Origin: a bacterium
GTDB taxonomy: Bacteria > Patescibacteriota > Saccharimonadia > Saccharimonadales > UBA4665
DNA: 46,871 bases
Direction of reading: 5' to 3'
Assembly: GCA_021799595.1 (NCBI GenBank)
Contig: JAJZAF010000007.1
Coordinates: 1 to 46,871, forward strand
How positions within the stretch are numbered: the stretch's first letter is position 1; every line of letters starts with the position of its first letter. Below the pieces are notes generated by a model. That model did not search any database, was not told the origin of the DNA, and saw nothing but the letters and a program-made list of their open reading frames with translations. Shown piece after piece: positions 1 to 46,871 of the stretch. The translations under genes were made by a program, and so were the position numbers.

Positions 1-147
1 GGTTCGAAGCTAGTGCATCCCTGGTCGTCTTCCGAAAGCTTTGAATCTCAGTTATTTGTTTTGGTGTCACTTGACATATTGTCAGGCAGTGACGAAAGGT
101 GTGCAAGTGAAAATGTTATGTCTTTAGACACCCTGCGACCGTTTTAG
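1..147 (+). CDS. possible 3' end of an unknown gene (partial)
   Basis: Frame 1 is open from the first base of the window to a TAG at 145-147, about 48 residues. I recognise no family. The residues (many Ser, Leu, Val, with acidic patches) are compatible with the C-terminus of a real protein that begins left of the window. An open frame this short can also occur by chance, so this is a weak call. The hairpin at 270-304 could terminate it. Confidence 0.2.
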   Translation, partial: GSKLVHPWSSSESFESQLFVLVSLDILSGSDERCASENVMSLDTLRPF

Positions 148-269
148 ATATTTATAAATAATGCCAGGCATATTATACATAAGCACTATTAAATATTAAA
201 ATCTTACTTTTGCCTCTTGTAACAAGACTCGAATCTGCTGTCGCAAAAATGTTTGAATATGAGTAGGCT

Positions 270-304
270 TTTAGTGGTGTCCTTGTGTGACAAGGACCAC
301 TAAA
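270..304. terminator. strong hairpin beside the insertion sequence
   Basis: The arm at 270-285 pairs with 291-304 around a 5-nt loop (tgtga); the left arm has two unpaired bases (gt). The stem is about 14 bp. No clear U-run follows on the + strand, so it may be a processed-end hairpin or IS-flank structure rather than a classical terminator. Confidence 0.4.
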
Positions 305-317
305 CGGTAATATTTTG

Positions 318-336
318 GACCCACACTCACTTTTTT
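318..336 (+). repeat. left terminal inverted repeat of the IS
   Basis: It matches the complement of 1429-1446 with one mismatch. It contains the TGA stop (327-329) of the full-length transposase frame. Confidence 0.7.
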
Positions 337-1367
337 CCTCCTCTCTGTAGACTAATGGGTGGAAGCAATGGTGTACGCAGAAGACGCTGCAGATATTCCC
401 AGGCTTGTCGGAACCTGCTGAGTCGTTTTTTCGGATGGGACGTCAGTTGCGGCAGATCTTTGGTGGCATAGTACCATAGAAACTACCAACCGAGGAAAAC
501 AAACAGTAGTAAGTTTCGTATGACCCGGGGCATTTTAACCCGTTGCCACTCCAGTCGCTGTAACCACTTAACATCCTTGAAGGCCTCTTCAATCTCGAAC
601 CGCTTTTTGTAGCGGTTCAGGACCATACGTCTGGTAACTTCCTCCGGTAGATTGGTGAGCAAGAACCAAGGCTCAGGATCTTTCATGCCTTCCCGGTAAT
701 CGGAGCGAACCAGCCGGAGTTTATGGCTGTGGTAGGTAATGGGAAGTTCCTCATGGCTAATGTCGTGAATCGGTTCTTTCCACCAGCTCGGATCCCAGGG
801 AAGCTGGACGAGCTTGTTACTCTTGGTGCGGGCAATGAAGCAGATCAGGAATGCTGCGAACAGTGTGAATAGCCTGTCGGAGGCAAACCACCGATCCACA
901 ACTAGAACCAGCTGGAGATTAGGTGCCTGTTGGCTCAGGAATACAAACAGCTCCTCAAGCGCTAGCAGGAGTGGTGCGATGAGTCCCGTTTCGGAGGCAT
1001 TAACCTGACACCATATCGGTATGGCCTTGCCTTTATGGTGGGAGATTGCCAGGACGGCAATACAAAAAGCATCAAATTGCGAATGATCTAATGAGCAGTA
1101 CTAGTAACCCTTTTTGGTTGCCAGAGCCTCAGTTATGAGCAGTTGTTGTAGTTGGTCACCCAAAGCCTGGTCTAAGACAAGTCGCCGGATACGGTTCTCG
1201 CCAGTGAAACGGTTGAGGCCTAAGCTTCTACCAGCAGCATTCAGGGAGTTAAACTCTCGGATTGAGAATTGCTCAACTCCCAGAGAGAAGCGCCTGACTT
1301 TGGCTTTTGTAATGTAGGTTTGCTGTAACTTCTTTACAGCGGTTGCCATCTTTTGTATTGTAGACAT
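327..1367 (-). pseudogene. IS4-family transposase interrupted by two in-frame TAG codons
   Basis: DDE transposase of about 346 codons that would cut and paste the element. The frame runs ATG at 1367 to TGA at 327-329, but TAG codons occur at 1101-1103 and 483-485. All three parts are in the same frame and read through as one coherent protein. The central part has the first catalytic Asp (LDHSQFDAF, then a KGKAIPIW segment) and the second (VLVVDRWFASDRLF). The next part has the IS4 signature Y-x2-R-x3-E-x6-K in YKKRFEIEEAFKDVK. The tail after the second TAG continues as FLWYYATKDLPQL and ends at TGA inside the terminal repeat. Catalytic residues are intact and no frameshift is present. Most likely two nonsense mutations inactivated it recently. 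Amber readthrough or origin in a TAG-recoded host is an alternative, since TAG is a normal stop in neighbouring genes. Confidence 0.8.
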
Positions 1368-1428
1368 GAAAACGACCTTTCTGTTTTTGTTTTGACACTT
1401 CTACAGTAGGTCGTTTTACTTAACTGGC

Positions 1429-1446
1429 AAAAAGTGAATGTGGGTC
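1429..1446 (-). repeat. right terminal inverted repeat of the IS
   Basis: Complementary to 318-335 with one mismatch. It lies about 60 bp upstream of the transposase start. Confidence 0.7.
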
Positions 1447-1448
1447 AG

Positions 1449-1477
1449 TTTTGGAATCCATAGCGCTTATGTATAAT
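1449..1477 (+). promoter_or_regulatory. sigma70-like promoter for the gene at 1517
   Basis: A perfect -10 box TATAAT is at 1472-1477, with a poor -35 candidate TTTTGG at 1449-1454 (17-bp spacer). The -35 region abuts the right end of the insertion sequence, so the IS may have replaced or altered it. Confidence 0.5.
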
Positions 1478-1516
1478 AGTTTATGGTATTCCTATGTATT
1501 CCTCAGGTAACTAGCT

Positions 1517-2962
1517 ATGGATAAAGATGAAAATACGGACAATTCACTAACTTCAGATGATGAACCCTTGCCGCTCGGGGAACCCCTGCACCAAGCATCG
1601 CCATCCGAGTCCAGCAATACCGAAGCGCCAGCTCCGGAGGCTCCAACAGTAAATAATCCTACTGAATCGACACCAGAACCAACTAGTGCGGAGCCGACAT
1701 CACCCTCTTCCCCTTTGACGAACTATCCCTCTCCGCTCGAGCCTGCCACTAGTGTTAACCCAACTGACGCTGAGCCTTCTGTCGCAACATCACCGGAGCC
1801 AACTTCGCCCCCCGTCGTAGTAAGCAGCGATTCTCAGTCAGGTGAATCAACTACCTCCGCAGTTGGGGATATGCCAACAAATGTTCCCTCGCAGGTGCCA
1901 CCTGTATCACCCAATCCGTCTTCTTCCCACAAGCGCTTCAAACTGATGATTATTGTCTTAGTTGGCCTGCTTATTATCTGTGGTGGCTTCGCGGTTGCGT
2001 ACGTTGCTATGACTCTCCCTAATAAACCATCTAGTCTTCTAAAAGCTGCCATGCTTAACACGCTGAAAGCAAATAACTTTAGTTTTACAACCACAGAAAC
2101 CTATCAGTCAGGAAGTAAATCTCAAATCTCGCCATTCACCGTTGACGCAAATGGGCAGATAAACAGAAGCGAGAAAGCTTATGCCTTGAATATTAGTTTC
2201 TCGGGGTTTGGAGTTAATAACATCGGCTTGGAGGGACGTTTCGTTAATCAAAACTTATATATTAAAGCAAATGGCTTAAACGCTATTGCAGGACTACTTG
2301 GTTCAATTGACCCGTCAATGAGTAGTTCAATCAACACTCTAGCAAATGACCTCTCTAATCAGTGGATAGAAATTGACCACTCGCTGTTAAGTGAAGCAGG
2401 GATTAGCTGCTACTTGAATGACAATCTTAGTTTTAATCAAAACGATATTAATATGATTAATGACGACTACAATGAGCATCCTTTTTTGACTATTAATAGT
2501 TCTTCAAATGTCACGCTGAATTCCCAGCCGGCAGAAGAGTTTCAAGTAACAGCGTCAAACAAACAAACGCTTGCCTTTGTTGCTAATCTAGAGAACTTGT
2601 CTCTTGTTAAGTCGGCTGAGCAATGCAAAGGCGGCTCGGGGATACCGAGTTTATTCAAGTCTTTGGGTGGAACCAAAGCAACTAACTCAACGACACACCT
2701 GACATTATGGGTCAATAAAAGTATGAAACAGATTACTCAAATACGTACAACAGAAAATCTGCCCAACAATGGAGGTAGTGTAGCCGTGACGGTACAGCAG
2801 GTGCCAAACGCTGCCACTTCTATTACTGCTCCATCAAATGCTGAGTCAGTTGACCAGGTAATAGTCAAGCTGCAGCCTGTTCTTAACCAGCTCAATATTT
2901 CTAACCTCAACCTCAACAGCTTAAAGCAAAGCTTTGTTAGCAACGCTAAGTCAAGCATTTAG
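1517..2962 (+). CDS. single-pass membrane protein with Pro/Ser/Thr-rich N-terminus and extracytoplasmic domain
   Basis: 481 residues. Residues 1-140 are low-complexity Pro, Ser, Thr and Glu. A strongly hydrophobic helix follows at about 143-168 (KLMIIVLVGLLIICGG). The remaining 310 residues look like an extracytoplasmic beta-rich domain with repeated SFSG, TVDANGQ and NVTL-type strands and two Cys (in ISCYL and EQCKGG) that could form a disulfide. The layout (cytoplasmic disordered tail, one helix, outer domain) suggests type II topology. The lipid- or cargo-binding LppX-like fold is a guess only. The start is supported by an AGG-type ribosome site at 1505-1510 and a TATAAT box at 1472. It is monocistronic between the IS and the hydrolase promoter. 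Function unknown. Confidence 0.8.
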   Translation: MDKDENTDNSLTSDDEPLPLGEPLHQASPSESSNTEAPAPEAPTVNNPTESTPEPTSAEPTSPSSPLTNYPSPLEPATSVNPTDAEPSVATSPEPTSPPVVVSSDSQSGESTTSAVGDMPTNVPSQVPPVSPNPSSSHKRFKLMIIVLVGLLIICGGFAVAYVAMTLPNKPSSLLKAAMLNTLKANNFSFTTTETYQSGSKSQISPFTVDANGQINRSEKAYALNISFSGFGVNNIGLEGRFVNQNLYIKANGLNAIAGLLGSIDPSMSSSINTLANDLSNQWIEIDHSLLSEAGISCYLNDNLSFNQNDINMINDDYNEHPFLTINSSSNVTLNSQPAEEFQVTASNKQTLAFVANLENLSLVKSAEQCKGGSGIPSLFKSLGGTKATNSTTHLTLWVNKSMKQITQIRTTENLPNNGGSVAVTVQQVPNAATSITAPSNAESVDQVIVKLQPVLNQLNISNLNLNSLKQSFVSNAKSSI

Positions 2963-2997
2963 TGCTCATCAAAAAACATAAGGTCTTCAAACCTAGG

Positions 2998-3003
2998 TAT
3001 AAT
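2998..3003 (+). promoter_or_regulatory. -10 box TATAAT before the hydrolase-murF pair
   Basis: A perfect TATAAT lies 11 nt before the ATG at 3015, leaving room for a leader of only about 4-5 nt. No Shine-Dalgarno sequence is visible. The -35 region is poor. Confidence 0.55.
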
Positions 3004-3014
3004 AAAAGCTGCTT

Positions 3015-3767
3015 ATGCAAGTCGTTGTTCAGGATCTTGTGACTAACTGTGACCTTTCAGGTAAAGGGAAGTTGGTGCTTTTATTGCATGGTTGGGGAGA
3101 CAACTTGCACGGTCTGCGAAACCTTCACAAAACGTTATCTAGTAAGTATCAAGTGCTGTCACTTGATCTCCCTGGTTTTGGCAATACTGACGCGCCAACG
3201 ACAGTGTGGGGGCTTGATGAGTATGGTAAATTTGTCGCGGCTTTATTAAAAAAGCTGGAACTGAAACAGCCCTATGCGGTGATCGGCCATAGTAACGGCG
3301 GAGCTATTGCTATTCGTATGGTTGCCCAAGGTCTATTAAACCCTGAGCGAATAATACTGATTGCAGCATCAGGTATTCGCTCCGATCAATCGGTAAGGCG
3401 TCTCGCTTTTCAGGTAATTGCCAAAACAGGCAATATCGCGACGGCTTGGCTACCGGAGCGTTACCGTGGAGTATTGCGCCGCAGTCTCTATGGTGCGGCT
3501 GGGTCAGATTTGTATGTTATGCCACAGTTGCAAGAGACTTTCAAAAAAACAGTGCGTCAGGATGTGCAGGTAGATGCCGAAAAAATCCATATACCAACGC
3601 TACTTATCTATGCTCGTGATGATGATATAGTGCCACTGAGTTACGGTCGCCGTTATCACCATCTCATAAACGACTCAATACTTGCTATTATTGAAAGCGG
3701 TGGTCATTTTGTGCATCAAAAACAACCAACACAGGTATTAGAGCATATTGAAAGGTTTCTGGCATGA
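3015..3767 (+). CDS. alpha/beta hydrolase
   Basis: 250 residues with the complete alpha/beta-hydrolase fold pattern. There is an oxyanion strand LLLHGWGDN near residue 23, the nucleophile elbow GHSNGG (Ser near residue 94), an acid in YARDDDIVPL and the His in SGGHFVHQ near the end. The family includes esterases, lipases and C-C hydrolases, so the substrate cannot be told from sequence. Its stop overlaps the start of the MurF-like gene by 4 nt (ATGA), which implies translational coupling and hints at a role in envelope or peptidoglycan precursor metabolism. No signal peptide, so it is cytoplasmic. The start has a TATAAT 11 nt upstream and no ribosome site, suggesting a nearly leaderless mRNA. 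Confidence 0.85.
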   Translation: MQVVVQDLVTNCDLSGKGKLVLLLHGWGDNLHGLRNLHKTLSSKYQVLSLDLPGFGNTDAPTTVWGLDEYGKFVAALLKKLELKQPYAVIGHSNGGAIAIRMVAQGLLNPERIILIAASGIRSDQSVRRLAFQVIAKTGNIATAWLPERYRGVLRRSLYGAAGSDLYVMPQLQETFKKTVRQDVQVDAEKIHIPTLLIYARDDDIVPLSYGRRYHHLINDSILAIIESGGHFVHQKQPTQVLEHIERFLA

Positions 3768-5194
3768 TAAATCAACTGCTAAGTCTTTATTCACCTCACT
3801 ACCCAAAGATTTTGGTATATATGCTGCAAGCTAGTGAGTATAAGATTGGACCATACATCGCCTGGCTGCATAGAACAAAGAACTTCAATACTGTTAGTGA
3901 GCGTCGCACACTTAACCTTACGAAACCTGCACGCTTGCTGCTTTCGGCGCTTGGACTTGGTATTCTTGCGCAAATCTTTGCTGGCCTTCTGCTCATATAT
4001 CTCGGCATTTGGCATCACTTGGCTGGTGGCATTGTTTTCGGCGTAGCCGTCCTCATCAGCTATCCCTTACTTTGGCCATACCTTCTCCTTATACCTTTGC
4101 TACTGGGCAGAGCACTCGTTGATATTCCGACTGAAACACGAGCAGCTCATCAGACTCAAGATGCTCTCGCTCAACATAAGAGTATTAAGATTGCTGTGAC
4201 TGGCAGTTATGGCAAGACGACTATGAAAGAACTGCTTTTGACTGTGCTAGGTGAAGGCTTTACGGTAGCTGCAACACCAGGCAATAAGAACGTGACCAAA
4301 AGTCATGCACAGTTTGTGAAAGGACTAACAGGCAAAGAGGATATTCTTGTTATTGAATATGGCGAAGGAGCCCCAGGTGACGTTGCCCGTTTTGCTCAAA
4401 TAACTTCTCCTACCCATGCTGTTATCACCGGTCTAGCACCGGCTCACCTAGATAAATACAAGACACTGGCGGCAGCCGGGAAAGATATCTTTTCTGTGGC
4501 GGATTACCTAAAAGGGGAACAAGTGTACGTTCATGGTGATGAAAATGTCCAGCCCTTCCTCAAAAAGAGTTACAAAGTTTTTGATGAACATAGCGCGCTT
4601 GGCTGGCGAGTGTCTGACGTGACAGTGTCATTAGGCGGTACAAGCTTTAATATGACGAAAGGTAAAACTACGCTGAAACTTAAGAGTGGCCTCATCGGCG
4701 CACATCAGGTAGCTTACTTGTCTTTTGTAGCTGCCCTCAGTCGAGAGCTGGGTATGAGTGACGAAGATATTAAAAATGGTATCGCAAAAACAATGCCGTT
4801 TGAACACCGGATGCAGCCATATCGTTTGCACGGTGCTTGGATTATTGACGACACGTATAACGGTAATTTAGAAGGCATTCGGGCTGGTACGCGACTTTTG
4901 AAAACGCTGCCAGCACGGCGCAAGCTATACGTCACTCCGGGCCTTGTTGATCAAGGGGAGGAGACAGAGAAGGTTCATAAAATAATCGGTAAACTTATTG
5001 CTGATGCTAAACCAGACATGGTAGTTCTGATGCAGAATTCGGTTACAAAGTACATTCAGGAAGGACTCAAGGGCTATAAAGGCGAGATTGTGCTTGAACC
5101 AAAGCCACTGGATTTTTACACTAATTTGGCACAGTTCGTGGCTGAAGGCGATTTAGTGTTGATGCAGAACGATTGGCCGGACAACTACTCGTAG
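3764..5194 (+). CDS. membrane-anchored MurF-like Mur ligase
   Basis: 476 residues. Mur ligases use ATP to form amide bonds in peptidoglycan precursors; MurF adds D-Ala-D-Ala to the UDP-MurNAc-tripeptide. Visible elements: P-loop GSYGKTT (about residues 147-153), ATPGNKNVTKSH, the metal/substrate acid in VIEYGEGAPGD, APAHLDKYKT, and a C-terminal domain opening with the MurF-like IDDTYNGNLEG. The usual MurF N-terminal uridine-binding domain is not recognisable. Residues about 48-125 are instead strongly hydrophobic (two to three membrane helices), preceded by about 45 polar residues. It overlaps the hydrolase and is followed by ddl, the maker of the MurF co-substrate. A membrane-bound lipid-linked substrate, or a related amide ligase of the CapB/PgsB type, is possible. 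Confidence 0.8.
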   Translation: MINQLLSLYSPHYPKILVYMLQASEYKIGPYIAWLHRTKNFNTVSERRTLNLTKPARLLLSALGLGILAQIFAGLLLIYLGIWHHLAGGIVFGVAVLISYPLLWPYLLLIPLLLGRALVDIPTETRAAHQTQDALAQHKSIKIAVTGSYGKTTMKELLLTVLGEGFTVAATPGNKNVTKSHAQFVKGLTGKEDILVIEYGEGAPGDVARFAQITSPTHAVITGLAPAHLDKYKTLAAAGKDIFSVADYLKGEQVYVHGDENVQPFLKKSYKVFDEHSALGWRVSDVTVSLGGTSFNMTKGKTTLKLKSGLIGAHQVAYLSFVAALSRELGMSDEDIKNGIAKTMPFEHRMQPYRLHGAWIIDDTYNGNLEGIRAGTRLLKTLPARRKLYVTPGLVDQGEETEKVHKIIGKLIADAKPDMVVLMQNSVTKYIQEGLKGYKGEIVLEPKPLDFYTNLAQFVAEGDLVLMQNDWPDNYS

Positions 5195-5201
5195 AAGACT
5201 A

Positions 5202-5229
5202 TTGTAATTGTAAAGTGCACCCGTATAGA
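5202..5229 (+). promoter_or_regulatory. promoter for ddl
   Basis: TTGTAA (5202-5207), a 16-bp spacer and TATAGA (5224-5229), leaving only 8 nt to the ATG at 5238. There is no ribosome site, so the transcript is probably leaderless. Confidence 0.5.
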
Positions 5230-5237
5230 CTAGTTAC

Positions 5238-6404
5238 ATGGAAACAGTTGCGGTTATCTTCGGCGGACGTAGTACCGAGCATGACGTCTCCATCATCACG
5301 GCTATTCGTAGCATCATAAAACCTCTGGAGCTGACCAAACACTTTCGGGTTGAGGCTGTCTATGTCAGTAAAGACGGTAGTTGGTACTGGGATGAAAAAC
5401 TGAAAGACATCACACTCTATACATCTGGGGATATTACTGGTTTTCTCAATAAACATCATACACTCAATGTTCAATTTGACGGTGGTCTGACTTTTTTTAA
5501 AACAAGCGGTATTACCGGTCGAAAAACTACCCAAAAAATAGATATTGTTTTTCCGAGTATGCATGGTACACACGGTGAAGACGGAGCATTAATGGGTGTT
5601 CTGGATATGGCGAATGTGCCGTACGTCGGTTGTGGTGTTCGTGCCTCGGCCATAGCTATGGACAAGGTCCTAGCCAAACAAGTAGTACAAGCAAATGGCC
5701 TCCCTGTCGTCCCATTTGTCTATTTTACAAAAGACCAAGTCGACACGGAGCCTCTGAAATGTCTGAAGATCATTACCGAGAAACTTCACTACCCATTATT
5801 TATTAAACCGGCTCATTTAGGCTCTAGTATCGGTATTAGTCATGCCAGTAATGACAAAGAACTTCAAAATGGTCTTGAAGTGGCTGTCCACTATGATGAT
5901 AAAGTTATTGTTGAAGAAGCGGTTCATAATCTTATTGAGGTGACGCTTCCTATTATGGGTAATAACGAACCAAAACCGGCTCTTTTAGAGCAGCCGCTAA
6001 CTTCTTCTGAAGACTTCTTTGATTTCGATACCAAATACATTGGCGGCAAAAAGGGAGGAAGTAAAAAAGGCGGAGTGAAAGGGGCACAAGGCTATAGTCA
6101 AATACCAGCTAAATTACCGAAGCAGTTAGAAAAACAGGCATTTGATCTTGGTCTGGCAGTATACCGAGCACTTGAGTGCAGCGGCATTGCCCGCATAGAC
6201 ATGCTGATTGACGAAAAAACTGGCGTAGTTTACTTCAATGAAGCCAATCCGCTGCCTGGTAGTCTCTATGCTCATAACTGGAATCGGGCTGGGGTGAGTA
6301 ATGTTGAATTAGTGAGCGAACTGATACGCTATGGCAAAGAACGTTTTGCTATTGAGCAGCAACTGAACACGACTTTTAAGACTAGCTTTCTTCAGCAATT
6401 TTAG
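5238..6404 (+). CDS. ddl: D-alanine-D-alanine ligase
   Basis: 388 residues, an ATP-grasp enzyme that joins two D-alanines for peptidoglycan. The N-terminal strand VAVIFGGRSTEHDVS is the Ddl hallmark. MHGTHGEDGALMGVLDM, the ATP-binding FIKPAHLGSSIGIS and the terminal metal site YFNEANPLPGSLY are all present. The omega loop has FFDFDTKYIGG followed by an unusual Lys/Gly-rich run (KKGGSKKGGVKG, about residues 272-283) not expected in standard enzymes, which makes the protein slightly long. Whether it makes D-Ala-D-Ala or D-Ala-D-Lac cannot be decided from these motifs. It sits directly after the MurF-like ligase that would use its product. Probable own promoter with a leaderless start. Confidence 0.95.
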   Translation: METVAVIFGGRSTEHDVSIITAIRSIIKPLELTKHFRVEAVYVSKDGSWYWDEKLKDITLYTSGDITGFLNKHHTLNVQFDGGLTFFKTSGITGRKTTQKIDIVFPSMHGTHGEDGALMGVLDMANVPYVGCGVRASAIAMDKVLAKQVVQANGLPVVPFVYFTKDQVDTEPLKCLKIITEKLHYPLFIKPAHLGSSIGISHASNDKELQNGLEVAVHYDDKVIVEEAVHNLIEVTLPIMGNNEPKPALLEQPLTSSEDFFDFDTKYIGGKKGGSKKGGVKGAQGYSQIPAKLPKQLEKQAFDLGLAVYRALECSGIARIDMLIDEKTGVVYFNEANPLPGSLYAHNWNRAGVSNVELVSELIRYGKERFAIEQQLNTTFKTSFLQQF

Positions 6405-6416
6405 CAGTCCTATTTA

Positions 6417-6438
6417 CCTCAGTTGCTGCCGACTGAGG
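6417..6438 (+). terminator. hairpin between ddl and guaA
   Basis: cctcagt (6417-6423) pairs perfectly with actgagg (6432-6438). There is no U-run. A second copy of actgagg lies at 6450-6456, ending one base before the guaA ATG, so the same left arm could instead pair over the guaA start. Confidence 0.4.
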
Positions 6439-6457
6439 CAATTTGCTAGACTGAGGT

Positions 6458-8350
6458 ATGGAACATCAGAAAGTGGCAATCCTTGATGCTGGCGGACAGT
6501 ATGTCGACCTGGTGCGCAAGGCTGTGGAGCGACAGGGTTTTAGAGCAGAAATATTACCGCTTAATACTCCACGACAGAAGCTTGAAGCCACCTATAAGGC
6601 TGTCATAATTTCAGGTAGTCCGGCCAGCTCACATGATCAGGCTGCACCGCAGCCGGATATGGATCTTTGGAATAGCCACTTGCCTATCCTCGGTATTTGC
6701 TATGGCATGCAGGCCATGGTCATCGCTTTTGGTGGGACAGTTATTAAAAATGCCATTCGAGAAGATGGACGGATTATGACAGAGGTCAATATGGCCCATC
6801 CATTATTTCAAGGATTGAGACGGCAATTCACGGCGCTCTTTACTCATGGAGACTTTGTTACGTCGCTACCACCAGATTTTGTTGTTCTCGGTTCGCATAC
6901 ATTACTTGACAATACGACAGTTTACTCGGCTATTGGCAAAGGGAATAAGCTGGGAGTGCAGTTTCATCCAGAGGTTTTTGACGATACACCAGGTGGCTAC
7001 CAACTATTCCATAATTTCCTGATTACTATTGCCGATCTGACACCGGATACGGCTTTCCATAAAGAGCGGCTTGCTCGTTTGATTAAGCAAAAACAACAGC
7101 AAATCAAGGAACAGGCAAACGAGCGTCCTGTTATAGCCTTTGTCAGCGGCGGTGTCGACTCGTCAGTAGCAGTGACATTAGCCACCAAAGTACTATCGCC
7201 AGATAAGCTACACGCCTTCTATATCGATAGTGGTTTTATGCGTGACGAAGATGGTTTGGTTGTTGAAATGTTGAAAGAAGCTAATTTGGTAGTAAAAAAG
7301 ATCGAAGCTGCCAAGGAATTTGAACAAGCCACGATTGAGTTAAAAGGAAAAACCTATGGACCGCTTAGTACGGTAACCGATCCTGAGCTGAAACGACAAA
7401 TTATTGGCAGAACTTTTATACAAATTCAGAATCGTCTAATTAAAGATTTAAAACTGACTGATGCGCTTTTATTACAAGGAACAAATGCAGCTGATCGGAT
7501 TGAGAGTGGCCACAGCAAAGGTGGCGTCCATACGATGACGATCAAGACTCATCATAACCAGGTACGTGAAGTGCAGGAGTTGAAACAGAGAGGTCGCTTG
7601 ATCGAACCGCTTGACGATCTCTTTAAGGATGAGATAAGAGAAATTGGCCGGCAGCTTGGCTTACCAGAAGAGCTTATTGAACGGCAGCCTTTTCCTGGCC
7701 CCGGCCTGGCGATTCGAATTATTTGCACCGAGAATCGTTCTTCATCAGTCCCGGCTGCCAATGTAAAGCCCATCATGGATTTTCTCAAGAATCACGGCTT
7801 TGAAACGTTGAGAGCTTGTCTTCTTCCAGTTAGAAGTGTTGGTGTTGGTGGCGATGAACGCTCGCATCTGTCTGTTATTGCCATTCAGCAACATAGTCTG
7901 AAGGCTGAACAACTAGCTGAACTGGGAACGGTCTTACCGGCTCATTTTCGAGGAGACATTAATCGAGTTATCTATGCGCTCGGGCTGAATGCAATAGATA
8001 GCTATACGCTTACGCCAACGCTCCTGAAAGAGGATGTACGGCGGCAGCTTCGTCAGGCTGATGCTATTGTCTTTGAGCTGATGCGCGAGTATCGTTTACT
8101 TGCAAAAATTGACCAATTTCCAGTGGTACTTTTGCCACTTTCGTTTAGTAAAGCGGGTGCCAGATCGATTGTGCTCAGACCAGTTCGCACCAGCAACTTT
8201 ATGACCGTGCAGGCAATGCTGCCTGGGCGTGATCTACCGCATGATTTCTTAAAAGAAGCAAACGAGCGTATTCTCCATAAGGTGTCTGGTATTTCTCAAG
8301 TTTTCCTCGACCTTACCAATAAACCGCCAGCTACTACAGAATGGGAATGA
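6458..8350 (+). CDS. guaA: GMP synthase (glutamine-hydrolysing), long form
   Basis: 630 residues. Converts XMP to GMP using glutamine and ATP. The class I amidotransferase domain has the nucleophile Cys81 in GICYGMQAM and the His in FHPEV. The ATP-pyrophosphatase loop is SGGVDSSVA (from residue 230), and the C-terminal dimerisation domain contains FPGPGLAIRI and ends in TTEWE. It is about 100 residues longer than the common bacterial enzyme (about 510-525). The extra length lies in the dimerisation region (LLPVRSVGVGGDERS, LTPTLLKEDV, LRQADAIVFELMRE, TSNFMTVQAMLPG), which resembles by memory the human-type enzyme with a duplicated dimerisation unit. Putative -10 TAGACT at 6447-6452 lies 5 nt from the ATG. 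Confidence 0.95.
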   Translation: MEHQKVAILDAGGQYVDLVRKAVERQGFRAEILPLNTPRQKLEATYKAVIISGSPASSHDQAAPQPDMDLWNSHLPILGICYGMQAMVIAFGGTVIKNAIREDGRIMTEVNMAHPLFQGLRRQFTALFTHGDFVTSLPPDFVVLGSHTLLDNTTVYSAIGKGNKLGVQFHPEVFDDTPGGYQLFHNFLITIADLTPDTAFHKERLARLIKQKQQQIKEQANERPVIAFVSGGVDSSVAVTLATKVLSPDKLHAFYIDSGFMRDEDGLVVEMLKEANLVVKKIEAAKEFEQATIELKGKTYGPLSTVTDPELKRQIIGRTFIQIQNRLIKDLKLTDALLLQGTNAADRIESGHSKGGVHTMTIKTHHNQVREVQELKQRGRLIEPLDDLFKDEIREIGRQLGLPEELIERQPFPGPGLAIRIICTENRSSSVPAANVKPIMDFLKNHGFETLRACLLPVRSVGVGGDERSHLSVIAIQQHSLKAEQLAELGTVLPAHFRGDINRVIYALGLNAIDSYTLTPTLLKEDVRRQLRQADAIVFELMREYRLLAKIDQFPVVLLPLSFSKAGARSIVLRPVRTSNFMTVQAMLPGRDLPHDFLKEANERILHKVSGISQVFLDLTNKPPATTEWE

Positions 8351-8391
8351 TGCTATAGAAGCAGTCACTCTTTACTGATAGGATAGAAGAC

Positions 8392-10836
8392 ATGAAACGG
8401 TATAACCCGAAAGAGATTGAGCCAAAGTGGCAAAATGTCTGGAGTAAGCAAAAACTCTATGCAGCCATAGATTTCGATAAACGCACCAAGTACATCATGT
8501 TGACTGAATTTCCGTACCCATCCGGCGATGGACTGCACATGGGACATATTCGTGAATATACCTACGGCGACGTCTTAGCTCGTTTCAGACGTATGCAGGG
8601 ACATAATGTTCTCTACCCCATGGGCTATGATGCATTTGGTTTACCGACAGAGAACTATGCTATTAAGAACAAAATATCACCCCAAGAAGCTACAGATAAA
8701 AACGTTGCTACTTTTCAAAAGCAGCTAGAGGAGATGGGATATAGCATTGACTGGAACCGTAGCTTTTGTACCAGTGATCCGCGTTATTACCTTTGGACAC
8801 AGTGGCTTTTTTTGCAATTTTTCAAAGCCGGCTTAGCCTATCAGGCAGAAATAGCCATCAATTGGTGTCCACATTGTAAGACAGGTCTCAGTAATGAAGA
8901 AGTTATAAACGGGAGACATGAACGCTGTGACACGCTCGTAGAAAAGAGACTACTCAAGCAGTGGCTGCTGCGCATTACTGATTATGCAGAACGACTGCTA
9001 GAGGGACTGAAAGACGTGGACTATCCGTCGCGCATTGCTGACCAACAAAAAAATTGGATTGGCAGAAGCGAAGGAGCGAATATTAACTTTTATAGCATTG
9101 ATGATGTCAAGAAGAATCATCCTATTACTGTCTTTACCACTCGACCTGATACCTTGTTCGGCGCTACCTTTTTAGTACTGGCCCCGGAACATCCGTTAGT
9201 TGAAATAATAACGAAGGATGACCATAAAGATGTTGTTCATTCATATGTCAAACAAACTCAATCTAAGACTGATATTGAGCGCCAAGCGACTGAACGAGAA
9301 AAAACCGGTGTTTTTATCGGGGCTTATGCTTTGAACCCTGTCACAGGCACAAACATACCTATCTGGATCGCTGATTACGTACTGGGTGGTTACGGTACCG
9401 GGGCCATTATGGCAGTCCCAGCTCATGACGAACGAGACTGGGAATTTGCCCAGAAGTACCATCTGCCTGTGATGCGCGTTATTAAGAATGATGACCCAGA
9501 CGAAATGTGTACACTTAAACCCGGCACCATGATAAATTCCGGCGACTTCAATGGTATGAAATCAACTGAAGCCACTACTGCTATTATTTCTTTCATAGAA
9601 AAGGAAGGGTTTGGCAGTAAAAAGATTCAATACAAATTACGTGACTGGATCTTTAGTCGACAGCATTACTGGGGTGAACCTATTCCAATCATCCATTGTC
9701 CTGAACACGGTGCTGTGGCTGTCCCAGACGATCAATTACCAGTGGAATTGCCGGTACTTGAACGCTACGAGCCGACCGATAACGGCGAAAGTCCCCTTTC
9801 GGCTATAACAGATTGGGTCAATACTACTTGTCCGGTATGTAATAGTCCGGCCAAGCGTGAAACCGACACTATGCCGAACTGGGCTGGCAGTAGTTGGTAC
9901 TATTTGCGCTACTACGATCCTCATAATAACGAAGCTTTTGCAGATAAGCCAAAGCTTGAATATTGGGGAGCAGTTGATCTGTACTTGGGTGGCATGGAAC
10001 ACACTACCCTGCACTTACTCTATTCCAGGTTCTGGCATCAGTTTTTCTATGATCAGGGGTTAGTGCCAACCCCGGAGCCATTCGCTGCCCGACGCGGGCA
10101 GGGCATTATTTTAGCGGCTGACGGCAGTAAGATGAGCAAGAGCAAAGGCAATGTGGTGAACCCATCGGATATTTTAGACAGTGGTTACGGAGCTGATGCA
10201 TTGAGACTGGCAATTATCTTTTTAGCTCCATATGACCAAACGACGCCCTGGAGTCCAGAAAGCGTAGCCGGTACGCACAGGTTTCTGCAGCGAGTTTGGA
10301 CGTTAGTCAGGGAGTATATTGATACAAAGCCTTCAACAAAAGAAGATGACTCAGACGAACTAAAACAAGTTATTCACCCGCTTATTTTTAAAGTAACCAC
10401 TGATCTTGAAAGGTTAAGCTTTAATACTGCCATTGCCGCTTGTATGCAAACAGTCAACGACCTATATCATTTGAAAGCAAAAGATGGGTTTACGGCTACA
10501 AACTGGGAATGGGCTCTCAAAACACTGCTGCAGCTTATTAGTCCTTTTGCTCCTCATATCAGCGAAGAGCTTTGGCATGATTTAAACGAAGAGCATTCCA
10601 TTCACGTAAGTCCATGGCCGGATTACGATAAAACACTTATTGTCAAGAAAACGGTCACGATTGCCGTGCAGGTCAACGGCAAGTTGCGCGGTTCAATTGA
10701 AATTGAAAGAGATGCTCCCGAAGAGGAGGTGATCGCAAAGGCTAAAGAGCAGCCAAAAGTTGCCAGCTACCTAAAAGAACAGATCATTCGTAAGTCTGTG
10801 TATGTCAACAATCGACTGGTGAACTTTGTACTGTAA
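8392..10836 (+). CDS. leuS: leucyl-tRNA synthetase
   Basis: 814 residues, full length for bacterial LeuRS. Charges tRNA-Leu. The class I HIGH motif is HMGHI (His49) after FPYPSGDGL. The editing domain follows (TTRPDTLFGATF, GTGAIMAVPAHDERD with the editing Asp), then YYLRYYDPHN and KMSKSKGN from residue 580. The anticodon-binding domain and a C-terminal VQVNGKLRGSIEI segment close the protein. A gap of 41 nt from guaA holds AGGA about 8 nt before the ATG; TAGGAT ending 7 nt before the ATG could equally be a -10 box. Confidence 0.97.
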   Translation: MKRYNPKEIEPKWQNVWSKQKLYAAIDFDKRTKYIMLTEFPYPSGDGLHMGHIREYTYGDVLARFRRMQGHNVLYPMGYDAFGLPTENYAIKNKISPQEATDKNVATFQKQLEEMGYSIDWNRSFCTSDPRYYLWTQWLFLQFFKAGLAYQAEIAINWCPHCKTGLSNEEVINGRHERCDTLVEKRLLKQWLLRITDYAERLLEGLKDVDYPSRIADQQKNWIGRSEGANINFYSIDDVKKNHPITVFTTRPDTLFGATFLVLAPEHPLVEIITKDDHKDVVHSYVKQTQSKTDIERQATEREKTGVFIGAYALNPVTGTNIPIWIADYVLGGYGTGAIMAVPAHDERDWEFAQKYHLPVMRVIKNDDPDEMCTLKPGTMINSGDFNGMKSTEATTAIISFIEKEGFGSKKIQYKLRDWIFSRQHYWGEPIPIIHCPEHGAVAVPDDQLPVELPVLERYEPTDNGESPLSAITDWVNTTCPVCNSPAKRETDTMPNWAGSSWYYLRYYDPHNNEAFADKPKLEYWGAVDLYLGGMEHTTLHLLYSRFWHQFFYDQGLVPTPEPFAARRGQGIILAADGSKMSKSKGNVVNPSDILDSGYGADALRLAIIFLAPYDQTTPWSPESVAGTHRFLQRVWTLVREYIDTKPSTKEDDSDELKQVIHPLIFKVTTDLERLSFNTAIAACMQTVNDLYHLKAKDGFTATNWEWALKTLLQLISPFAPHISEELWHDLNEEHSIHVSPWPDYDKTLIVKKTVTIAVQVNGKLRGSIEIERDAPEEEVIAKAKEQPKVASYLKEQIIRKSVYVNNRLVNFVL

Positions 10837-10860
10837 ACATTTGCCTGAAGTCATTCTATG

Positions 10861-10889
10861 TTGAAAATTACCTCATTGTCGGTTAGAAT
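10861..10889 (+). promoter_or_regulatory. sigma70-type promoter of the rpmF-nusB-rnc cluster
   Basis: TTGAAA (10861-10866), an exact 17-bp spacer and TAGAAT (10884-10889). The leader to the rpmF ATG would be about 40 nt and includes an AGGA ribosome site at 10924-10927. Confidence 0.7.
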
Positions 10890-10936
10890 AAATGTAAGTT
10901 TTGTCAACCTAACTATAAAGAAAAGGATAGCCTTTT

Positions 10937-11089
10937 ATGGCAGGCGGTCAACCTCCAAAGAAACGCAGTACTCCCCGTCGCACTGGCGCTCGTCGTAGTC
11001 ATCATGTATTGAAGCTAGCTCGTCGGGTTAACGCTGTCTCACCGGTGAAAGTGCGCACCACTAAACGCGAGTCTGCCAAGATAGGGTAA
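10937..11089 (+). CDS. rpmF: 50S ribosomal protein L32
   Basis: A 50-residue, strongly basic protein. The pattern PPKKRSTPRRTGARRSHH followed by a VLKL segment fits L32, which sits near the peptidyl-transferase region of the large subunit. The zinc-binding cysteines of some L32 proteins are absent, so it is the Cys-free type. It has a good ribosome site (AGGA, 9 nt spacing) and a consensus-like promoter. Its stop codon falls inside a 9-bp stem-loop, and nusB follows after 42 nt. Confidence 0.8.
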   Translation: MAGGQPPKKRSTPRRTGARRSHHVLKLARRVNAVSPVKVRTTKRESAKIG

Positions 11090-11107
11090 ACGGATTGTCG
11101 TTTACCC
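11084..11107 (+). terminator. stem-loop over the rpmF stop codon
   Basis: gggtaaacg (11084-11092) pairs perfectly with cgtttaccc (11099-11107) around gattgt. There is no U-run, so it is more likely an mRNA-stabilising or attenuating hairpin between rpmF and nusB than a full terminator. Confidence 0.5.
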
Positions 11108-11131
11108 CCTAGTGCGAGGCATATACATAAA

Positions 11132-11638
11132 ATGGCATCGAATCGTCACCTTGGTCGCATCATAGCCCTCCAGACACTCTACGAACGCGAGTTGCGTCTG
11201 GAGGCAGGGGACAAGGACTTCAAGCTTCAAGAAGTCTTAGAACGTAATATTAAACGTTACAGGGAGAACTTAGATGACGTCACTTTTATTAAACTGCTCG
11301 TCGAAGGAGTAACTGCTCAAGAAAAAAGACTGGACAGTGAATTACAGCCTGTTGCACCTGAGTGGCCAATCGACCAAATTGCCCGCATGGACCGCCTGGT
11401 ATTAAGAATCGGTCTCTATGAGCTGCAAAATGAAGCTGATGTACCGCCAAAAGTTGTTATTAATGAAGCGGTTGAGCTGGCAAAGGCCTTTGGCGGCGAT
11501 AATTCATCAAAATTCATAAATGGTGTTTTAGGAACGCTGCTGAGAAGTGCACAAACTGCCAGTAAGACCATTAAGAAAAAGCCAATCGCGAAAAAAATTT
11601 CTCCTAGGAAAACGCCTATAAAGAGGCAAAAGAAATGA
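11132..11638 (+). CDS. nusB: transcription antitermination factor NusB
   Basis: 168 residues. NusB is an all-alpha RNA-binding factor that, with S10, binds boxA in rRNA leaders to prevent premature termination. The opening MASNRHLGRIIALQTLYERE, the central WPIDQIARMDRLVLRIGLYEL and VINEAVELAKAFGG-type C-terminal helix are diagnostic. The last 30 residues are a Lys/Arg-rich extension (KTIKKKPIAKKISPRKTP) beyond the usual end, probably extra RNA contacts. It overlaps the NUDIX gene by 4 nt (ATGA), implying coupling. Confidence 0.92.
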   Translation: MASNRHLGRIIALQTLYERELRLEAGDKDFKLQEVLERNIKRYRENLDDVTFIKLLVEGVTAQEKRLDSELQPVAPEWPIDQIARMDRLVLRIGLYELQNEADVPPKVVINEAVELAKAFGGDNSSKFINGVLGTLLRSAQTASKTIKKKPIAKKISPRKTPIKRQKK

Positions 11639-12135
11639 AACGTCCAAAACCCATTCAAGGCATTCGTAACTTTACCCTACGCCGGCGACCGGTTATTGAC
11701 GAAGTGGTCCGTGAAACTACTTCTGGAGGAATTATCTTTCGTCGTCACGGAACAGGCAAAGAAGTGCAAATCTTGTTGATGCAGGATGCCAAAAACCGTT
11801 GGACGATACCAAAAGGTCATGTTGAGCCAGGCGAAGAACCACGTCTCACAGCCGAAAGAGAAATACGAGAAGAAACAGGTCTCAAGGAAATGAAAGTTCA
11901 TAGTTGGCTTGGTAAAGTAAACTTTCGTTATCGCCGGAACCATACGCTGGTACTCATGACTATGCATATCTACCTCGTAGAAGGGCTCGGCGAAACTGGT
12001 AAATTGCATCCCGAAGACTGGTTGAATGATATTCAATGGTTGCCAGCTCCTGAGGCAATCGATAAGATAGCCTATGAAGACATCGGGAAACTTATCTTAG
12101 TGGGCATGAAAAAGATCAGAAAAGGTGAGCTGTAA
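11635..12135 (+). CDS. NUDIX hydrolase
   Basis: 166 residues. The Nudix box G-x5-E-x7-REUxEExGU is exact at about residues 61-83 (GHVEPGEE, then REIREETGL), so it should hydrolyse a nucleoside diphosphate linked to another group in a Mg-dependent way. Family members range from 8-oxo-dGTP and Ap4A hydrolases to RNA 5'-pyrophosphatases. Its position between nusB and rnc makes an RNA-processing role such as RppH-like decapping attractive, but that is inference. The basic N-terminus (PKPIQGIRNFTLRRRP) is unusual. Its stop is immediately followed by the rnc ATG. Confidence 0.9.
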   Translation: MKRPKPIQGIRNFTLRRRPVIDEVVRETTSGGIIFRRHGTGKEVQILLMQDAKNRWTIPKGHVEPGEEPRLTAEREIREETGLKEMKVHSWLGKVNFRYRRNHTLVLMTMHIYLVEGLGETGKLHPEDWLNDIQWLPAPEAIDKIAYEDIGKLILVGMKKIRKGEL

Positions 12136-12852
12136 ATGGACGCCAATGAATATAGGACATTTGCTGCCAAAAAGCTTGGGGTGGCTTTTAACAACATCAA
12201 TCTCTTAATAACGGCCTTTACACATCGATCGTACGTTAATGAACATCGTAAGACAGTTCGTGAACACAATGAACGGCTGGAATTTTTAGGCGATGCTGTA
12301 CTGGAGCTCGTGGTGACTGAATATCTATTCAACAGCTATAAAGAACCTGAAGGAGTGCTGACGAACTGGCGCAGCAGTCTAGTGCGAACTGAGAGTATTA
12401 GTGCAGCTGCAGTACGTTGTGGCTTTGAACCGCTTCTGAGGCTCAGTCGGGGAGAAAAAAGGGGCAGTGAGCGGGCCAGATCACAGATTTTAGCGAATAG
12501 TTTCGAGGCAGTGATCGGGGCTCTTTACCTAGATCAAGGCTATGAGGTAGCTCAACGATTTATTGCCGATACTATTTTATCTACCTTCAGAGATATCTTG
12601 GCTAGTGGTTCATGGTTAGACGCTAAATCTTATTTACAGGAATTAGCACAGAGTCAAGAAGCAGCTACTCCTTTGTATAAGGTTATTCATGAAGAAGGTC
12701 CGGATCATGAGAAGTTGTTCAAGGTTGGAGTATACGTTAATGGCAAATTACGTGGGCAGGGCAGTGGACCGAGTAAACAGGCCGCCCAGCAAAAAGCAGC
12801 CGAGAAAGCGCTCGATTACTATAGTGGGCAGGCTACTAAGAAGTCGGCATAA
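12136..12852 (+). CDS. rnc: ribonuclease III
   Basis: 238 residues. Endonuclease for double-stranded RNA, including rRNA precursors. The catalytic signature ERLEFLGDAVLELVVTEYLF lies at residues 46-65, with further metal-binding acids in SFEAVIGALYLDQG. A C-terminal double-stranded RNA-binding domain (SYLQELAQSQ..., ending KQAAQQKAAEKALDYY) completes the normal architecture. It starts on the base after the NUDIX stop, so it is translationally coupled. The rpsP promoter begins 4 nt after its stop. Confidence 0.96.
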   Translation: MDANEYRTFAAKKLGVAFNNINLLITAFTHRSYVNEHRKTVREHNERLEFLGDAVLELVVTEYLFNSYKEPEGVLTNWRSSLVRTESISAAAVRCGFEPLLRLSRGEKRGSERARSQILANSFEAVIGALYLDQGYEVAQRFIADTILSTFRDILASGSWLDAKSYLQELAQSQEAATPLYKVIHEEGPDHEKLFKVGVYVNGKLRGQGSGPSKQAAQQKAAEKALDYYSGQATKKSA

Positions 12853-12855
12853 ATG

Positions 12856-12885
12856 TTGACAAACAGATAGGCTTATCTGTAGAAT
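12856..12885 (+). promoter_or_regulatory. rpsP promoter with a perfect palindrome in its spacer
   Basis: TTGACA (12856-12861, consensus), an 18-bp spacer and TAGAAT (12880-12885). The spacer is almost entirely a perfect inverted repeat: acagata (12863-12869), loop ggct, tatctgt (12874-12880). This is where a repressor operator would sit. Confidence 0.7.
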
Positions 12886-12944
12886 ACTCACATTATCTTT
12901 AATAAGTTTCACGCACCAAAGGAAGTTATTGAAATAAAGGGCTT

Positions 12945-13427
12945 ATGTTAGCTATTCGTATGCAAAGAACTGGCCGTCGCGGGCACGCTATGTTCCGTCT
13001 GGTTGTGCAAGAATCTCGTCGGACACCGACAAGTGGCAAAGTAGCTGCCTACTTAGGCAGCTACGATCCTCATAGCAAAGCGGTGACGCTGAATAAAGAG
13101 CGGGCACAGTTTTACCTCGATCATGGTGCTCAACCATCTCATGGTATTGTCAGGCTTTTAGACAAAGAAGGAGTAAAGCTGCCGAAGTGGGTTACAGCTT
13201 CTCCATCAAAGGAACGAGTGGTACGTAATGCAGACAAACGTCGGAGTACTCGGCCGGAAAAACTAGTAGAGACTGAAAGTAAAAAACCTAGTGAACAAGT
13301 AGTAAACGAAGAAACGGCTGAGACGCAAGAAAAAGCTGAAGAAACCAAGCAAGAAATAGCTGGCAATAAACAGGCTGAAGCAGCTACTCCAGAAGCTAGT
13401 GAAAACACAGACGAAGTCAAGACTTAA
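12945..13427 (+). CDS. rpsP: 30S ribosomal protein S16 with long acidic C-terminal tail
   Basis: 160 residues. The first 85 are S16 (MLAIRMQRTGRRGHAMFR, GSYDPHSKAVTLNKERAQFYL, then a GAQPSHGIVRLLDKEG segment). S16 is a small-subunit assembly protein. The remaining 75 residues, roughly doubling the usual length, are low-complexity Glu, Lys, Thr and Ala and probably disordered. It heads the rpsP-khpA-trmD group, with a consensus-like promoter and an AAAGGAAG site upstream. Confidence 0.93.
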   Translation: MLAIRMQRTGRRGHAMFRLVVQESRRTPTSGKVAAYLGSYDPHSKAVTLNKERAQFYLDHGAQPSHGIVRLLDKEGVKLPKWVTASPSKERVVRNADKRRSTRPEKLVETESKKPSEQVVNEETAETQEKAEETKQEIAGNKQAEAATPEASENTDEVKT

Positions 13428-13545
13428 AATAAGTGTCGATAGCGAGATTTTTCATAATAGGATCTAGACCGGCGAGCCTGCTGTCTATATACTAGATAGT
13501 AGCAATGATCGTTAATATGATGGATTGACAGGAGGAGTCTGCACC

Positions 13546-14013
13546 ATGAGTGAAATTGACCAGCAATTTATAGAGTATGTTGTAAAATCTTTAGTCGGTA
13601 AGCCAGATGCCGTTCATATTGATCGCCGGATAGATGAAAAAGGTGTACTTTTGGAGCTAACAGTCGATCCTGATGACCTCGGTCGGGTAATCGGCAAGCG
13701 GGGTGCCACGGCTCAGTCGTTGCGCACACTCCTTCGAGCACTCGGTACGAAAAATGACGCTCGCTATAACCTGAAGATTATAGATAATGGTCAACCACGA
13801 CCGGCACAAGATACCATTAGCAAAGACGAAAGCGAAACTTCTGGAATCAAAGAGAAAACTACGTCAGAGGTCAACGAGATAGCAGAAGCAGAGGTGGATG
13901 AGACCAAAGAGTCCGAACCGAGTGAAAGTAGTGAAGTCAGTGAGACAGCCACTAGCGACCGACTCCAACGGACCAGAGAAGAGCTGGCTGACTTGGACGA
14001 CCTTGATGTCTAA
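13546..14013 (+). CDS. khpA: KH-domain RNA-binding protein KhpA with acidic tail
   Basis: 155 residues from the ATG at 13546, which has a strong AGGAGGA ribosome site at 13530-13536; an upstream TTG in frame would place that site inside the gene, so I reject it. The first 80 residues are the KhpA KH domain with the GKRG loop at residues 50-53 (DLGRVIGKRGATAQSLRTLL). KhpA binds RNA, usually with KhpB, and influences cell division and elongation in Gram-positives. The second half is a Glu/Ser/Thr-rich tail, absent from the usual 75-80-residue protein and similar in style to the tail of the preceding S16. The normal next gene, rimM, is missing. Confidence 0.9.
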   Translation: MSEIDQQFIEYVVKSLVGKPDAVHIDRRIDEKGVLLELTVDPDDLGRVIGKRGATAQSLRTLLRALGTKNDARYNLKIIDNGQPRPAQDTISKDESETSGIKEKTTSEVNEIAEAEVDETKESEPSESSEVSETATSDRLQRTREELADLDDLDV

Positions 14014-14019
14014 GAGAAC

Positions 14020-14048
14020 TTGTCACGTATCTTAGAGAGCGGTATAGT
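14020..14048 (+). promoter_or_regulatory. promoter of the khpA-trmD intergenic RNA
   Basis: TTGTCA (14020-14025), an exact 17-bp spacer and TATAGT (14043-14048). A perfect 6-bp palindrome with a 4-nt loop, acgtac/gtacgt (14049-14064), lies across the predicted start of transcription. Confidence 0.6.
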
Positions 14049-14054
14049 ACGTAC

Positions 14055-14204
14055 TTAGGTACGTGAGGAGTTTTGTCCTCTTGCACCATAAAAAACCAGC
14101 AAGCTCGTTTGCGAGCCATCACCGTCAACCCACGCGTGTGATCGAGAGCTTTATGTGTTGAAACAACTCCTTCGCTCTGCAAAGAAGTGAGGGGGTTGTT
14201 TTGT
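14055..14204 (+). ncRNA. candidate structured leader or small RNA upstream of trmD
   Basis: No coding frame fits this stretch. It has its own promoter, hairpin gagga/tcctc (14065-14080), hairpin gctcg/cgagc (14103-14116), the palindrome cacgcgtg (14131-14138) and a terminator-like hairpin at the 3' end. The ggagtt at 14067-14072 is complementary to aactcc (14165-14170) in the terminator's left arm, which would allow a competing antiterminator pairing. It resembles none of the well-known RNAs I can recall (SRP, RNase P, tmRNA, 6S). Either a trmD attenuator/riboswitch or an independent small RNA. Confidence 0.45.
14162..14204 (+). terminator. terminator-like hairpin before trmD
   Basis: aacaactcc (14162-14170) pairs with ggggttgtt (14192-14200) with one G-U pair. 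An inner cttc/gaag stem (14170-14173 with 14184-14187) extends it. TTTTGT follows the stem. trmD begins 20 nt further on, so readthrough would be needed for its expression. Confidence 0.55.
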
Positions 14205-14224
14205 ATGAGGAGTAGAAAATACAA

Positions 14225-14878
14225 GTGAAGGTTCAGATTATTACACTCTTTCCAGAAATGTTTACTGGTATTTTGAGTAGCAGTATGCTTTGGCGAGCTC
14301 AAAGTAAGGGGATAGTTAATTATGAGTATATTAACTTACGAGACTTTGGTCTCGGACCTCGCCGACAGGTTGACGATACACCATATGGCGGTGGTGATGG
14401 GATGTTACTCCGTCCCGAACCGATTGTAGCAGCGATTGAAGTTGCAAAAAAACAGGACCCATCTGCCTGTGTCATCTTACCGACACCTCGTGGTTCTCTG
14501 TATAAACAATCTGAGGCCAAGAAGCTGGCGGCTAGTGACCAGGGCCTTATACTTATCTGCCCACGCTACGAGGGATACGACGAACGGATTATCCATTGGG
14601 TAGATAAAAGTTACTGTATCGGTACTTACGTACTAACTGGTGGCGAATTGCCGGCCATGGTCATTATAGACTCGGTTGTCCGTTTGTTGCCAGGAGTGTT
14701 GGGTGGTGAACATTCGGCTGACATCGAATCGTTTCAAGCCGATGATAAAACAGTTGAATTTCCTCAGTACACTCGTCCTGAAACCTTTCGCAGTTATGAC
14801 GTACCAAAAGTGCTTCTGAATGGTAACCATGCCGCCATTGATGTGTGGCGTAAACAACGACAGAGCCGCTCAAATTAA
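14225..14878 (+). CDS. trmD: tRNA (guanine-N1)-methyltransferase TrmD
   Basis: 217 residues, GTG start. Uses S-adenosylmethionine to make m1G37 in tRNAs and so prevents +1 frameshifting. SPOUT-type knotted enzyme: TLFPEMFTGIL at the N-terminus, DDTPYGGGDGMLLRPEP, LICPRYEGYDERI and the knot segment YVLTGGELPAMVIIDSV. It is somewhat shorter than the common 240-250 residues, the missing part being at the C-terminus. AGGAG at 14208-14212 serves as the ribosome site with a long 12-nt spacing. The companion genes rimM and rplS of the usual operon are not here. Confidence 0.95.
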   Translation: MKVQIITLFPEMFTGILSSSMLWRAQSKGIVNYEYINLRDFGLGPRRQVDDTPYGGGDGMLLRPEPIVAAIEVAKKQDPSACVILPTPRGSLYKQSEAKKLAASDQGLILICPRYEGYDERIIHWVDKSYCIGTYVLTGGELPAMVIIDSVVRLLPGVLGGEHSADIESFQADDKTVEFPQYTRPETFRSYDVPKVLLNGNHAAIDVWRKQRQSRSN

Positions 14879-14879
14879 G

Positions 14880-15341
14880 TTATAGGCCGCCGAGAAGAGT
14901 TTTCATTGCGGTATTGGGGGTATTCTGCGCGCTCTGCAGAATGTTCGTAATCCCCTTAGATGACTGGGTGGCGTTACTACTAGTTGGCGAATTCGTGGCG
15001 GGAAGTTGCACCCCACTAGTTGATGAATCATTAATAGTATTCGGTGAAGTAGCGGGTTGTTGAGCGGTGGCAGCTGAAGAAGATGTCAGCGGAGTCTCTG
15101 TGGTGGTGCCAGTAACGGGTATGGTTTGTAATGTATGAAGAATCATTGGGACAGAAGCAGTCAATTCACTTGTCTTAGCATGACTGTTTTCTTTTGTAAT
15201 TCGAGCAGTCGGAGTGGAGCTATCATGGCCATGGAGTCCGACGAATATGAAAGAAAAAACAGTGATAAGGATAAGGGGTGCTACAACTATGTAGTTGGGG
15301 TTAAGTCCAGGTTTCATAATTGCAGATATATATGCTGACAC
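14880..15341 (-). CDS. small membrane-anchored Ser/Thr-rich protein
   Basis: 153 residues from a GTG, or 145 from the ATG nine codons in (MKPGLNPN). One hydrophobic helix near the N-terminus (YIVVAPLILITVFSFIFVG) is followed by about 110 residues dominated by Ser, Thr, Ala, Pro and Asn, with no cysteine or catalytic motif. It looks like a surface or periplasm-exposed linker protein, possibly glycosylated. It converges on trmD with one base between the stop codons. No family recognised. Confidence 0.65.
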   Translation of the reverse strand: MSAYISAIMKPGLNPNYIVVAPLILITVFSFIFVGLHGHDSSTPTARITKENSHAKTSELTASVPMILHTLQTIPVTGTTTETPLTSSSAATAQQPATSPNTINDSSTSGVQLPATNSPTSSNATQSSKGITNILQSAQNTPNTAMKTLLGGL

Positions 15342-15443
15342 TTGCCTCTAATCTCCTTACATTTTAGAATGATGCAATCAGTCTACCGGGAATTATATAA
15401 CGAAGCAGTAAATATTTTCACAACTTTTTTTGCTATTGTCGAG

Positions 15444-16208
15444 CTAGCGAATTAACTTCTTGCGGAAGTGGCTAGGTGGATAGGGAAGGGCCGGCAAATG
15501 GATAGTAAAGCGGGTGCCACGTCTTGAGGAACTTTGAACCTCGATCGAACCGTGTAAGTCACGGGTAACGTACTGTTCGACAATGGTAAGACCAATACCG
15601 AAACCGGCCTGCTCTTTAGTAGTGTAAAACGGCTTAAAAATCTTCGGCAAATCATGGGCAGCAATACCTTCTCCCCAATCGGTAACGGTGATCATAAGCG
15701 TTTTGGCGAAGCCACGAACGCTTAAACGAACTGGTTTAGCTAGTCCATCGGTATTATGTTTGTAAGCGTCAATGGCGTTAATAAGGAGATTGGCGAGAAC
15801 TTGCTGTAGTTTAATGGGATCACCGTAAATGCGGTAATGCGGAATATCAGATATCTCTATGGATATACCTTCCTTGCGGGCTAACGGCATAACTAATCGC
15901 TTAAGTTGATCAATCTGCGGAGCAACACAAAACGCACTTTGCTGCTGGCTGCCACTACGCAGCTGTCGACGAGCCACCTCAATGTAATTATGTGCAAGCC
16001 GTAGACTGCGTCGGGCGCGGCGGATATGGAGTGTACCTTGTCCTGGTACTTGTTCTAGGTAGAGCATAGCAGCCGACAAAGGGTTGCTAATTTCGTGTAA
16101 CATGCTAGCGCTAAAACGGCCCATTTCAATAAAGTGCTGGAGCACCTCAAGTTGGCCGACTTGGTCAACGTTGCCTAGATCATTTTTTGTCTGGGGCTGT
16201 GCCGGCAT
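15444..16208 (-). CDS. soluble sensor histidine kinase
   Basis: 254 residues without membrane helices. The H-box is SMLHEISNPLSAAML with the phospho-acceptor at His38; the N-box is QQVLANLLINAIDAY and the G-boxes are DWGEGIAAHD and GFGIGLTIVEQYV, so it is a complete catalytic core. The H-box of the HExxNP type is like NtrB/ZraS-class kinases rather than the typical HQLRTP of EnvZ-like partners. With only about 30 residues before the dimerisation helix, it senses a cytoplasmic signal or another protein. It follows the response regulator gene by 10 nt and is certainly its partner. Confidence 0.9.
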   Translation of the reverse strand: MPAQPQTKNDLGNVDQVGQLEVLQHFIEMGRFSASMLHEISNPLSAAMLYLEQVPGQGTLHIRRARRSLRLAHNYIEVARRQLRSGSQQQSAFCVAPQIDQLKRLVMPLARKEGISIEISDIPHYRIYGDPIKLQQVLANLLINAIDAYKHNTDGLAKPVRLSVRGFAKTLMITVTDWGEGIAAHDLPKIFKPFYTTKEQAGFGIGLTIVEQYVTRDLHGSIEVQSSSRRGTRFTIHLPALPYPPSHFRKKLIR

Positions 16209-16218
16209 ACGTGTAATT

Positions 16219-16947
16219 CTAAACCTTCATAAGCTGATGTTTTTTGAGCGACCCCCCAAATTTGTAACCTCGGCCGTGTATGGTATGAATGAGACTATCA
16301 GCGAACGGACGGTCAATCTTGTCCCGCAGTGCCTTAACATGCACAGTAATTGTATTTGTCCAGTGACTAGCGTTATCTGCCCATAAGTAGTGGCTAAGTG
16401 CTTCTCGACTAACCACCTGATCGGCATGTTCCATCAAGTACTGTAGAATGTCGAACTCCTTTCGACGCAGCTGGATGGTCACACCATCACGACTGACACT
16501 GAAATTTCGACGGTCAAGACAGATACCATGCTTGGTGAGTAGTTTCGGCAACGGCGACTGCTGCTTCAGAGCTTTCTGATGACTGCGCAGCAGTACTCGC
16601 AAACGTGCTGTAAATTCACCAAGACTGAACGGTTTCGTAAGGTAATCATTGGCTCCACCATCGAGTAAGGTGATCTTCGTCAATGTTTTGTCTTCACCGC
16701 TCAAAACTAAAATAGGGGTCATGAGATCTCTATCCCGTACTTGCTGGCAAATAAAAAAACCAGGTATATCAGGGAGATTGAGATCCAGCACGATTAGGTC
16801 ATAAACGCCGTTGACTATCTTCGTCATAGCAGTTTTACCGGAGGCTGCGTAATCGATTTGGTATGTCTTTTTTAAAGCGTATGCCAAGGCACTCGCTATA
16901 CTGCGGTCATCTTCAATGAGGAGTATCTTAGAAAGAGACATGTGCAT
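16219..16947 (-). CDS. OmpR/PhoB-family response regulator
   Basis: 242 residues. Receiver domain with acidic pocket IEDD (residues 11-14), phospho-acceptor Asp55 in IVLDLNLPD and Lys in LTKPF. The C-terminal winged helix (residues about 135-235) ends in the typical IHTIHGRGYKFGG. It binds DNA as a tandem dimer when phosphorylated. Immediately upstream of its gene is a TTAACA-n5-TTAACA tandem site, suggesting autoregulation. It is the first gene of the pair with the soluble kinase. Confidence 0.93.
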   Translation of the reverse strand: MHMSLSKILLIEDDRSIASALAYALKKTYQIDYAASGKTAMTKIVNGVYDLIVLDLNLPDIPGFFICQQVRDRDLMTPILVLSGEDKTLTKITLLDGGANDYLTKPFSLGEFTARLRVLLRSHQKALKQQSPLPKLLTKHGICLDRRNFSVSRDGVTIQLRRKEFDILQYLMEHADQVVSREALSHYLWADNASHWTNTITVHVKALRDKIDRPFADSLIHTIHGRGYKFGGSLKKHQLMKV

Positions 16948-16962
16948 ATTATTGCGTAACTA

Positions 16963-16979
16963 TGTTAAATAAATGTTAA
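16963..16979 (-). promoter_or_regulatory. tandem TTAACA-n5-TTAACA site (Pho-box type)
   Basis: On the minus strand, TTAACA (16979-16974), five bases (tttat), then TTAACA (16968-16963), an 11-bp repeat. This equals the consensus that PhoP of Bacillus subtilis binds. It lies 16 bp upstream of the response regulator ATG. Confidence 0.5.
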
Positions 16980-17067
16980 AATTATTTATTTTTGGAATAT
17001 TATCATAATAGTATGTGGCTGTCTATACATTCTATAGAAATAGTTTTTAATATAGTTTTAGTTTTTA

Positions 17068-17664
17068 TCACTTTTCAGAAAAACGTTTTTCAACTTCAGG
17101 CCAGTTTACAATGTGCCACCACGCCTTGACGTAGTCGCTACGCTTGTAGGTATAATCAATGTAATAAGCATGTTCCCAGACGTCGAGACCCAAAAGGGGA
17201 GCCGGCCCGCCACTCATGAGAGGAGAATCTTGGTTCGGGGTCGTCGTAATAGAGAGATCGGGCAGAAGCCAGACCCAACCGCTGCCGAAGACAGCAACAG
17301 CTTTGTCGCTGAAAGCATCTATAAAACTTTGAAAGTTCCCGTACCGCTCAGTCAGGCCATCAGCCAAAGCGCCACTTGGCTGGTTGCCACCGCTCGGAGA
17401 CATGAAATTCCAAAAAAGGCTATGATTGAAGTGACCGCCGCCATTATTTCGAACTGCGGTGCGTATGTTGTCAGGTACAGCCTCAAGGTTACTAATGAGC
17501 TCTTCAATAGTTTTTTCTTGAAGTTCAGGAGTCTGCTCAAGAGCAGCATTCAATTTATTGACGTATGTTTGGTGATGCCCCTTATGGTGTAGTTCCATGA
17601 TAGTCTTACTGATATATTTGCCAAGAGCATCGTAATCATATGGTAAATCTGGTAGTGTAAACAT
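17068..17664 (-). CDS. sodB: superoxide dismutase (Fe/Mn type)
   Basis: 198 residues. Dismutates superoxide in the cytoplasm using Fe or Mn. Metal ligands are visible: His26 in MELHHKGHHQTYV, the His in GGHFNHSLFW, and Asp and His in LDVWEHAYYIDY. FGSGWVWLL and the terminal WHIVNWPEVEKRF also fit. No signal peptide. Residues that separate Fe from Mn preference cannot be judged by eye, so the sodB symbol is tentative. The start is supported by an AGGAGA site and a TATAAT box. Aerobic defence fits an organism that meets oxygen. Confidence 0.95.
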   Translation of the reverse strand: MFTLPDLPYDYDALGKYISKTIMELHHKGHHQTYVNKLNAALEQTPELQEKTIEELISNLEAVPDNIRTAVRNNGGGHFNHSLFWNFMSPSGGNQPSGALADGLTERYGNFQSFIDAFSDKAVAVFGSGWVWLLPDLSITTTPNQDSPLMSGGPAPLLGLDVWEHAYYIDYTYKRSDYVKAWWHIVNWPEVEKRFSEK

Positions 17665-17674
17665 AGGCTTTAAT

Positions 17675-17697
17675 TTCTCCTGATTAACTTTATTATA
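17675..17697 (-). promoter_or_regulatory. -10 box and ribosome site of the superoxide dismutase gene
   Basis: On the minus strand TATAAT is at 17697-17692 and AGGAGA at 17680-17675, 10 nt before the ATG. This is one of the clearly leadered genes of the window. Confidence 0.6.
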
Positions 17698-17725
17698 CTC
17701 TAGTGAAAAGATCGGCGATAGGACG

Positions 17726-17752
17726 AAATTCTCACAAGGAAATTCTCACAAG
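17726..17752. repeat. tandem 13-bp repeat aaattctcacaag
   Basis: Two exact copies (17726-17738 and 17740-17752) with a 14-bp period, between the divergent superoxide dismutase gene and the gene at 17813. Candidate regulator-binding site. Confidence 0.6.
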
Positions 17753-17765
17753 AACAACGTACTTA

Positions 17766-17791
17766 CATGTTCAATACTTGCATGTTCAATA
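17766..17791. repeat. second direct repeat catgttcaata
   Basis: Two exact 11-bp copies (17766-17776 and 17781-17791), 15 bp apart. The second overlaps the spacer of the promoter for the gene at 17813. Confidence 0.55.
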
Positions 17792-17805
17792 ATTGAGTGT
17801 AATAT
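17778..17805 (+). promoter_or_regulatory. promoter of the gene at 17813
   Basis: TTGCAT (17778-17783), a 16-bp spacer and TAATAT (17800-17805), 7 nt before the ATG. Predicts a leaderless mRNA. Confidence 0.55.
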
Positions 17806-17812
17806 TTTCAAT

Positions 17813-18166
17813 ATGGGTAGAGAGACCTTTGGCATTACCCCAGAAGAAGGATTTACTGAGTCACAAGATCAAGACGGAATGAGTGGTGGGCATGTAAAGG
17901 CATCAAATCTTCCTGATCCTGAGTCTCTCAGTTCTATTACTTCTACTTCAGAAGAAGCATTATTGACTAAAATGATACGGCGAGCATTAAACGGAGCCGA
18001 CAGTGGTGGTATAAGAACTAAGCCTCAAGGGGTTCGTCACGAAAGCTATCATCGTAGACATCATTACCATCACAAAAATCAAAATCAACGTCGCCGAAAA
18101 TATCGGTACGGTGGCTTAGGAGAAGATAGGATATCACCGTCTCCAGGTATTGATGAAGATATATAA
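17813..18166 (+). CDS. small hypothetical protein with basic His-rich stretch
   Basis: 117 residues, no recognised family. The N-terminal two thirds are acidic, rich in Ser, Glu and Gly and probably disordered. A cluster of His, Arg, Lys and Tyr follows (HESYHRRHHYHHKNQNQRRR, about residues 73-92), then an acidic end. The His/Arg cluster could bind nucleic acid or metal. It is divergent from the superoxide dismutase, shares a repeat-rich control region with it, and precedes the ATP-citrate lyase genes by 42 nt. Confidence 0.6.
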   Translation: MGRETFGITPEEGFTESQDQDGMSGGHVKASNLPDPESLSSITSTSEEALLTKMIRRALNGADSGGIRTKPQGVRHESYHRRHHYHHKNQNQRRRKYRYGGLGEDRISPSPGIDEDI

Positions 18167-18208
18167 ACCTAGCTCTTTCTCTGCACCTTTTCTGCTATCA
18201 TAAAAGAT

Positions 18209-19399
18209 ATGCCACGTCAAAAATTGTCTGAGTATCGTGCTAAAGTTATCTTAAATCAGGCGTTGAACTTACACTACCAAGGTTGGCAGATTGATGGCAC
18301 TCGTGAATTGAAACCTCAACTGAAAGGTGCCAGTGAAACAAGTAACAATCTCGTTATAAAAGTAGACGAAGGTGTTAAGCGACGTTTCAAGCAAGGACTG
18401 GTACTTCTCGATATTATGCCGGAAGATCTAGAGAAAGGCATCCAGTCACTTCTCCGTAAAGGATACCGTTACCTTATTATTGAGCCAATGCTTGCTCACG
18501 ACCCCCATGAAGAACGTTACCTGAGTCTGAGTATGCATCGTGACGGTCTAATATGTCGTTACACTTCTAGTGGCGGGGTTGATATTGAAAGTCAAGCGAC
18601 GGATATCAAGAGCTTATTTATAAGACCAGGTCAGCAAGCACATGAGTTGGCTAAGGGAGCAGGTCTGACTCAGCAACAACTTGAAACGATGCGCAATCTT
18701 ATGGCTGATAACTATGTGGTCTTTTTGGAGCTCAATCCGTATGTAAGCCGCGAAGGCAACCTATATCTTTTAGACGCTGCCGTAGAAGTTGATGATGCTG
18801 CTCTATTTTTTGTCGATAATTGGAAGGCAGTCGATCTACGCTCGCATATTGGCCATGAACTTACCATTCAAGAACGACTAGTTCAAGAGTTAGATGCTTC
18901 GTCGCCGGCCTCGTTAAAGCTCAGTGTGCTTAACCCGAATGGCAGCATATTTCTGCTACTATCTGGTGGGGGCGCTAGCGTGGTGGTCGCTGACGAAATC
19001 CAAAATCAGGGGTTTGGTAAAGAGCTTGCCAACTACGGAGAATATAGCGGGAATCCGAACACTGAGGAAACCTATATCTACACTAAGGCAGTATTGCAGT
19101 TATTACTTCGCTCTCAAGCTAGTAAAAAAGTACTTTTTATTGGTGGTGCTGTGGCCAATTTTACCGATATTGCAAAAACCTTTGCCGGCGTCATGCAGGC
19201 TATAGAAGAAGTAGCAGACAAATTGCAGGCTCAAAAGGTCAAAATATTCGTGCGCCGTGGTGGCCCGCATCAGGAAAAAGGATTAGCTGCTATGAGAACA
19301 TTGCTCGCCCAGTATAATTTACTCGGAATGGTTCATGGCCCAAAGACACCTCTTACAACAGCGGTTGATGAAGCGCTTAAGGAAGCAATCTATGGATAA
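18209..19399 (+). CDS. aclB: ATP-citrate lyase, small (ATP-grasp/citrate-binding) subunit
   Basis: 396 residues, equivalent to the N-terminal third of human ACLY and to AclB of reverse-TCA bacteria. With the next gene it would convert citrate, CoA and ATP to acetyl-CoA and oxaloacetate. The N-terminal ATP-grasp part has FLELNPYVSREGNLYLLDAA, matching the TYLEINPLV type of ACLY. The citrate-binding domain has LNPNGSIFLLLSGGGASVVV, KELANYGEYSGNP, FIGGAVANFTDIAKTF and IFVRRGGPHQEKGL, all near-identical in spacing to ACLY by memory and more specific than succinyl-CoA synthetase beta. TATCAT lies 7 nt before the ATG with no ribosome site (leaderless). It overlaps the next gene by 8 nt. Confidence 0.9.
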   Translation: MPRQKLSEYRAKVILNQALNLHYQGWQIDGTRELKPQLKGASETSNNLVIKVDEGVKRRFKQGLVLLDIMPEDLEKGIQSLLRKGYRYLIIEPMLAHDPHEERYLSLSMHRDGLICRYTSSGGVDIESQATDIKSLFIRPGQQAHELAKGAGLTQQQLETMRNLMADNYVVFLELNPYVSREGNLYLLDAAVEVDDAALFFVDNWKAVDLRSHIGHELTIQERLVQELDASSPASLKLSVLNPNGSIFLLLSGGGASVVVADEIQNQGFGKELANYGEYSGNPNTEETYIYTKAVLQLLLRSQASKKVLFIGGAVANFTDIAKTFAGVMQAIEEVADKLQAQKVKIFVRRGGPHQEKGLAAMRTLLAQYNLLGMVHGPKTPLTTAVDEALKEAIYG

Positions 19400-21158
19400 T
19401 TTTCGTAAGATGCCCATCAGTGTCATTTGTCTTGGTTCACATCCGGGGATTATTCAATCAATGCTAGATTATCATTATTGTCTTGGGCAAGAAGATATAC
19501 CAATCATGGCTATCATTGGCAGCGGTCGCAAACAAGAACGGTACTTCTGGGGCCATAGTGAGATCGTATTGCCGGTATATCGAGAACTTTCTACCGTACC
19601 AAAAGAAATCAGGGATAGTGTAACTTGTTTATTGCACGTTCAATCTGCTCGCAGGGTACTGAGTGGTCTGACAGAGGCCTTTAAAACATTACCGAAGCTT
19701 ACGCTTGTGAATGTTTTTGCTGAGCAAGTACCTGAAGCCCACGCTATAACACTTGCTCAGCTGGCAAAGGAGCATAACATTACAATAGCTGGTCCAGCTT
19801 CAGTTGGCCTGCTGTTACCCGGCGTTCTTAAGCTGGGAGCTATTGGTGGTACCGAATATCCACAACTAGTAGCGGCTCGTATATTTGTACTAGGCGATAC
19901 AGCAGTCATTTCTACCTCAGGCGGTATGGTGAACGAGCTTATCCATATTGTGACGGGTAGTGGTTCAGGGGTATCATTTGCTATGGCTCTCGGGGGTGAC
20001 CGCAACCCGATTACCACACCGGCGGAAGCAATGCGCTTGGCGCAGACAGATAGCCAGACGAAACGGATAGTCTATTTTGGTGAACTTGGTGGCGATGATG
20101 AATATCGGATCGCTGAACTAATAAAAGAAGGAACCCTCACAAAACCAATCGTTGCATATATTGCTGGCAGCGTAGCTGAACTTTTTCCGGAGCCTCCGCA
20201 ATTCGGTCATGCCAAAGCCATGGCAGGTTCAGAAGCAGAGACTGCTGCTGCCAAAAAAACTGCACTTCGTGAGGCCGGAGCAACGGTCGTTGATGTTTTT
20301 ATGGATATAGTTAGTGCGCTCGGTGAGTCGTCACCGGCCACTGAGCCACAAGAGCATCGGCAGATTACAACTCGGCATAAACGTTTGCTTGTCAGCCGCA
20401 TTTCTGGCGAAGTGGAGGGTGATGTTCAGTTGCTTGGCCAGGATCTTTTAGGTGTAGTTAATGGGAACACCGTTGCTGGCCTCTATCTGTCAATGCTGCT
20501 TGGTCAGCCTGTCAAAGCTTCAAAATTAATTGAATTTATGGATTATACCCTCAGATTATTGATTGATCATGGTCCGTATGTTGCTGGTGCAGTCAACACG
20601 GCTATTGCCGCCAGAGCGGGTAAAGATCTCGCTTCCAGTCTATCAGCTGGCCTTCTCACTATCGGTCCTCGCTTCGGTGGTGCTATTAATAGCGCAGCGG
20701 GCGTGTGGCTGGAGGGAGTGCAATCTCAGTCTTCTGCCAAAGACTTCGTCGTGAGTTTTCGATCTAATGGCGGCATTATCCCCGGTATTGGACACAAAAA
20801 GTATCGGATTGATGTACCTGATCCTCGTGTGGTTAAGCTAATAAGTACCTTCAGTGGCAACAGTAATGATGATCGTTTTCTCAGTTTTGCTCGCAGCGTT
20901 GAATCTGTGACGACAGCCAAGAAAGGGAACCTTATCTTAAATGTCGATGGTACGGTTGCTGCTATAATGCTTGATCTCCTTGAATCCGAACTATACTACA
21001 CTCAGGAACGACTGCAGGAGCTTATTGATATTGAATTCTTTAATGCCTTGTTTATCGCTAGCCGTTCGGTTGGTTTAATGGCGCACTATCTTGATCAACG
21101 TCGTCACGACGAGGGATTATTAAGGCTGAGCGATGAGGACGTCAGTTACATTCCTTAG
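19392..21158 (+). CDS. aclA: ATP-citrate lyase, large (CoA-ligase plus citrate synthase-like) subunit
   Basis: 588 residues from the ATG at 19392 (AAGGA 8 nt upstream); a longer frame start would overlap the small subunit far more. The CoA-binding/CoA-ligase part has YFWGHSEIVLPVYREL, the IAGPASVGLLLPGVLKLGAI region, STSGGMVNELIHIV and FGELGGDDEYRI. The phospho-histidine is His273 in PPQFGHAKAMAG. The C-terminal citrate synthase-like domain has DHGPYVAGAVNTAIAARAGK, TIGPRFGGAINSAAG, IIPGIGHKKY, NLILNVDGTVAAIML and GLMAHYLDQRR, all ACLY hallmarks. The subunit is complete, with no frameshift or missing catalytic residue visible. glmM follows 20 nt later. Confidence 0.92.
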   Translation: MDNFRKMPISVICLGSHPGIIQSMLDYHYCLGQEDIPIMAIIGSGRKQERYFWGHSEIVLPVYRELSTVPKEIRDSVTCLLHVQSARRVLSGLTEAFKTLPKLTLVNVFAEQVPEAHAITLAQLAKEHNITIAGPASVGLLLPGVLKLGAIGGTEYPQLVAARIFVLGDTAVISTSGGMVNELIHIVTGSGSGVSFAMALGGDRNPITTPAEAMRLAQTDSQTKRIVYFGELGGDDEYRIAELIKEGTLTKPIVAYIAGSVAELFPEPPQFGHAKAMAGSEAETAAAKKTALREAGATVVDVFMDIVSALGESSPATEPQEHRQITTRHKRLLVSRISGEVEGDVQLLGQDLLGVVNGNTVAGLYLSMLLGQPVKASKLIEFMDYTLRLLIDHGPYVAGAVNTAIAARAGKDLASSLSAGLLTIGPRFGGAINSAAGVWLEGVQSQSSAKDFVVSFRSNGGIIPGIGHKKYRIDVPDPRVVKLISTFSGNSNDDRFLSFARSVESVTTAKKGNLILNVDGTVAAIMLDLLESELYYTQERLQELIDIEFFNALFIASRSVGLMAHYLDQRRHDEGLLRLSDEDVSYIP

Positions 21159-21178
21159 ATGATAATAGGTATTTAGAT

Positions 21179-22498
21179 ATGAGCAGAGAATTCTTTGGTA
21201 CTGATGGCGTACGTGGTTTGGCAGGGGAGTATCCGCTTGACGAAGAGGGTGCTCGTCACATCGGCGCTGCAGTTGGTCAATACTTCGCCACCTCTGGGCA
21301 AGGAGTAGTTATTGGTCATGATCCTCGTGAGTCATCTCCTAAACTTGTTCGTGCACTCACAGATGGGTTGAACTGTAGCGGAGTAATAGTAACAAGAGTT
21401 GGTGTTATTCCAACGCCAGGATTAGCCTATCTGACACGTCAGCATAATGAATTTAAAGCTGGGCTGATGGTGACGGCCAGCCATAACTCGTACGAGTATA
21501 ACGGTATCAAGGTATTTGGACCTTCTGGAGATAAATTGCCTGATGAAAGTGAGTATATACTTAACAAGTTAATTAAAGAACGAGTAACGGGGAAGAGCAG
21601 TGGTAGTGTGATAGATAAACCGGATATGGTGCGCGAATACGAAGACTTTCTGGTGGACAATGGTCATGGACTTAACCTCCATAGCATGGCGGTTGCCTTT
21701 GACAGTGCGAATGGTGCTGCCAGTGGTCTTGGACAGCGCGTCTTTGAACGCCTCGGGGCTCATGTGACATCATTGTTTGATCACTGCGACGGGAAGAATA
21801 TAAATGATGGTTGCGGTGCAACCGATACGCGTGTTCTCGCTGAGCGGGTGGTCAAAGACCAACTAGACCTTGGTATTGCTGTTGACGGAGACGCTGATCG
21901 GCTCATGATGGTAGATGGTCACGGTCACGTTATTGATGGTGATCAGTTATTGTACATCTTGGCAGTGTCTGGTCACCACAACGGTGTCGTGGCAACAGTT
22001 ATGTCAAATGTCGGTCTTGAGCAAGCCTTAAAACGGCATAATATTAGACTCTTGCGCACTGCTGTCGGAGATCGTTACGTACTTGATGGTCTTAAAAAAA
22101 GCGGTCTGACATTGGGCGGTGAAAAGTCAGGCCACATTATATTACCCGAACTACTTGCTACTGGTGATGCCTTACTAGCAGCGGTGGTACTATTAACGGC
22201 AATATATAATTCCAAGCGTGATCTGGCTGATTGGTGTCAAGAAGTACAATTAGTGCCACAGGCGCTTGTGAACATTTCACTTCCGAACAAAACGGCACTA
22301 GATAATCCGCACGTAAAAAACTTTATTAAAAAACAACATGAGGCAATAGACGGTAAAGGCAGAGTATTAATACGTCCGTCAGGAACTGAACCTCTAGTGC
22401 GGGTAATGGTCGAAGCCCAGCAAGCGGATAAACTGGTTCTTGACATTGCCGAAGGCCTGGAACGACAGCTCATGCGAACAAACAAGGAAGGCAAATAA
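21179..22498 (+). CDS. glmM: phosphoglucosamine mutase
   Basis: 439 residues. Converts glucosamine-6-P to glucosamine-1-P for UDP-GlcNAc and peptidoglycan. Start MSREFFGTDGVRGLAGEYP is typical; phospho-serine in MVTASHNSYEYNGIKVFG, metal-binding AVDGDADRLMMVD, specificity loop GGEKSGHII and the phosphate-binding RPSGTEPLVRVMVEA are all present. The stop overlaps the start of the acetyltransferase by one base (TAATG), and it follows the ATP-citrate lyase genes closely, so the four genes look like one operon. Confidence 0.94.
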   Translation: MSREFFGTDGVRGLAGEYPLDEEGARHIGAAVGQYFATSGQGVVIGHDPRESSPKLVRALTDGLNCSGVIVTRVGVIPTPGLAYLTRQHNEFKAGLMVTASHNSYEYNGIKVFGPSGDKLPDESEYILNKLIKERVTGKSSGSVIDKPDMVREYEDFLVDNGHGLNLHSMAVAFDSANGAASGLGQRVFERLGAHVTSLFDHCDGKNINDGCGATDTRVLAERVVKDQLDLGIAVDGDADRLMMVDGHGHVIDGDQLLYILAVSGHHNGVVATVMSNVGLEQALKRHNIRLLRTAVGDRYVLDGLKKSGLTLGGEKSGHIILPELLATGDALLAAVVLLTAIYNSKRDLADWCQEVQLVPQALVNISLPNKTALDNPHVKNFIKKQHEAIDGKGRVLIRPSGTEPLVRVMVEAQQADKLVLDIAEGLERQLMRTNKEGK

Positions 22499-23109
22499 TG
22501 CTTCCCTTCCCGACCAATTTTGTCGATCAGCCTGAGAGTATTAAGGCAGATAGTCTTTCGAATGATGGCCTGCAGTCACTTAAAGAACTTGAGATAAAAG
22601 GTTATGAAGTTCGCGTTGGTTTAAGTGATGACTATTCGGACACCATTAGCCGTGTCTGCCAGCAAGCAGCCATATTAGAATACTGCCCAAATGACATAGC
22701 CAAACGCTTTCATGATCATACCGTAACAGCTGTTTGGCTTACTGGTGGACGGGTGGTCTATTTACTTGTGCCAAGTGGTTCGAAGGATCCGAACCAGCTT
22801 GCTGGCTATGGCTGGATTGGCCCGAAAAAGAGTGTATATGTACCAGAGGGAGCCGTCACTTTTGGCGTTCGTATTAGTGAAGATCATCAGGGGAAAGGTT
22901 TAGCAGCACCTTTTTCCAAAGTGATGTTGGCCGCCGCTGCTAGCTATAGCACGGGTATAGTTTGGCTGGAGACTTGGCAGAGTAATGTCAGTGCTGTTCA
23001 TGTCTATCATAAAATTGGGTTTGTCGATGTTACTCAAAAAGCCGACAAACGTCTAACACGCACAGGTAGCATAGTTGATGACGTTCGTATCTATATGGTG
23101 AGGAAATAG
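22498..23109 (+). CDS. GNAT-family N-acetyltransferase
   Basis: 203 residues. The acetyl-CoA pyrophosphate loop is SEDHQGKGLAAPF in a strand-loop-helix context (GAVTFGVRI before it), and LETWQSNVSAVHVYHKIGF is the usual second GNAT motif. Acceptor unknown: protein N-termini, antibiotics or sugars are all possible. Coupling to glmM and the ATP-citrate lyase genes raises acetylation of an amino sugar as a hypothesis, but GlmU-type acetylation uses a different (left-handed helix) fold. Residues 1-45 show no known motif. Confidence 0.82.
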   Translation: MLPFPTNFVDQPESIKADSLSNDGLQSLKELEIKGYEVRVGLSDDYSDTISRVCQQAAILEYCPNDIAKRFHDHTVTAVWLTGGRVVYLLVPSGSKDPNQLAGYGWIGPKKSVYVPEGAVTFGVRISEDHQGKGLAAPFSKVMLAAAASYSTGIVWLETWQSNVSAVHVYHKIGFVDVTQKADKRLTRTGSIVDDVRIYMVRK

Positions 23110-23192
23110 ACGAAAAGTAATAAAGAAAGACGTGCACTTCGGTTATGTTGTCAAACGGTTATAAACACTACCTCATTCTTGATATCACAGAT

Positions 23193-24494
23193 TTAGTATC
23201 TATAATGGTCACTTTTAAACGGCCCGTTAACATGAATACCGAGATAATCTGCCTGTTCAGCTGTCAAATGGTCAAGATGTCCGCCAAGAGCAGCAACATG
23301 TAAGCCCGCTACTTTTTCGTCAAGCTCTTTCGGCAAACGATGCACTCCTTGAGTGTAAGATTTGGTGTAAAGCTCGATTTGACCGAGCACTTGGTTTGAA
23401 AATGAGCAAGACATGACAAATGATGGATGACCAGTCGCGTTGCCAAGGTTGACGAGACGTCCCTCAGATAGAATGATAAGGCGATGGTTATTCGGGAGAG
23501 TATAAATATCTACCAAGGGCTTAAGATTTTCCTTTTTTACTTCAGACCATTGCTCTAGCTGTTTAACTTGAATTTCATGATCGAAGTGCCCAATGTTGCA
23601 AACAATGGCGGTGTCCTTCATGACTTTCAGGTGCTCTAAGCGAATAACATCTTTGCAACCAGTAGCGGTGACGAAAATATCTGCAACTTTTGCTGCTTCT
23701 TCCATTGTTACCACTTCATAGCCTTCCATCATGGCCTGCAGAGCACAGATTGGATCGACTTCGCTAATTAAGACTCTGCAACCGAAGCCGCGCAGCGACT
23801 GGGCGCAGCCTTTACCGACGTCACCGTAACCAGCCACCAGGGCAACTTTGCCAGCAATCATGATATCTGTAGCTCGCTTGATGCCGTCCATCAGAGACTC
23901 GCGGCAGCCGTATAAGTTGTCGAACTTGGATTTGGTAACACTGTCATTAATATTGATGGCCGGTATCTTTAAGGCGCCATCTTTCATAAACTTGTGTAAT
24001 TGCTTCACGCCAGTGGTTGTTTCTTCAGTCACGCCAAGGATGTCTTTAAGAAGCTCAGGGTGTTTATCGTGAACGTAGGCAGTCAGATCGCCACCGTCAT
24101 CAAGAAGCAAGGTAGGCCCTTGCCCGTCAAAATGAAGTGTCTGTTCTATACACCACCAGTACTCGTCTTCTGTTTCACCTTTCCATGCGAAAACTGGCGT
24201 ACCACGCTCGGCAAGTGCAGCAGCTGCCTGATCTTGTGTAGAGAAAATGTTGCATGATGACCAACGAACCTGGGCGCCGAGCGCTTGAAGTGTTTCTACT
24301 AGCACAGCCGTCTGAATAGTCATATGGATTGAGCCGGCAATGCGTGCTCCTTCTAATGGTTGGTCTTTTTCATACTCTTTTCGTAATGCCATCAGTCCTG
24401 GCATTTCTTGCTCGGCCAGGACAATTTCTCGACGCCCCAGACTTGCAAGGGCGATATCATGAATTTTATAATCTTGATCAATTTTATCTGTCAC
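23193..24494 (-). CDS. ahcY: adenosylhomocysteinase (SAH hydrolase)
   Basis: 433 residues, GTG start. Splits S-adenosylhomocysteine to adenosine and homocysteine with bound NAD, relieving product inhibition of methyltransferases. Visible: [20 protein letters not shown], the [14 protein letters not shown] segment, [23 protein letters not shown] site [17 protein letters not shown], and the terminal KSDHYRY that contacts NAD of the neighbouring subunit. Its start lies 3 nt after the stop of the upstream kinase, whose last codons provide the GGAG ribosome site, so the pair is translationally coupled. Confidence 0.97.
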
Positions 24495-24497
24495 TTT

Positions 24498-25448
24498 TTA
24501 CTCCAATGTTTCTTGAAAAACGTGCTTATATCTCTTTTGTACGTCTATCCAACTATAGGTGGCTTGTGGGCCATGATGCTCAAGGGTAAAAGATGCAACT
24601 ATTGCTGCCAATTGACCGCACTTTCTAAGTTCCCATTGTCGCAAATAACCGTATAGAAAGCCAGCCCGATAGGCATCACCAGCACCGGTTGGATCAACAT
24701 AATGAGATGGTTTGGCGATGCCGATGTCTATTATTTGTTCACCATGATATATCTGTGATCCTTTGTCACCATGTGTGATTATAAGAAGAGGTGTGTGACG
24801 TTTGAGCTCGGTTTCAGTCAATTCCAGGCGATTCAGCAGCAACTTCAGTTCATAGGCATTGGCTATAAGTATAGCGGCCGTCTCAATACCGCGTTTAAGG
24901 TCAGCAATAGGTAATGTGCTGGTCTGTTGACCAGGATCGTAAATAAATGGTGTCTGATATGTAACACATTCTTCAACGTGACGCCGCATAGCGACAGGAT
25001 CGTGTGGCGATAAACAGACAAAGACGTTACCGCCGTCGGGCTTCAACCAGGCTTCCAAACTAAGGGTTCTGCCTTCACTCATAGCTCCCGGGTAAAAGCC
25101 GCCCACCTGATTGCCGCTATCATCAGTCAAGACGTTAAAGCTGCTCGTTGGCAGTGAGCTAGTGTGGATCATTGAAGTGTCAATCCCTTTATCTTTCAAT
25201 CGCTTCAGATATGGTTGACCGTCTGGACCGATGCAGTCCAGTAGGCTCACCTCATTACCCAGCAATGCCAGATTGTAAGCTATATTGGCGCCGGTACCTC
25301 CTTCAACGATAGACAAATTATCTACGAGCACGCTGAGAGACAAAATATCCAATTTGTCACTGTCAATAAGTTCCCGGTAATTACCGGCAAAATGCATGAT
25401 CCTGTCAATAGCGATTGAGCCGCAGACCACGACGCGAGTTTTTTCCAT
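24498..25448 (-). CDS. PfkB-family kinase, probably adenosine kinase
   Basis: 316 residues. PfkB/ribokinase fold: GGTGANIAYNLALLG near residue 53 and the anion-hole/catalytic-base motif DPTGAGDAYRAGFLYG (Asp near residue 256). The family phosphorylates ribose, fructose, adenosine and others. Coupling to SAH hydrolase strongly suggests adenosine as substrate: it would convert the released adenosine to AMP and pull the SAH equilibrium forward. The N-terminus VVVCGSIAIDRIMHF also fits bacterial adenosine kinase-like proteins. The gene is divergent from the ABC exporter. Confidence 0.88.
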   Translation of the reverse strand: MEKTRVVVCGSIAIDRIMHFAGNYRELIDSDKLDILSLSVLVDNLSIVEGGTGANIAYNLALLGNEVSLLDCIGPDGQPYLKRLKDKGIDTSMIHTSSLPTSSFNVLTDDSGNQVGGFYPGAMSEGRTLSLEAWLKPDGGNVFVCLSPHDPVAMRRHVEECVTYQTPFIYDPGQQTSTLPIADLKRGIETAAILIANAYELKLLLNRLELTETELKRHTPLLIITHGDKGSQIYHGEQIIDIGIAKPSHYVDPTGAGDAYRAGFLYGYLRQWELRKCGQLAAIVASFTLEHHGPQATYSWIDVQKRYKHVFQETLE

Positions 25449-25544
25449 TATTTCTCAGTATATGGGTCGAATAGTTAAGCGTCAATTATCTCTGGTATAA
25501 ATGGTTGTACTTCTTTGACCGTCGTATTACTCTTGATAGCATAT

Positions 25545-26444
25545 ATGGACGTCGCAATCGAAACCAAGGGACTCTCCAAGTATTATGGTAAGACGATGGC
25601 ACTTGCTCCACTTAACCTCAGTGTCAAAAAAGGAGAAATATTAGGCTACCTGGGACCTAATGGAGCAGGCAAAACGACTACTATTCGGACCATGCTTGGC
25701 CTCATTAAACCAACCAGCGGGCGGGCTGAGATTTTCGGGGTAGAAAGTCAAAAAGATACTACTGAAGCCCACAAACACCTTGCCTATATTCCTGGGGAGT
25801 CAGCCTTTTGGCCGAATCTTACTGGAGAAGAAACGCTGCATCTCCTCGGTAGCATTAGTGGTCAGGTAGACAAGAAATACAAAGAAAAACTTATTAAGCG
25901 TTTCCAATTTGATCCGTCCAAAAAAGTGCGGACTTATTCTAAGGGTAACCGGCAAAAGATTAATATTATTGCGGCACTGATGACCCGAGCCGACCTACTC
26001 GTCATGGATGAGCCTACCGCCGGCCTCGATCCCATTATGGAGCAGGCTTTCCGAGAAAGTGCTCTAGAAGCTAAGGCTAACGGACAAACCATTTTTCTGT
26101 CATCTCATATCTTAGAGGAAGTAGAAGCGCTGTGTGATCGAGTTGCTATCCTGCGCCACGGTCGACTAGTGGAACTCGGGACACTTGAAGAAATGCGTCA
26201 CTTATCTGCTCTCAACATTGAAGTTACCTTTACTGCTACTCCACCGAAAATAGACCACATCGCCGGAGTGAGCCAAGTGCATGTAATTGGCCATCAGCTT
26301 ACTTGTCAACTGCGAGGGCCAATAGAGCCTCTTTTGAGGGTGTTCGCTGCCCATAATCCGCAGACACTACTCAGTCGTGAGCCGTCACTTGAAGAGCTCT
26401 TTCTATCCTTATACGGTGATGAAGAAGTGAGGAAGGGAAAATAA
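25545..26444 (+). CDS. ABC transporter ATP-binding protein
   Basis: 299 residues from the ATG at 25545 (MDVAIETKGLSKYYG); a TTG 30 bp upstream is open but gives an unnatural leader. Walker A is GPNGAGKTTT, the Q-loop region is YIPGESAFWPNLT, the signature is a poor match, YSKGNRQK (in place of LSGGQ), then Walker B LLVMDEPTAGLDP and H-loop SSHILEE. Type seen in ABC-2 exporters, which pump drugs, lipids or polysaccharides out. The permease gene follows with no gap. A possible -10 TATAAA is at 25496-25501. Confidence 0.92.
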   Translation: MDVAIETKGLSKYYGKTMALAPLNLSVKKGEILGYLGPNGAGKTTTIRTMLGLIKPTSGRAEIFGVESQKDTTEAHKHLAYIPGESAFWPNLTGEETLHLLGSISGQVDKKYKEKLIKRFQFDPSKKVRTYSKGNRQKINIIAALMTRADLLVMDEPTAGLDPIMEQAFRESALEAKANGQTIFLSSHILEEVEALCDRVAILRHGRLVELGTLEEMRHLSALNIEVTFTATPPKIDHIAGVSQVHVIGHQLTCQLRGPIEPLLRVFAAHNPQTLLSREPSLEELFLSLYGDEEVRKGK

Positions 26445-26445
26445 T

Positions 26446-28098
26446 ATGACTAGCATAGATGCCCAGCGTATTCATGTCACAAAATTACGATGGCCGACGA
26501 CAGTAGTTCGCCGTATCATTGCAAAGCGAGCGTTTCGTGGCGGGCTTCTCTGGGGGATAATACTAGGATTATATATGCTCTCGAAAGCAGATTCATATAT
26601 AAAGTACTATCCAACGGTAGCCGATCGAATGAGAGTGGCAGTGACACTTGGTTCTAACGTTGGCGTTGAGGCGCTTCTGGGTGTTGCGCATCGAATTGAG
26701 ACCGTTGGCGGCTATGCAACCTGGAATTTTCTGTGTCTGGTGACCGCTGTCGGTGCTATTTGGGCCATATTATTGACAACAAAGAATTTGCGAGGCGAGG
26801 AAGATAACGGTCGATGGGAGCTATTCTTGGCTGGTCAAACCACAGCTCGTCGAGCAACTATGAACGCCTGTTGGGGTCTTATGGCCGGTCTCGTGACGTT
26901 CTTTGTCTGTATGGCATTATCTGCCAGTGTCATTGCACATATACACGGTGCACACATGACGATGGCAGCAAGTTTGTTCTTTGCTGTCGCATTAACCTGT
27001 GGTGCGGCTGAGTTCATGGCAGTAGCAGCACTGGCTAGTCAGCTGATGCCGGTACGTGCTCGTGCTTCGGAGTTGGCAGCAGCTATTTTCGGTGTTTTTT
27101 ACTTGATGCGCCTGGTTGCGGACACTACTTCTGCCCACTGGCTCTTAGATATTAGCCCGCTTGGATGGATAGAACGACTTGCTCCACTTTATGGCTCAGA
27201 CCCGATTTGGCTCATTCCAATAAGTCTCTTTATTGCAGTCTGTGCGGGCGTGGCTATCATTTTAAGCGGTCGGCGGGATCTTGGTAGTGCATATATTTCA
27301 GATAAAGATAGTGTCAAACCGCGTACCAGGCTATTGAATTCTCCACTTGGCGTTAGCTTCCGATTAACACGAGTGACGTCATTAATTTGGCTAGTCGTCT
27401 TTGCGGCTACTGCCTTTATCTACGGGCTGTTGGCTAAAGGAGCAGTTCAAAGTTTTAATGAGACTGCCAAGATTCAAAAAACTCTTAATCAATTGGCAGG
27501 CACTTCTCACGTAGGTCTGACCCTAGCTTTCTTGGGCATAACTTTCTTTTTTATCATGATTTTGACAATGTTCTATGCAGTGACAGCCATTGGGCACATC
27601 CGTCAGGATGAAGCAGAGGGCTACTTGGACAACTTTCTGGTTAGACCGGTTGGTCGTTTACAGTGGCTGGTCGCTCGTATTAGTCTCATACTTATCGTTA
27701 TAGTTTTGGGAGGTTTAATCAGTGGTATTGGAGCGTGGGCAGGTGAAGCACTCCAAGCTGGCGGGGTATCTTTACATACGCTGCTGCTTGCCGGCATCAA
27801 CACCACAGTTCCCGCTTTTCTTATTATGTGCACCGGAGTTTTTGCTTTTGGTTGTCTGCCACGTTTAACGAATTTTCTTTCATATGGTTTGGTGGCTTGG
27901 TCATTCCTGATAACCATGCTTGCTACGGGACTGAATATTAATCATTGGCTGTTAGATACCTCGATACTGCATCAAATTACTTTTGCTCCCGCCACTAGTC
28001 CAAATTGGCGTACTGATTGGATAATGTGTGTCGTTGGTCTTATGCTTTTTGTTATTGGCGCAGTTGTCTTCAATCGACGAGACATAGAGACGGAGTAG
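26446..28098 (+). CDS. ABC-2 type exporter permease
   Basis: 550 residues with about 12 hydrophobic helices in two halves (residues about 30-270 and 305-545), separated by a polar stretch with SGRRDLGSAYISDKD. The length and two-half layout resemble exporters of the tetronasin-resistance type, where one polypeptide carries both membrane halves. Substrate unknown. It is cotranscribed with the ATPase at 25545. Confidence 0.85.
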   Translation: MTSIDAQRIHVTKLRWPTTVVRRIIAKRAFRGGLLWGIILGLYMLSKADSYIKYYPTVADRMRVAVTLGSNVGVEALLGVAHRIETVGGYATWNFLCLVTAVGAIWAILLTTKNLRGEEDNGRWELFLAGQTTARRATMNACWGLMAGLVTFFVCMALSASVIAHIHGAHMTMAASLFFAVALTCGAAEFMAVAALASQLMPVRARASELAAAIFGVFYLMRLVADTTSAHWLLDISPLGWIERLAPLYGSDPIWLIPISLFIAVCAGVAIILSGRRDLGSAYISDKDSVKPRTRLLNSPLGVSFRLTRVTSLIWLVVFAATAFIYGLLAKGAVQSFNETAKIQKTLNQLAGTSHVGLTLAFLGITFFFIMILTMFYAVTAIGHIRQDEAEGYLDNFLVRPVGRLQWLVARISLILIVIVLGGLISGIGAWAGEALQAGGVSLHTLLLAGINTTVPAFLIMCTGVFAFGCLPRLTNFLSYGLVAWSFLITMLATGLNINHWLLDTSILHQITFAPATSPNWRTDWIMCVVGLMLFVIGAVVFNRRDIETE

Positions 28099-28107
28099 CG
28101 TAAATTT

Positions 28108-28566
28108 TTAATAAACTAAGGTATGTTTTGTAGCTAGTTTACCGAAGCGTGGAGCTCTTGTTACTCTGGATAATAGATTAAGGTTTTTTTGCCCACTTTC
28201 CGTTAGTTGTATTGCTTTATGCTCCATGCGCGTTATACTGCCGTGAGCTAAGCTACGAGTTGTGTATGCAACCACCTTCGACAAAAGACTTGGTGCGACG
28301 GCTATAAATTGAACCGGTTGAAAATTATTTTCTTCTCGTTGCACAAATCCATACGACCAGCTTGTCAATGGCTCTAAAACTCGATTCCAGTATAGCTGTT
28401 CAACTTGCTTATAGCCCGTAATTAATTGACTAATTACTACTCTGGCGTCATTAAAAAATTCCATGACAGCATCTTCTTCTACCCTACAACTTTCAGAAGC
28501 ACTGGCCACGCCATCCCAGACATTATTAAACAGGTCTGTATAGCGGGCACATTCTTGCATTGACAT
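28108..28566 (-). CDS. hypothetical protein
   Basis: 152 residues, cytoplasmic-looking, mixed alpha pattern with no membrane helix or known motif. The N-terminal half is acidic with Cys at two positions (QECARYT and ESCRVEED). The C-terminal part is basic (GSITRMEHKAIQLTESGQKN, RVTRAPRFGK), giving a winged-helix-like look near TESGQKN, typical of MarR/PadR-type wings, but no complete DNA-binding domain can be traced. It converges on the ABC permease. Confidence 0.55.
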   Translation of the reverse strand: MSMQECARYTDLFNNVWDGVASASESCRVEEDAVMEFFNDARVVISQLITGYKQVEQLYWNRVLEPLTSWSYGFVQREENNFQPVQFIAVAPSLLSKVVAYTTRSLAHGSITRMEHKAIQLTESGQKNLNLLSRVTRAPRFGKLATKHTLVY

Positions 28567-29377
28567 AAAAACAATATTTACCTAATACGTACAATATTAT
28601 GGTCCCGAATTAACTCTATGCATGCCTGCCTAGCCGATACAACGCCACAGCTTTAGCAGTGGATAACTATGCAAATATACACTTAATAAGTGTGTATTTT
28701 TGTCACCGTTTGGACTCCTCGCAAAACTCCAACTCAGAGCTTTTCGGACTAATTTCTATTTGCTTCCAAAAAAGCTAATAGCAGTATAGCATTAAAATTT
28801 GGAGCGGTCTAATTTTGTTGTCAAGTTTCTACGAAAAAGCGAACAATTGTAGTAATAAAAAAACACTATTATAACATTGTAACAGATATAGAATGTGCAT
28901 TATATAATAAGTTTTTCTCCATATGCTCTATAAGCGCCAAAACACCCTGAAAGCACCACACTATGAATGCTATTACTTGATGCTCATGGGTTTTCGGGTA
29001 TATGGTAATTTTTAGTAGCTCTAATCCTGCCGCCACAGTTCCACGAGAGTAAGCTCGTGGGAAGTTTAATAAATAAGACGAGCAAGGCTGTGCCAAAAAG
29101 CAGCTGTTTATCGTGAGGCCCTAATGCGTCTATTGATAGTGCACATATTGAAGAATTGTGTGTGGACAGGAGAAATCCGTGCAATCTATTGGAGATTCAT
29201 CTCCCCGTGCGCTTGATGCAAAAATTAAGTGACATCGTTACTGATTCTCATAGGGGGCTTATGGAGCTTATAGCTTATATTGAGTCATGGAGAAGTTACA
29301 AGAGTTGCGCCTCGCATTTTTGACTGTACTATAAAGCCCCCACCAGGTAGCAATGGTTTATCTGAGCGATGTTTAAG
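28567..29377. other. 810-bp AT-rich intergenic region without a credible gene
   Basis: No reading frame has a ribosome site and family-like composition. It holds a terminator-like hairpin (acactt/aagtgt, about 28680-28695, followed by gtgtattttt), a hairpin ccacgag/ctcgtgg (29041-29060) and a small hairpin ggaga/tctcc (29190-29203). On the minus strand at 28984-29184 a frame with a hydrophobic patch (LLFGTALLVLFIKLP) may be the remains of a membrane protein. Confidence 0.5.
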
Positions 29378-30178
29378 CTAACTTTTGTTATCTATCTCTT
29401 GCTCAACCGATTTTTTAAAACCGCGTTTTACAATAAAAGAGGTACTTGACAGCAATGTTGCATTGGGTAAGTAAACTATTTCACCGCTTTCTAAGCGCAA
29501 GCGGGTATGGGTAAGTCCCATATCTATAACCGTACCAATGTATTCACCTCCGAGTGCGCCTGATTTTAGCGTAATATGTTCACCAATGGTAAACGGTCTA
29601 GATAATATGAGTATGAAGCTGGCAAAGAAGTTAGCGAGAGCTTGCTGGGCGGCCACACCGATGATAATGCCTAAAACGGCACTACCAAGTAGTAAATGGC
29701 CAACGGAGATACCAAGCAGTTCCAGTGTAGAGACAAGGATAATAATGTAACCAAAGACTCGCAAGATAAATTGGATAGAAGCTGCCCGTCCGGTGCCGAG
29801 CCGATGAGCGGCAATAAGTTTACGAATGGTATCAGTGAAAACATTCAAAAAAGAGATTGAGAAGATGACAAAGATAATAATGCCAATAAGAGCAACGATT
29901 TCATTGTTAATATGATGGCTTACTAATTTTCCATGAGTATGGCGTAAAACAACACCTATCAAGAATAGAATGGCGAACGGAATGAGTTTGCTGTTTGCGC
30001 TTCGCCAAATCTGTTTGCTGATGATCTTTCGTCGAACTGCCAAGATATATGTATGGTAAGCATTTATGAAGATCAGCGCAAGTCCTTGATGGAGCACTGA
30101 CAAATTAGTCGTTGCTACAATTATGAAAGAAAATATCAAAAACGTATTAAAGTATATTTTGCTTTTGAAGTGTGTCAC
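29378..30178 (-). CDS. mscS: mechanosensitive ion channel of the MscS family
   Basis: 266 residues, GTG start. Opens under membrane tension to release solutes during osmotic downshock. Four to five hydrophobic helices in residues 10-190, with the pore-lining segment LGSAVLGIIIGVAAQQALAN near residue 165-185 and the following beta-domain (FTIGEHITLKSGALGGEYIG, then GLTHTRLRLESGEIVYLPNA) diagnostic of MscS. The carboxy-terminal alpha/beta cage domain is cut short compared with E. coli MscS (286 residues); the protein ends after a basic tail. Confidence 0.9.
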   Translation of the reverse strand: MTHFKSKIYFNTFLIFSFIIVATTNLSVLHQGLALIFINAYHTYILAVRRKIISKQIWRSANSKLIPFAILFLIGVVLRHTHGKLVSHHINNEIVALIGIIIFVIFSISFLNVFTDTIRKLIAAHRLGTGRAASIQFILRVFGYIIILVSTLELLGISVGHLLLGSAVLGIIIGVAAQQALANFFASFILILSRPFTIGEHITLKSGALGGEYIGTVIDMGLTHTRLRLESGEIVYLPNATLLSSTSFIVKRGFKKSVEQEIDNKS

Positions 30179-30310
30179 GTTTAGACGGAACGATTATTTC
30201 CATCTCATAACTGGTACTTTATTATCTCACTCGTGGACAGTATCCAAAGAAGTATAGAGGGCGCATCATTTAGTGACTTTAAACATGATTGGCTTGCTCA
30301 ATATTATGGT

Positions 30311-31141
30311 TTACGAAAACACAAATGAGCGAATCATATCAAGAATGGGTTTTTGAAAACTTGTTTCATTCCAATCATTCGAGCTGAGTATAAGGGGTGT
30401 CAAGTTAGCCGTACAGGTAGTATTACCGCATTGAGTAAAAGTGATAGTAATGAGCGGATCGATATTTTGTAAATCGCTCGCAGGAATTACTTGATCTTTC
30501 TGGTAGCCATAATTACCGGTTACGTAGATGCCGTTTAAGCTACCTTTGACAGTAGCATTAGAGTATTGAACAAAACTAATATAGGTCTGAGCACTTTGAC
30601 TTGATGAAGGTTGAGCGTAACTAACTAGTTGAGAATTGAGTACTGCAAGGTCTGTGCCGGACGTAAACCCACTTGGTAACTGACCTTGTGGTTCAACGGT
30701 CATGGTTATTTCGCCGATTATCTTTTTATTGGCGGCGTCAGTTAATTGCATGGGTGACGACGTAGCTGTCATGGGGCCAGTGCCGTTATCAAAGATACTC
30801 CAGCTGGCTGGATAACTAAATGTCAAACCATAATTTTGAGCCGTATAACTTCTTGTGCCAGTACTCGTTGAATTATTGACTGGTGCCGAGGAGGAGGTAT
30901 GATAGACAACTTTAAGTTGTTTTGCAGGTGATGATTTATGAAGTAGTTTACTCCCAGCTAAGACAGCCAAGACAATAACGACGATCACAACAGCAATACC
31001 GAGCACAAAACGTCCTATAAAGCGCGAACGGCTGTGCTTATCTGCCGGTGGTAACACAGAGTTCGTTAACGGATTAAAAGATGGAGTAGATTGATCGGCT
31101 GGAGAGTTAACTTGATGAAATGGCGGGGTTTGATTATCCAT
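30311..31141 (-). CDS. single-pass membrane protein with PsbP-like outer domain
   Basis: 276 residues. A polar Pro/Ser-rich N-terminus (about 45 residues), one membrane helix (FVLGIAVVIVVIVLAVLAG, about residues 47-66), a Ser/Thr linker, then a domain opening with YTAQNYGLTFSYPASWSIFD, a pattern common to PsbP/MOG1-like domains. Two Cys near the C-terminus (QCGNTTC) could form a disulfide outside the cell. Organisation is like the protein at 1517. Function unknown. Divergent from the acyltransferase. Confidence 0.7.
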   Translation of the reverse strand: MDNQTPPFHQVNSPADQSTPSFNPLTNSVLPPADKHSRSRFIGRFVLGIAVVIVVIVLAVLAGSKLLHKSSPAKQLKVVYHTSSSAPVNNSTSTGTRSYTAQNYGLTFSYPASWSIFDNGTGPMTATSSPMQLTDAANKKIIGEITMTVEPQGQLPSGFTSGTDLAVLNSQLVSYAQPSSSQSAQTYISFVQYSNATVKGSLNGIYVTGNYGYQKDQVIPASDLQNIDPLITITFTQCGNTTCTANLTPLILSSNDWNETSFQKPILDMIRSFVFS

Positions 31142-31248
31142 ATCTTTTTCTATGGGGCATTACATCTATCATCCTTTAGTATAGTCTATCGAGTTGAGAA
31201 TAAGCTGACAGAGACTTTTTTTACATTACTAAGTAACATTTCTAATGC

Positions 31249-31278
31249 TTGTTTTCGCCTATATGTCTTTTGTATAGT
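31249..31278 (+). promoter_or_regulatory. promoter of the acyltransferase gene
   Basis: TTGTTT (31249-31254), an 18-bp spacer and TATAGT (31273-31278), 7 nt before the ATG at 31286. This decides the start and predicts a leaderless mRNA. Confidence 0.6.
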
Positions 31279-31285
31279 TTCTACG

Positions 31286-32113
31286 ATGCATGAGTCGTAT
31301 CAGGGAGGTGGCAAGTTAGAGACTGACCTTATCGTAGAAGGTAACTTATCTAAGCGGTATGTTATCTGGCCGCTTGTGCAGCTATGTCGTCTTGTGGTTC
31401 ATTCTGATACGCATTTTGAAGAAGGAGCCATTGAAGAGCTCCATAATCACCGGGATAGTGGTGGAGCGCTATTGATTGCCATGACTCATTTCCGGCATAT
31501 GGAGCCGATTGTTATGGCTCAACTAGCGGGCACGCATGAGCCGCTTCGTCATATTTGGTATACGACAGGGATTACTGGGAAAGAAAGTCTTTTAAAGAAA
31601 CCATTTGGTATTGGTTGGATAATGAGGAGAACCGGTATTGTCCCAGTGGTACGGTCTATTGATCATCCCAATGAAACACCGACTGAAAGAGCTGAACGTA
31701 TAGAAAAAAACCAACGGGCGCAGGCTATAGGTGGACGCTTCCTGGCCAGGGGTCACAATTGGCTAATATACCCCGAAGGCGGCACTAAAAGAGTTATTAA
31801 AGAAAATGGTAAAATAGTACGCCAGAAACGAGAGGACCTGCACACACTCTTACCTATTCAGAGAGGGGTTGGTTACATTTTAGATAGCATGACAACTAAA
31901 GAGCAACGAAGAGTACGACTACTTGGTATCTCGGTTTATTATGGGAAGCATGTTAATCTCTTCCCGACTGTGTATATCAGTCGCCCAGCAGCGCCCAATG
32001 GAGAAACAATTGATGACTATCGTTTACAGGTTGAAGATTTATTGCAGCATGGTTTGAGTGAGGCAATCAGACTGCGTCATCAACGACGTTTTATGCGTAA
32101 CGCATCCTCGTAG
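31286..32113 (+). CDS. PlsC-type 1-acyl-glycerol-phosphate acyltransferase-like protein
   Basis: 275 residues from the ATG at 31286; the frame is open 65 codons further upstream but that part overlaps the divergent gene and the promoter. The catalytic H-x4-E is THFRHMEP (His68, Glu73), replacing the usual H-x4-D. A FGIGWIMRRTGIVPVVR block and the LIYPEGGTKR motif (matching the EGTRS block) support the glycerolipid acyltransferase family, which places acyl groups on phospholipid precursors at the membrane. The N-terminus carries no clear membrane helix. Reduced genomes may use such enzymes to remodel scavenged lipids. Confidence 0.8.
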   Translation: MHESYQGGGKLETDLIVEGNLSKRYVIWPLVQLCRLVVHSDTHFEEGAIEELHNHRDSGGALLIAMTHFRHMEPIVMAQLAGTHEPLRHIWYTTGITGKESLLKKPFGIGWIMRRTGIVPVVRSIDHPNETPTERAERIEKNQRAQAIGGRFLARGHNWLIYPEGGTKRVIKENGKIVRQKREDLHTLLPIQRGVGYILDSMTTKEQRRVRLLGISVYYGKHVNLFPTVYISRPAAPNGETIDDYRLQVEDLLQHGLSEAIRLRHQRRFMRNASS

Positions 32114-32386
32114 CTACTGCTTTTAGGTATACCGAATATACGACGAAACTGGACGAATACTATAGAATATTAGCGGGTTAGGGTCATACTAATTGTTCGT
32201 AAAAGGACCAGATTTTTCAACAATATAAAAGTGGAAATTATAAAATTGTAGCCATCGGTTTTTAAAAGAGATTGAGTATATGGTGCGCTACAACCACGCT
32301 TTTCTCTAGCATAAATAGTAGTTGAACAACTGATATTCTTTCTTAGTCTAGACAGGAACGGCCAAAAAGAGTTTGGCCTTTGAAAA

Positions 32387-32404
32387 GCCTCTTAGGAGAG
32401 AGGC
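32387..32404 (-). terminator. terminator over the 3' end of the gene at 32392
   Basis: On the minus strand gcctct (32404-32399) pairs with agaggc (32392-32387), with TTTTC following. The TAA stop codon lies at the loop-stem edge. A second hairpin, ggccaaa/tttggcc (32360-32378), lies just beyond. Confidence 0.55.
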
Positions 32405-33033
32405 AATATCATGCCTGGCCTTAACGTTACGACAAGCTGCGACATGGCTTGATCAAGCACTCTCCTCATGTTTTCTGCTATGCCTGGAGTATGACGACCA
32501 AAGCTGGCAACCTTGCTGTCAGGATAATATGTGTTCCACGTAAGGCAACTACCTAGTTGGCCAGTAAGCCTTTCTAGCGTTCTGCCAATACTTCGTCTCT
32601 CGGCGAATAGCTGTTTATCATTGAAGACCAGAGTTAACATCTGACCCTCCCACAAATCGTATAACCGGACCCCTGTTGCTCTTATTGGTCCAATTTCCTG
32701 TCCGAAAGTTGGCACTCTTTCATGTATAGTCTCACGTACTAATTCATAATCTAATCTACCAAGTGAGGACAAATTATTTTTAATGTCTGCTGGTCGCGCA
32801 ATACGTGTCTGAAGTTTACAACCGGCCTGGGAATCTTCAGGAGAATATAAATCTATAGAAACTTGATCTGACATTGCCAATTGAGTGAGCTTTTTAAAAG
32901 CGGCGCGTGTACCATCAATGTCACTTTGGCTTACTTCCGGACAAGTCATTGATGGTATTTCAATCAGCCGAATCGCAGCAAATTGCCCGGAAACCGTTGC
33001 TAAACTACGATGAGCTTCAGTGCTTATTGCCAT
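32392..33033 (-). CDS. hypothetical protein
   Basis: 213 residues, no membrane segment. Predicted alternating strands and helices with conserved-looking blocks FAAIRLIEIPSM, DQVSIDLYSPEDSQAG and GQMLTLVFNDKQLFAERRSI. A mention of 2H phosphoesterases came to mind (AHRSLAT early, GRHTPG late), but the second HxT motif does not fit and the order is poor. AAGG directly precedes the ATG and AAGGA lies 12 nt further upstream. A terminator overlaps its end. Function unknown. Confidence 0.65.
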   Translation of the reverse strand: MAISTEAHRSLATVSGQFAAIRLIEIPSMTCPEVSQSDIDGTRAAFKKLTQLAMSDQVSIDLYSPEDSQAGCKLQTRIARPADIKNNLSSLGRLDYELVRETIHERVPTFGQEIGPIRATGVRLYDLWEGQMLTLVFNDKQLFAERRSIGRTLERLTGQLGSCLTWNTYYPDSKVASFGRHTPGIAENMRRVLDQAMSQLVVTLRPGMILPLS

Positions 33034-33095
33034 CCTTTGACATTCCTTAACACTTAAATAATCATATCATATGAATAATAGGCGACAACATATTA

Positions 33096-33124
33096 TTGTT
33101 AATATTTTATAAATATTCTATAAT
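33096..33124 (+). promoter_or_regulatory. consensus promoter of the gene at 33131
   Basis: TTGTTA (33096-33101), an exact 17-bp spacer and TATAAT (33119-33124), only 6 nt before the ATG. The strongest example of a leaderless arrangement in the window. Confidence 0.65.
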
Positions 33125-33130
33125 ATTCTT

Positions 33131-34282
33131 ATGAATACACACGGGACCGTCTTTTCCTACTATGAGGGAGGAGGTTTAACGTTCCCATACCTAACTGTTA
33201 CGCAATCAAGTAGCGGCTCACCGTTTGAAGAAAGTGGGCCTATCTTTAGACATACTGAAAAAATAGAATCATCTTATGTTGATAGTGCAATGGACGAAAT
33301 AGCACAGTCTTTAAAGGTAGTTCGGTCGGGTGATTCGTATTTTGAAATAGCAACCGCCAATAATGATGCAATAAATCAAGACGCTATACTCCACATCTCG
33401 ACTTACAGCTCAGCTATTTCCACTAACCATGGCAATGGTTATGAGTTTGCAGCTCAAGCAGTCCGCTATCCAAATCATAAGCATGTATACGTCGCCTCGT
33501 TTGGCAATGGTGCTACAGCGCCTCTATTGCCAGAAGACGCAGCCTATGTGCGTACAACTGGTCGTTTCACTAAAGAAATAGATGGGAAAACTGTCGCTAT
33601 TCAATCGCTTCAAAATTTACAAGCAGCTCTCAGTCAGGAAGGGCTGACAGTTACAAGGTTTAGTACCGACTCAGCCGGTGGACACTATGCCCGTGGACTA
33701 TCACTTGCTATGGAAAGCGGCCAACTTACTCATGGTTTCTTTAGTGAGACTCCGGGTTTCGTTGACCTTACAATTGGGCAAATGTTGATGGGGATGCTTA
33801 TTAAAGAAAATGTACAAAACGCGAAACAAAATCGAGCTCTTTCGTCTGACCCTGAAAAAATGGATAAAGAAAAAGCTAGACGTTTCACACAAGCATTTAT
33901 CAATTATGCTGATCTACCCAATCGTCATGAGCTTACCCAAGCTAGGGTAGCAACCGTAAAGACAATACAAAGTTTGGTAACTAGCCTTCAAACATTCCGC
34001 CGAGGTCCGAATAAAGACCAAAATCCTTTTGTTGATGACACTGATGCCATGATTGCCCAACATCCAGAAGCTCGTCTTACCTACGGTGTTGCTGAGCATG
34101 ACCCCCTCTATATGAGTCCTGATAGGAGCCGTGAAGCCGTTCGGTCGTTTATGGCATCAATAGCCGTCAGGCAGACCCCTGTCAAAGTAGCATTAATTCC
34201 TGGAATGACCCACGCTTATAATACATATTTCCCCAGTCTCTATCATGCGGTGAAACGAGACGCACTAGAGTTAAGAAAATAA
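33131..34282 (+). CDS. alpha/beta hydrolase-like protein of unknown substrate
   Basis: 383 residues. A nucleophile-elbow-like STDSAGGHYARGL lies near residue 183, a candidate acid in GVAEHDPLYMSPD near residue 322 and a candidate His in LIPGMTHAYNTYF near residue 359, in the right order for a Ser-Asp-His triad. The canonical first Gly of GxSxG is replaced by Thr (TDSAG). The first 80 residues (NTHGTVFSYYEGGGLTFPYL) and a basic insert (ARRFTQAFINYADLPNR) match nothing I know. No signal peptide is evident. Confidence 0.65.
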   Translation: MNTHGTVFSYYEGGGLTFPYLTVTQSSSGSPFEESGPIFRHTEKIESSYVDSAMDEIAQSLKVVRSGDSYFEIATANNDAINQDAILHISTYSSAISTNHGNGYEFAAQAVRYPNHKHVYVASFGNGATAPLLPEDAAYVRTTGRFTKEIDGKTVAIQSLQNLQAALSQEGLTVTRFSTDSAGGHYARGLSLAMESGQLTHGFFSETPGFVDLTIGQMLMGMLIKENVQNAKQNRALSSDPEKMDKEKARRFTQAFINYADLPNRHELTQARVATVKTIQSLVTSLQTFRRGPNKDQNPFVDDTDAMIAQHPEARLTYGVAEHDPLYMSPDRSREAVRSFMASIAVRQTPVKVALIPGMTHAYNTYFPSLYHAVKRDALELRK

Positions 34283-34383
34283 AAAAGTTATAACAACAGG
34301 CCATTGATATAGAAAGGAAGCCTGAACTATATAATTTTTGTGATATCCAGTTTTTCACCAGAACTTTTTGATAATAAATATAA

Positions 34384-35163
34384 ATGACAAAAAAGCAGAA
34401 GGTAGATAGCCCAGGCCAAGACATTAGCTTTTATGACGATCACCCGTACGATCAGTTTTGGATTGGTAGGGACTACGAGCATGAATCAGAAACGCTAGCC
34501 CTTAAGAAACTCATCGGCGATAACCATTATCAGGTAGCATTAGATTACGGAGGGGGGTATGGGCGACTAGCAACTATTTTAATGGATTATGCTGACGAAG
34601 TTGTTTTGGCAGATCCATCAATGGAATTACTAAATCTGGCGAAGGTAAAACTAAAAGGCAAAAGTGGCATACGCACAATCCATCTCAAAGAAGATGCTAA
34701 TATACCCCTCTCAAGTAACACAGTAGACCTTGTTGTTATGGTTAGGGTCTCTCATCACCTTGCAAAGCCAGAAAAGAATTTTAAAGAGATTTATAGAGTA
34801 CTCAAACCGAACGGCGTTGCGATTATTGAAATAGCGAATAGTGCCCATATGCTTAACCGGATAAAATATCTTACGAGATTTAAGTTAGTTCCTCGGCAAT
34901 CAATCAAAGTAGGAAATGCTTCAAATGGAATTTTAGAAGATACTCCATTTTTTAATCACAATGTACGTACCATCCAACACATGTTAAGAAAGTGTAACTT
35001 CACAATCATAAGAAAGTTGTCCGTGTCAAACTTACGTAATCAATACTTAAAAAAGCACTTTCGTTTAGAACAGATGGTCAAGGTTGAACAACGTTTGCAG
35101 GGAACTTTGTCTTATATAAATTTTGGCCCTAGTATGTTTATAATGGTCAAAAAGCCTGAGTGA
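34384..35163 (+). CDS. class I SAM-dependent methyltransferase
   Basis: 259 residues. Motif I ALDYGGGYGRLATIL (near residue 45), an acidic residue ending strand 2 (EVVLADPS), motif LPLSSNTVDLVVMVRVSHHL in place of the common FDVV block, and RVLKPNGVAIIEIAN after it give the Methyltransf_11 layout. Substrate unknown. It is followed 7 nt later by the converging sensor kinase. The DNA before its ATG is very AT-rich, with GATAAT ending 8 nt upstream. Confidence 0.85.
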   Translation: MTKKQKVDSPGQDISFYDDHPYDQFWIGRDYEHESETLALKKLIGDNHYQVALDYGGGYGRLATILMDYADEVVLADPSMELLNLAKVKLKGKSGIRTIHLKEDANIPLSSNTVDLVVMVRVSHHLAKPEKNFKEIYRVLKPNGVAIIEIANSAHMLNRIKYLTRFKLVPRQSIKVGNASNGILEDTPFFNHNVRTIQHMLRKCNFTIIRKLSVSNLRNQYLKKHFRLEQMVKVEQRLQGTLSYINFGPSMFIMVKKPE

Positions 35164-35170
35164 CCAGCCT

Positions 35171-36181
35171 CTACGAGGGCAAATAGACAGTAAAAACAGA
35201 GCCATGTCCAACTTTGCTGCTAACCCTGATCTCACCGCCATGTGCTTCAACGACTTGTTTCGCAAGTGCTAAACCAAGCCCAAAACCAGCAACCTGTTGG
35301 GCATTGGTGTCAGATGATCTATAGAACGGCTGGAAGATTTGCTGTAAATCTGATCCTTTAATCCCAATACCATAATCTATAATCTTCACTATAACCTTTC
35401 TGTAATCGCTTAGTACGACAATTTCAACTTCGGAATTGGGCTTGCTGTATTTAATAGCATTTTCAATTAGTATGATGAAAGTTTGTTCGAGGGCTTCCTT
35501 GTCGGCGAATATTATAGATTTATGTCCGCTAACTTTTAAGCTAACGTTGTTTTGTTTGGCTATATTGCCGAGTCTCTCGGCGCACGCATTAATGACTTCT
35601 GAGACATTTATTCTCTCGCGATCAAATTTGACTATAGAGGACTGTTGTCTTGCTATATTCAATAGTTTCTCCGTAAGGTTACTAAGTTTGCTTATATCTT
35701 TTAAGTTTTGCTTTAAGGCCACTTCATAGTCTTTATTTGTTGCTTTCTTGGCTTTGAGCAAGGCTACTTCAGTCGCTAGTTGCATATTGGCAAGAGGAGT
35801 CCTTAGTTGATGGCTTGCTTCGGCCACGAACTGAGTTTGAGCTTCATATGCTTGCTCGATAGGACGTAATGTTCGTTTTGCCAAAAAATATGAAACCAAA
35901 ATTGACGCTAGTATAAATATGATATCGTAATAGAGAACTTTAATAGCGAGATTCTTTGATCTCTGACGAAGAACCAAATTATAAATTTGCTGGCTATCAT
36001 TCTTGTAGTCAACGTCCTTGTTAAAGTGTTGGATTTGACTTTTCAGGCCTGTTTCGATCTCTTGACGGTCTATATAATACAAGGTTGTACTAAACACCAA
36101 AGCCAGACCTATGAGTAAGGCTACATAGTATAGTGTCAATTTGAAAACAGCAGATCTATACAAAACTCTTTTATGTCTCAC
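35171..36181 (-). CDS. membrane sensor histidine kinase
   Basis: 336 residues. Two membrane helices (about 13-35 and 85-101) frame a short 50-residue outer loop. The H-box is EASHQLRTPLANMQLA (His124), then N-box IILIENAIKYSKP and G-boxes DYGIGIKGSD and GFGLGLALAKQVV. No recognisable HAMP domain: only a short basic linker (AKRTLRPIEQAYE) between helix 2 and the H-box. It overlaps the response regulator gene by 11 nt and works with it. Confidence 0.92.
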   Translation of the reverse strand: MRHKRVLYRSAVFKLTLYYVALLIGLALVFSTTLYYIDRQEIETGLKSQIQHFNKDVDYKNDSQQIYNLVLRQRSKNLAIKVLYYDIIFILASILVSYFLAKRTLRPIEQAYEAQTQFVAEASHQLRTPLANMQLATEVALLKAKKATNKDYEVALKQNLKDISKLSNLTEKLLNIARQQSSIVKFDRERINVSEVINACAERLGNIAKQNNVSLKVSGHKSIIFADKEALEQTFIILIENAIKYSKPNSEVEIVVLSDYRKVIVKIIDYGIGIKGSDLQQIFQPFYRSSDTNAQQVAGFGLGLALAKQVVEAHGGEIRVSSKVGHGSVFTVYLPS

Positions 36182-36851
36182 TTATTTTATAGCCAACGCC
36201 CCAGACTGTTTTAATGAGCTTAGGCTGAGACTTAAAGGCGGCATCAATCTTTCTTCTTAGTCCACTTATATATGTCTCAACGCTGTTTGGAAGCACATCG
36301 GCATCTGCATCCCAAGTATGAGAGACGATGTATGACTTGCTCAGTGGTCTATCTTTATTATGAATAAGAAGTACTAAGATTGCATACTCTTTCGGCGTAA
36401 GTTTTATCTCTATATTATTTCTCGAAACCGTATGTTTTGTAACATCAACGACAAGATCGCCAACTTTAACTTGTACACCGTTAAATGTCTTAGGACGACG
36501 GTTTATTGCCCCTATCCTTGCTACGAGCTCCTTAATTGAAAATGGTTTAACGATATAATCGTCGGCACCGTTACTTAATCCTTCCACCTTATCTCTGATA
36601 TCTCCTTGTGCAGTTAGCATTATTACCGGTGTATGCACGTCAGATTTTCTCATAGTATTGCATATATCGAGGCCATCATTGTTGCCGGGCAGTCTTCTGT
36701 CAATAAGAACTATGTCGTAATCTGGGTCTAAGCTAGCACTAAGCCCGCTATCGAAGTCATGACATATATCGACAGCAAAGTGGTTATCTAGAAGCCCTTC
36801 TTTAATTAACGAAGCAGTTCGTTTATTGTCTTCAATTATTAAGACTCTCAT
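36171..36851 (-). CDS. OmpR-family response regulator
   Basis: 226 residues. Receiver with IIEDN, phospho-acceptor Asp51 in IVLIDRRLPGN and Lys in IVKPFS, followed by a winged-helix DNA-binding domain (PKEYAILVLLIHN, ending IKTVWGVGYKI). Partner of the kinase at 35171, which overlaps its 3' end. TATAAT at 36864-36859 lies 7 nt before the ATG with no ribosome site, so the mRNA is probably leaderless. TCTAAA repeated with 12-bp spacing upstream might be its own site. Confidence 0.92.
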   Translation of the reverse strand: MRVLIIEDNKRTASLIKEGLLDNHFAVDICHDFDSGLSASLDPDYDIVLIDRRLPGNNDGLDICNTMRKSDVHTPVIMLTAQGDIRDKVEGLSNGADDYIVKPFSIKELVARIGAINRRPKTFNGVQVKVGDLVVDVTKHTVSRNNIEIKLTPKEYAILVLLIHNKDRPLSKSYIVSHTWDADADVLPNSVETYISGLRRKIDAAFKSQPKLIKTVWGVGYKISET

Positions 36852-36920
36852 CGGCTTTATTATAGACTATAGTTTTAGATAGAAATTTAGAGAGTTATTA
36901 AAAGCAAATAGTATTTTAGT

Positions 36921-37376
36921 TTAAAGCTTCTTTTTGAGATAATTTAGAATCTCTCCTTGGTTTTTTAATTCCAACATTTGTTCTTCCTGCAGGTTAGCTA
37001 AATAGGTAAGTGTCCTATGGTCTGTCTCGGCTTTTGCATCTTGTTGGCCTTGGATGACATTTTGTCCTACCATAATGATCGGCAAGAGAACAAGCTGCAG
37101 GAAGTTCTGAGAAATCCACGCTATGAGTGTAATCATGCTGGTGGCGATTAGCCATTTTGGAAAGTCCTGTTTGAAGCCAGAGCTGATGGTTGCCAAAATG
37201 GCTGGCAATGACATAAGTGACAGAATGACAAAGAGGTAAGCACTCCACATTGAGCCAACACCTTTTGTTATCTTCACGGCCAAAGCATTATTGAATCGTG
37301 ATATGCCAGCAGTTTCTTTTTTGAGCAACGCTTTGGGGTTGATGACGTTTTTATTAGCCGCATGTCTATCCATCAT
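36921..37376 (-). CDS. DUF1003-like small membrane protein
   Basis: 151 residues. Two helices (about 43-63 and 76-104, SMWSAYLFVILSLMSLPAIL and the FLQLVLLPIIMVGQN stretch) followed by a soluble C-terminal helix (QQDAKAETDHRTLTYLANLQ). This order, and the PIIMVGQN motif followed by an Asp-rich acidic segment, are typical of DUF1003 proteins of unknown function. It precedes the two-component genes on the same strand. Confidence 0.7.
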   Translation of the reverse strand: MMDRHAANKNVINPKALLKKETAGISRFNNALAVKITKGVGSMWSAYLFVILSLMSLPAILATISSGFKQDFPKWLIATSMITLIAWISQNFLQLVLLPIIMVGQNVIQGQQDAKAETDHRTLTYLANLQEEQMLELKNQGEILNYLKKKL

Positions 37377-37731
37377 ACATAGAGTATATCAAAGCGCTAA
37401 GCTTCAGCCAGAAAGCTTATGTTCCTATGTATAGTTTCCAAGATTTTGGTCTGGACTCGCTTATCATGCAGAACTTGCTAGCAATTGGCTTCCATAATCC
37501 ATCGTTAATCGAGAACAAGATTTGCTTATCCAGTCACAATCGCTGTTGCTAGGCTAGGCTTTATGTTGGAATGAGGTTATAAAATTAGAAGTAAGTTGAC
37601 GATACCGTTTACTACGGGCTTCAGTCCTAGACTTGAACAGAGAAACTTCGGACTTTAGTGAGAACCAATCCTACAATCAAAAGGCCGTAGAGGTTCATTT
37701 ATACTGTCTGATTTCTTAATTATCTATACTA
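37377..37731. other. 355-bp region holding a duplicated helicase fragment
   Basis: Apart from the inverted helicase fragment at about 37389-37520 described separately, I see no gene, and the right half (37553-37731) shows no coding or RNA features. Confidence 0.5.
37389..37552 (+). pseudogene. inverted, decayed copy of the DEAD-box helicase N-terminal region
   Basis: About 130 bp here (to about 37520) are nearly identical, in inverted orientation, to the helicase gene at about 38690-38802. The stretch from tagtttccaagattttggtc onward to 37490 is almost perfect. A 2-nt deletion at about 37415 breaks the frame relative to the helicase. From the ATG at 37427 a 41-codon frame reads MYSFQDFGLDSLIMQNLLA and then diverges (NPSLIENKI in place of NPSPIQDQA, losing the Q-motif Gln) before a TAG at 37550-37552. 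It is a relic of a paralogue or of a partial inverted duplication. Confidence 0.75.
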
Positions 37732-38937
37732 TTATCTATCAACAAAAGTAAGTGCGTAACCAACTTTTCCAGCCCTACCAGTACGACCAATCCGATGCAC
37801 ATAGTCATCATAAGATTGTGGTAGCGAATAGTTAATTACATGTGTTATGTCGGATACGTCTAAGCCTCTGGCGGCAACATCAGTAGCCACCAATATATTG
37901 ATTTCGCTATTCTTGAATCTTTTCAGGACTCGCTGTCTTTGAGGTTGTGATTTTCCGCCATGAATTGAATCAGCTAAAAATCCTCTAGAGGCCAGTTCCT
38001 TAGAGAGATTTTCTACACTACGGTGTGTGTCGTCAAAGACGAGTGCTTTGGTTGTTTCGTCTTTGATAAGAATATCATGTAATTTATCGATTTTCTTCTC
38101 ATTGCCAACGCAGTTGATAATGTTTTGGTCGATATTGTTATTTGTATCGCCCGATTTAACGGAAATATATACCGGATCATATGAAAAACTCTCAATAATT
38201 CGTTTAACGCGAGTCTCAAGTGTAGCTGAAAAGTAAAAACTTTGCCGTGTAGAGCTTGTCTGGTTCAAGATATAAGTAATATCGTGAACGAAACCCATAT
38301 CCAACATGCGGTCGACTTCATCAAGAACAACTATGTTACAATCAGAAATCTTGAGTGAGCCTCTATTGAGATGGTCTTTAATCCTCCCTGGCGTTCCTAT
38401 AATAATCCTTGGGCTATACCGCAAGTCATTTAACTGAGATCTCATGGATGTGCCCCCAATCAAAAGAGCACCATCAAGGCCGCTACCTTTACCAATTGTT
38501 CGACACTGTTGCTCAATTTGTTCTGCGAGCTCTCTGGTTGGAGCCAAAATAATAGCCTTGCTACCTGGTTGGGTTATAAGTCGATGTAAGATAGGTATTG
38601 CAAAGGCAGCAGTCTTACCGGTTCCAGTATGTGCGATACCAACAATATCTCTGCCAGCGAGGCCTTGTGGGATTGCCTGATCCTGGATTGGCGATGGATT
38701 ATGGAAGCCCATTGCTAGCAAGTTCTGCATGATAAGCGAGTCCAGACCAAAATCTTGGAAACTATGCATAGGAGCATAAGCTTCTTCTGGCTGAAGCTTG
38801 GCGCTTTGAATGAATTTTGACGGGTGAATGTAGGCTTTTCTGGGTTGACGACCTCTATTTTGAGAGCGAGGGCTACTGTTATATGATTTTCTTGCTTGGC
38901 CTTTGCGGCCGGAACGTAGTATATATTTTTTAGACAT
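37732..38937 (-). CDS. DEAD-box RNA helicase
   Basis: 401 residues, ATP-dependent RNA unwinding. A basic Arg/Lys/Ser N-terminal stretch of about 55 residues leads into the Q-motif (GFHNPSPIQDQAIPQG), motif I AHTGTGKTAAF, Ia APTRELAEQ, motif II reading DEVD rather than DEAD (VLDEVDRMLDMGF), III SAT, and the C-terminal motifs VATDVAARGLD and HRIGRTGRAGKVG. The protein ends about 10 residues after motif VI without an accessory domain. The preceding untranslated leader carries a sequence complementary to its ribosome site, suggesting regulated translation. The RRM protein at 39788 supports a cold-response role. Confidence 0.93.
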   Translation of the reverse strand: MSKKYILRSGRKGQARKSYNSSPRSQNRGRQPRKAYIHPSKFIQSAKLQPEEAYAPMHSFQDFGLDSLIMQNLLAMGFHNPSPIQDQAIPQGLAGRDIVGIAHTGTGKTAAFAIPILHRLITQPGSKAIILAPTRELAEQIEQQCRTIGKGSGLDGALLIGGTSMRSQLNDLRYSPRIIIGTPGRIKDHLNRGSLKISDCNIVVLDEVDRMLDMGFVHDITYILNQTSSTRQSFYFSATLETRVKRIIESFSYDPVYISVKSGDTNNNIDQNIINCVGNEKKIDKLHDILIKDETTKALVFDDTHRSVENLSKELASRGFLADSIHGGKSQPQRQRVLKRFKNSEINILVATDVAARGLDVSDITHVINYSLPQSYDDYVHRIGRTGRAGKVGYALTFVDR

Positions 38938-39037
38938 AAAAAAATGAATCCTTTATTTAAGTAAGTAATGAATTAAGTGTTTACAATGAACTTCGAGTCA
39001 ACATAATTCAACTTACGCAGGATTCATCAGAAACAAC
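38938..39037 (-). promoter_or_regulatory. helicase 5' leader with a complementary pair enclosing the ribosome site
   Basis: On the minus strand the ribosome site AAAGGA sits in aggattcat (38952-38944), 11 nt before the ATG. An exactly complementary atgaatcct occurs at 39027-39019, near the 5' end of the predicted transcript. Pairing gives a 9-bp stem with a 66-nt loop that hides the ribosome site. Confidence 0.55.
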
Positions 39038-39043
39038 ACTATA

Positions 39044-39072
39044 ACTATAGCACGATTTAATTTTTTAAGCAA
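39044..39072 (-). promoter_or_regulatory. promoter of the DEAD-box helicase gene
   Basis: On the minus strand TTGCTT (39072-39067), an exact 17-bp spacer and TATAGT (39049-39044). Transcription would start about 39037, giving a leader of about 100 nt. A second TATAGT lies at 39043-39038. Confidence 0.55.
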
Positions 39073-39094
39073 TACCTTTACAATCCTACAACTG

Positions 39095-39592
39095 TTAGTA
39101 AGGGCATATTTTCGTCAAAGACTTTGGTTGGATGACTTGCGCATCTTGCACAAGCGCATGGGTTTTCCAATATGATTTGCTATCTGCTGTTGCAAATTGA
39201 TCGCCGGGAAATGACGGATGGTTACCGCCTATCCAGGCATCACTTACTTCATAGTTGCCTTCATTATCTCGATCAATAACTACAGTTAACATATTGCTTA
39301 CTTGAGGATAACGATTTTTTGCAAAACGCGAGAAAACTTCAGATTTTATCGGTTGTGCGTAGTAAATAGTATCCTTTTCCGTTGTTGATACTATGTCAGT
39401 TGTGCCTATATCACGACCCATGTTTTGCTCGATAATGATTCGATCCCCACGCAACTTATGAGTTGACAGCAACTCCTTAATGAGTGCATAAACATACGGT
39501 CGTCTACTTAAATAATGCCCAGCTGACGAAGAAATGGAATTAACGTAAATATAATATCCATCATGTGTTTCGTCTAACCTGAATTTATACAT
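39095..39592 (-). CDS. hypothetical protein
   Basis: 165 residues, no membrane helix, no recognised family. The sequence is well mixed with plausible strands (GYYIYVNSISSSAGHYLSRR, the MLTVVIDRDNEGNYEVSDAW block) and a C-terminal WIGGNHPSFPGDQFA segment. The single Cys is three residues from the end. It looks like a genuine folded protein. No ribosome site is clear. It is oriented away from the RRM gene. Confidence 0.55.
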   Translation of the reverse strand: MYKFRLDETHDGYYIYVNSISSSAGHYLSRRPYVYALIKELLSTHKLRGDRIIIEQNMGRDIGTTDIVSTTEKDTIYYAQPIKSEVFSRFAKNRYPQVSNMLTVVIDRDNEGNYEVSDAWIGGNHPSFPGDQFATADSKSYWKTHALVQDAQVIQPKSLTKICPY

Positions 39593-39661
39593 CTCACTTA
39601 AGTATACGCTGTTATAAGAAGTAATGACAGATCAACATGAGTTTAGCGCCAAATTTTATGC

Positions 39662-39787
39662 TATAATTAGCCGAAGCAAGTGGTTTCTATTACCTCTCCG
39701 ATGTCATAATTAGCCTTATGAACTAAATATACTCGTGAGCAGCAATATTGAGCGCGAGCGATATTTAATTAAGGAAGGATTTGAAAT
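39662..39787 (+). promoter_or_regulatory. promoter and about 115-nt leader of the RRM gene
   Basis: TATAAT at 39662-39667 with no clear -35. The long leader contains a 10-bp direct repeat ataattagcc (39663-39672 and 39706-39715) and ends in a strong ribosome site (AAGGAAGG, 39771-39778). Cold-induced RNA-binding proteins often have such long leaders. Confidence 0.5.
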
Positions 39788-40087
39788 ATGGCAATGAAAT
39801 TATATGTGGGTGGCTTGGAATATAGTGTCACCGACCAAGATCTTAATGATTTTTTTGCTGCTGAGGGCAAAGTCGTGAGCGCAATTGTAATCAAAGATAA
39901 ATTTAATGGGCAGTCAAAGGGTTTTGGATTCGTGGAAATGGAAGACATTAAAGAAGGCCAGAACGCTATTAAGTCCCTGAATGGCAAAGAGCTTAAAGGC
40001 CGAGCAATTATAGTAAATCAGGCTCGTCCCCAAGAAGACCGACGACCTGGCGGGGGTGGGGGCAGGAATTTCCGATCCTCATACTAA
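39788..40087 (+). CDS. RRM-domain RNA-binding protein
   Basis: 99 residues: a single RRM with RNP2 KLYVGGLEYSV and RNP1 SKGFGFVEM, followed by a short Gly/Arg-rich tail (RRPGGGGGRN). Binds single-stranded RNA. Small glycine-tailed RRM proteins of this kind in cyanobacteria respond to cold. Strong ribosome site 9 nt upstream. Its location near a DEAD-box helicase suggests a shared RNA-remodelling role. Confidence 0.92.
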   Translation: MAMKLYVGGLEYSVTDQDLNDFFAAEGKVVSAIVIKDKFNGQSKGFGFVEMEDIKEGQNAIKSLNGKELKGRAIIVNQARPQEDRRPGGGGGRNFRSSY

Positions 40088-40801
40088 CTTGTTGCTATGA
40101 TTCTGGAGCAGTAGTTACCTTAATTCTTAGTATTGGGTGCAACTGCAATGAAAAGTGACAAAAATAGAATTCCATGGTTCAGTAATGCTTGCCGACATAA
40201 GAGTGGGTGTCATAGGCCTGATTATTGCTGCATAGCTTCTCATTTAAAATCATGTAATCAGCAATTATTTGGAGAATATTGCCGGGGCTGTTACTGTCAT
40301 TGTACTTTCAGTGGTGACGTACGAAACATGAGAAAAGCGGCGAGAGCGCAAACGTTTTAAACTATCGGAGACGATGGGCATTAGAAGTGCGGAAAGGTTT
40401 CAGCAAGTCTATTACAGGTAAACTATCTTTATTAAATAAGTTCAGCGGCAGTATAGCGATTCCGCCAAGAGGATCCGAGCTGCGGATCAAGCTGGTTTTG
40501 CTACATGAATAAGAATAAGTGATAATAAGCTATCTTATTTCAGTAGGCACCAAGGCCTATAACTATTTAACCGGCATTTAATAAGATGTTATATGCCTAA
40601 CCTTACCCAGCGGTCTGCCGCGCGGGCCATGGATTGAGATTATATGTCATAATATGAGATTAGGTATTTTGCAAGTATGAGCGCATACTTAAAAATAGCT
40701 AGACCACTGCAACACTAAATAACTCGTAGGGAGCAAGCGTAAAGATTGTTATTGGCCTAACTCAAATAGTCACTAACAATTTTTAATGAAAGGACATAAC
40801 C
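40088..40801. other. 714-bp region after the RRM gene, mainly decayed sequence
   Basis: Includes a stop-riddled frame at 40185-40421 (listed separately), a hairpin gatccg/cggatc (about 40472-40488) and, near the right end, the AAAGGA ribosome site of the small gene at 40802. The rest shows no coding signal. An overlapping Cys-rich frame at 40133-40360 lacks a ribosome site and I do not believe it. Confidence 0.45.
40185..40421 (+). pseudogene. possible decayed membrane protein frame with three different stops
   Basis: Read through its stops, this frame gives MLADIRVGVIGLIIAA, then NYLENIAGAVTVIVLSVV and a basic end (YET, stop, EKRRERKRFK). In-frame TAG (40233), TAA (40245) and TGA (40329) interrupt it. 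The alternation of a hydrophobic helix with a basic tail looks protein-like, but the match is not to any named family. Confidence 0.25.
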
Positions 40802-40945
40802 ATGTCAGTATTTGCAACCTTTAAAAAGAAAGAACAGTTTAAGGTTCCTAATTACCAAGATATTAAGGCTGAGGACGAGCCTGATAAAGAAGACACAAAA
40901 CCTTCAGAACAGTCGGTAAGCCCGGCACAGCCTGAAGCTGAGTAA
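40802..40945 (+). CDS. small acidic-tailed protein
   Basis: 47 residues starting MSVFATFKKKEQFKVPNYQD; the second half is Glu/Asp/Pro/Ser-rich. Good ribosome site AAAGGA 5 nt before the ATG, clean TAA stop. No known family. It lies in tandem with the small basic-ended gene at 41009, suggesting a pair. Confidence 0.6.
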   Translation: MSVFATFKKKEQFKVPNYQDIKAEDEPDKEDTKPSEQSVSPAQPEAE

Positions 40946-41008
40946 GCAGACAGAGGCCTGGGCGCCATGTATGACGGTGTCCCTCGCTTTGTTTCAAAGG
41001 AGATTTCA

Positions 41009-41305
41009 ATGCATAACATTGTGTCAAATATGAAACAAAAAATATCGTTAAACCAGAAGTACATCTTGTATTTAAGTGAAGGACCAAAGCCCGAGAGTAA
41101 ACAATCCAATAAATACAATATATTTGATGACTTGAACAGTAAGGACGAAACTATAATAAGAAAAACCAGAGACTACCTGCGTTTTGTGAGGAGCGCGAAT
41201 AAAGGAGGCTCTAAATCTGCGCAGTCAATTAAGGAGAAGATTATGTCAAAAGATAGAGGCCGCAAAGCAATCAAAAAGCCCAAACAAACGAAGACAAAGG
41301 TCTAA
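41009..41305 (+). CDS. small basic protein, possibly with an internal start
   Basis: 98 residues from the ATG at 41009, which has AAAGGAG 6 nt upstream; an ATG 42 nt earlier has none. The N-terminus (MHNIVSNMKQKISLNQKYIL) is mixed and the C-terminus strongly basic. At 41243 an in-frame ATG has its own AAGGAG (41231-41236) and would give a 20-residue peptide, MSKDRGRKAIKKPKQTKTKV, reminiscent of very small Lys-rich proteins in other bacteria. Function unknown. Confidence 0.6.
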   Translation: MHNIVSNMKQKISLNQKYILYLSEGPKPESKQSNKYNIFDDLNSKDETIIRKTRDYLRFVRSANKGGSKSAQSIKEKIMSKDRGRKAIKKPKQTKTKV

Positions 41306-41680
41306 TACTCTGTTATTAAAATGTATGATTCGCTTAGAGTTAGCGTGTAACTACCTCAGCAGATAATCAATAAATAGTTAAAGACTAGACTAATAACTCA
41401 CAAGAAGTATGCGTTAACACGAGACGTTAATGAACTATTGTAAGTAGTTTGAGTTGTCTTTAATCTAAACCTGGCTCGTGAGTTGACCAATTAGTGTTAC
41501 GTTCCAGTTTCTTTAGCAAGGCTGCTATTGTAAGACCCTACTGCTAAACAGACTTTGCTCGATAAACATGTACTGTTTTTTTGGGAATTGATTTAGTAAA
41601 AACCCAAAACTTGTTTATGGAAAAAATTCCACAAAAGAGTAACTGAGGTGGCTAGTGTGTGTAAATTCACTATAAATTAA
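41306..41680. other. 375-bp intergenic region without a gene
   Basis: AT-rich, no frame with a ribosome site. It separates the small basic gene from the converging sensor kinase. A T-run (tgtactgtttttttggg, about 41570-41586) could end transcription from the left. Confidence 0.4.
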
Positions 41681-43066
41681 TTAAGTCGGGAAATAGAGTG
41701 TAAGAGTTGTGCCTTTGTTTAGCGTAGAGTCTAGTCTATAGCGGGCACCATGCAGTTCAAGGATATTTTTAACTATATATAGTCCTACGCCACTGCCGTC
41801 AGGGTGTAGAAGTATGCCGTTTTCTAGGCGAGAGAATTTCTTAAATAAAAGCTTTTGTCCTCTTGATTCCATGCCTATACCTTCATCCTTAAACGAGATA
41901 ACGTATTCAGTTTTGTTATCTTTTAAATCAATGGATATCTTCTTGCCCGTAGGAGTATAACGACACATGTTATCCAGCAGTATTTCAAAGCTTAACTGTA
42001 AATGCTTTTCGTCAAAGTTTAACATTAATGACTGCGGTGGAATCTTTTTAGTAAGCCGTAAGCCGCTACTAATAATAGTTGACTGATAGGTATCAATAGC
42101 TCTATTTAGTACTTCTGTCATACTGCATGGTGTTTTGTTGATCTGTATTTCTCCGCTCTCTAACTGTGATACATAGAGTAAGTTGTTAGCGATGCTAATA
42201 CTGCGATTATTGGCGCTATCAATGGTGGATAAAACATCCTTCTGTCTTTTTGCTATTTTTCCGTAAAAACCATTACTCAGTAAATAGATGTACTGCTTTA
42301 CGGCTGTAGCCGGTGTTCTTAGTTGATGAGAGGCAATTGAGATAAACTCAGATTGTCTATTCTCTAATACTCTCTCTTTGTGTAAGCCTAGCTGCACCAA
42401 GTACATTGTCATAAGTACTATTGTTACGTCTAAAGCTAGTACAATTGGCGAGGCTATATTAATAAGAGTTTCATATAAATTTCGCCTATTGTGGTAAGTA
42501 TTAAGTGCCTGGGCTTGCTGCAACTGTATAGAATTAACAATTTTACTAATTTGATTAGAGGAGTACTCTGATTTAGTAAACGTGACAACCGCAGCTGATA
42601 TGCCTGAAACTTGGTAAGCTTGAATTGTTTGGTTGAATTCGTTTTCTTTGCCTTCAGTTAAAGTTATCAGTTTGTTAGTATTAGGATTCAAGTTGTATGC
42701 ACTATTTATTTTTATAGCCCGTAAGTCACTATTTATTTTAGGTAGGGCAGCTGTGTAGTTGGTTATGTAAGCAGTATTCCCAGTTAGTACATAGTCACGA
42801 AGACTAATATCAGCGCCTTGGAGCGATGCAAAGAGAGTGTTGGCTAGGTTTAATTCACTCTGAGTTACTTCACTTTTATCATTTAACCTATCAACATCAT
42901 GATTTGCGTATACGTCTAGAGAGATGAGCAATAAAGAGGAAAGTAGTAGAACTCCCATAATTATTGCTATAAGACGTGTCGGGTTTTCTATTTCTCTCCC
43001 TAGCTTCATTAGCTTTTTCTTTGGCAGGTTTAGCATATATGATATCTGTACTTCATCATTATTCAT
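41681..43066 (-). CDS. sensor histidine kinase with CHASE3-like outer domain
   Basis: 461 residues from the ATG at 43066, which overlaps the previous gene by 8 nt; a start at 43120 would overlap by 62 nt. Membrane helices at about 30-53 and 200-225 enclose a helical outer region (SLQGADISLRDYVLTGNTAY, about residue 90), the pattern of CHASE3. The cytoplasmic part has H-box SIASHQLRTPATAVKQY, N-box LSFEILLDNMCRYTP (degenerate) and G-boxes DEGIGMESRGQ and GSGVGLYIVKNIL. No response regulator gene is adjacent, so it is an orphan here. Confidence 0.88.
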   Translation of the reverse strand: MNNDEVQISYMLNLPKKKLMKLGREIENPTRLIAIIMGVLLLSSLLLISLDVYANHDVDRLNDKSEVTQSELNLANTLFASLQGADISLRDYVLTGNTAYITNYTAALPKINSDLRAIKINSAYNLNPNTNKLITLTEGKENEFNQTIQAYQVSGISAAVVTFTKSEYSSNQISKIVNSIQLQQAQALNTYHNRRNLYETLINIASPIVLALDVTIVLMTMYLVQLGLHKERVLENRQSEFISIASHQLRTPATAVKQYIYLLSNGFYGKIAKRQKDVLSTIDSANNRSISIANNLLYVSQLESGEIQINKTPCSMTEVLNRAIDTYQSTIISSGLRLTKKIPPQSLMLNFDEKHLQLSFEILLDNMCRYTPTGKKISIDLKDNKTEYVISFKDEGIGMESRGQKLLFKKFSRLENGILLHPDGSGVGLYIVKNILELHGARYRLDSTLNKGTTLTLYFPT

Positions 43067-43514
43067 CCACTGTGTTAGCAGAAATAAGAATGTTTCGTGA
43101 TTTTGTATTGCCGAATCCATGCTTCGTGGCTAAAAGTAGACATGCTAAGGCTCCAAAAATAAAAACCGACAAATTATCCAGCCGTATGCCATCATTAAAC
43201 AGATTCCTATAGATAGAAGAAATTATATCCACAACAGCTAATATTATTAAAATAATGCCAGTTAATATTAAGACTACTCGGTAAAGGTTAAAGTGTCTCT
43301 TAATTATGGCGTAATTTAGCTGCCATAAGCTAAGTAACTCAAGTATGGTCGTAAGACTTTTTATCAACAACATGCTTTCATATACGGGTATAAATGTGTC
43401 GATAAGCCCTGATAGTGAAATAACAGGCAGATAAAAGTAAATTAAAGCAAAGAGTTTATGCTTACGAAAAACAGCTAGCATACAGATATTAGTTTTACGC
43501 CTTTGGCTTAACAT
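43059..43514 (-). CDS. small four-helix membrane protein before the kinase
   Basis: 151 residues with about four hydrophobic helices (LFALIYFYLPVISLSGLID, SMLLIKSLTTILELLSLW, VVLILTGIILIILAVVDII, FIFGALACLLLATK). It starts with basic residues and ends in a polar tail. Coupled to the kinase gene by an 8-nt overlap, so it may be a sensing or signalling partner. No known family. Confidence 0.65.
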   Translation of the reverse strand: MLSQRRKTNICMLAVFRKHKLFALIYFYLPVISLSGLIDTFIPVYESMLLIKSLTTILELLSLWQLNYAIIKRHFNLYRVVLILTGIILIILAVVDIISSIYRNLFNDGIRLDNLSVFIFGALACLLLATKHGFGNTKSRNILISANTVDE

Positions 43515-44160
43515 TCTCTGTAAGAATATAAGTAGCTAATCTCAGAGGATGGTGACTATACCTGTGAGCACGTAAGCTAAGGATAAAAAGTGCCAAGTAG
43601 AAAGTTCTGCTGCAATCTATGTACGATAGGCTGAACCCATTCCAATTGCGAGCGGAAGATCCACAGGAGGCTTACTTAAATGATCCAATATGGTGGTACA
43701 ACAGGTCAACTTAGGTATAGATTGGCATCTTCTATGTTGTCAGAATAAACTCGCGGAGAAATAGCATTATATAGCTTGAATGAAACATAGAAAGTCAATA
43801 ATGACTCAACTAGTCGAGATTATTTTGAGAGAGAACCATGAAATATACAATTCGTGACCTACAAAATAATTTCCCAAATGAGACAGGCAAGATATAACGC
43901 CGTCTAACGTCTCTCTGTTTTTGATGATTTCAGTAGTGCTGCGCAGGATGACACTAATTGTCTTTGCTCACCTTTCATTCAAACATATCAGAATGTTTAG
44001 CAAATTACGTCAAATTTTGCTGCAGAAAACATGCATACAAATTAATTTCATGGAGATAACGAGCCTGCAACAAACTTAATGCTGCTAAAACCACTTCTAT
44101 AACTAACGATGTTCCAATAATTGTTAGTGACTTGCAACGATCATGAAGGAGGGGTTTAGA
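43515..44160. other. 646-bp region with decayed mobile and toxin-antitoxin-like fragments
   Basis: Besides the transposase fragment at 43838 it holds a 31-codon frame at 43619-43714 (MYDRLNPFQLRAEDPQ, no ribosome site), and at 44050-44146 a stretch that, with a one-base shift, reads MEITSLQQ then LNAAKTTSITNDVPIIVSDL, similar in rhythm to Phd/StbD antitoxins. These are faint resemblances only. Confidence 0.4.
43838..43897 (+). pseudogene. N-terminal remnant of an IS1595/ISXO2-type transposase
   Basis: A 19-codon frame, MKYTIRDLQNNFPNETGKI then TAA. The first 15 residues fit the MKYTIKDFxxxFPNDEAC-type start of IS1595-family transposases, whose zinc-ribbon domain should follow. Nothing after residue 16 matches, so the rest is lost. 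Confidence 0.5.
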
Positions 44161-45630
44161 TTACTTCTTTGGAGTTGAGCTGGTACTTCTGATCCTAGAC
44201 AAGGATAGTAGCGCTGCGATTAACATAAAACTCATCAAGACATAAAAAGCAGCATGTAGTCCGCTAGTAAAAACAGTGGCTAGATGGCCATGAAGGTTTG
44301 TCACTCCGACAAAAATAGCAAAAGCTAGGTTTTTTGTAATAGAACGGGACGCCACCAGAATTGCTACAGAAAATGAAAAGACCATGCCAACATTAGCGAA
44401 AGTTCGCAGCATGCCTGATGAAACGCCAAACATTGCTGGAGGCGAAGCTTTCATAACAGCAGAACTGTTGGCTGGGAAGAATGAGCTTGCTCCTATGCCG
44501 TTAATAAGACTAGCTACAACTACCAGCCAAAGTCTTGTTGTTAAAGAAAGATGAGCGTAGATGAACAAAGCTACTACCTGTATGCCAAGTCCAATTGTGG
44601 CGGGCAGAACCGGACCCAGTTTATCAGCGATTTTCCCAGCGAAAGGGCCAATAGCTGAGCCGACGATGTAGCCGGGCACCAATAATAGTGATGCGTGAAT
44701 TGGAGTTAGTCCTCGTGGCCCCTGCAAGTACATTATTACCAAAAATAAAACTGCAAAGTTAGCTAATCCTTGAAACAGGGCTGCTAGAAGTGAGGGCGTC
44801 ATAGTAGGTATCTTAAAGATAGAAAAGCGTAACATGGGTTCATCTTGTCGCCGTTCAATTAGCCAGAAAATAAAAAGTAAAAATATGCCTATTCCTAGAA
44901 AGCTCAATATAGATGTGCCTAAGGGAGTTGTGGCAAGTTTTGTAACAGCCCAAAGTACACCGAAAAGGCCAAGACCAAGAGTAACCATACCGAGCGGATC
45001 TAATTTATGCTTTAAGCGTTCTGTTTTGTCATTAAATACTTTTATAGCTATTATGATTGCCCCAAGCCCAATCGGTACATTAATCCAAAAAATCCAACGC
45101 CATGACATATAAGTAACGATAAGTCCGCCGATTATTATTCCTAAGACTGCACCTAGACTCCAACCAATTGAATTATAACCATATGCGCGACCTCGATGCT
45201 CGGGCGGGTAAAGACCGGCAATTATAGCACCGCTGTTAGCTGTAACGAACGCACCGCCAATACCTTGGATTATCCTAAAAATAATAATTGAGGCTTCATT
45301 CCATGAGAGAGCGCATGCCAGAGACCCTAAAACGAATACCAAGAAGCCAACCTCATACATTCGAACGCGGCCAAACATATCGCCTAGTCGCCCAACCTGC
45401 GTAGCCAGCAGAGTTATCACCAGTAGATAACCTATAACTACCCAAATGACCGAAGCAAGACCAACCTTAAGACCTCGCTCGATTTCAGGTAAGGCTAAAA
45501 CCACTATTGTTGTGTCGATAGCGGTTATCAAAACCCCCGTCATAACTACAAGCATTGCTAAACCTCGATGTTTAGCTAGCTTGCTATGGTAGTTATTAGA
45601 GTTATCAATTGTTGTAGCTTGCTTTGCCAT
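44161..45630 (-). CDS. MFS multidrug efflux transporter (DHA2, 14-helix)
   Basis: 489 residues, 14 hydrophobic segments. Proton-driven efflux of drugs or small molecules. The N-terminal ITAIDTTIVVLALPEIERGL, motif A QVGRLGDMFGRVRM between helices 2 and 3, and motif C-like GWSLGAVLGIIIGGLIVTY are typical of the EmrB/QacA group. It follows the isochorismatase-like gene by 36 nt on the same strand, and TAAATT ends 7 nt before the ATG, so either readthrough or its own leaderless promoter may drive it. Confidence 0.93.
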   Translation of the reverse strand: MAKQATTIDNSNNYHSKLAKHRGLAMLVVMTGVLITAIDTTIVVLALPEIERGLKVGLASVIWVVIGYLLVITLLATQVGRLGDMFGRVRMYEVGFLVFVLGSLACALSWNEASIIIFRIIQGIGGAFVTANSGAIIAGLYPPEHRGRAYGYNSIGWSLGAVLGIIIGGLIVTYMSWRWIFWINVPIGLGAIIIAIKVFNDKTERLKHKLDPLGMVTLGLGLFGVLWAVTKLATTPLGTSILSFLGIGIFLLFIFWLIERRQDEPMLRFSIFKIPTMTPSLLAALFQGLANFAVLFLVIMYLQGPRGLTPIHASLLLVPGYIVGSAIGPFAGKIADKLGPVLPATIGLGIQVVALFIYAHLSLTTRLWLVVVASLINGIGASSFFPANSSAVMKASPPAMFGVSSGMLRTFANVGMVFSFSVAILVASRSITKNLAFAIFVGVTNLHGHLATVFTSGLHAAFYVLMSFMLIAALLSLSRIRSTSSTPKK

Positions 45631-45666
45631 CTGTCTAAATTTAATTAATTGCTTACTTATAGCACT

Positions 45667-46224
45667 CTATTTGATTAGGGTTATCCACTGTTGGCTAGTT
45701 ATTACCCTGGCTTGTCTAGGAAATACTTTTTCAATAAGTACTGATTGAACTTCATCATCAAAGTCTTTGCAAAGATCGGATAATACAGTAAGCCGGAAAT
45801 CCTTATCGGCAGCTTCTCTAACTGTTGATAAGACAACGCCACTGGTTGCTACCCCGGCAAGTACTAGATGCCTTAGATCTTGTGCGCGTAAAAGCATCTC
45901 AAGATCGCTACCGCTAAAAGAACTGACCCTGTGCTTCATTATAATAATATCGTTCCTTGTTATCTTTAAAGCAGGCCGTGAAGCTACAAAGCTCGTTGCC
46001 ATAGTATCCTTTATTGCACTAAATGATTTATTATTCGGACTAACTTCTGGGAATCCATTGCGGAAGCCTACTACAACGTAAAAAACTGGTAAGTGGTTTT
46101 TATGAGCAGCTGCCACAGCCTTAGCTACTTCACCTATATACTTATCGGGGTTTTCAAGTCTATCAGTAACCCCACTCTGCACATCCATTACCAGTAATAC
46201 AGTGTGTTTTGTCTCGCTAGTCAT
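45667..46224 (-). CDS. isochorismatase-like hydrolase lacking the catalytic cysteine
   Basis: 185 residues. The family includes nicotinamidases and isochorismatases, with a Asp-Lys-Cys triad. Asp14 (LVMDVQSG) and a Lys in IIMKHRVSSFSGS are present, but the position of the Cys in the usual GVATSGCV motif is Val (GVATSGVVLSTVREA, around residue 125). True isochorismatases also lack the Cys, so vinyl-ether hydrolysis is conceivable; amidase activity is not. The TATAAT at 46236-46231 lies 6 nt before the ATG (leaderless). The MFS exporter follows. Confidence 0.85.
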   Translation of the reverse strand: MTSETKHTVLLVMDVQSGVTDRLENPDKYIGEVAKAVAAAHKNHLPVFYVVVGFRNGFPEVSPNNKSFSAIKDTMATSFVASRPALKITRNDIIIMKHRVSSFSGSDLEMLLRAQDLRHLVLAGVATSGVVLSTVREAADKDFRLTVLSDLCKDFDDEVQSVLIEKVFPRQARVITSQQWITLIK

Positions 46225-46871
46225 AAACAGATTATACGTTAATTAAATAGGTATAAAAAACATACTTACTTTGACTGAATTCTTAAGGTTCTGGTTGTGT
46301 CCCGCGAATCATTAAGCTTCTCTGTTATGAGCTAATAACCTTAAAAATGGGGCAATCAACACTTCTCGATGCGTTATCTGTACACCGGAACCATTGTAGC
46401 GCCCCAAACCTAAGACTAAGGTTACATCACTCTATTCTAATAAGTCACTGTGGTTGTATGTTACCAAAATTGGCTTCCCATGCCGGTCTCGTATATTAAG
46501 CTTGTTACCTTTACCCTAGTATGCAAAGGTACAATAAGTATGGCGTGGGAGTCTACCCAAGCCGGTCTTGGGAGACAAGTTGATCTTGTTTTCTCTTGTT
46601 CCAGACTGTGGCTCCCTACCATGCAGTGGTGTCAATCAATGGCAAGGTTATGGGTACACTAAACCCCCGGTATGACCAGTGTTCTACAGCTGCAATACTA
46701 GTATGAACAGTGGCTGCCTGGGGGCTTCGTATTCTGTCAATAACTAACGAGATTATTGTACCACTGCCGTTCCTTTTTGGGGAGCGTTGCTGCCATGCCC
46801 GTATTTACTAACTTAACCTGGAGCCAGGGCTTTTCTGGCTGGAGGAATATTTTTTTATGGTCTTTTTTCTT
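46225..46871. other. right-end region without a credible gene; GC-richer and structured
   Basis: The only sizeable frame (46450-46662) lacks a ribosome site and family features. From about 46470 the sequence becomes GC-richer with hairpins: gtctacccaag/cttgggagac (46551-46576, about 10 bp, one bulged A), caag/cttg (46575-46587) and agccag/ctggct (46822-46840) with a T-run shortly after. cccatgccggtctcg (46477-46491) and cccaagccggtcttg (46556-46570) are similar repeats 79 bp apart. A structured RNA is possible. Confidence 0.4.
46231..46236 (-). promoter_or_regulatory. -10 box TATAAT of the isochorismatase-MFS pair
   Basis: A perfect TATAAT on the minus strand ending 6 nt before the start codon. 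The -35 region is only T-rich. Confidence 0.5.

Follow-up and report, generated by a model that had tools for sequence, protein, structure and literature searches.

The locus described here raises the question of why a tiny, probably host-dependent Saccharibacterium should carry genes that read as ATP-citrate lyase (ACL), which is a marker enzyme of the reverse TCA cycle. The genes lie in a stretch of 46,871 nucleotides, referred to below as the window; its right part (28000–46871) shows a drop in GC content from about 0.45 to about 0.40. The genome comprises 903,352 bases in 32 contigs, is 99.35% complete and contains a single copy of ACL. The nearest named ACL loci are from Saccharibacteria, which bears out the initial annotation of the window in taking the genome to be CPR-like. 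The papers found offer no explanation for the origin of acetyl-CoA in symbiotic CPR bacteria that lack pyruvate dehydrogenase (PDH) and PFOR. In our view, it is reasonably probable that the pair is a working ACL which turns external citrate into acetyl-CoA, mainly for the N-acetylation of amino sugars. The features on which the argument is built are the following.

18209..19399, + strand: ATP-citrate lyase small subunit (ATP-grasp and citrate-binding domain), 396 residues; assigned from Pfam, solved-structure matches and AlphaFold/Foldseek
19392..21158, + strand: ATP-citrate lyase large subunit, 588 residues from the likely start; assigned from Pfam and solved-structure matches
20208..20210, + strand: phospho-histidine codon, His273 in the 588-residue numbering, corresponding to human ACLY His760 by pairwise alignment
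21179..22498, + strand: glmM, phosphoglucosamine mutase, 20 bp downstream of acl; TIGR01455 443.6 bits against a cut-off of 447.55
22498..23109, + strand: GNAT-fold acetyltransferase, directly after glmM; PF00583 above its cut-off, AlphaFold model with pLDDT 92 and a GNAT fold

Both subunits are encoded by intact reading frames on the + strand, in agreement with the initial annotation. The mechanical reading frame of the large subunit starts at 19335 and has 607 residues. The ATG at 19392, which gives 588 residues and an overlap of 8 bp with the small-subunit gene, is the likelier start because the close relative L046 has an equal length and overlap. In the small subunit the citrate-binding domain is recognized by PF16114 (Citrate_bind, 7.6e-62), while the ATP-grasp domain scores 78.6 bits with PF24948, slightly below the 83-bit cut-off, but with a clear fold match. 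The large subunit consists of a succinyl-CoA-synthetase-alpha-like domain fused to a citryl-CoA lyase domain of the citrate-synthase fold; the Pfam matches are Ligase_CoA and Citrate_synt, the latter being the citrate synthase-like domain recognized earlier. The top solved structures are Methanothrix ACL for the small subunit (7e-64) and human ACLY for the large subunit (2e-101), and both subunits match ACL structures far better than those of citryl-CoA synthetase or succinyl-CoA synthetase. The AlphaFold model of the small subunit (pLDDT 91.6) has human and Methanothrix ACL as its leading Foldseek matches (1.5e-40), and the leading structural matches are citrate-bound ACLs.

Human ACLY residues His760, His900, His975, Asp1026 and Glu599 have identical partners in the pair on pairwise alignment, so that the earlier designation of His273 as the catalytic histidine was correct. 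In an alignment of ten large subunits, the columns of the phospho-histidine, the lyase histidine and the aspartate show no variation. The human citrate-binding motif GG-x-x-ANFT and its arginines are kept in the aligned stretch of the small subunit. In the small subunit as a whole, Lys51, Asn176, Asp189, ANFT 316–319 and Arg349/Arg350 are invariant among 30 CPR relatives. Identity as a succinyl-CoA synthetase was rejected on the NCBIfam sucC and sucD models (50.9 against 375.55 bits and 118.8 against 336 bits, respectively). Separate citryl-CoA enzymes were rejected because the NCBIfam citryl-CoA lyase model scores far below its cut-off and because the lyase, a protein of its own in that family, is here a fused domain. 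These two families, or a loss of active-site residues, were the objections that the initial annotation had foreseen; the models fall well short and the residues are in place. Judged by its sequence, the pair is almost certainly an intact two-subunit ACL and very probably an active one.

The window enzyme has the same domain order, fused lyase, catalytic residues and citrate-binding motif as the ACLs of Methanothrix (PDB entry 6hxi) and Chlorobium limicola (PDB entry 6hxj) and the single-chain human ACLY, but is only about 30–33% identical to these in the small-subunit structure alignment. The phylogeny of both subunits, which had been proposed as a check, places it in a deep clade separate from archaeal, human and reverse-TCA ACLs in each tree, the Chlorobium ACL being absent from both. 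In the large-subunit tree 44 CPR rows form a clade (support 100) on a long stem of about 1.1 changes per site, which lies apart from the ACLs of archaea, human, Caldisericota, Aquificota and Campylobacterota. In the small-subunit tree, a branch with support 100/99 sets the corresponding CPR group apart from the remaining rows. Beyond the Saccharibacteria, the further relatives are titled Levy-, Woese-, Roizman-, Magasanik-, Kaiser-, Uhr- and Parcubacteria. Most CPR ACLs belong to one deep clade that spans Saccharibacteria, Microgenomates and Parcubacteria, which is a new finding. Three ACLs from the same phylum (L039, L040 and L041) fall outside this clade and group with the archaeal and eukaryotic side, which indicates that CPR ACLs are of more than one origin; the genome of L041 (G039) also has aconitase and PFOR. 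As to whether other members of the lineage carry the enzyme, which could not be told from the window, we found ACL in 36 of 393 genomes of the class (about 9% of those sampled) and 23 of 153 genera, as well as in several CPR groups. In two loci the large subunit is read as two open reading frames, with the break between the ligase and lyase domains (L070:7962–9773) or near the N-terminus (L036:7716–9478); each may be a true split or a frameshift.

The presence of ACL in CPR bacteria is not itself new. A two-subunit enzyme was reported in 2019 in the gracilibacterium 'Detritibacteria gulfii', where it was described as archaeal-like and rarely detected in CPR, and external citrate was proposed as its substrate (PMC6851277). 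That genome is described as encoding two putative citrate transporters; the window enzyme, by contrast, falls within the CPR clade, and the search for CitMHS in its genome was negative. The same enzyme in the same class appears in a 2025 report as aclAB enriched in Saccharimonadia MAGs (PMC12577380); the entry itself is a listing without phylogeny, neighbour analysis or role.

To describe the metabolic setting, eight ACL-bearing clade genomes (G000, G149, G209, G278, G049, G370, G009 and G295) were searched one family at a time, each family giving matches in control genomes. None of the eight, the window genome included, has a match to PDH E2, PFOR, phosphotransacetylase or aconitase, or a citrate-synthase-domain match beyond the ACL gene itself. 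Given these absences, ACL is, among the families searched, the only recognizable source of acetyl-CoA found in the window genome. We note that ACL-lacking Saccharibacteria likewise have neither PDH nor PFOR, and that phosphotransacetylase is present in only two of them, so that the absences do not separate the two groups and the order includes other members that manage without these enzymes. Among the eight genomes, AMP-binding proteins were seen in the window genome (one) and in G370 (beside ACL). At the same place as the G370 match, locus L062 has an acetate–CoA ligase above the family cut-off (5042–6784), 26 bp upstream of ACL. The sole AMP-binding protein of the window genome (L148:4202–6847) is a fusion in which an AMP-binding acyl ligase is joined to an acyl carrier-like domain and to a PlsC-like acyltransferase; it is probably used for scavenged fatty acids. 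An acetate–CoA ligase was rejected as a second source in this genome, since this protein reads by eye as a fatty-acid ligase fusion. The mevalonate pathway was discarded as an acetyl-CoA sink because none of the 29 genomes searched has HMG-CoA synthase.

As no other enzyme of the citrate cycle was found, the citrate most likely comes from outside the cell, and to this extent the suggestion in the initial annotation that the organism may live on external citrate has indirect support. The accompanying genome search, also suggested there, was negative for aconitase, for citrate synthase beyond the ACL domain and for CitMHS. The last of these is the one citrate-transporter family tested; among ACL-bearing genomes it was found in G370 only. 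With regard to the acetylation of amino sugars, bifunctional GlmU gave no match at the family cut-off in any genome searched. In the window genome no GlmU acetyltransferase half was seen, the matches covering the nucleotidyltransferase half only, and a literature search on GlmU in Saccharibacteria returned nothing.

The genes next to ACL bear directly on the use of the acetyl-CoA. In the window genome, aclB, aclA, glmM and the GNAT gene form an apparent operon and would be transcribed together, and the order acl–glmM–GNAT is repeated in L046, L047 and L180. A fold search with the GNAT protein gave matches to generic GNATs alone, SpeG and PaiA among them, and assignment of a substrate by this route was given up. 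GNAT homologues adjoin ACL in Saccharibacteria and Kaiserbacteria, with GNATs preceding acl in one Saccharibacterial group and in Kaiser- and Parcubacteria. The gene glmS directly follows acl in L048–L051 and lies one gene further away in L068; in five Levybacterial loci murB is either the adjacent gene or the one after it. Of 47 CPR-clade loci, 14 have a same-strand run with glmS, glmM/PGM or murB, 16 have one with a GNAT and 26 have one with either; counted per gene, the amino-sugar and GNAT families make up 30 of 164 genes in acl operons compared with 8 of 470 elsewhere. These 47-locus statistics are biased, as the families were picked after the neighbours had been viewed, and the counts overstate the number of independent events, as many of the loci are related.

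Before the last genome search a prediction was fixed, namely that such a gene would be an immediate neighbour in 30% or more of the new ACL loci. In this strict form the prediction failed, with an immediate neighbour in one of nine new loci (L180). Such a gene is present within two genes in two of the nine (L180 and L188) and in the same-strand run in four (L180, L184, L188 and L193), that of L184 being a weak phosphoglucomutase match. For comparison, 20 of 621 same-strand runs anchored on unrelated genes hold one, a background that is somewhat low because runs of flanking genes end at the locus edges. The looser out-of-sample counts exceed this background. The recurrence of ACL genes beside amino-sugar and peptidoglycan genes (glmM, glmS and murB) and GNATs is, like the absences in the eight genomes, a new observation.

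On the basis of this gene linkage and of absences tested singly, we consider the most likely role of the enzyme, including the uptake of citrate and the use of the acetyl-CoA, to be as follows. Citrate would be taken from the host or the surroundings and cleaved, together with ATP and CoA, to acetyl-CoA, oxaloacetate, ADP and phosphate by way of the phospho-histidine and enzyme-bound citryl-CoA. ACL would act outside any reverse TCA cycle and would be the main or only source of acetyl-CoA in the cell. The acetyl groups would go to N-acetylation, above all in the synthesis of amino sugars (UDP-GlcNAc and peptidoglycan precursors), and to GNAT acetyltransferases. The failure of the strict neighbour prediction, the bias and relatedness in the 47-locus counts, the similar absences in ACL-lacking Saccharibacteria, and the lack of a GlmU acetyltransferase half and of CitMHS in the window genome count against this role. 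If it is correct, the organism would depend on its host through citrate and the acetylation of wall amino sugars, a concrete and testable metabolic link, and ACL marker genes in CPR metagenomes would not signal autotrophy.

A broader use of citrate, in which the host metabolite provides both carbon and energy, seems to us unlikely. Acetyl-CoA would then be converted to acetate, with ATP gained through phosphotransacetylase and acetate kinase, and oxaloacetate would pass to aspartate, malate or pyruvate. Several loci would suit such a scheme: in Kaiserbacteria a phosphotransacetylase lies beside ACL on the opposite strand (L079:5785–6741 by Pfam and L083:5766–6746 by clustering), and an archaeal-type PEP carboxylase lies near ACL in L064 (168–1691, from family models) and, by clustering or by eye, in L074 (2671–4209), L098 (2147–3715) and L193 (7991–9499), the last of which also has an aspartate-aminotransferase-like gene. 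The gracilibacterium mentioned above was likewise proposed to live on external citrate (PMC6851277). However, phosphotransacetylase and PFOR are missing from all eight ACL-bearing clade genomes and CitMHS from that of the window, where the immediate neighbours are instead glmM and the GNAT gene. That part of the initial annotation which saw citrate as a general food is thus less well supported than the narrower use of its acetyl group.

The long stem of the CPR clade and the slightly sub-threshold ATP-grasp score could also be expected of a paralogous acyl-CoA synthetase/lyase whose substrate is some other tricarboxylic or hydroxy acid. We regard this as improbable, since the stretch aligned to GG-x-x-ANFT and its arginines are conserved, all of the lyase residues tested are kept and the closest structures have citrate bound. 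Carbon fixation by the reverse TCA cycle, as in Chlorobium or Aquificota, would account for a complete ACL, the marker enzyme of that cycle, but we give it almost no credence. The required aconitase and 2-oxoacid:ferredoxin oxidoreductases are missing, which contradicts it; there is no citrate synthase other than the ACL domain in the genome, which differs from those of reverse-TCA bearers of ACL in lacking any such context, and the ACLs of Aquificota and Campylobacterota fall outside the CPR clade.

Turning from the favoured role of ACL in acetyl-group supply to other CPR bacteria, we observed a second type of citrate-cleaving system. In Hydrogenobacter the same overall reaction is divided between citryl-CoA synthetase (PDB entry 6hxq) and citryl-CoA lyase (PDB entry 6hxp), in contrast to the window enzyme with its lyase fused to the CoA-ligase domain. 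Sets of the Hydrogenobacter type, in which citryl-CoA lyase and the citryl-CoA synthetase subunits are encoded separately, occur in L042–L045 and L199–L205, repeatedly near glmS, GNATs and YvcK; those of L200 are separate genes with the two Hydrogenobacter enzymes as their best solved matches. No paper on citryl-CoA enzymes in CPR was found. Seven citryl-CoA loci were fetched after the prediction, which was worded for ACL loci and is extended here to these; four of them (L199, L200, L202 and L204) have glmS in the same-strand run. It is immediately upstream of the citryl-CoA genes in L200 and L204, as also in L045 from the earlier set, and a GlmU-like hexapeptide protein is upstream of them in L042. 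We tentatively raise the possibility, which we do not favour, that both types of enzyme, ACL and citryl-CoA synthetase/lyase, were retained across CPR as dedicated suppliers of acetyl-CoA for UDP-GlcNAc and peptidoglycan precursors, with host citrate a requirement for wall building and the operon GNAT taking the place of the GlmU acetyltransferase in lineages without GlmU. Two reports link YvcK/GlmR of B. subtilis with the activity of GlmS and with peptidoglycan synthesis (PMC7525490, PMC6171935). Across the whole fetched set, five loci encode the UDP-GlcNAc-binding YvcK, always within about 3 kb of the ACL or citryl-CoA genes.
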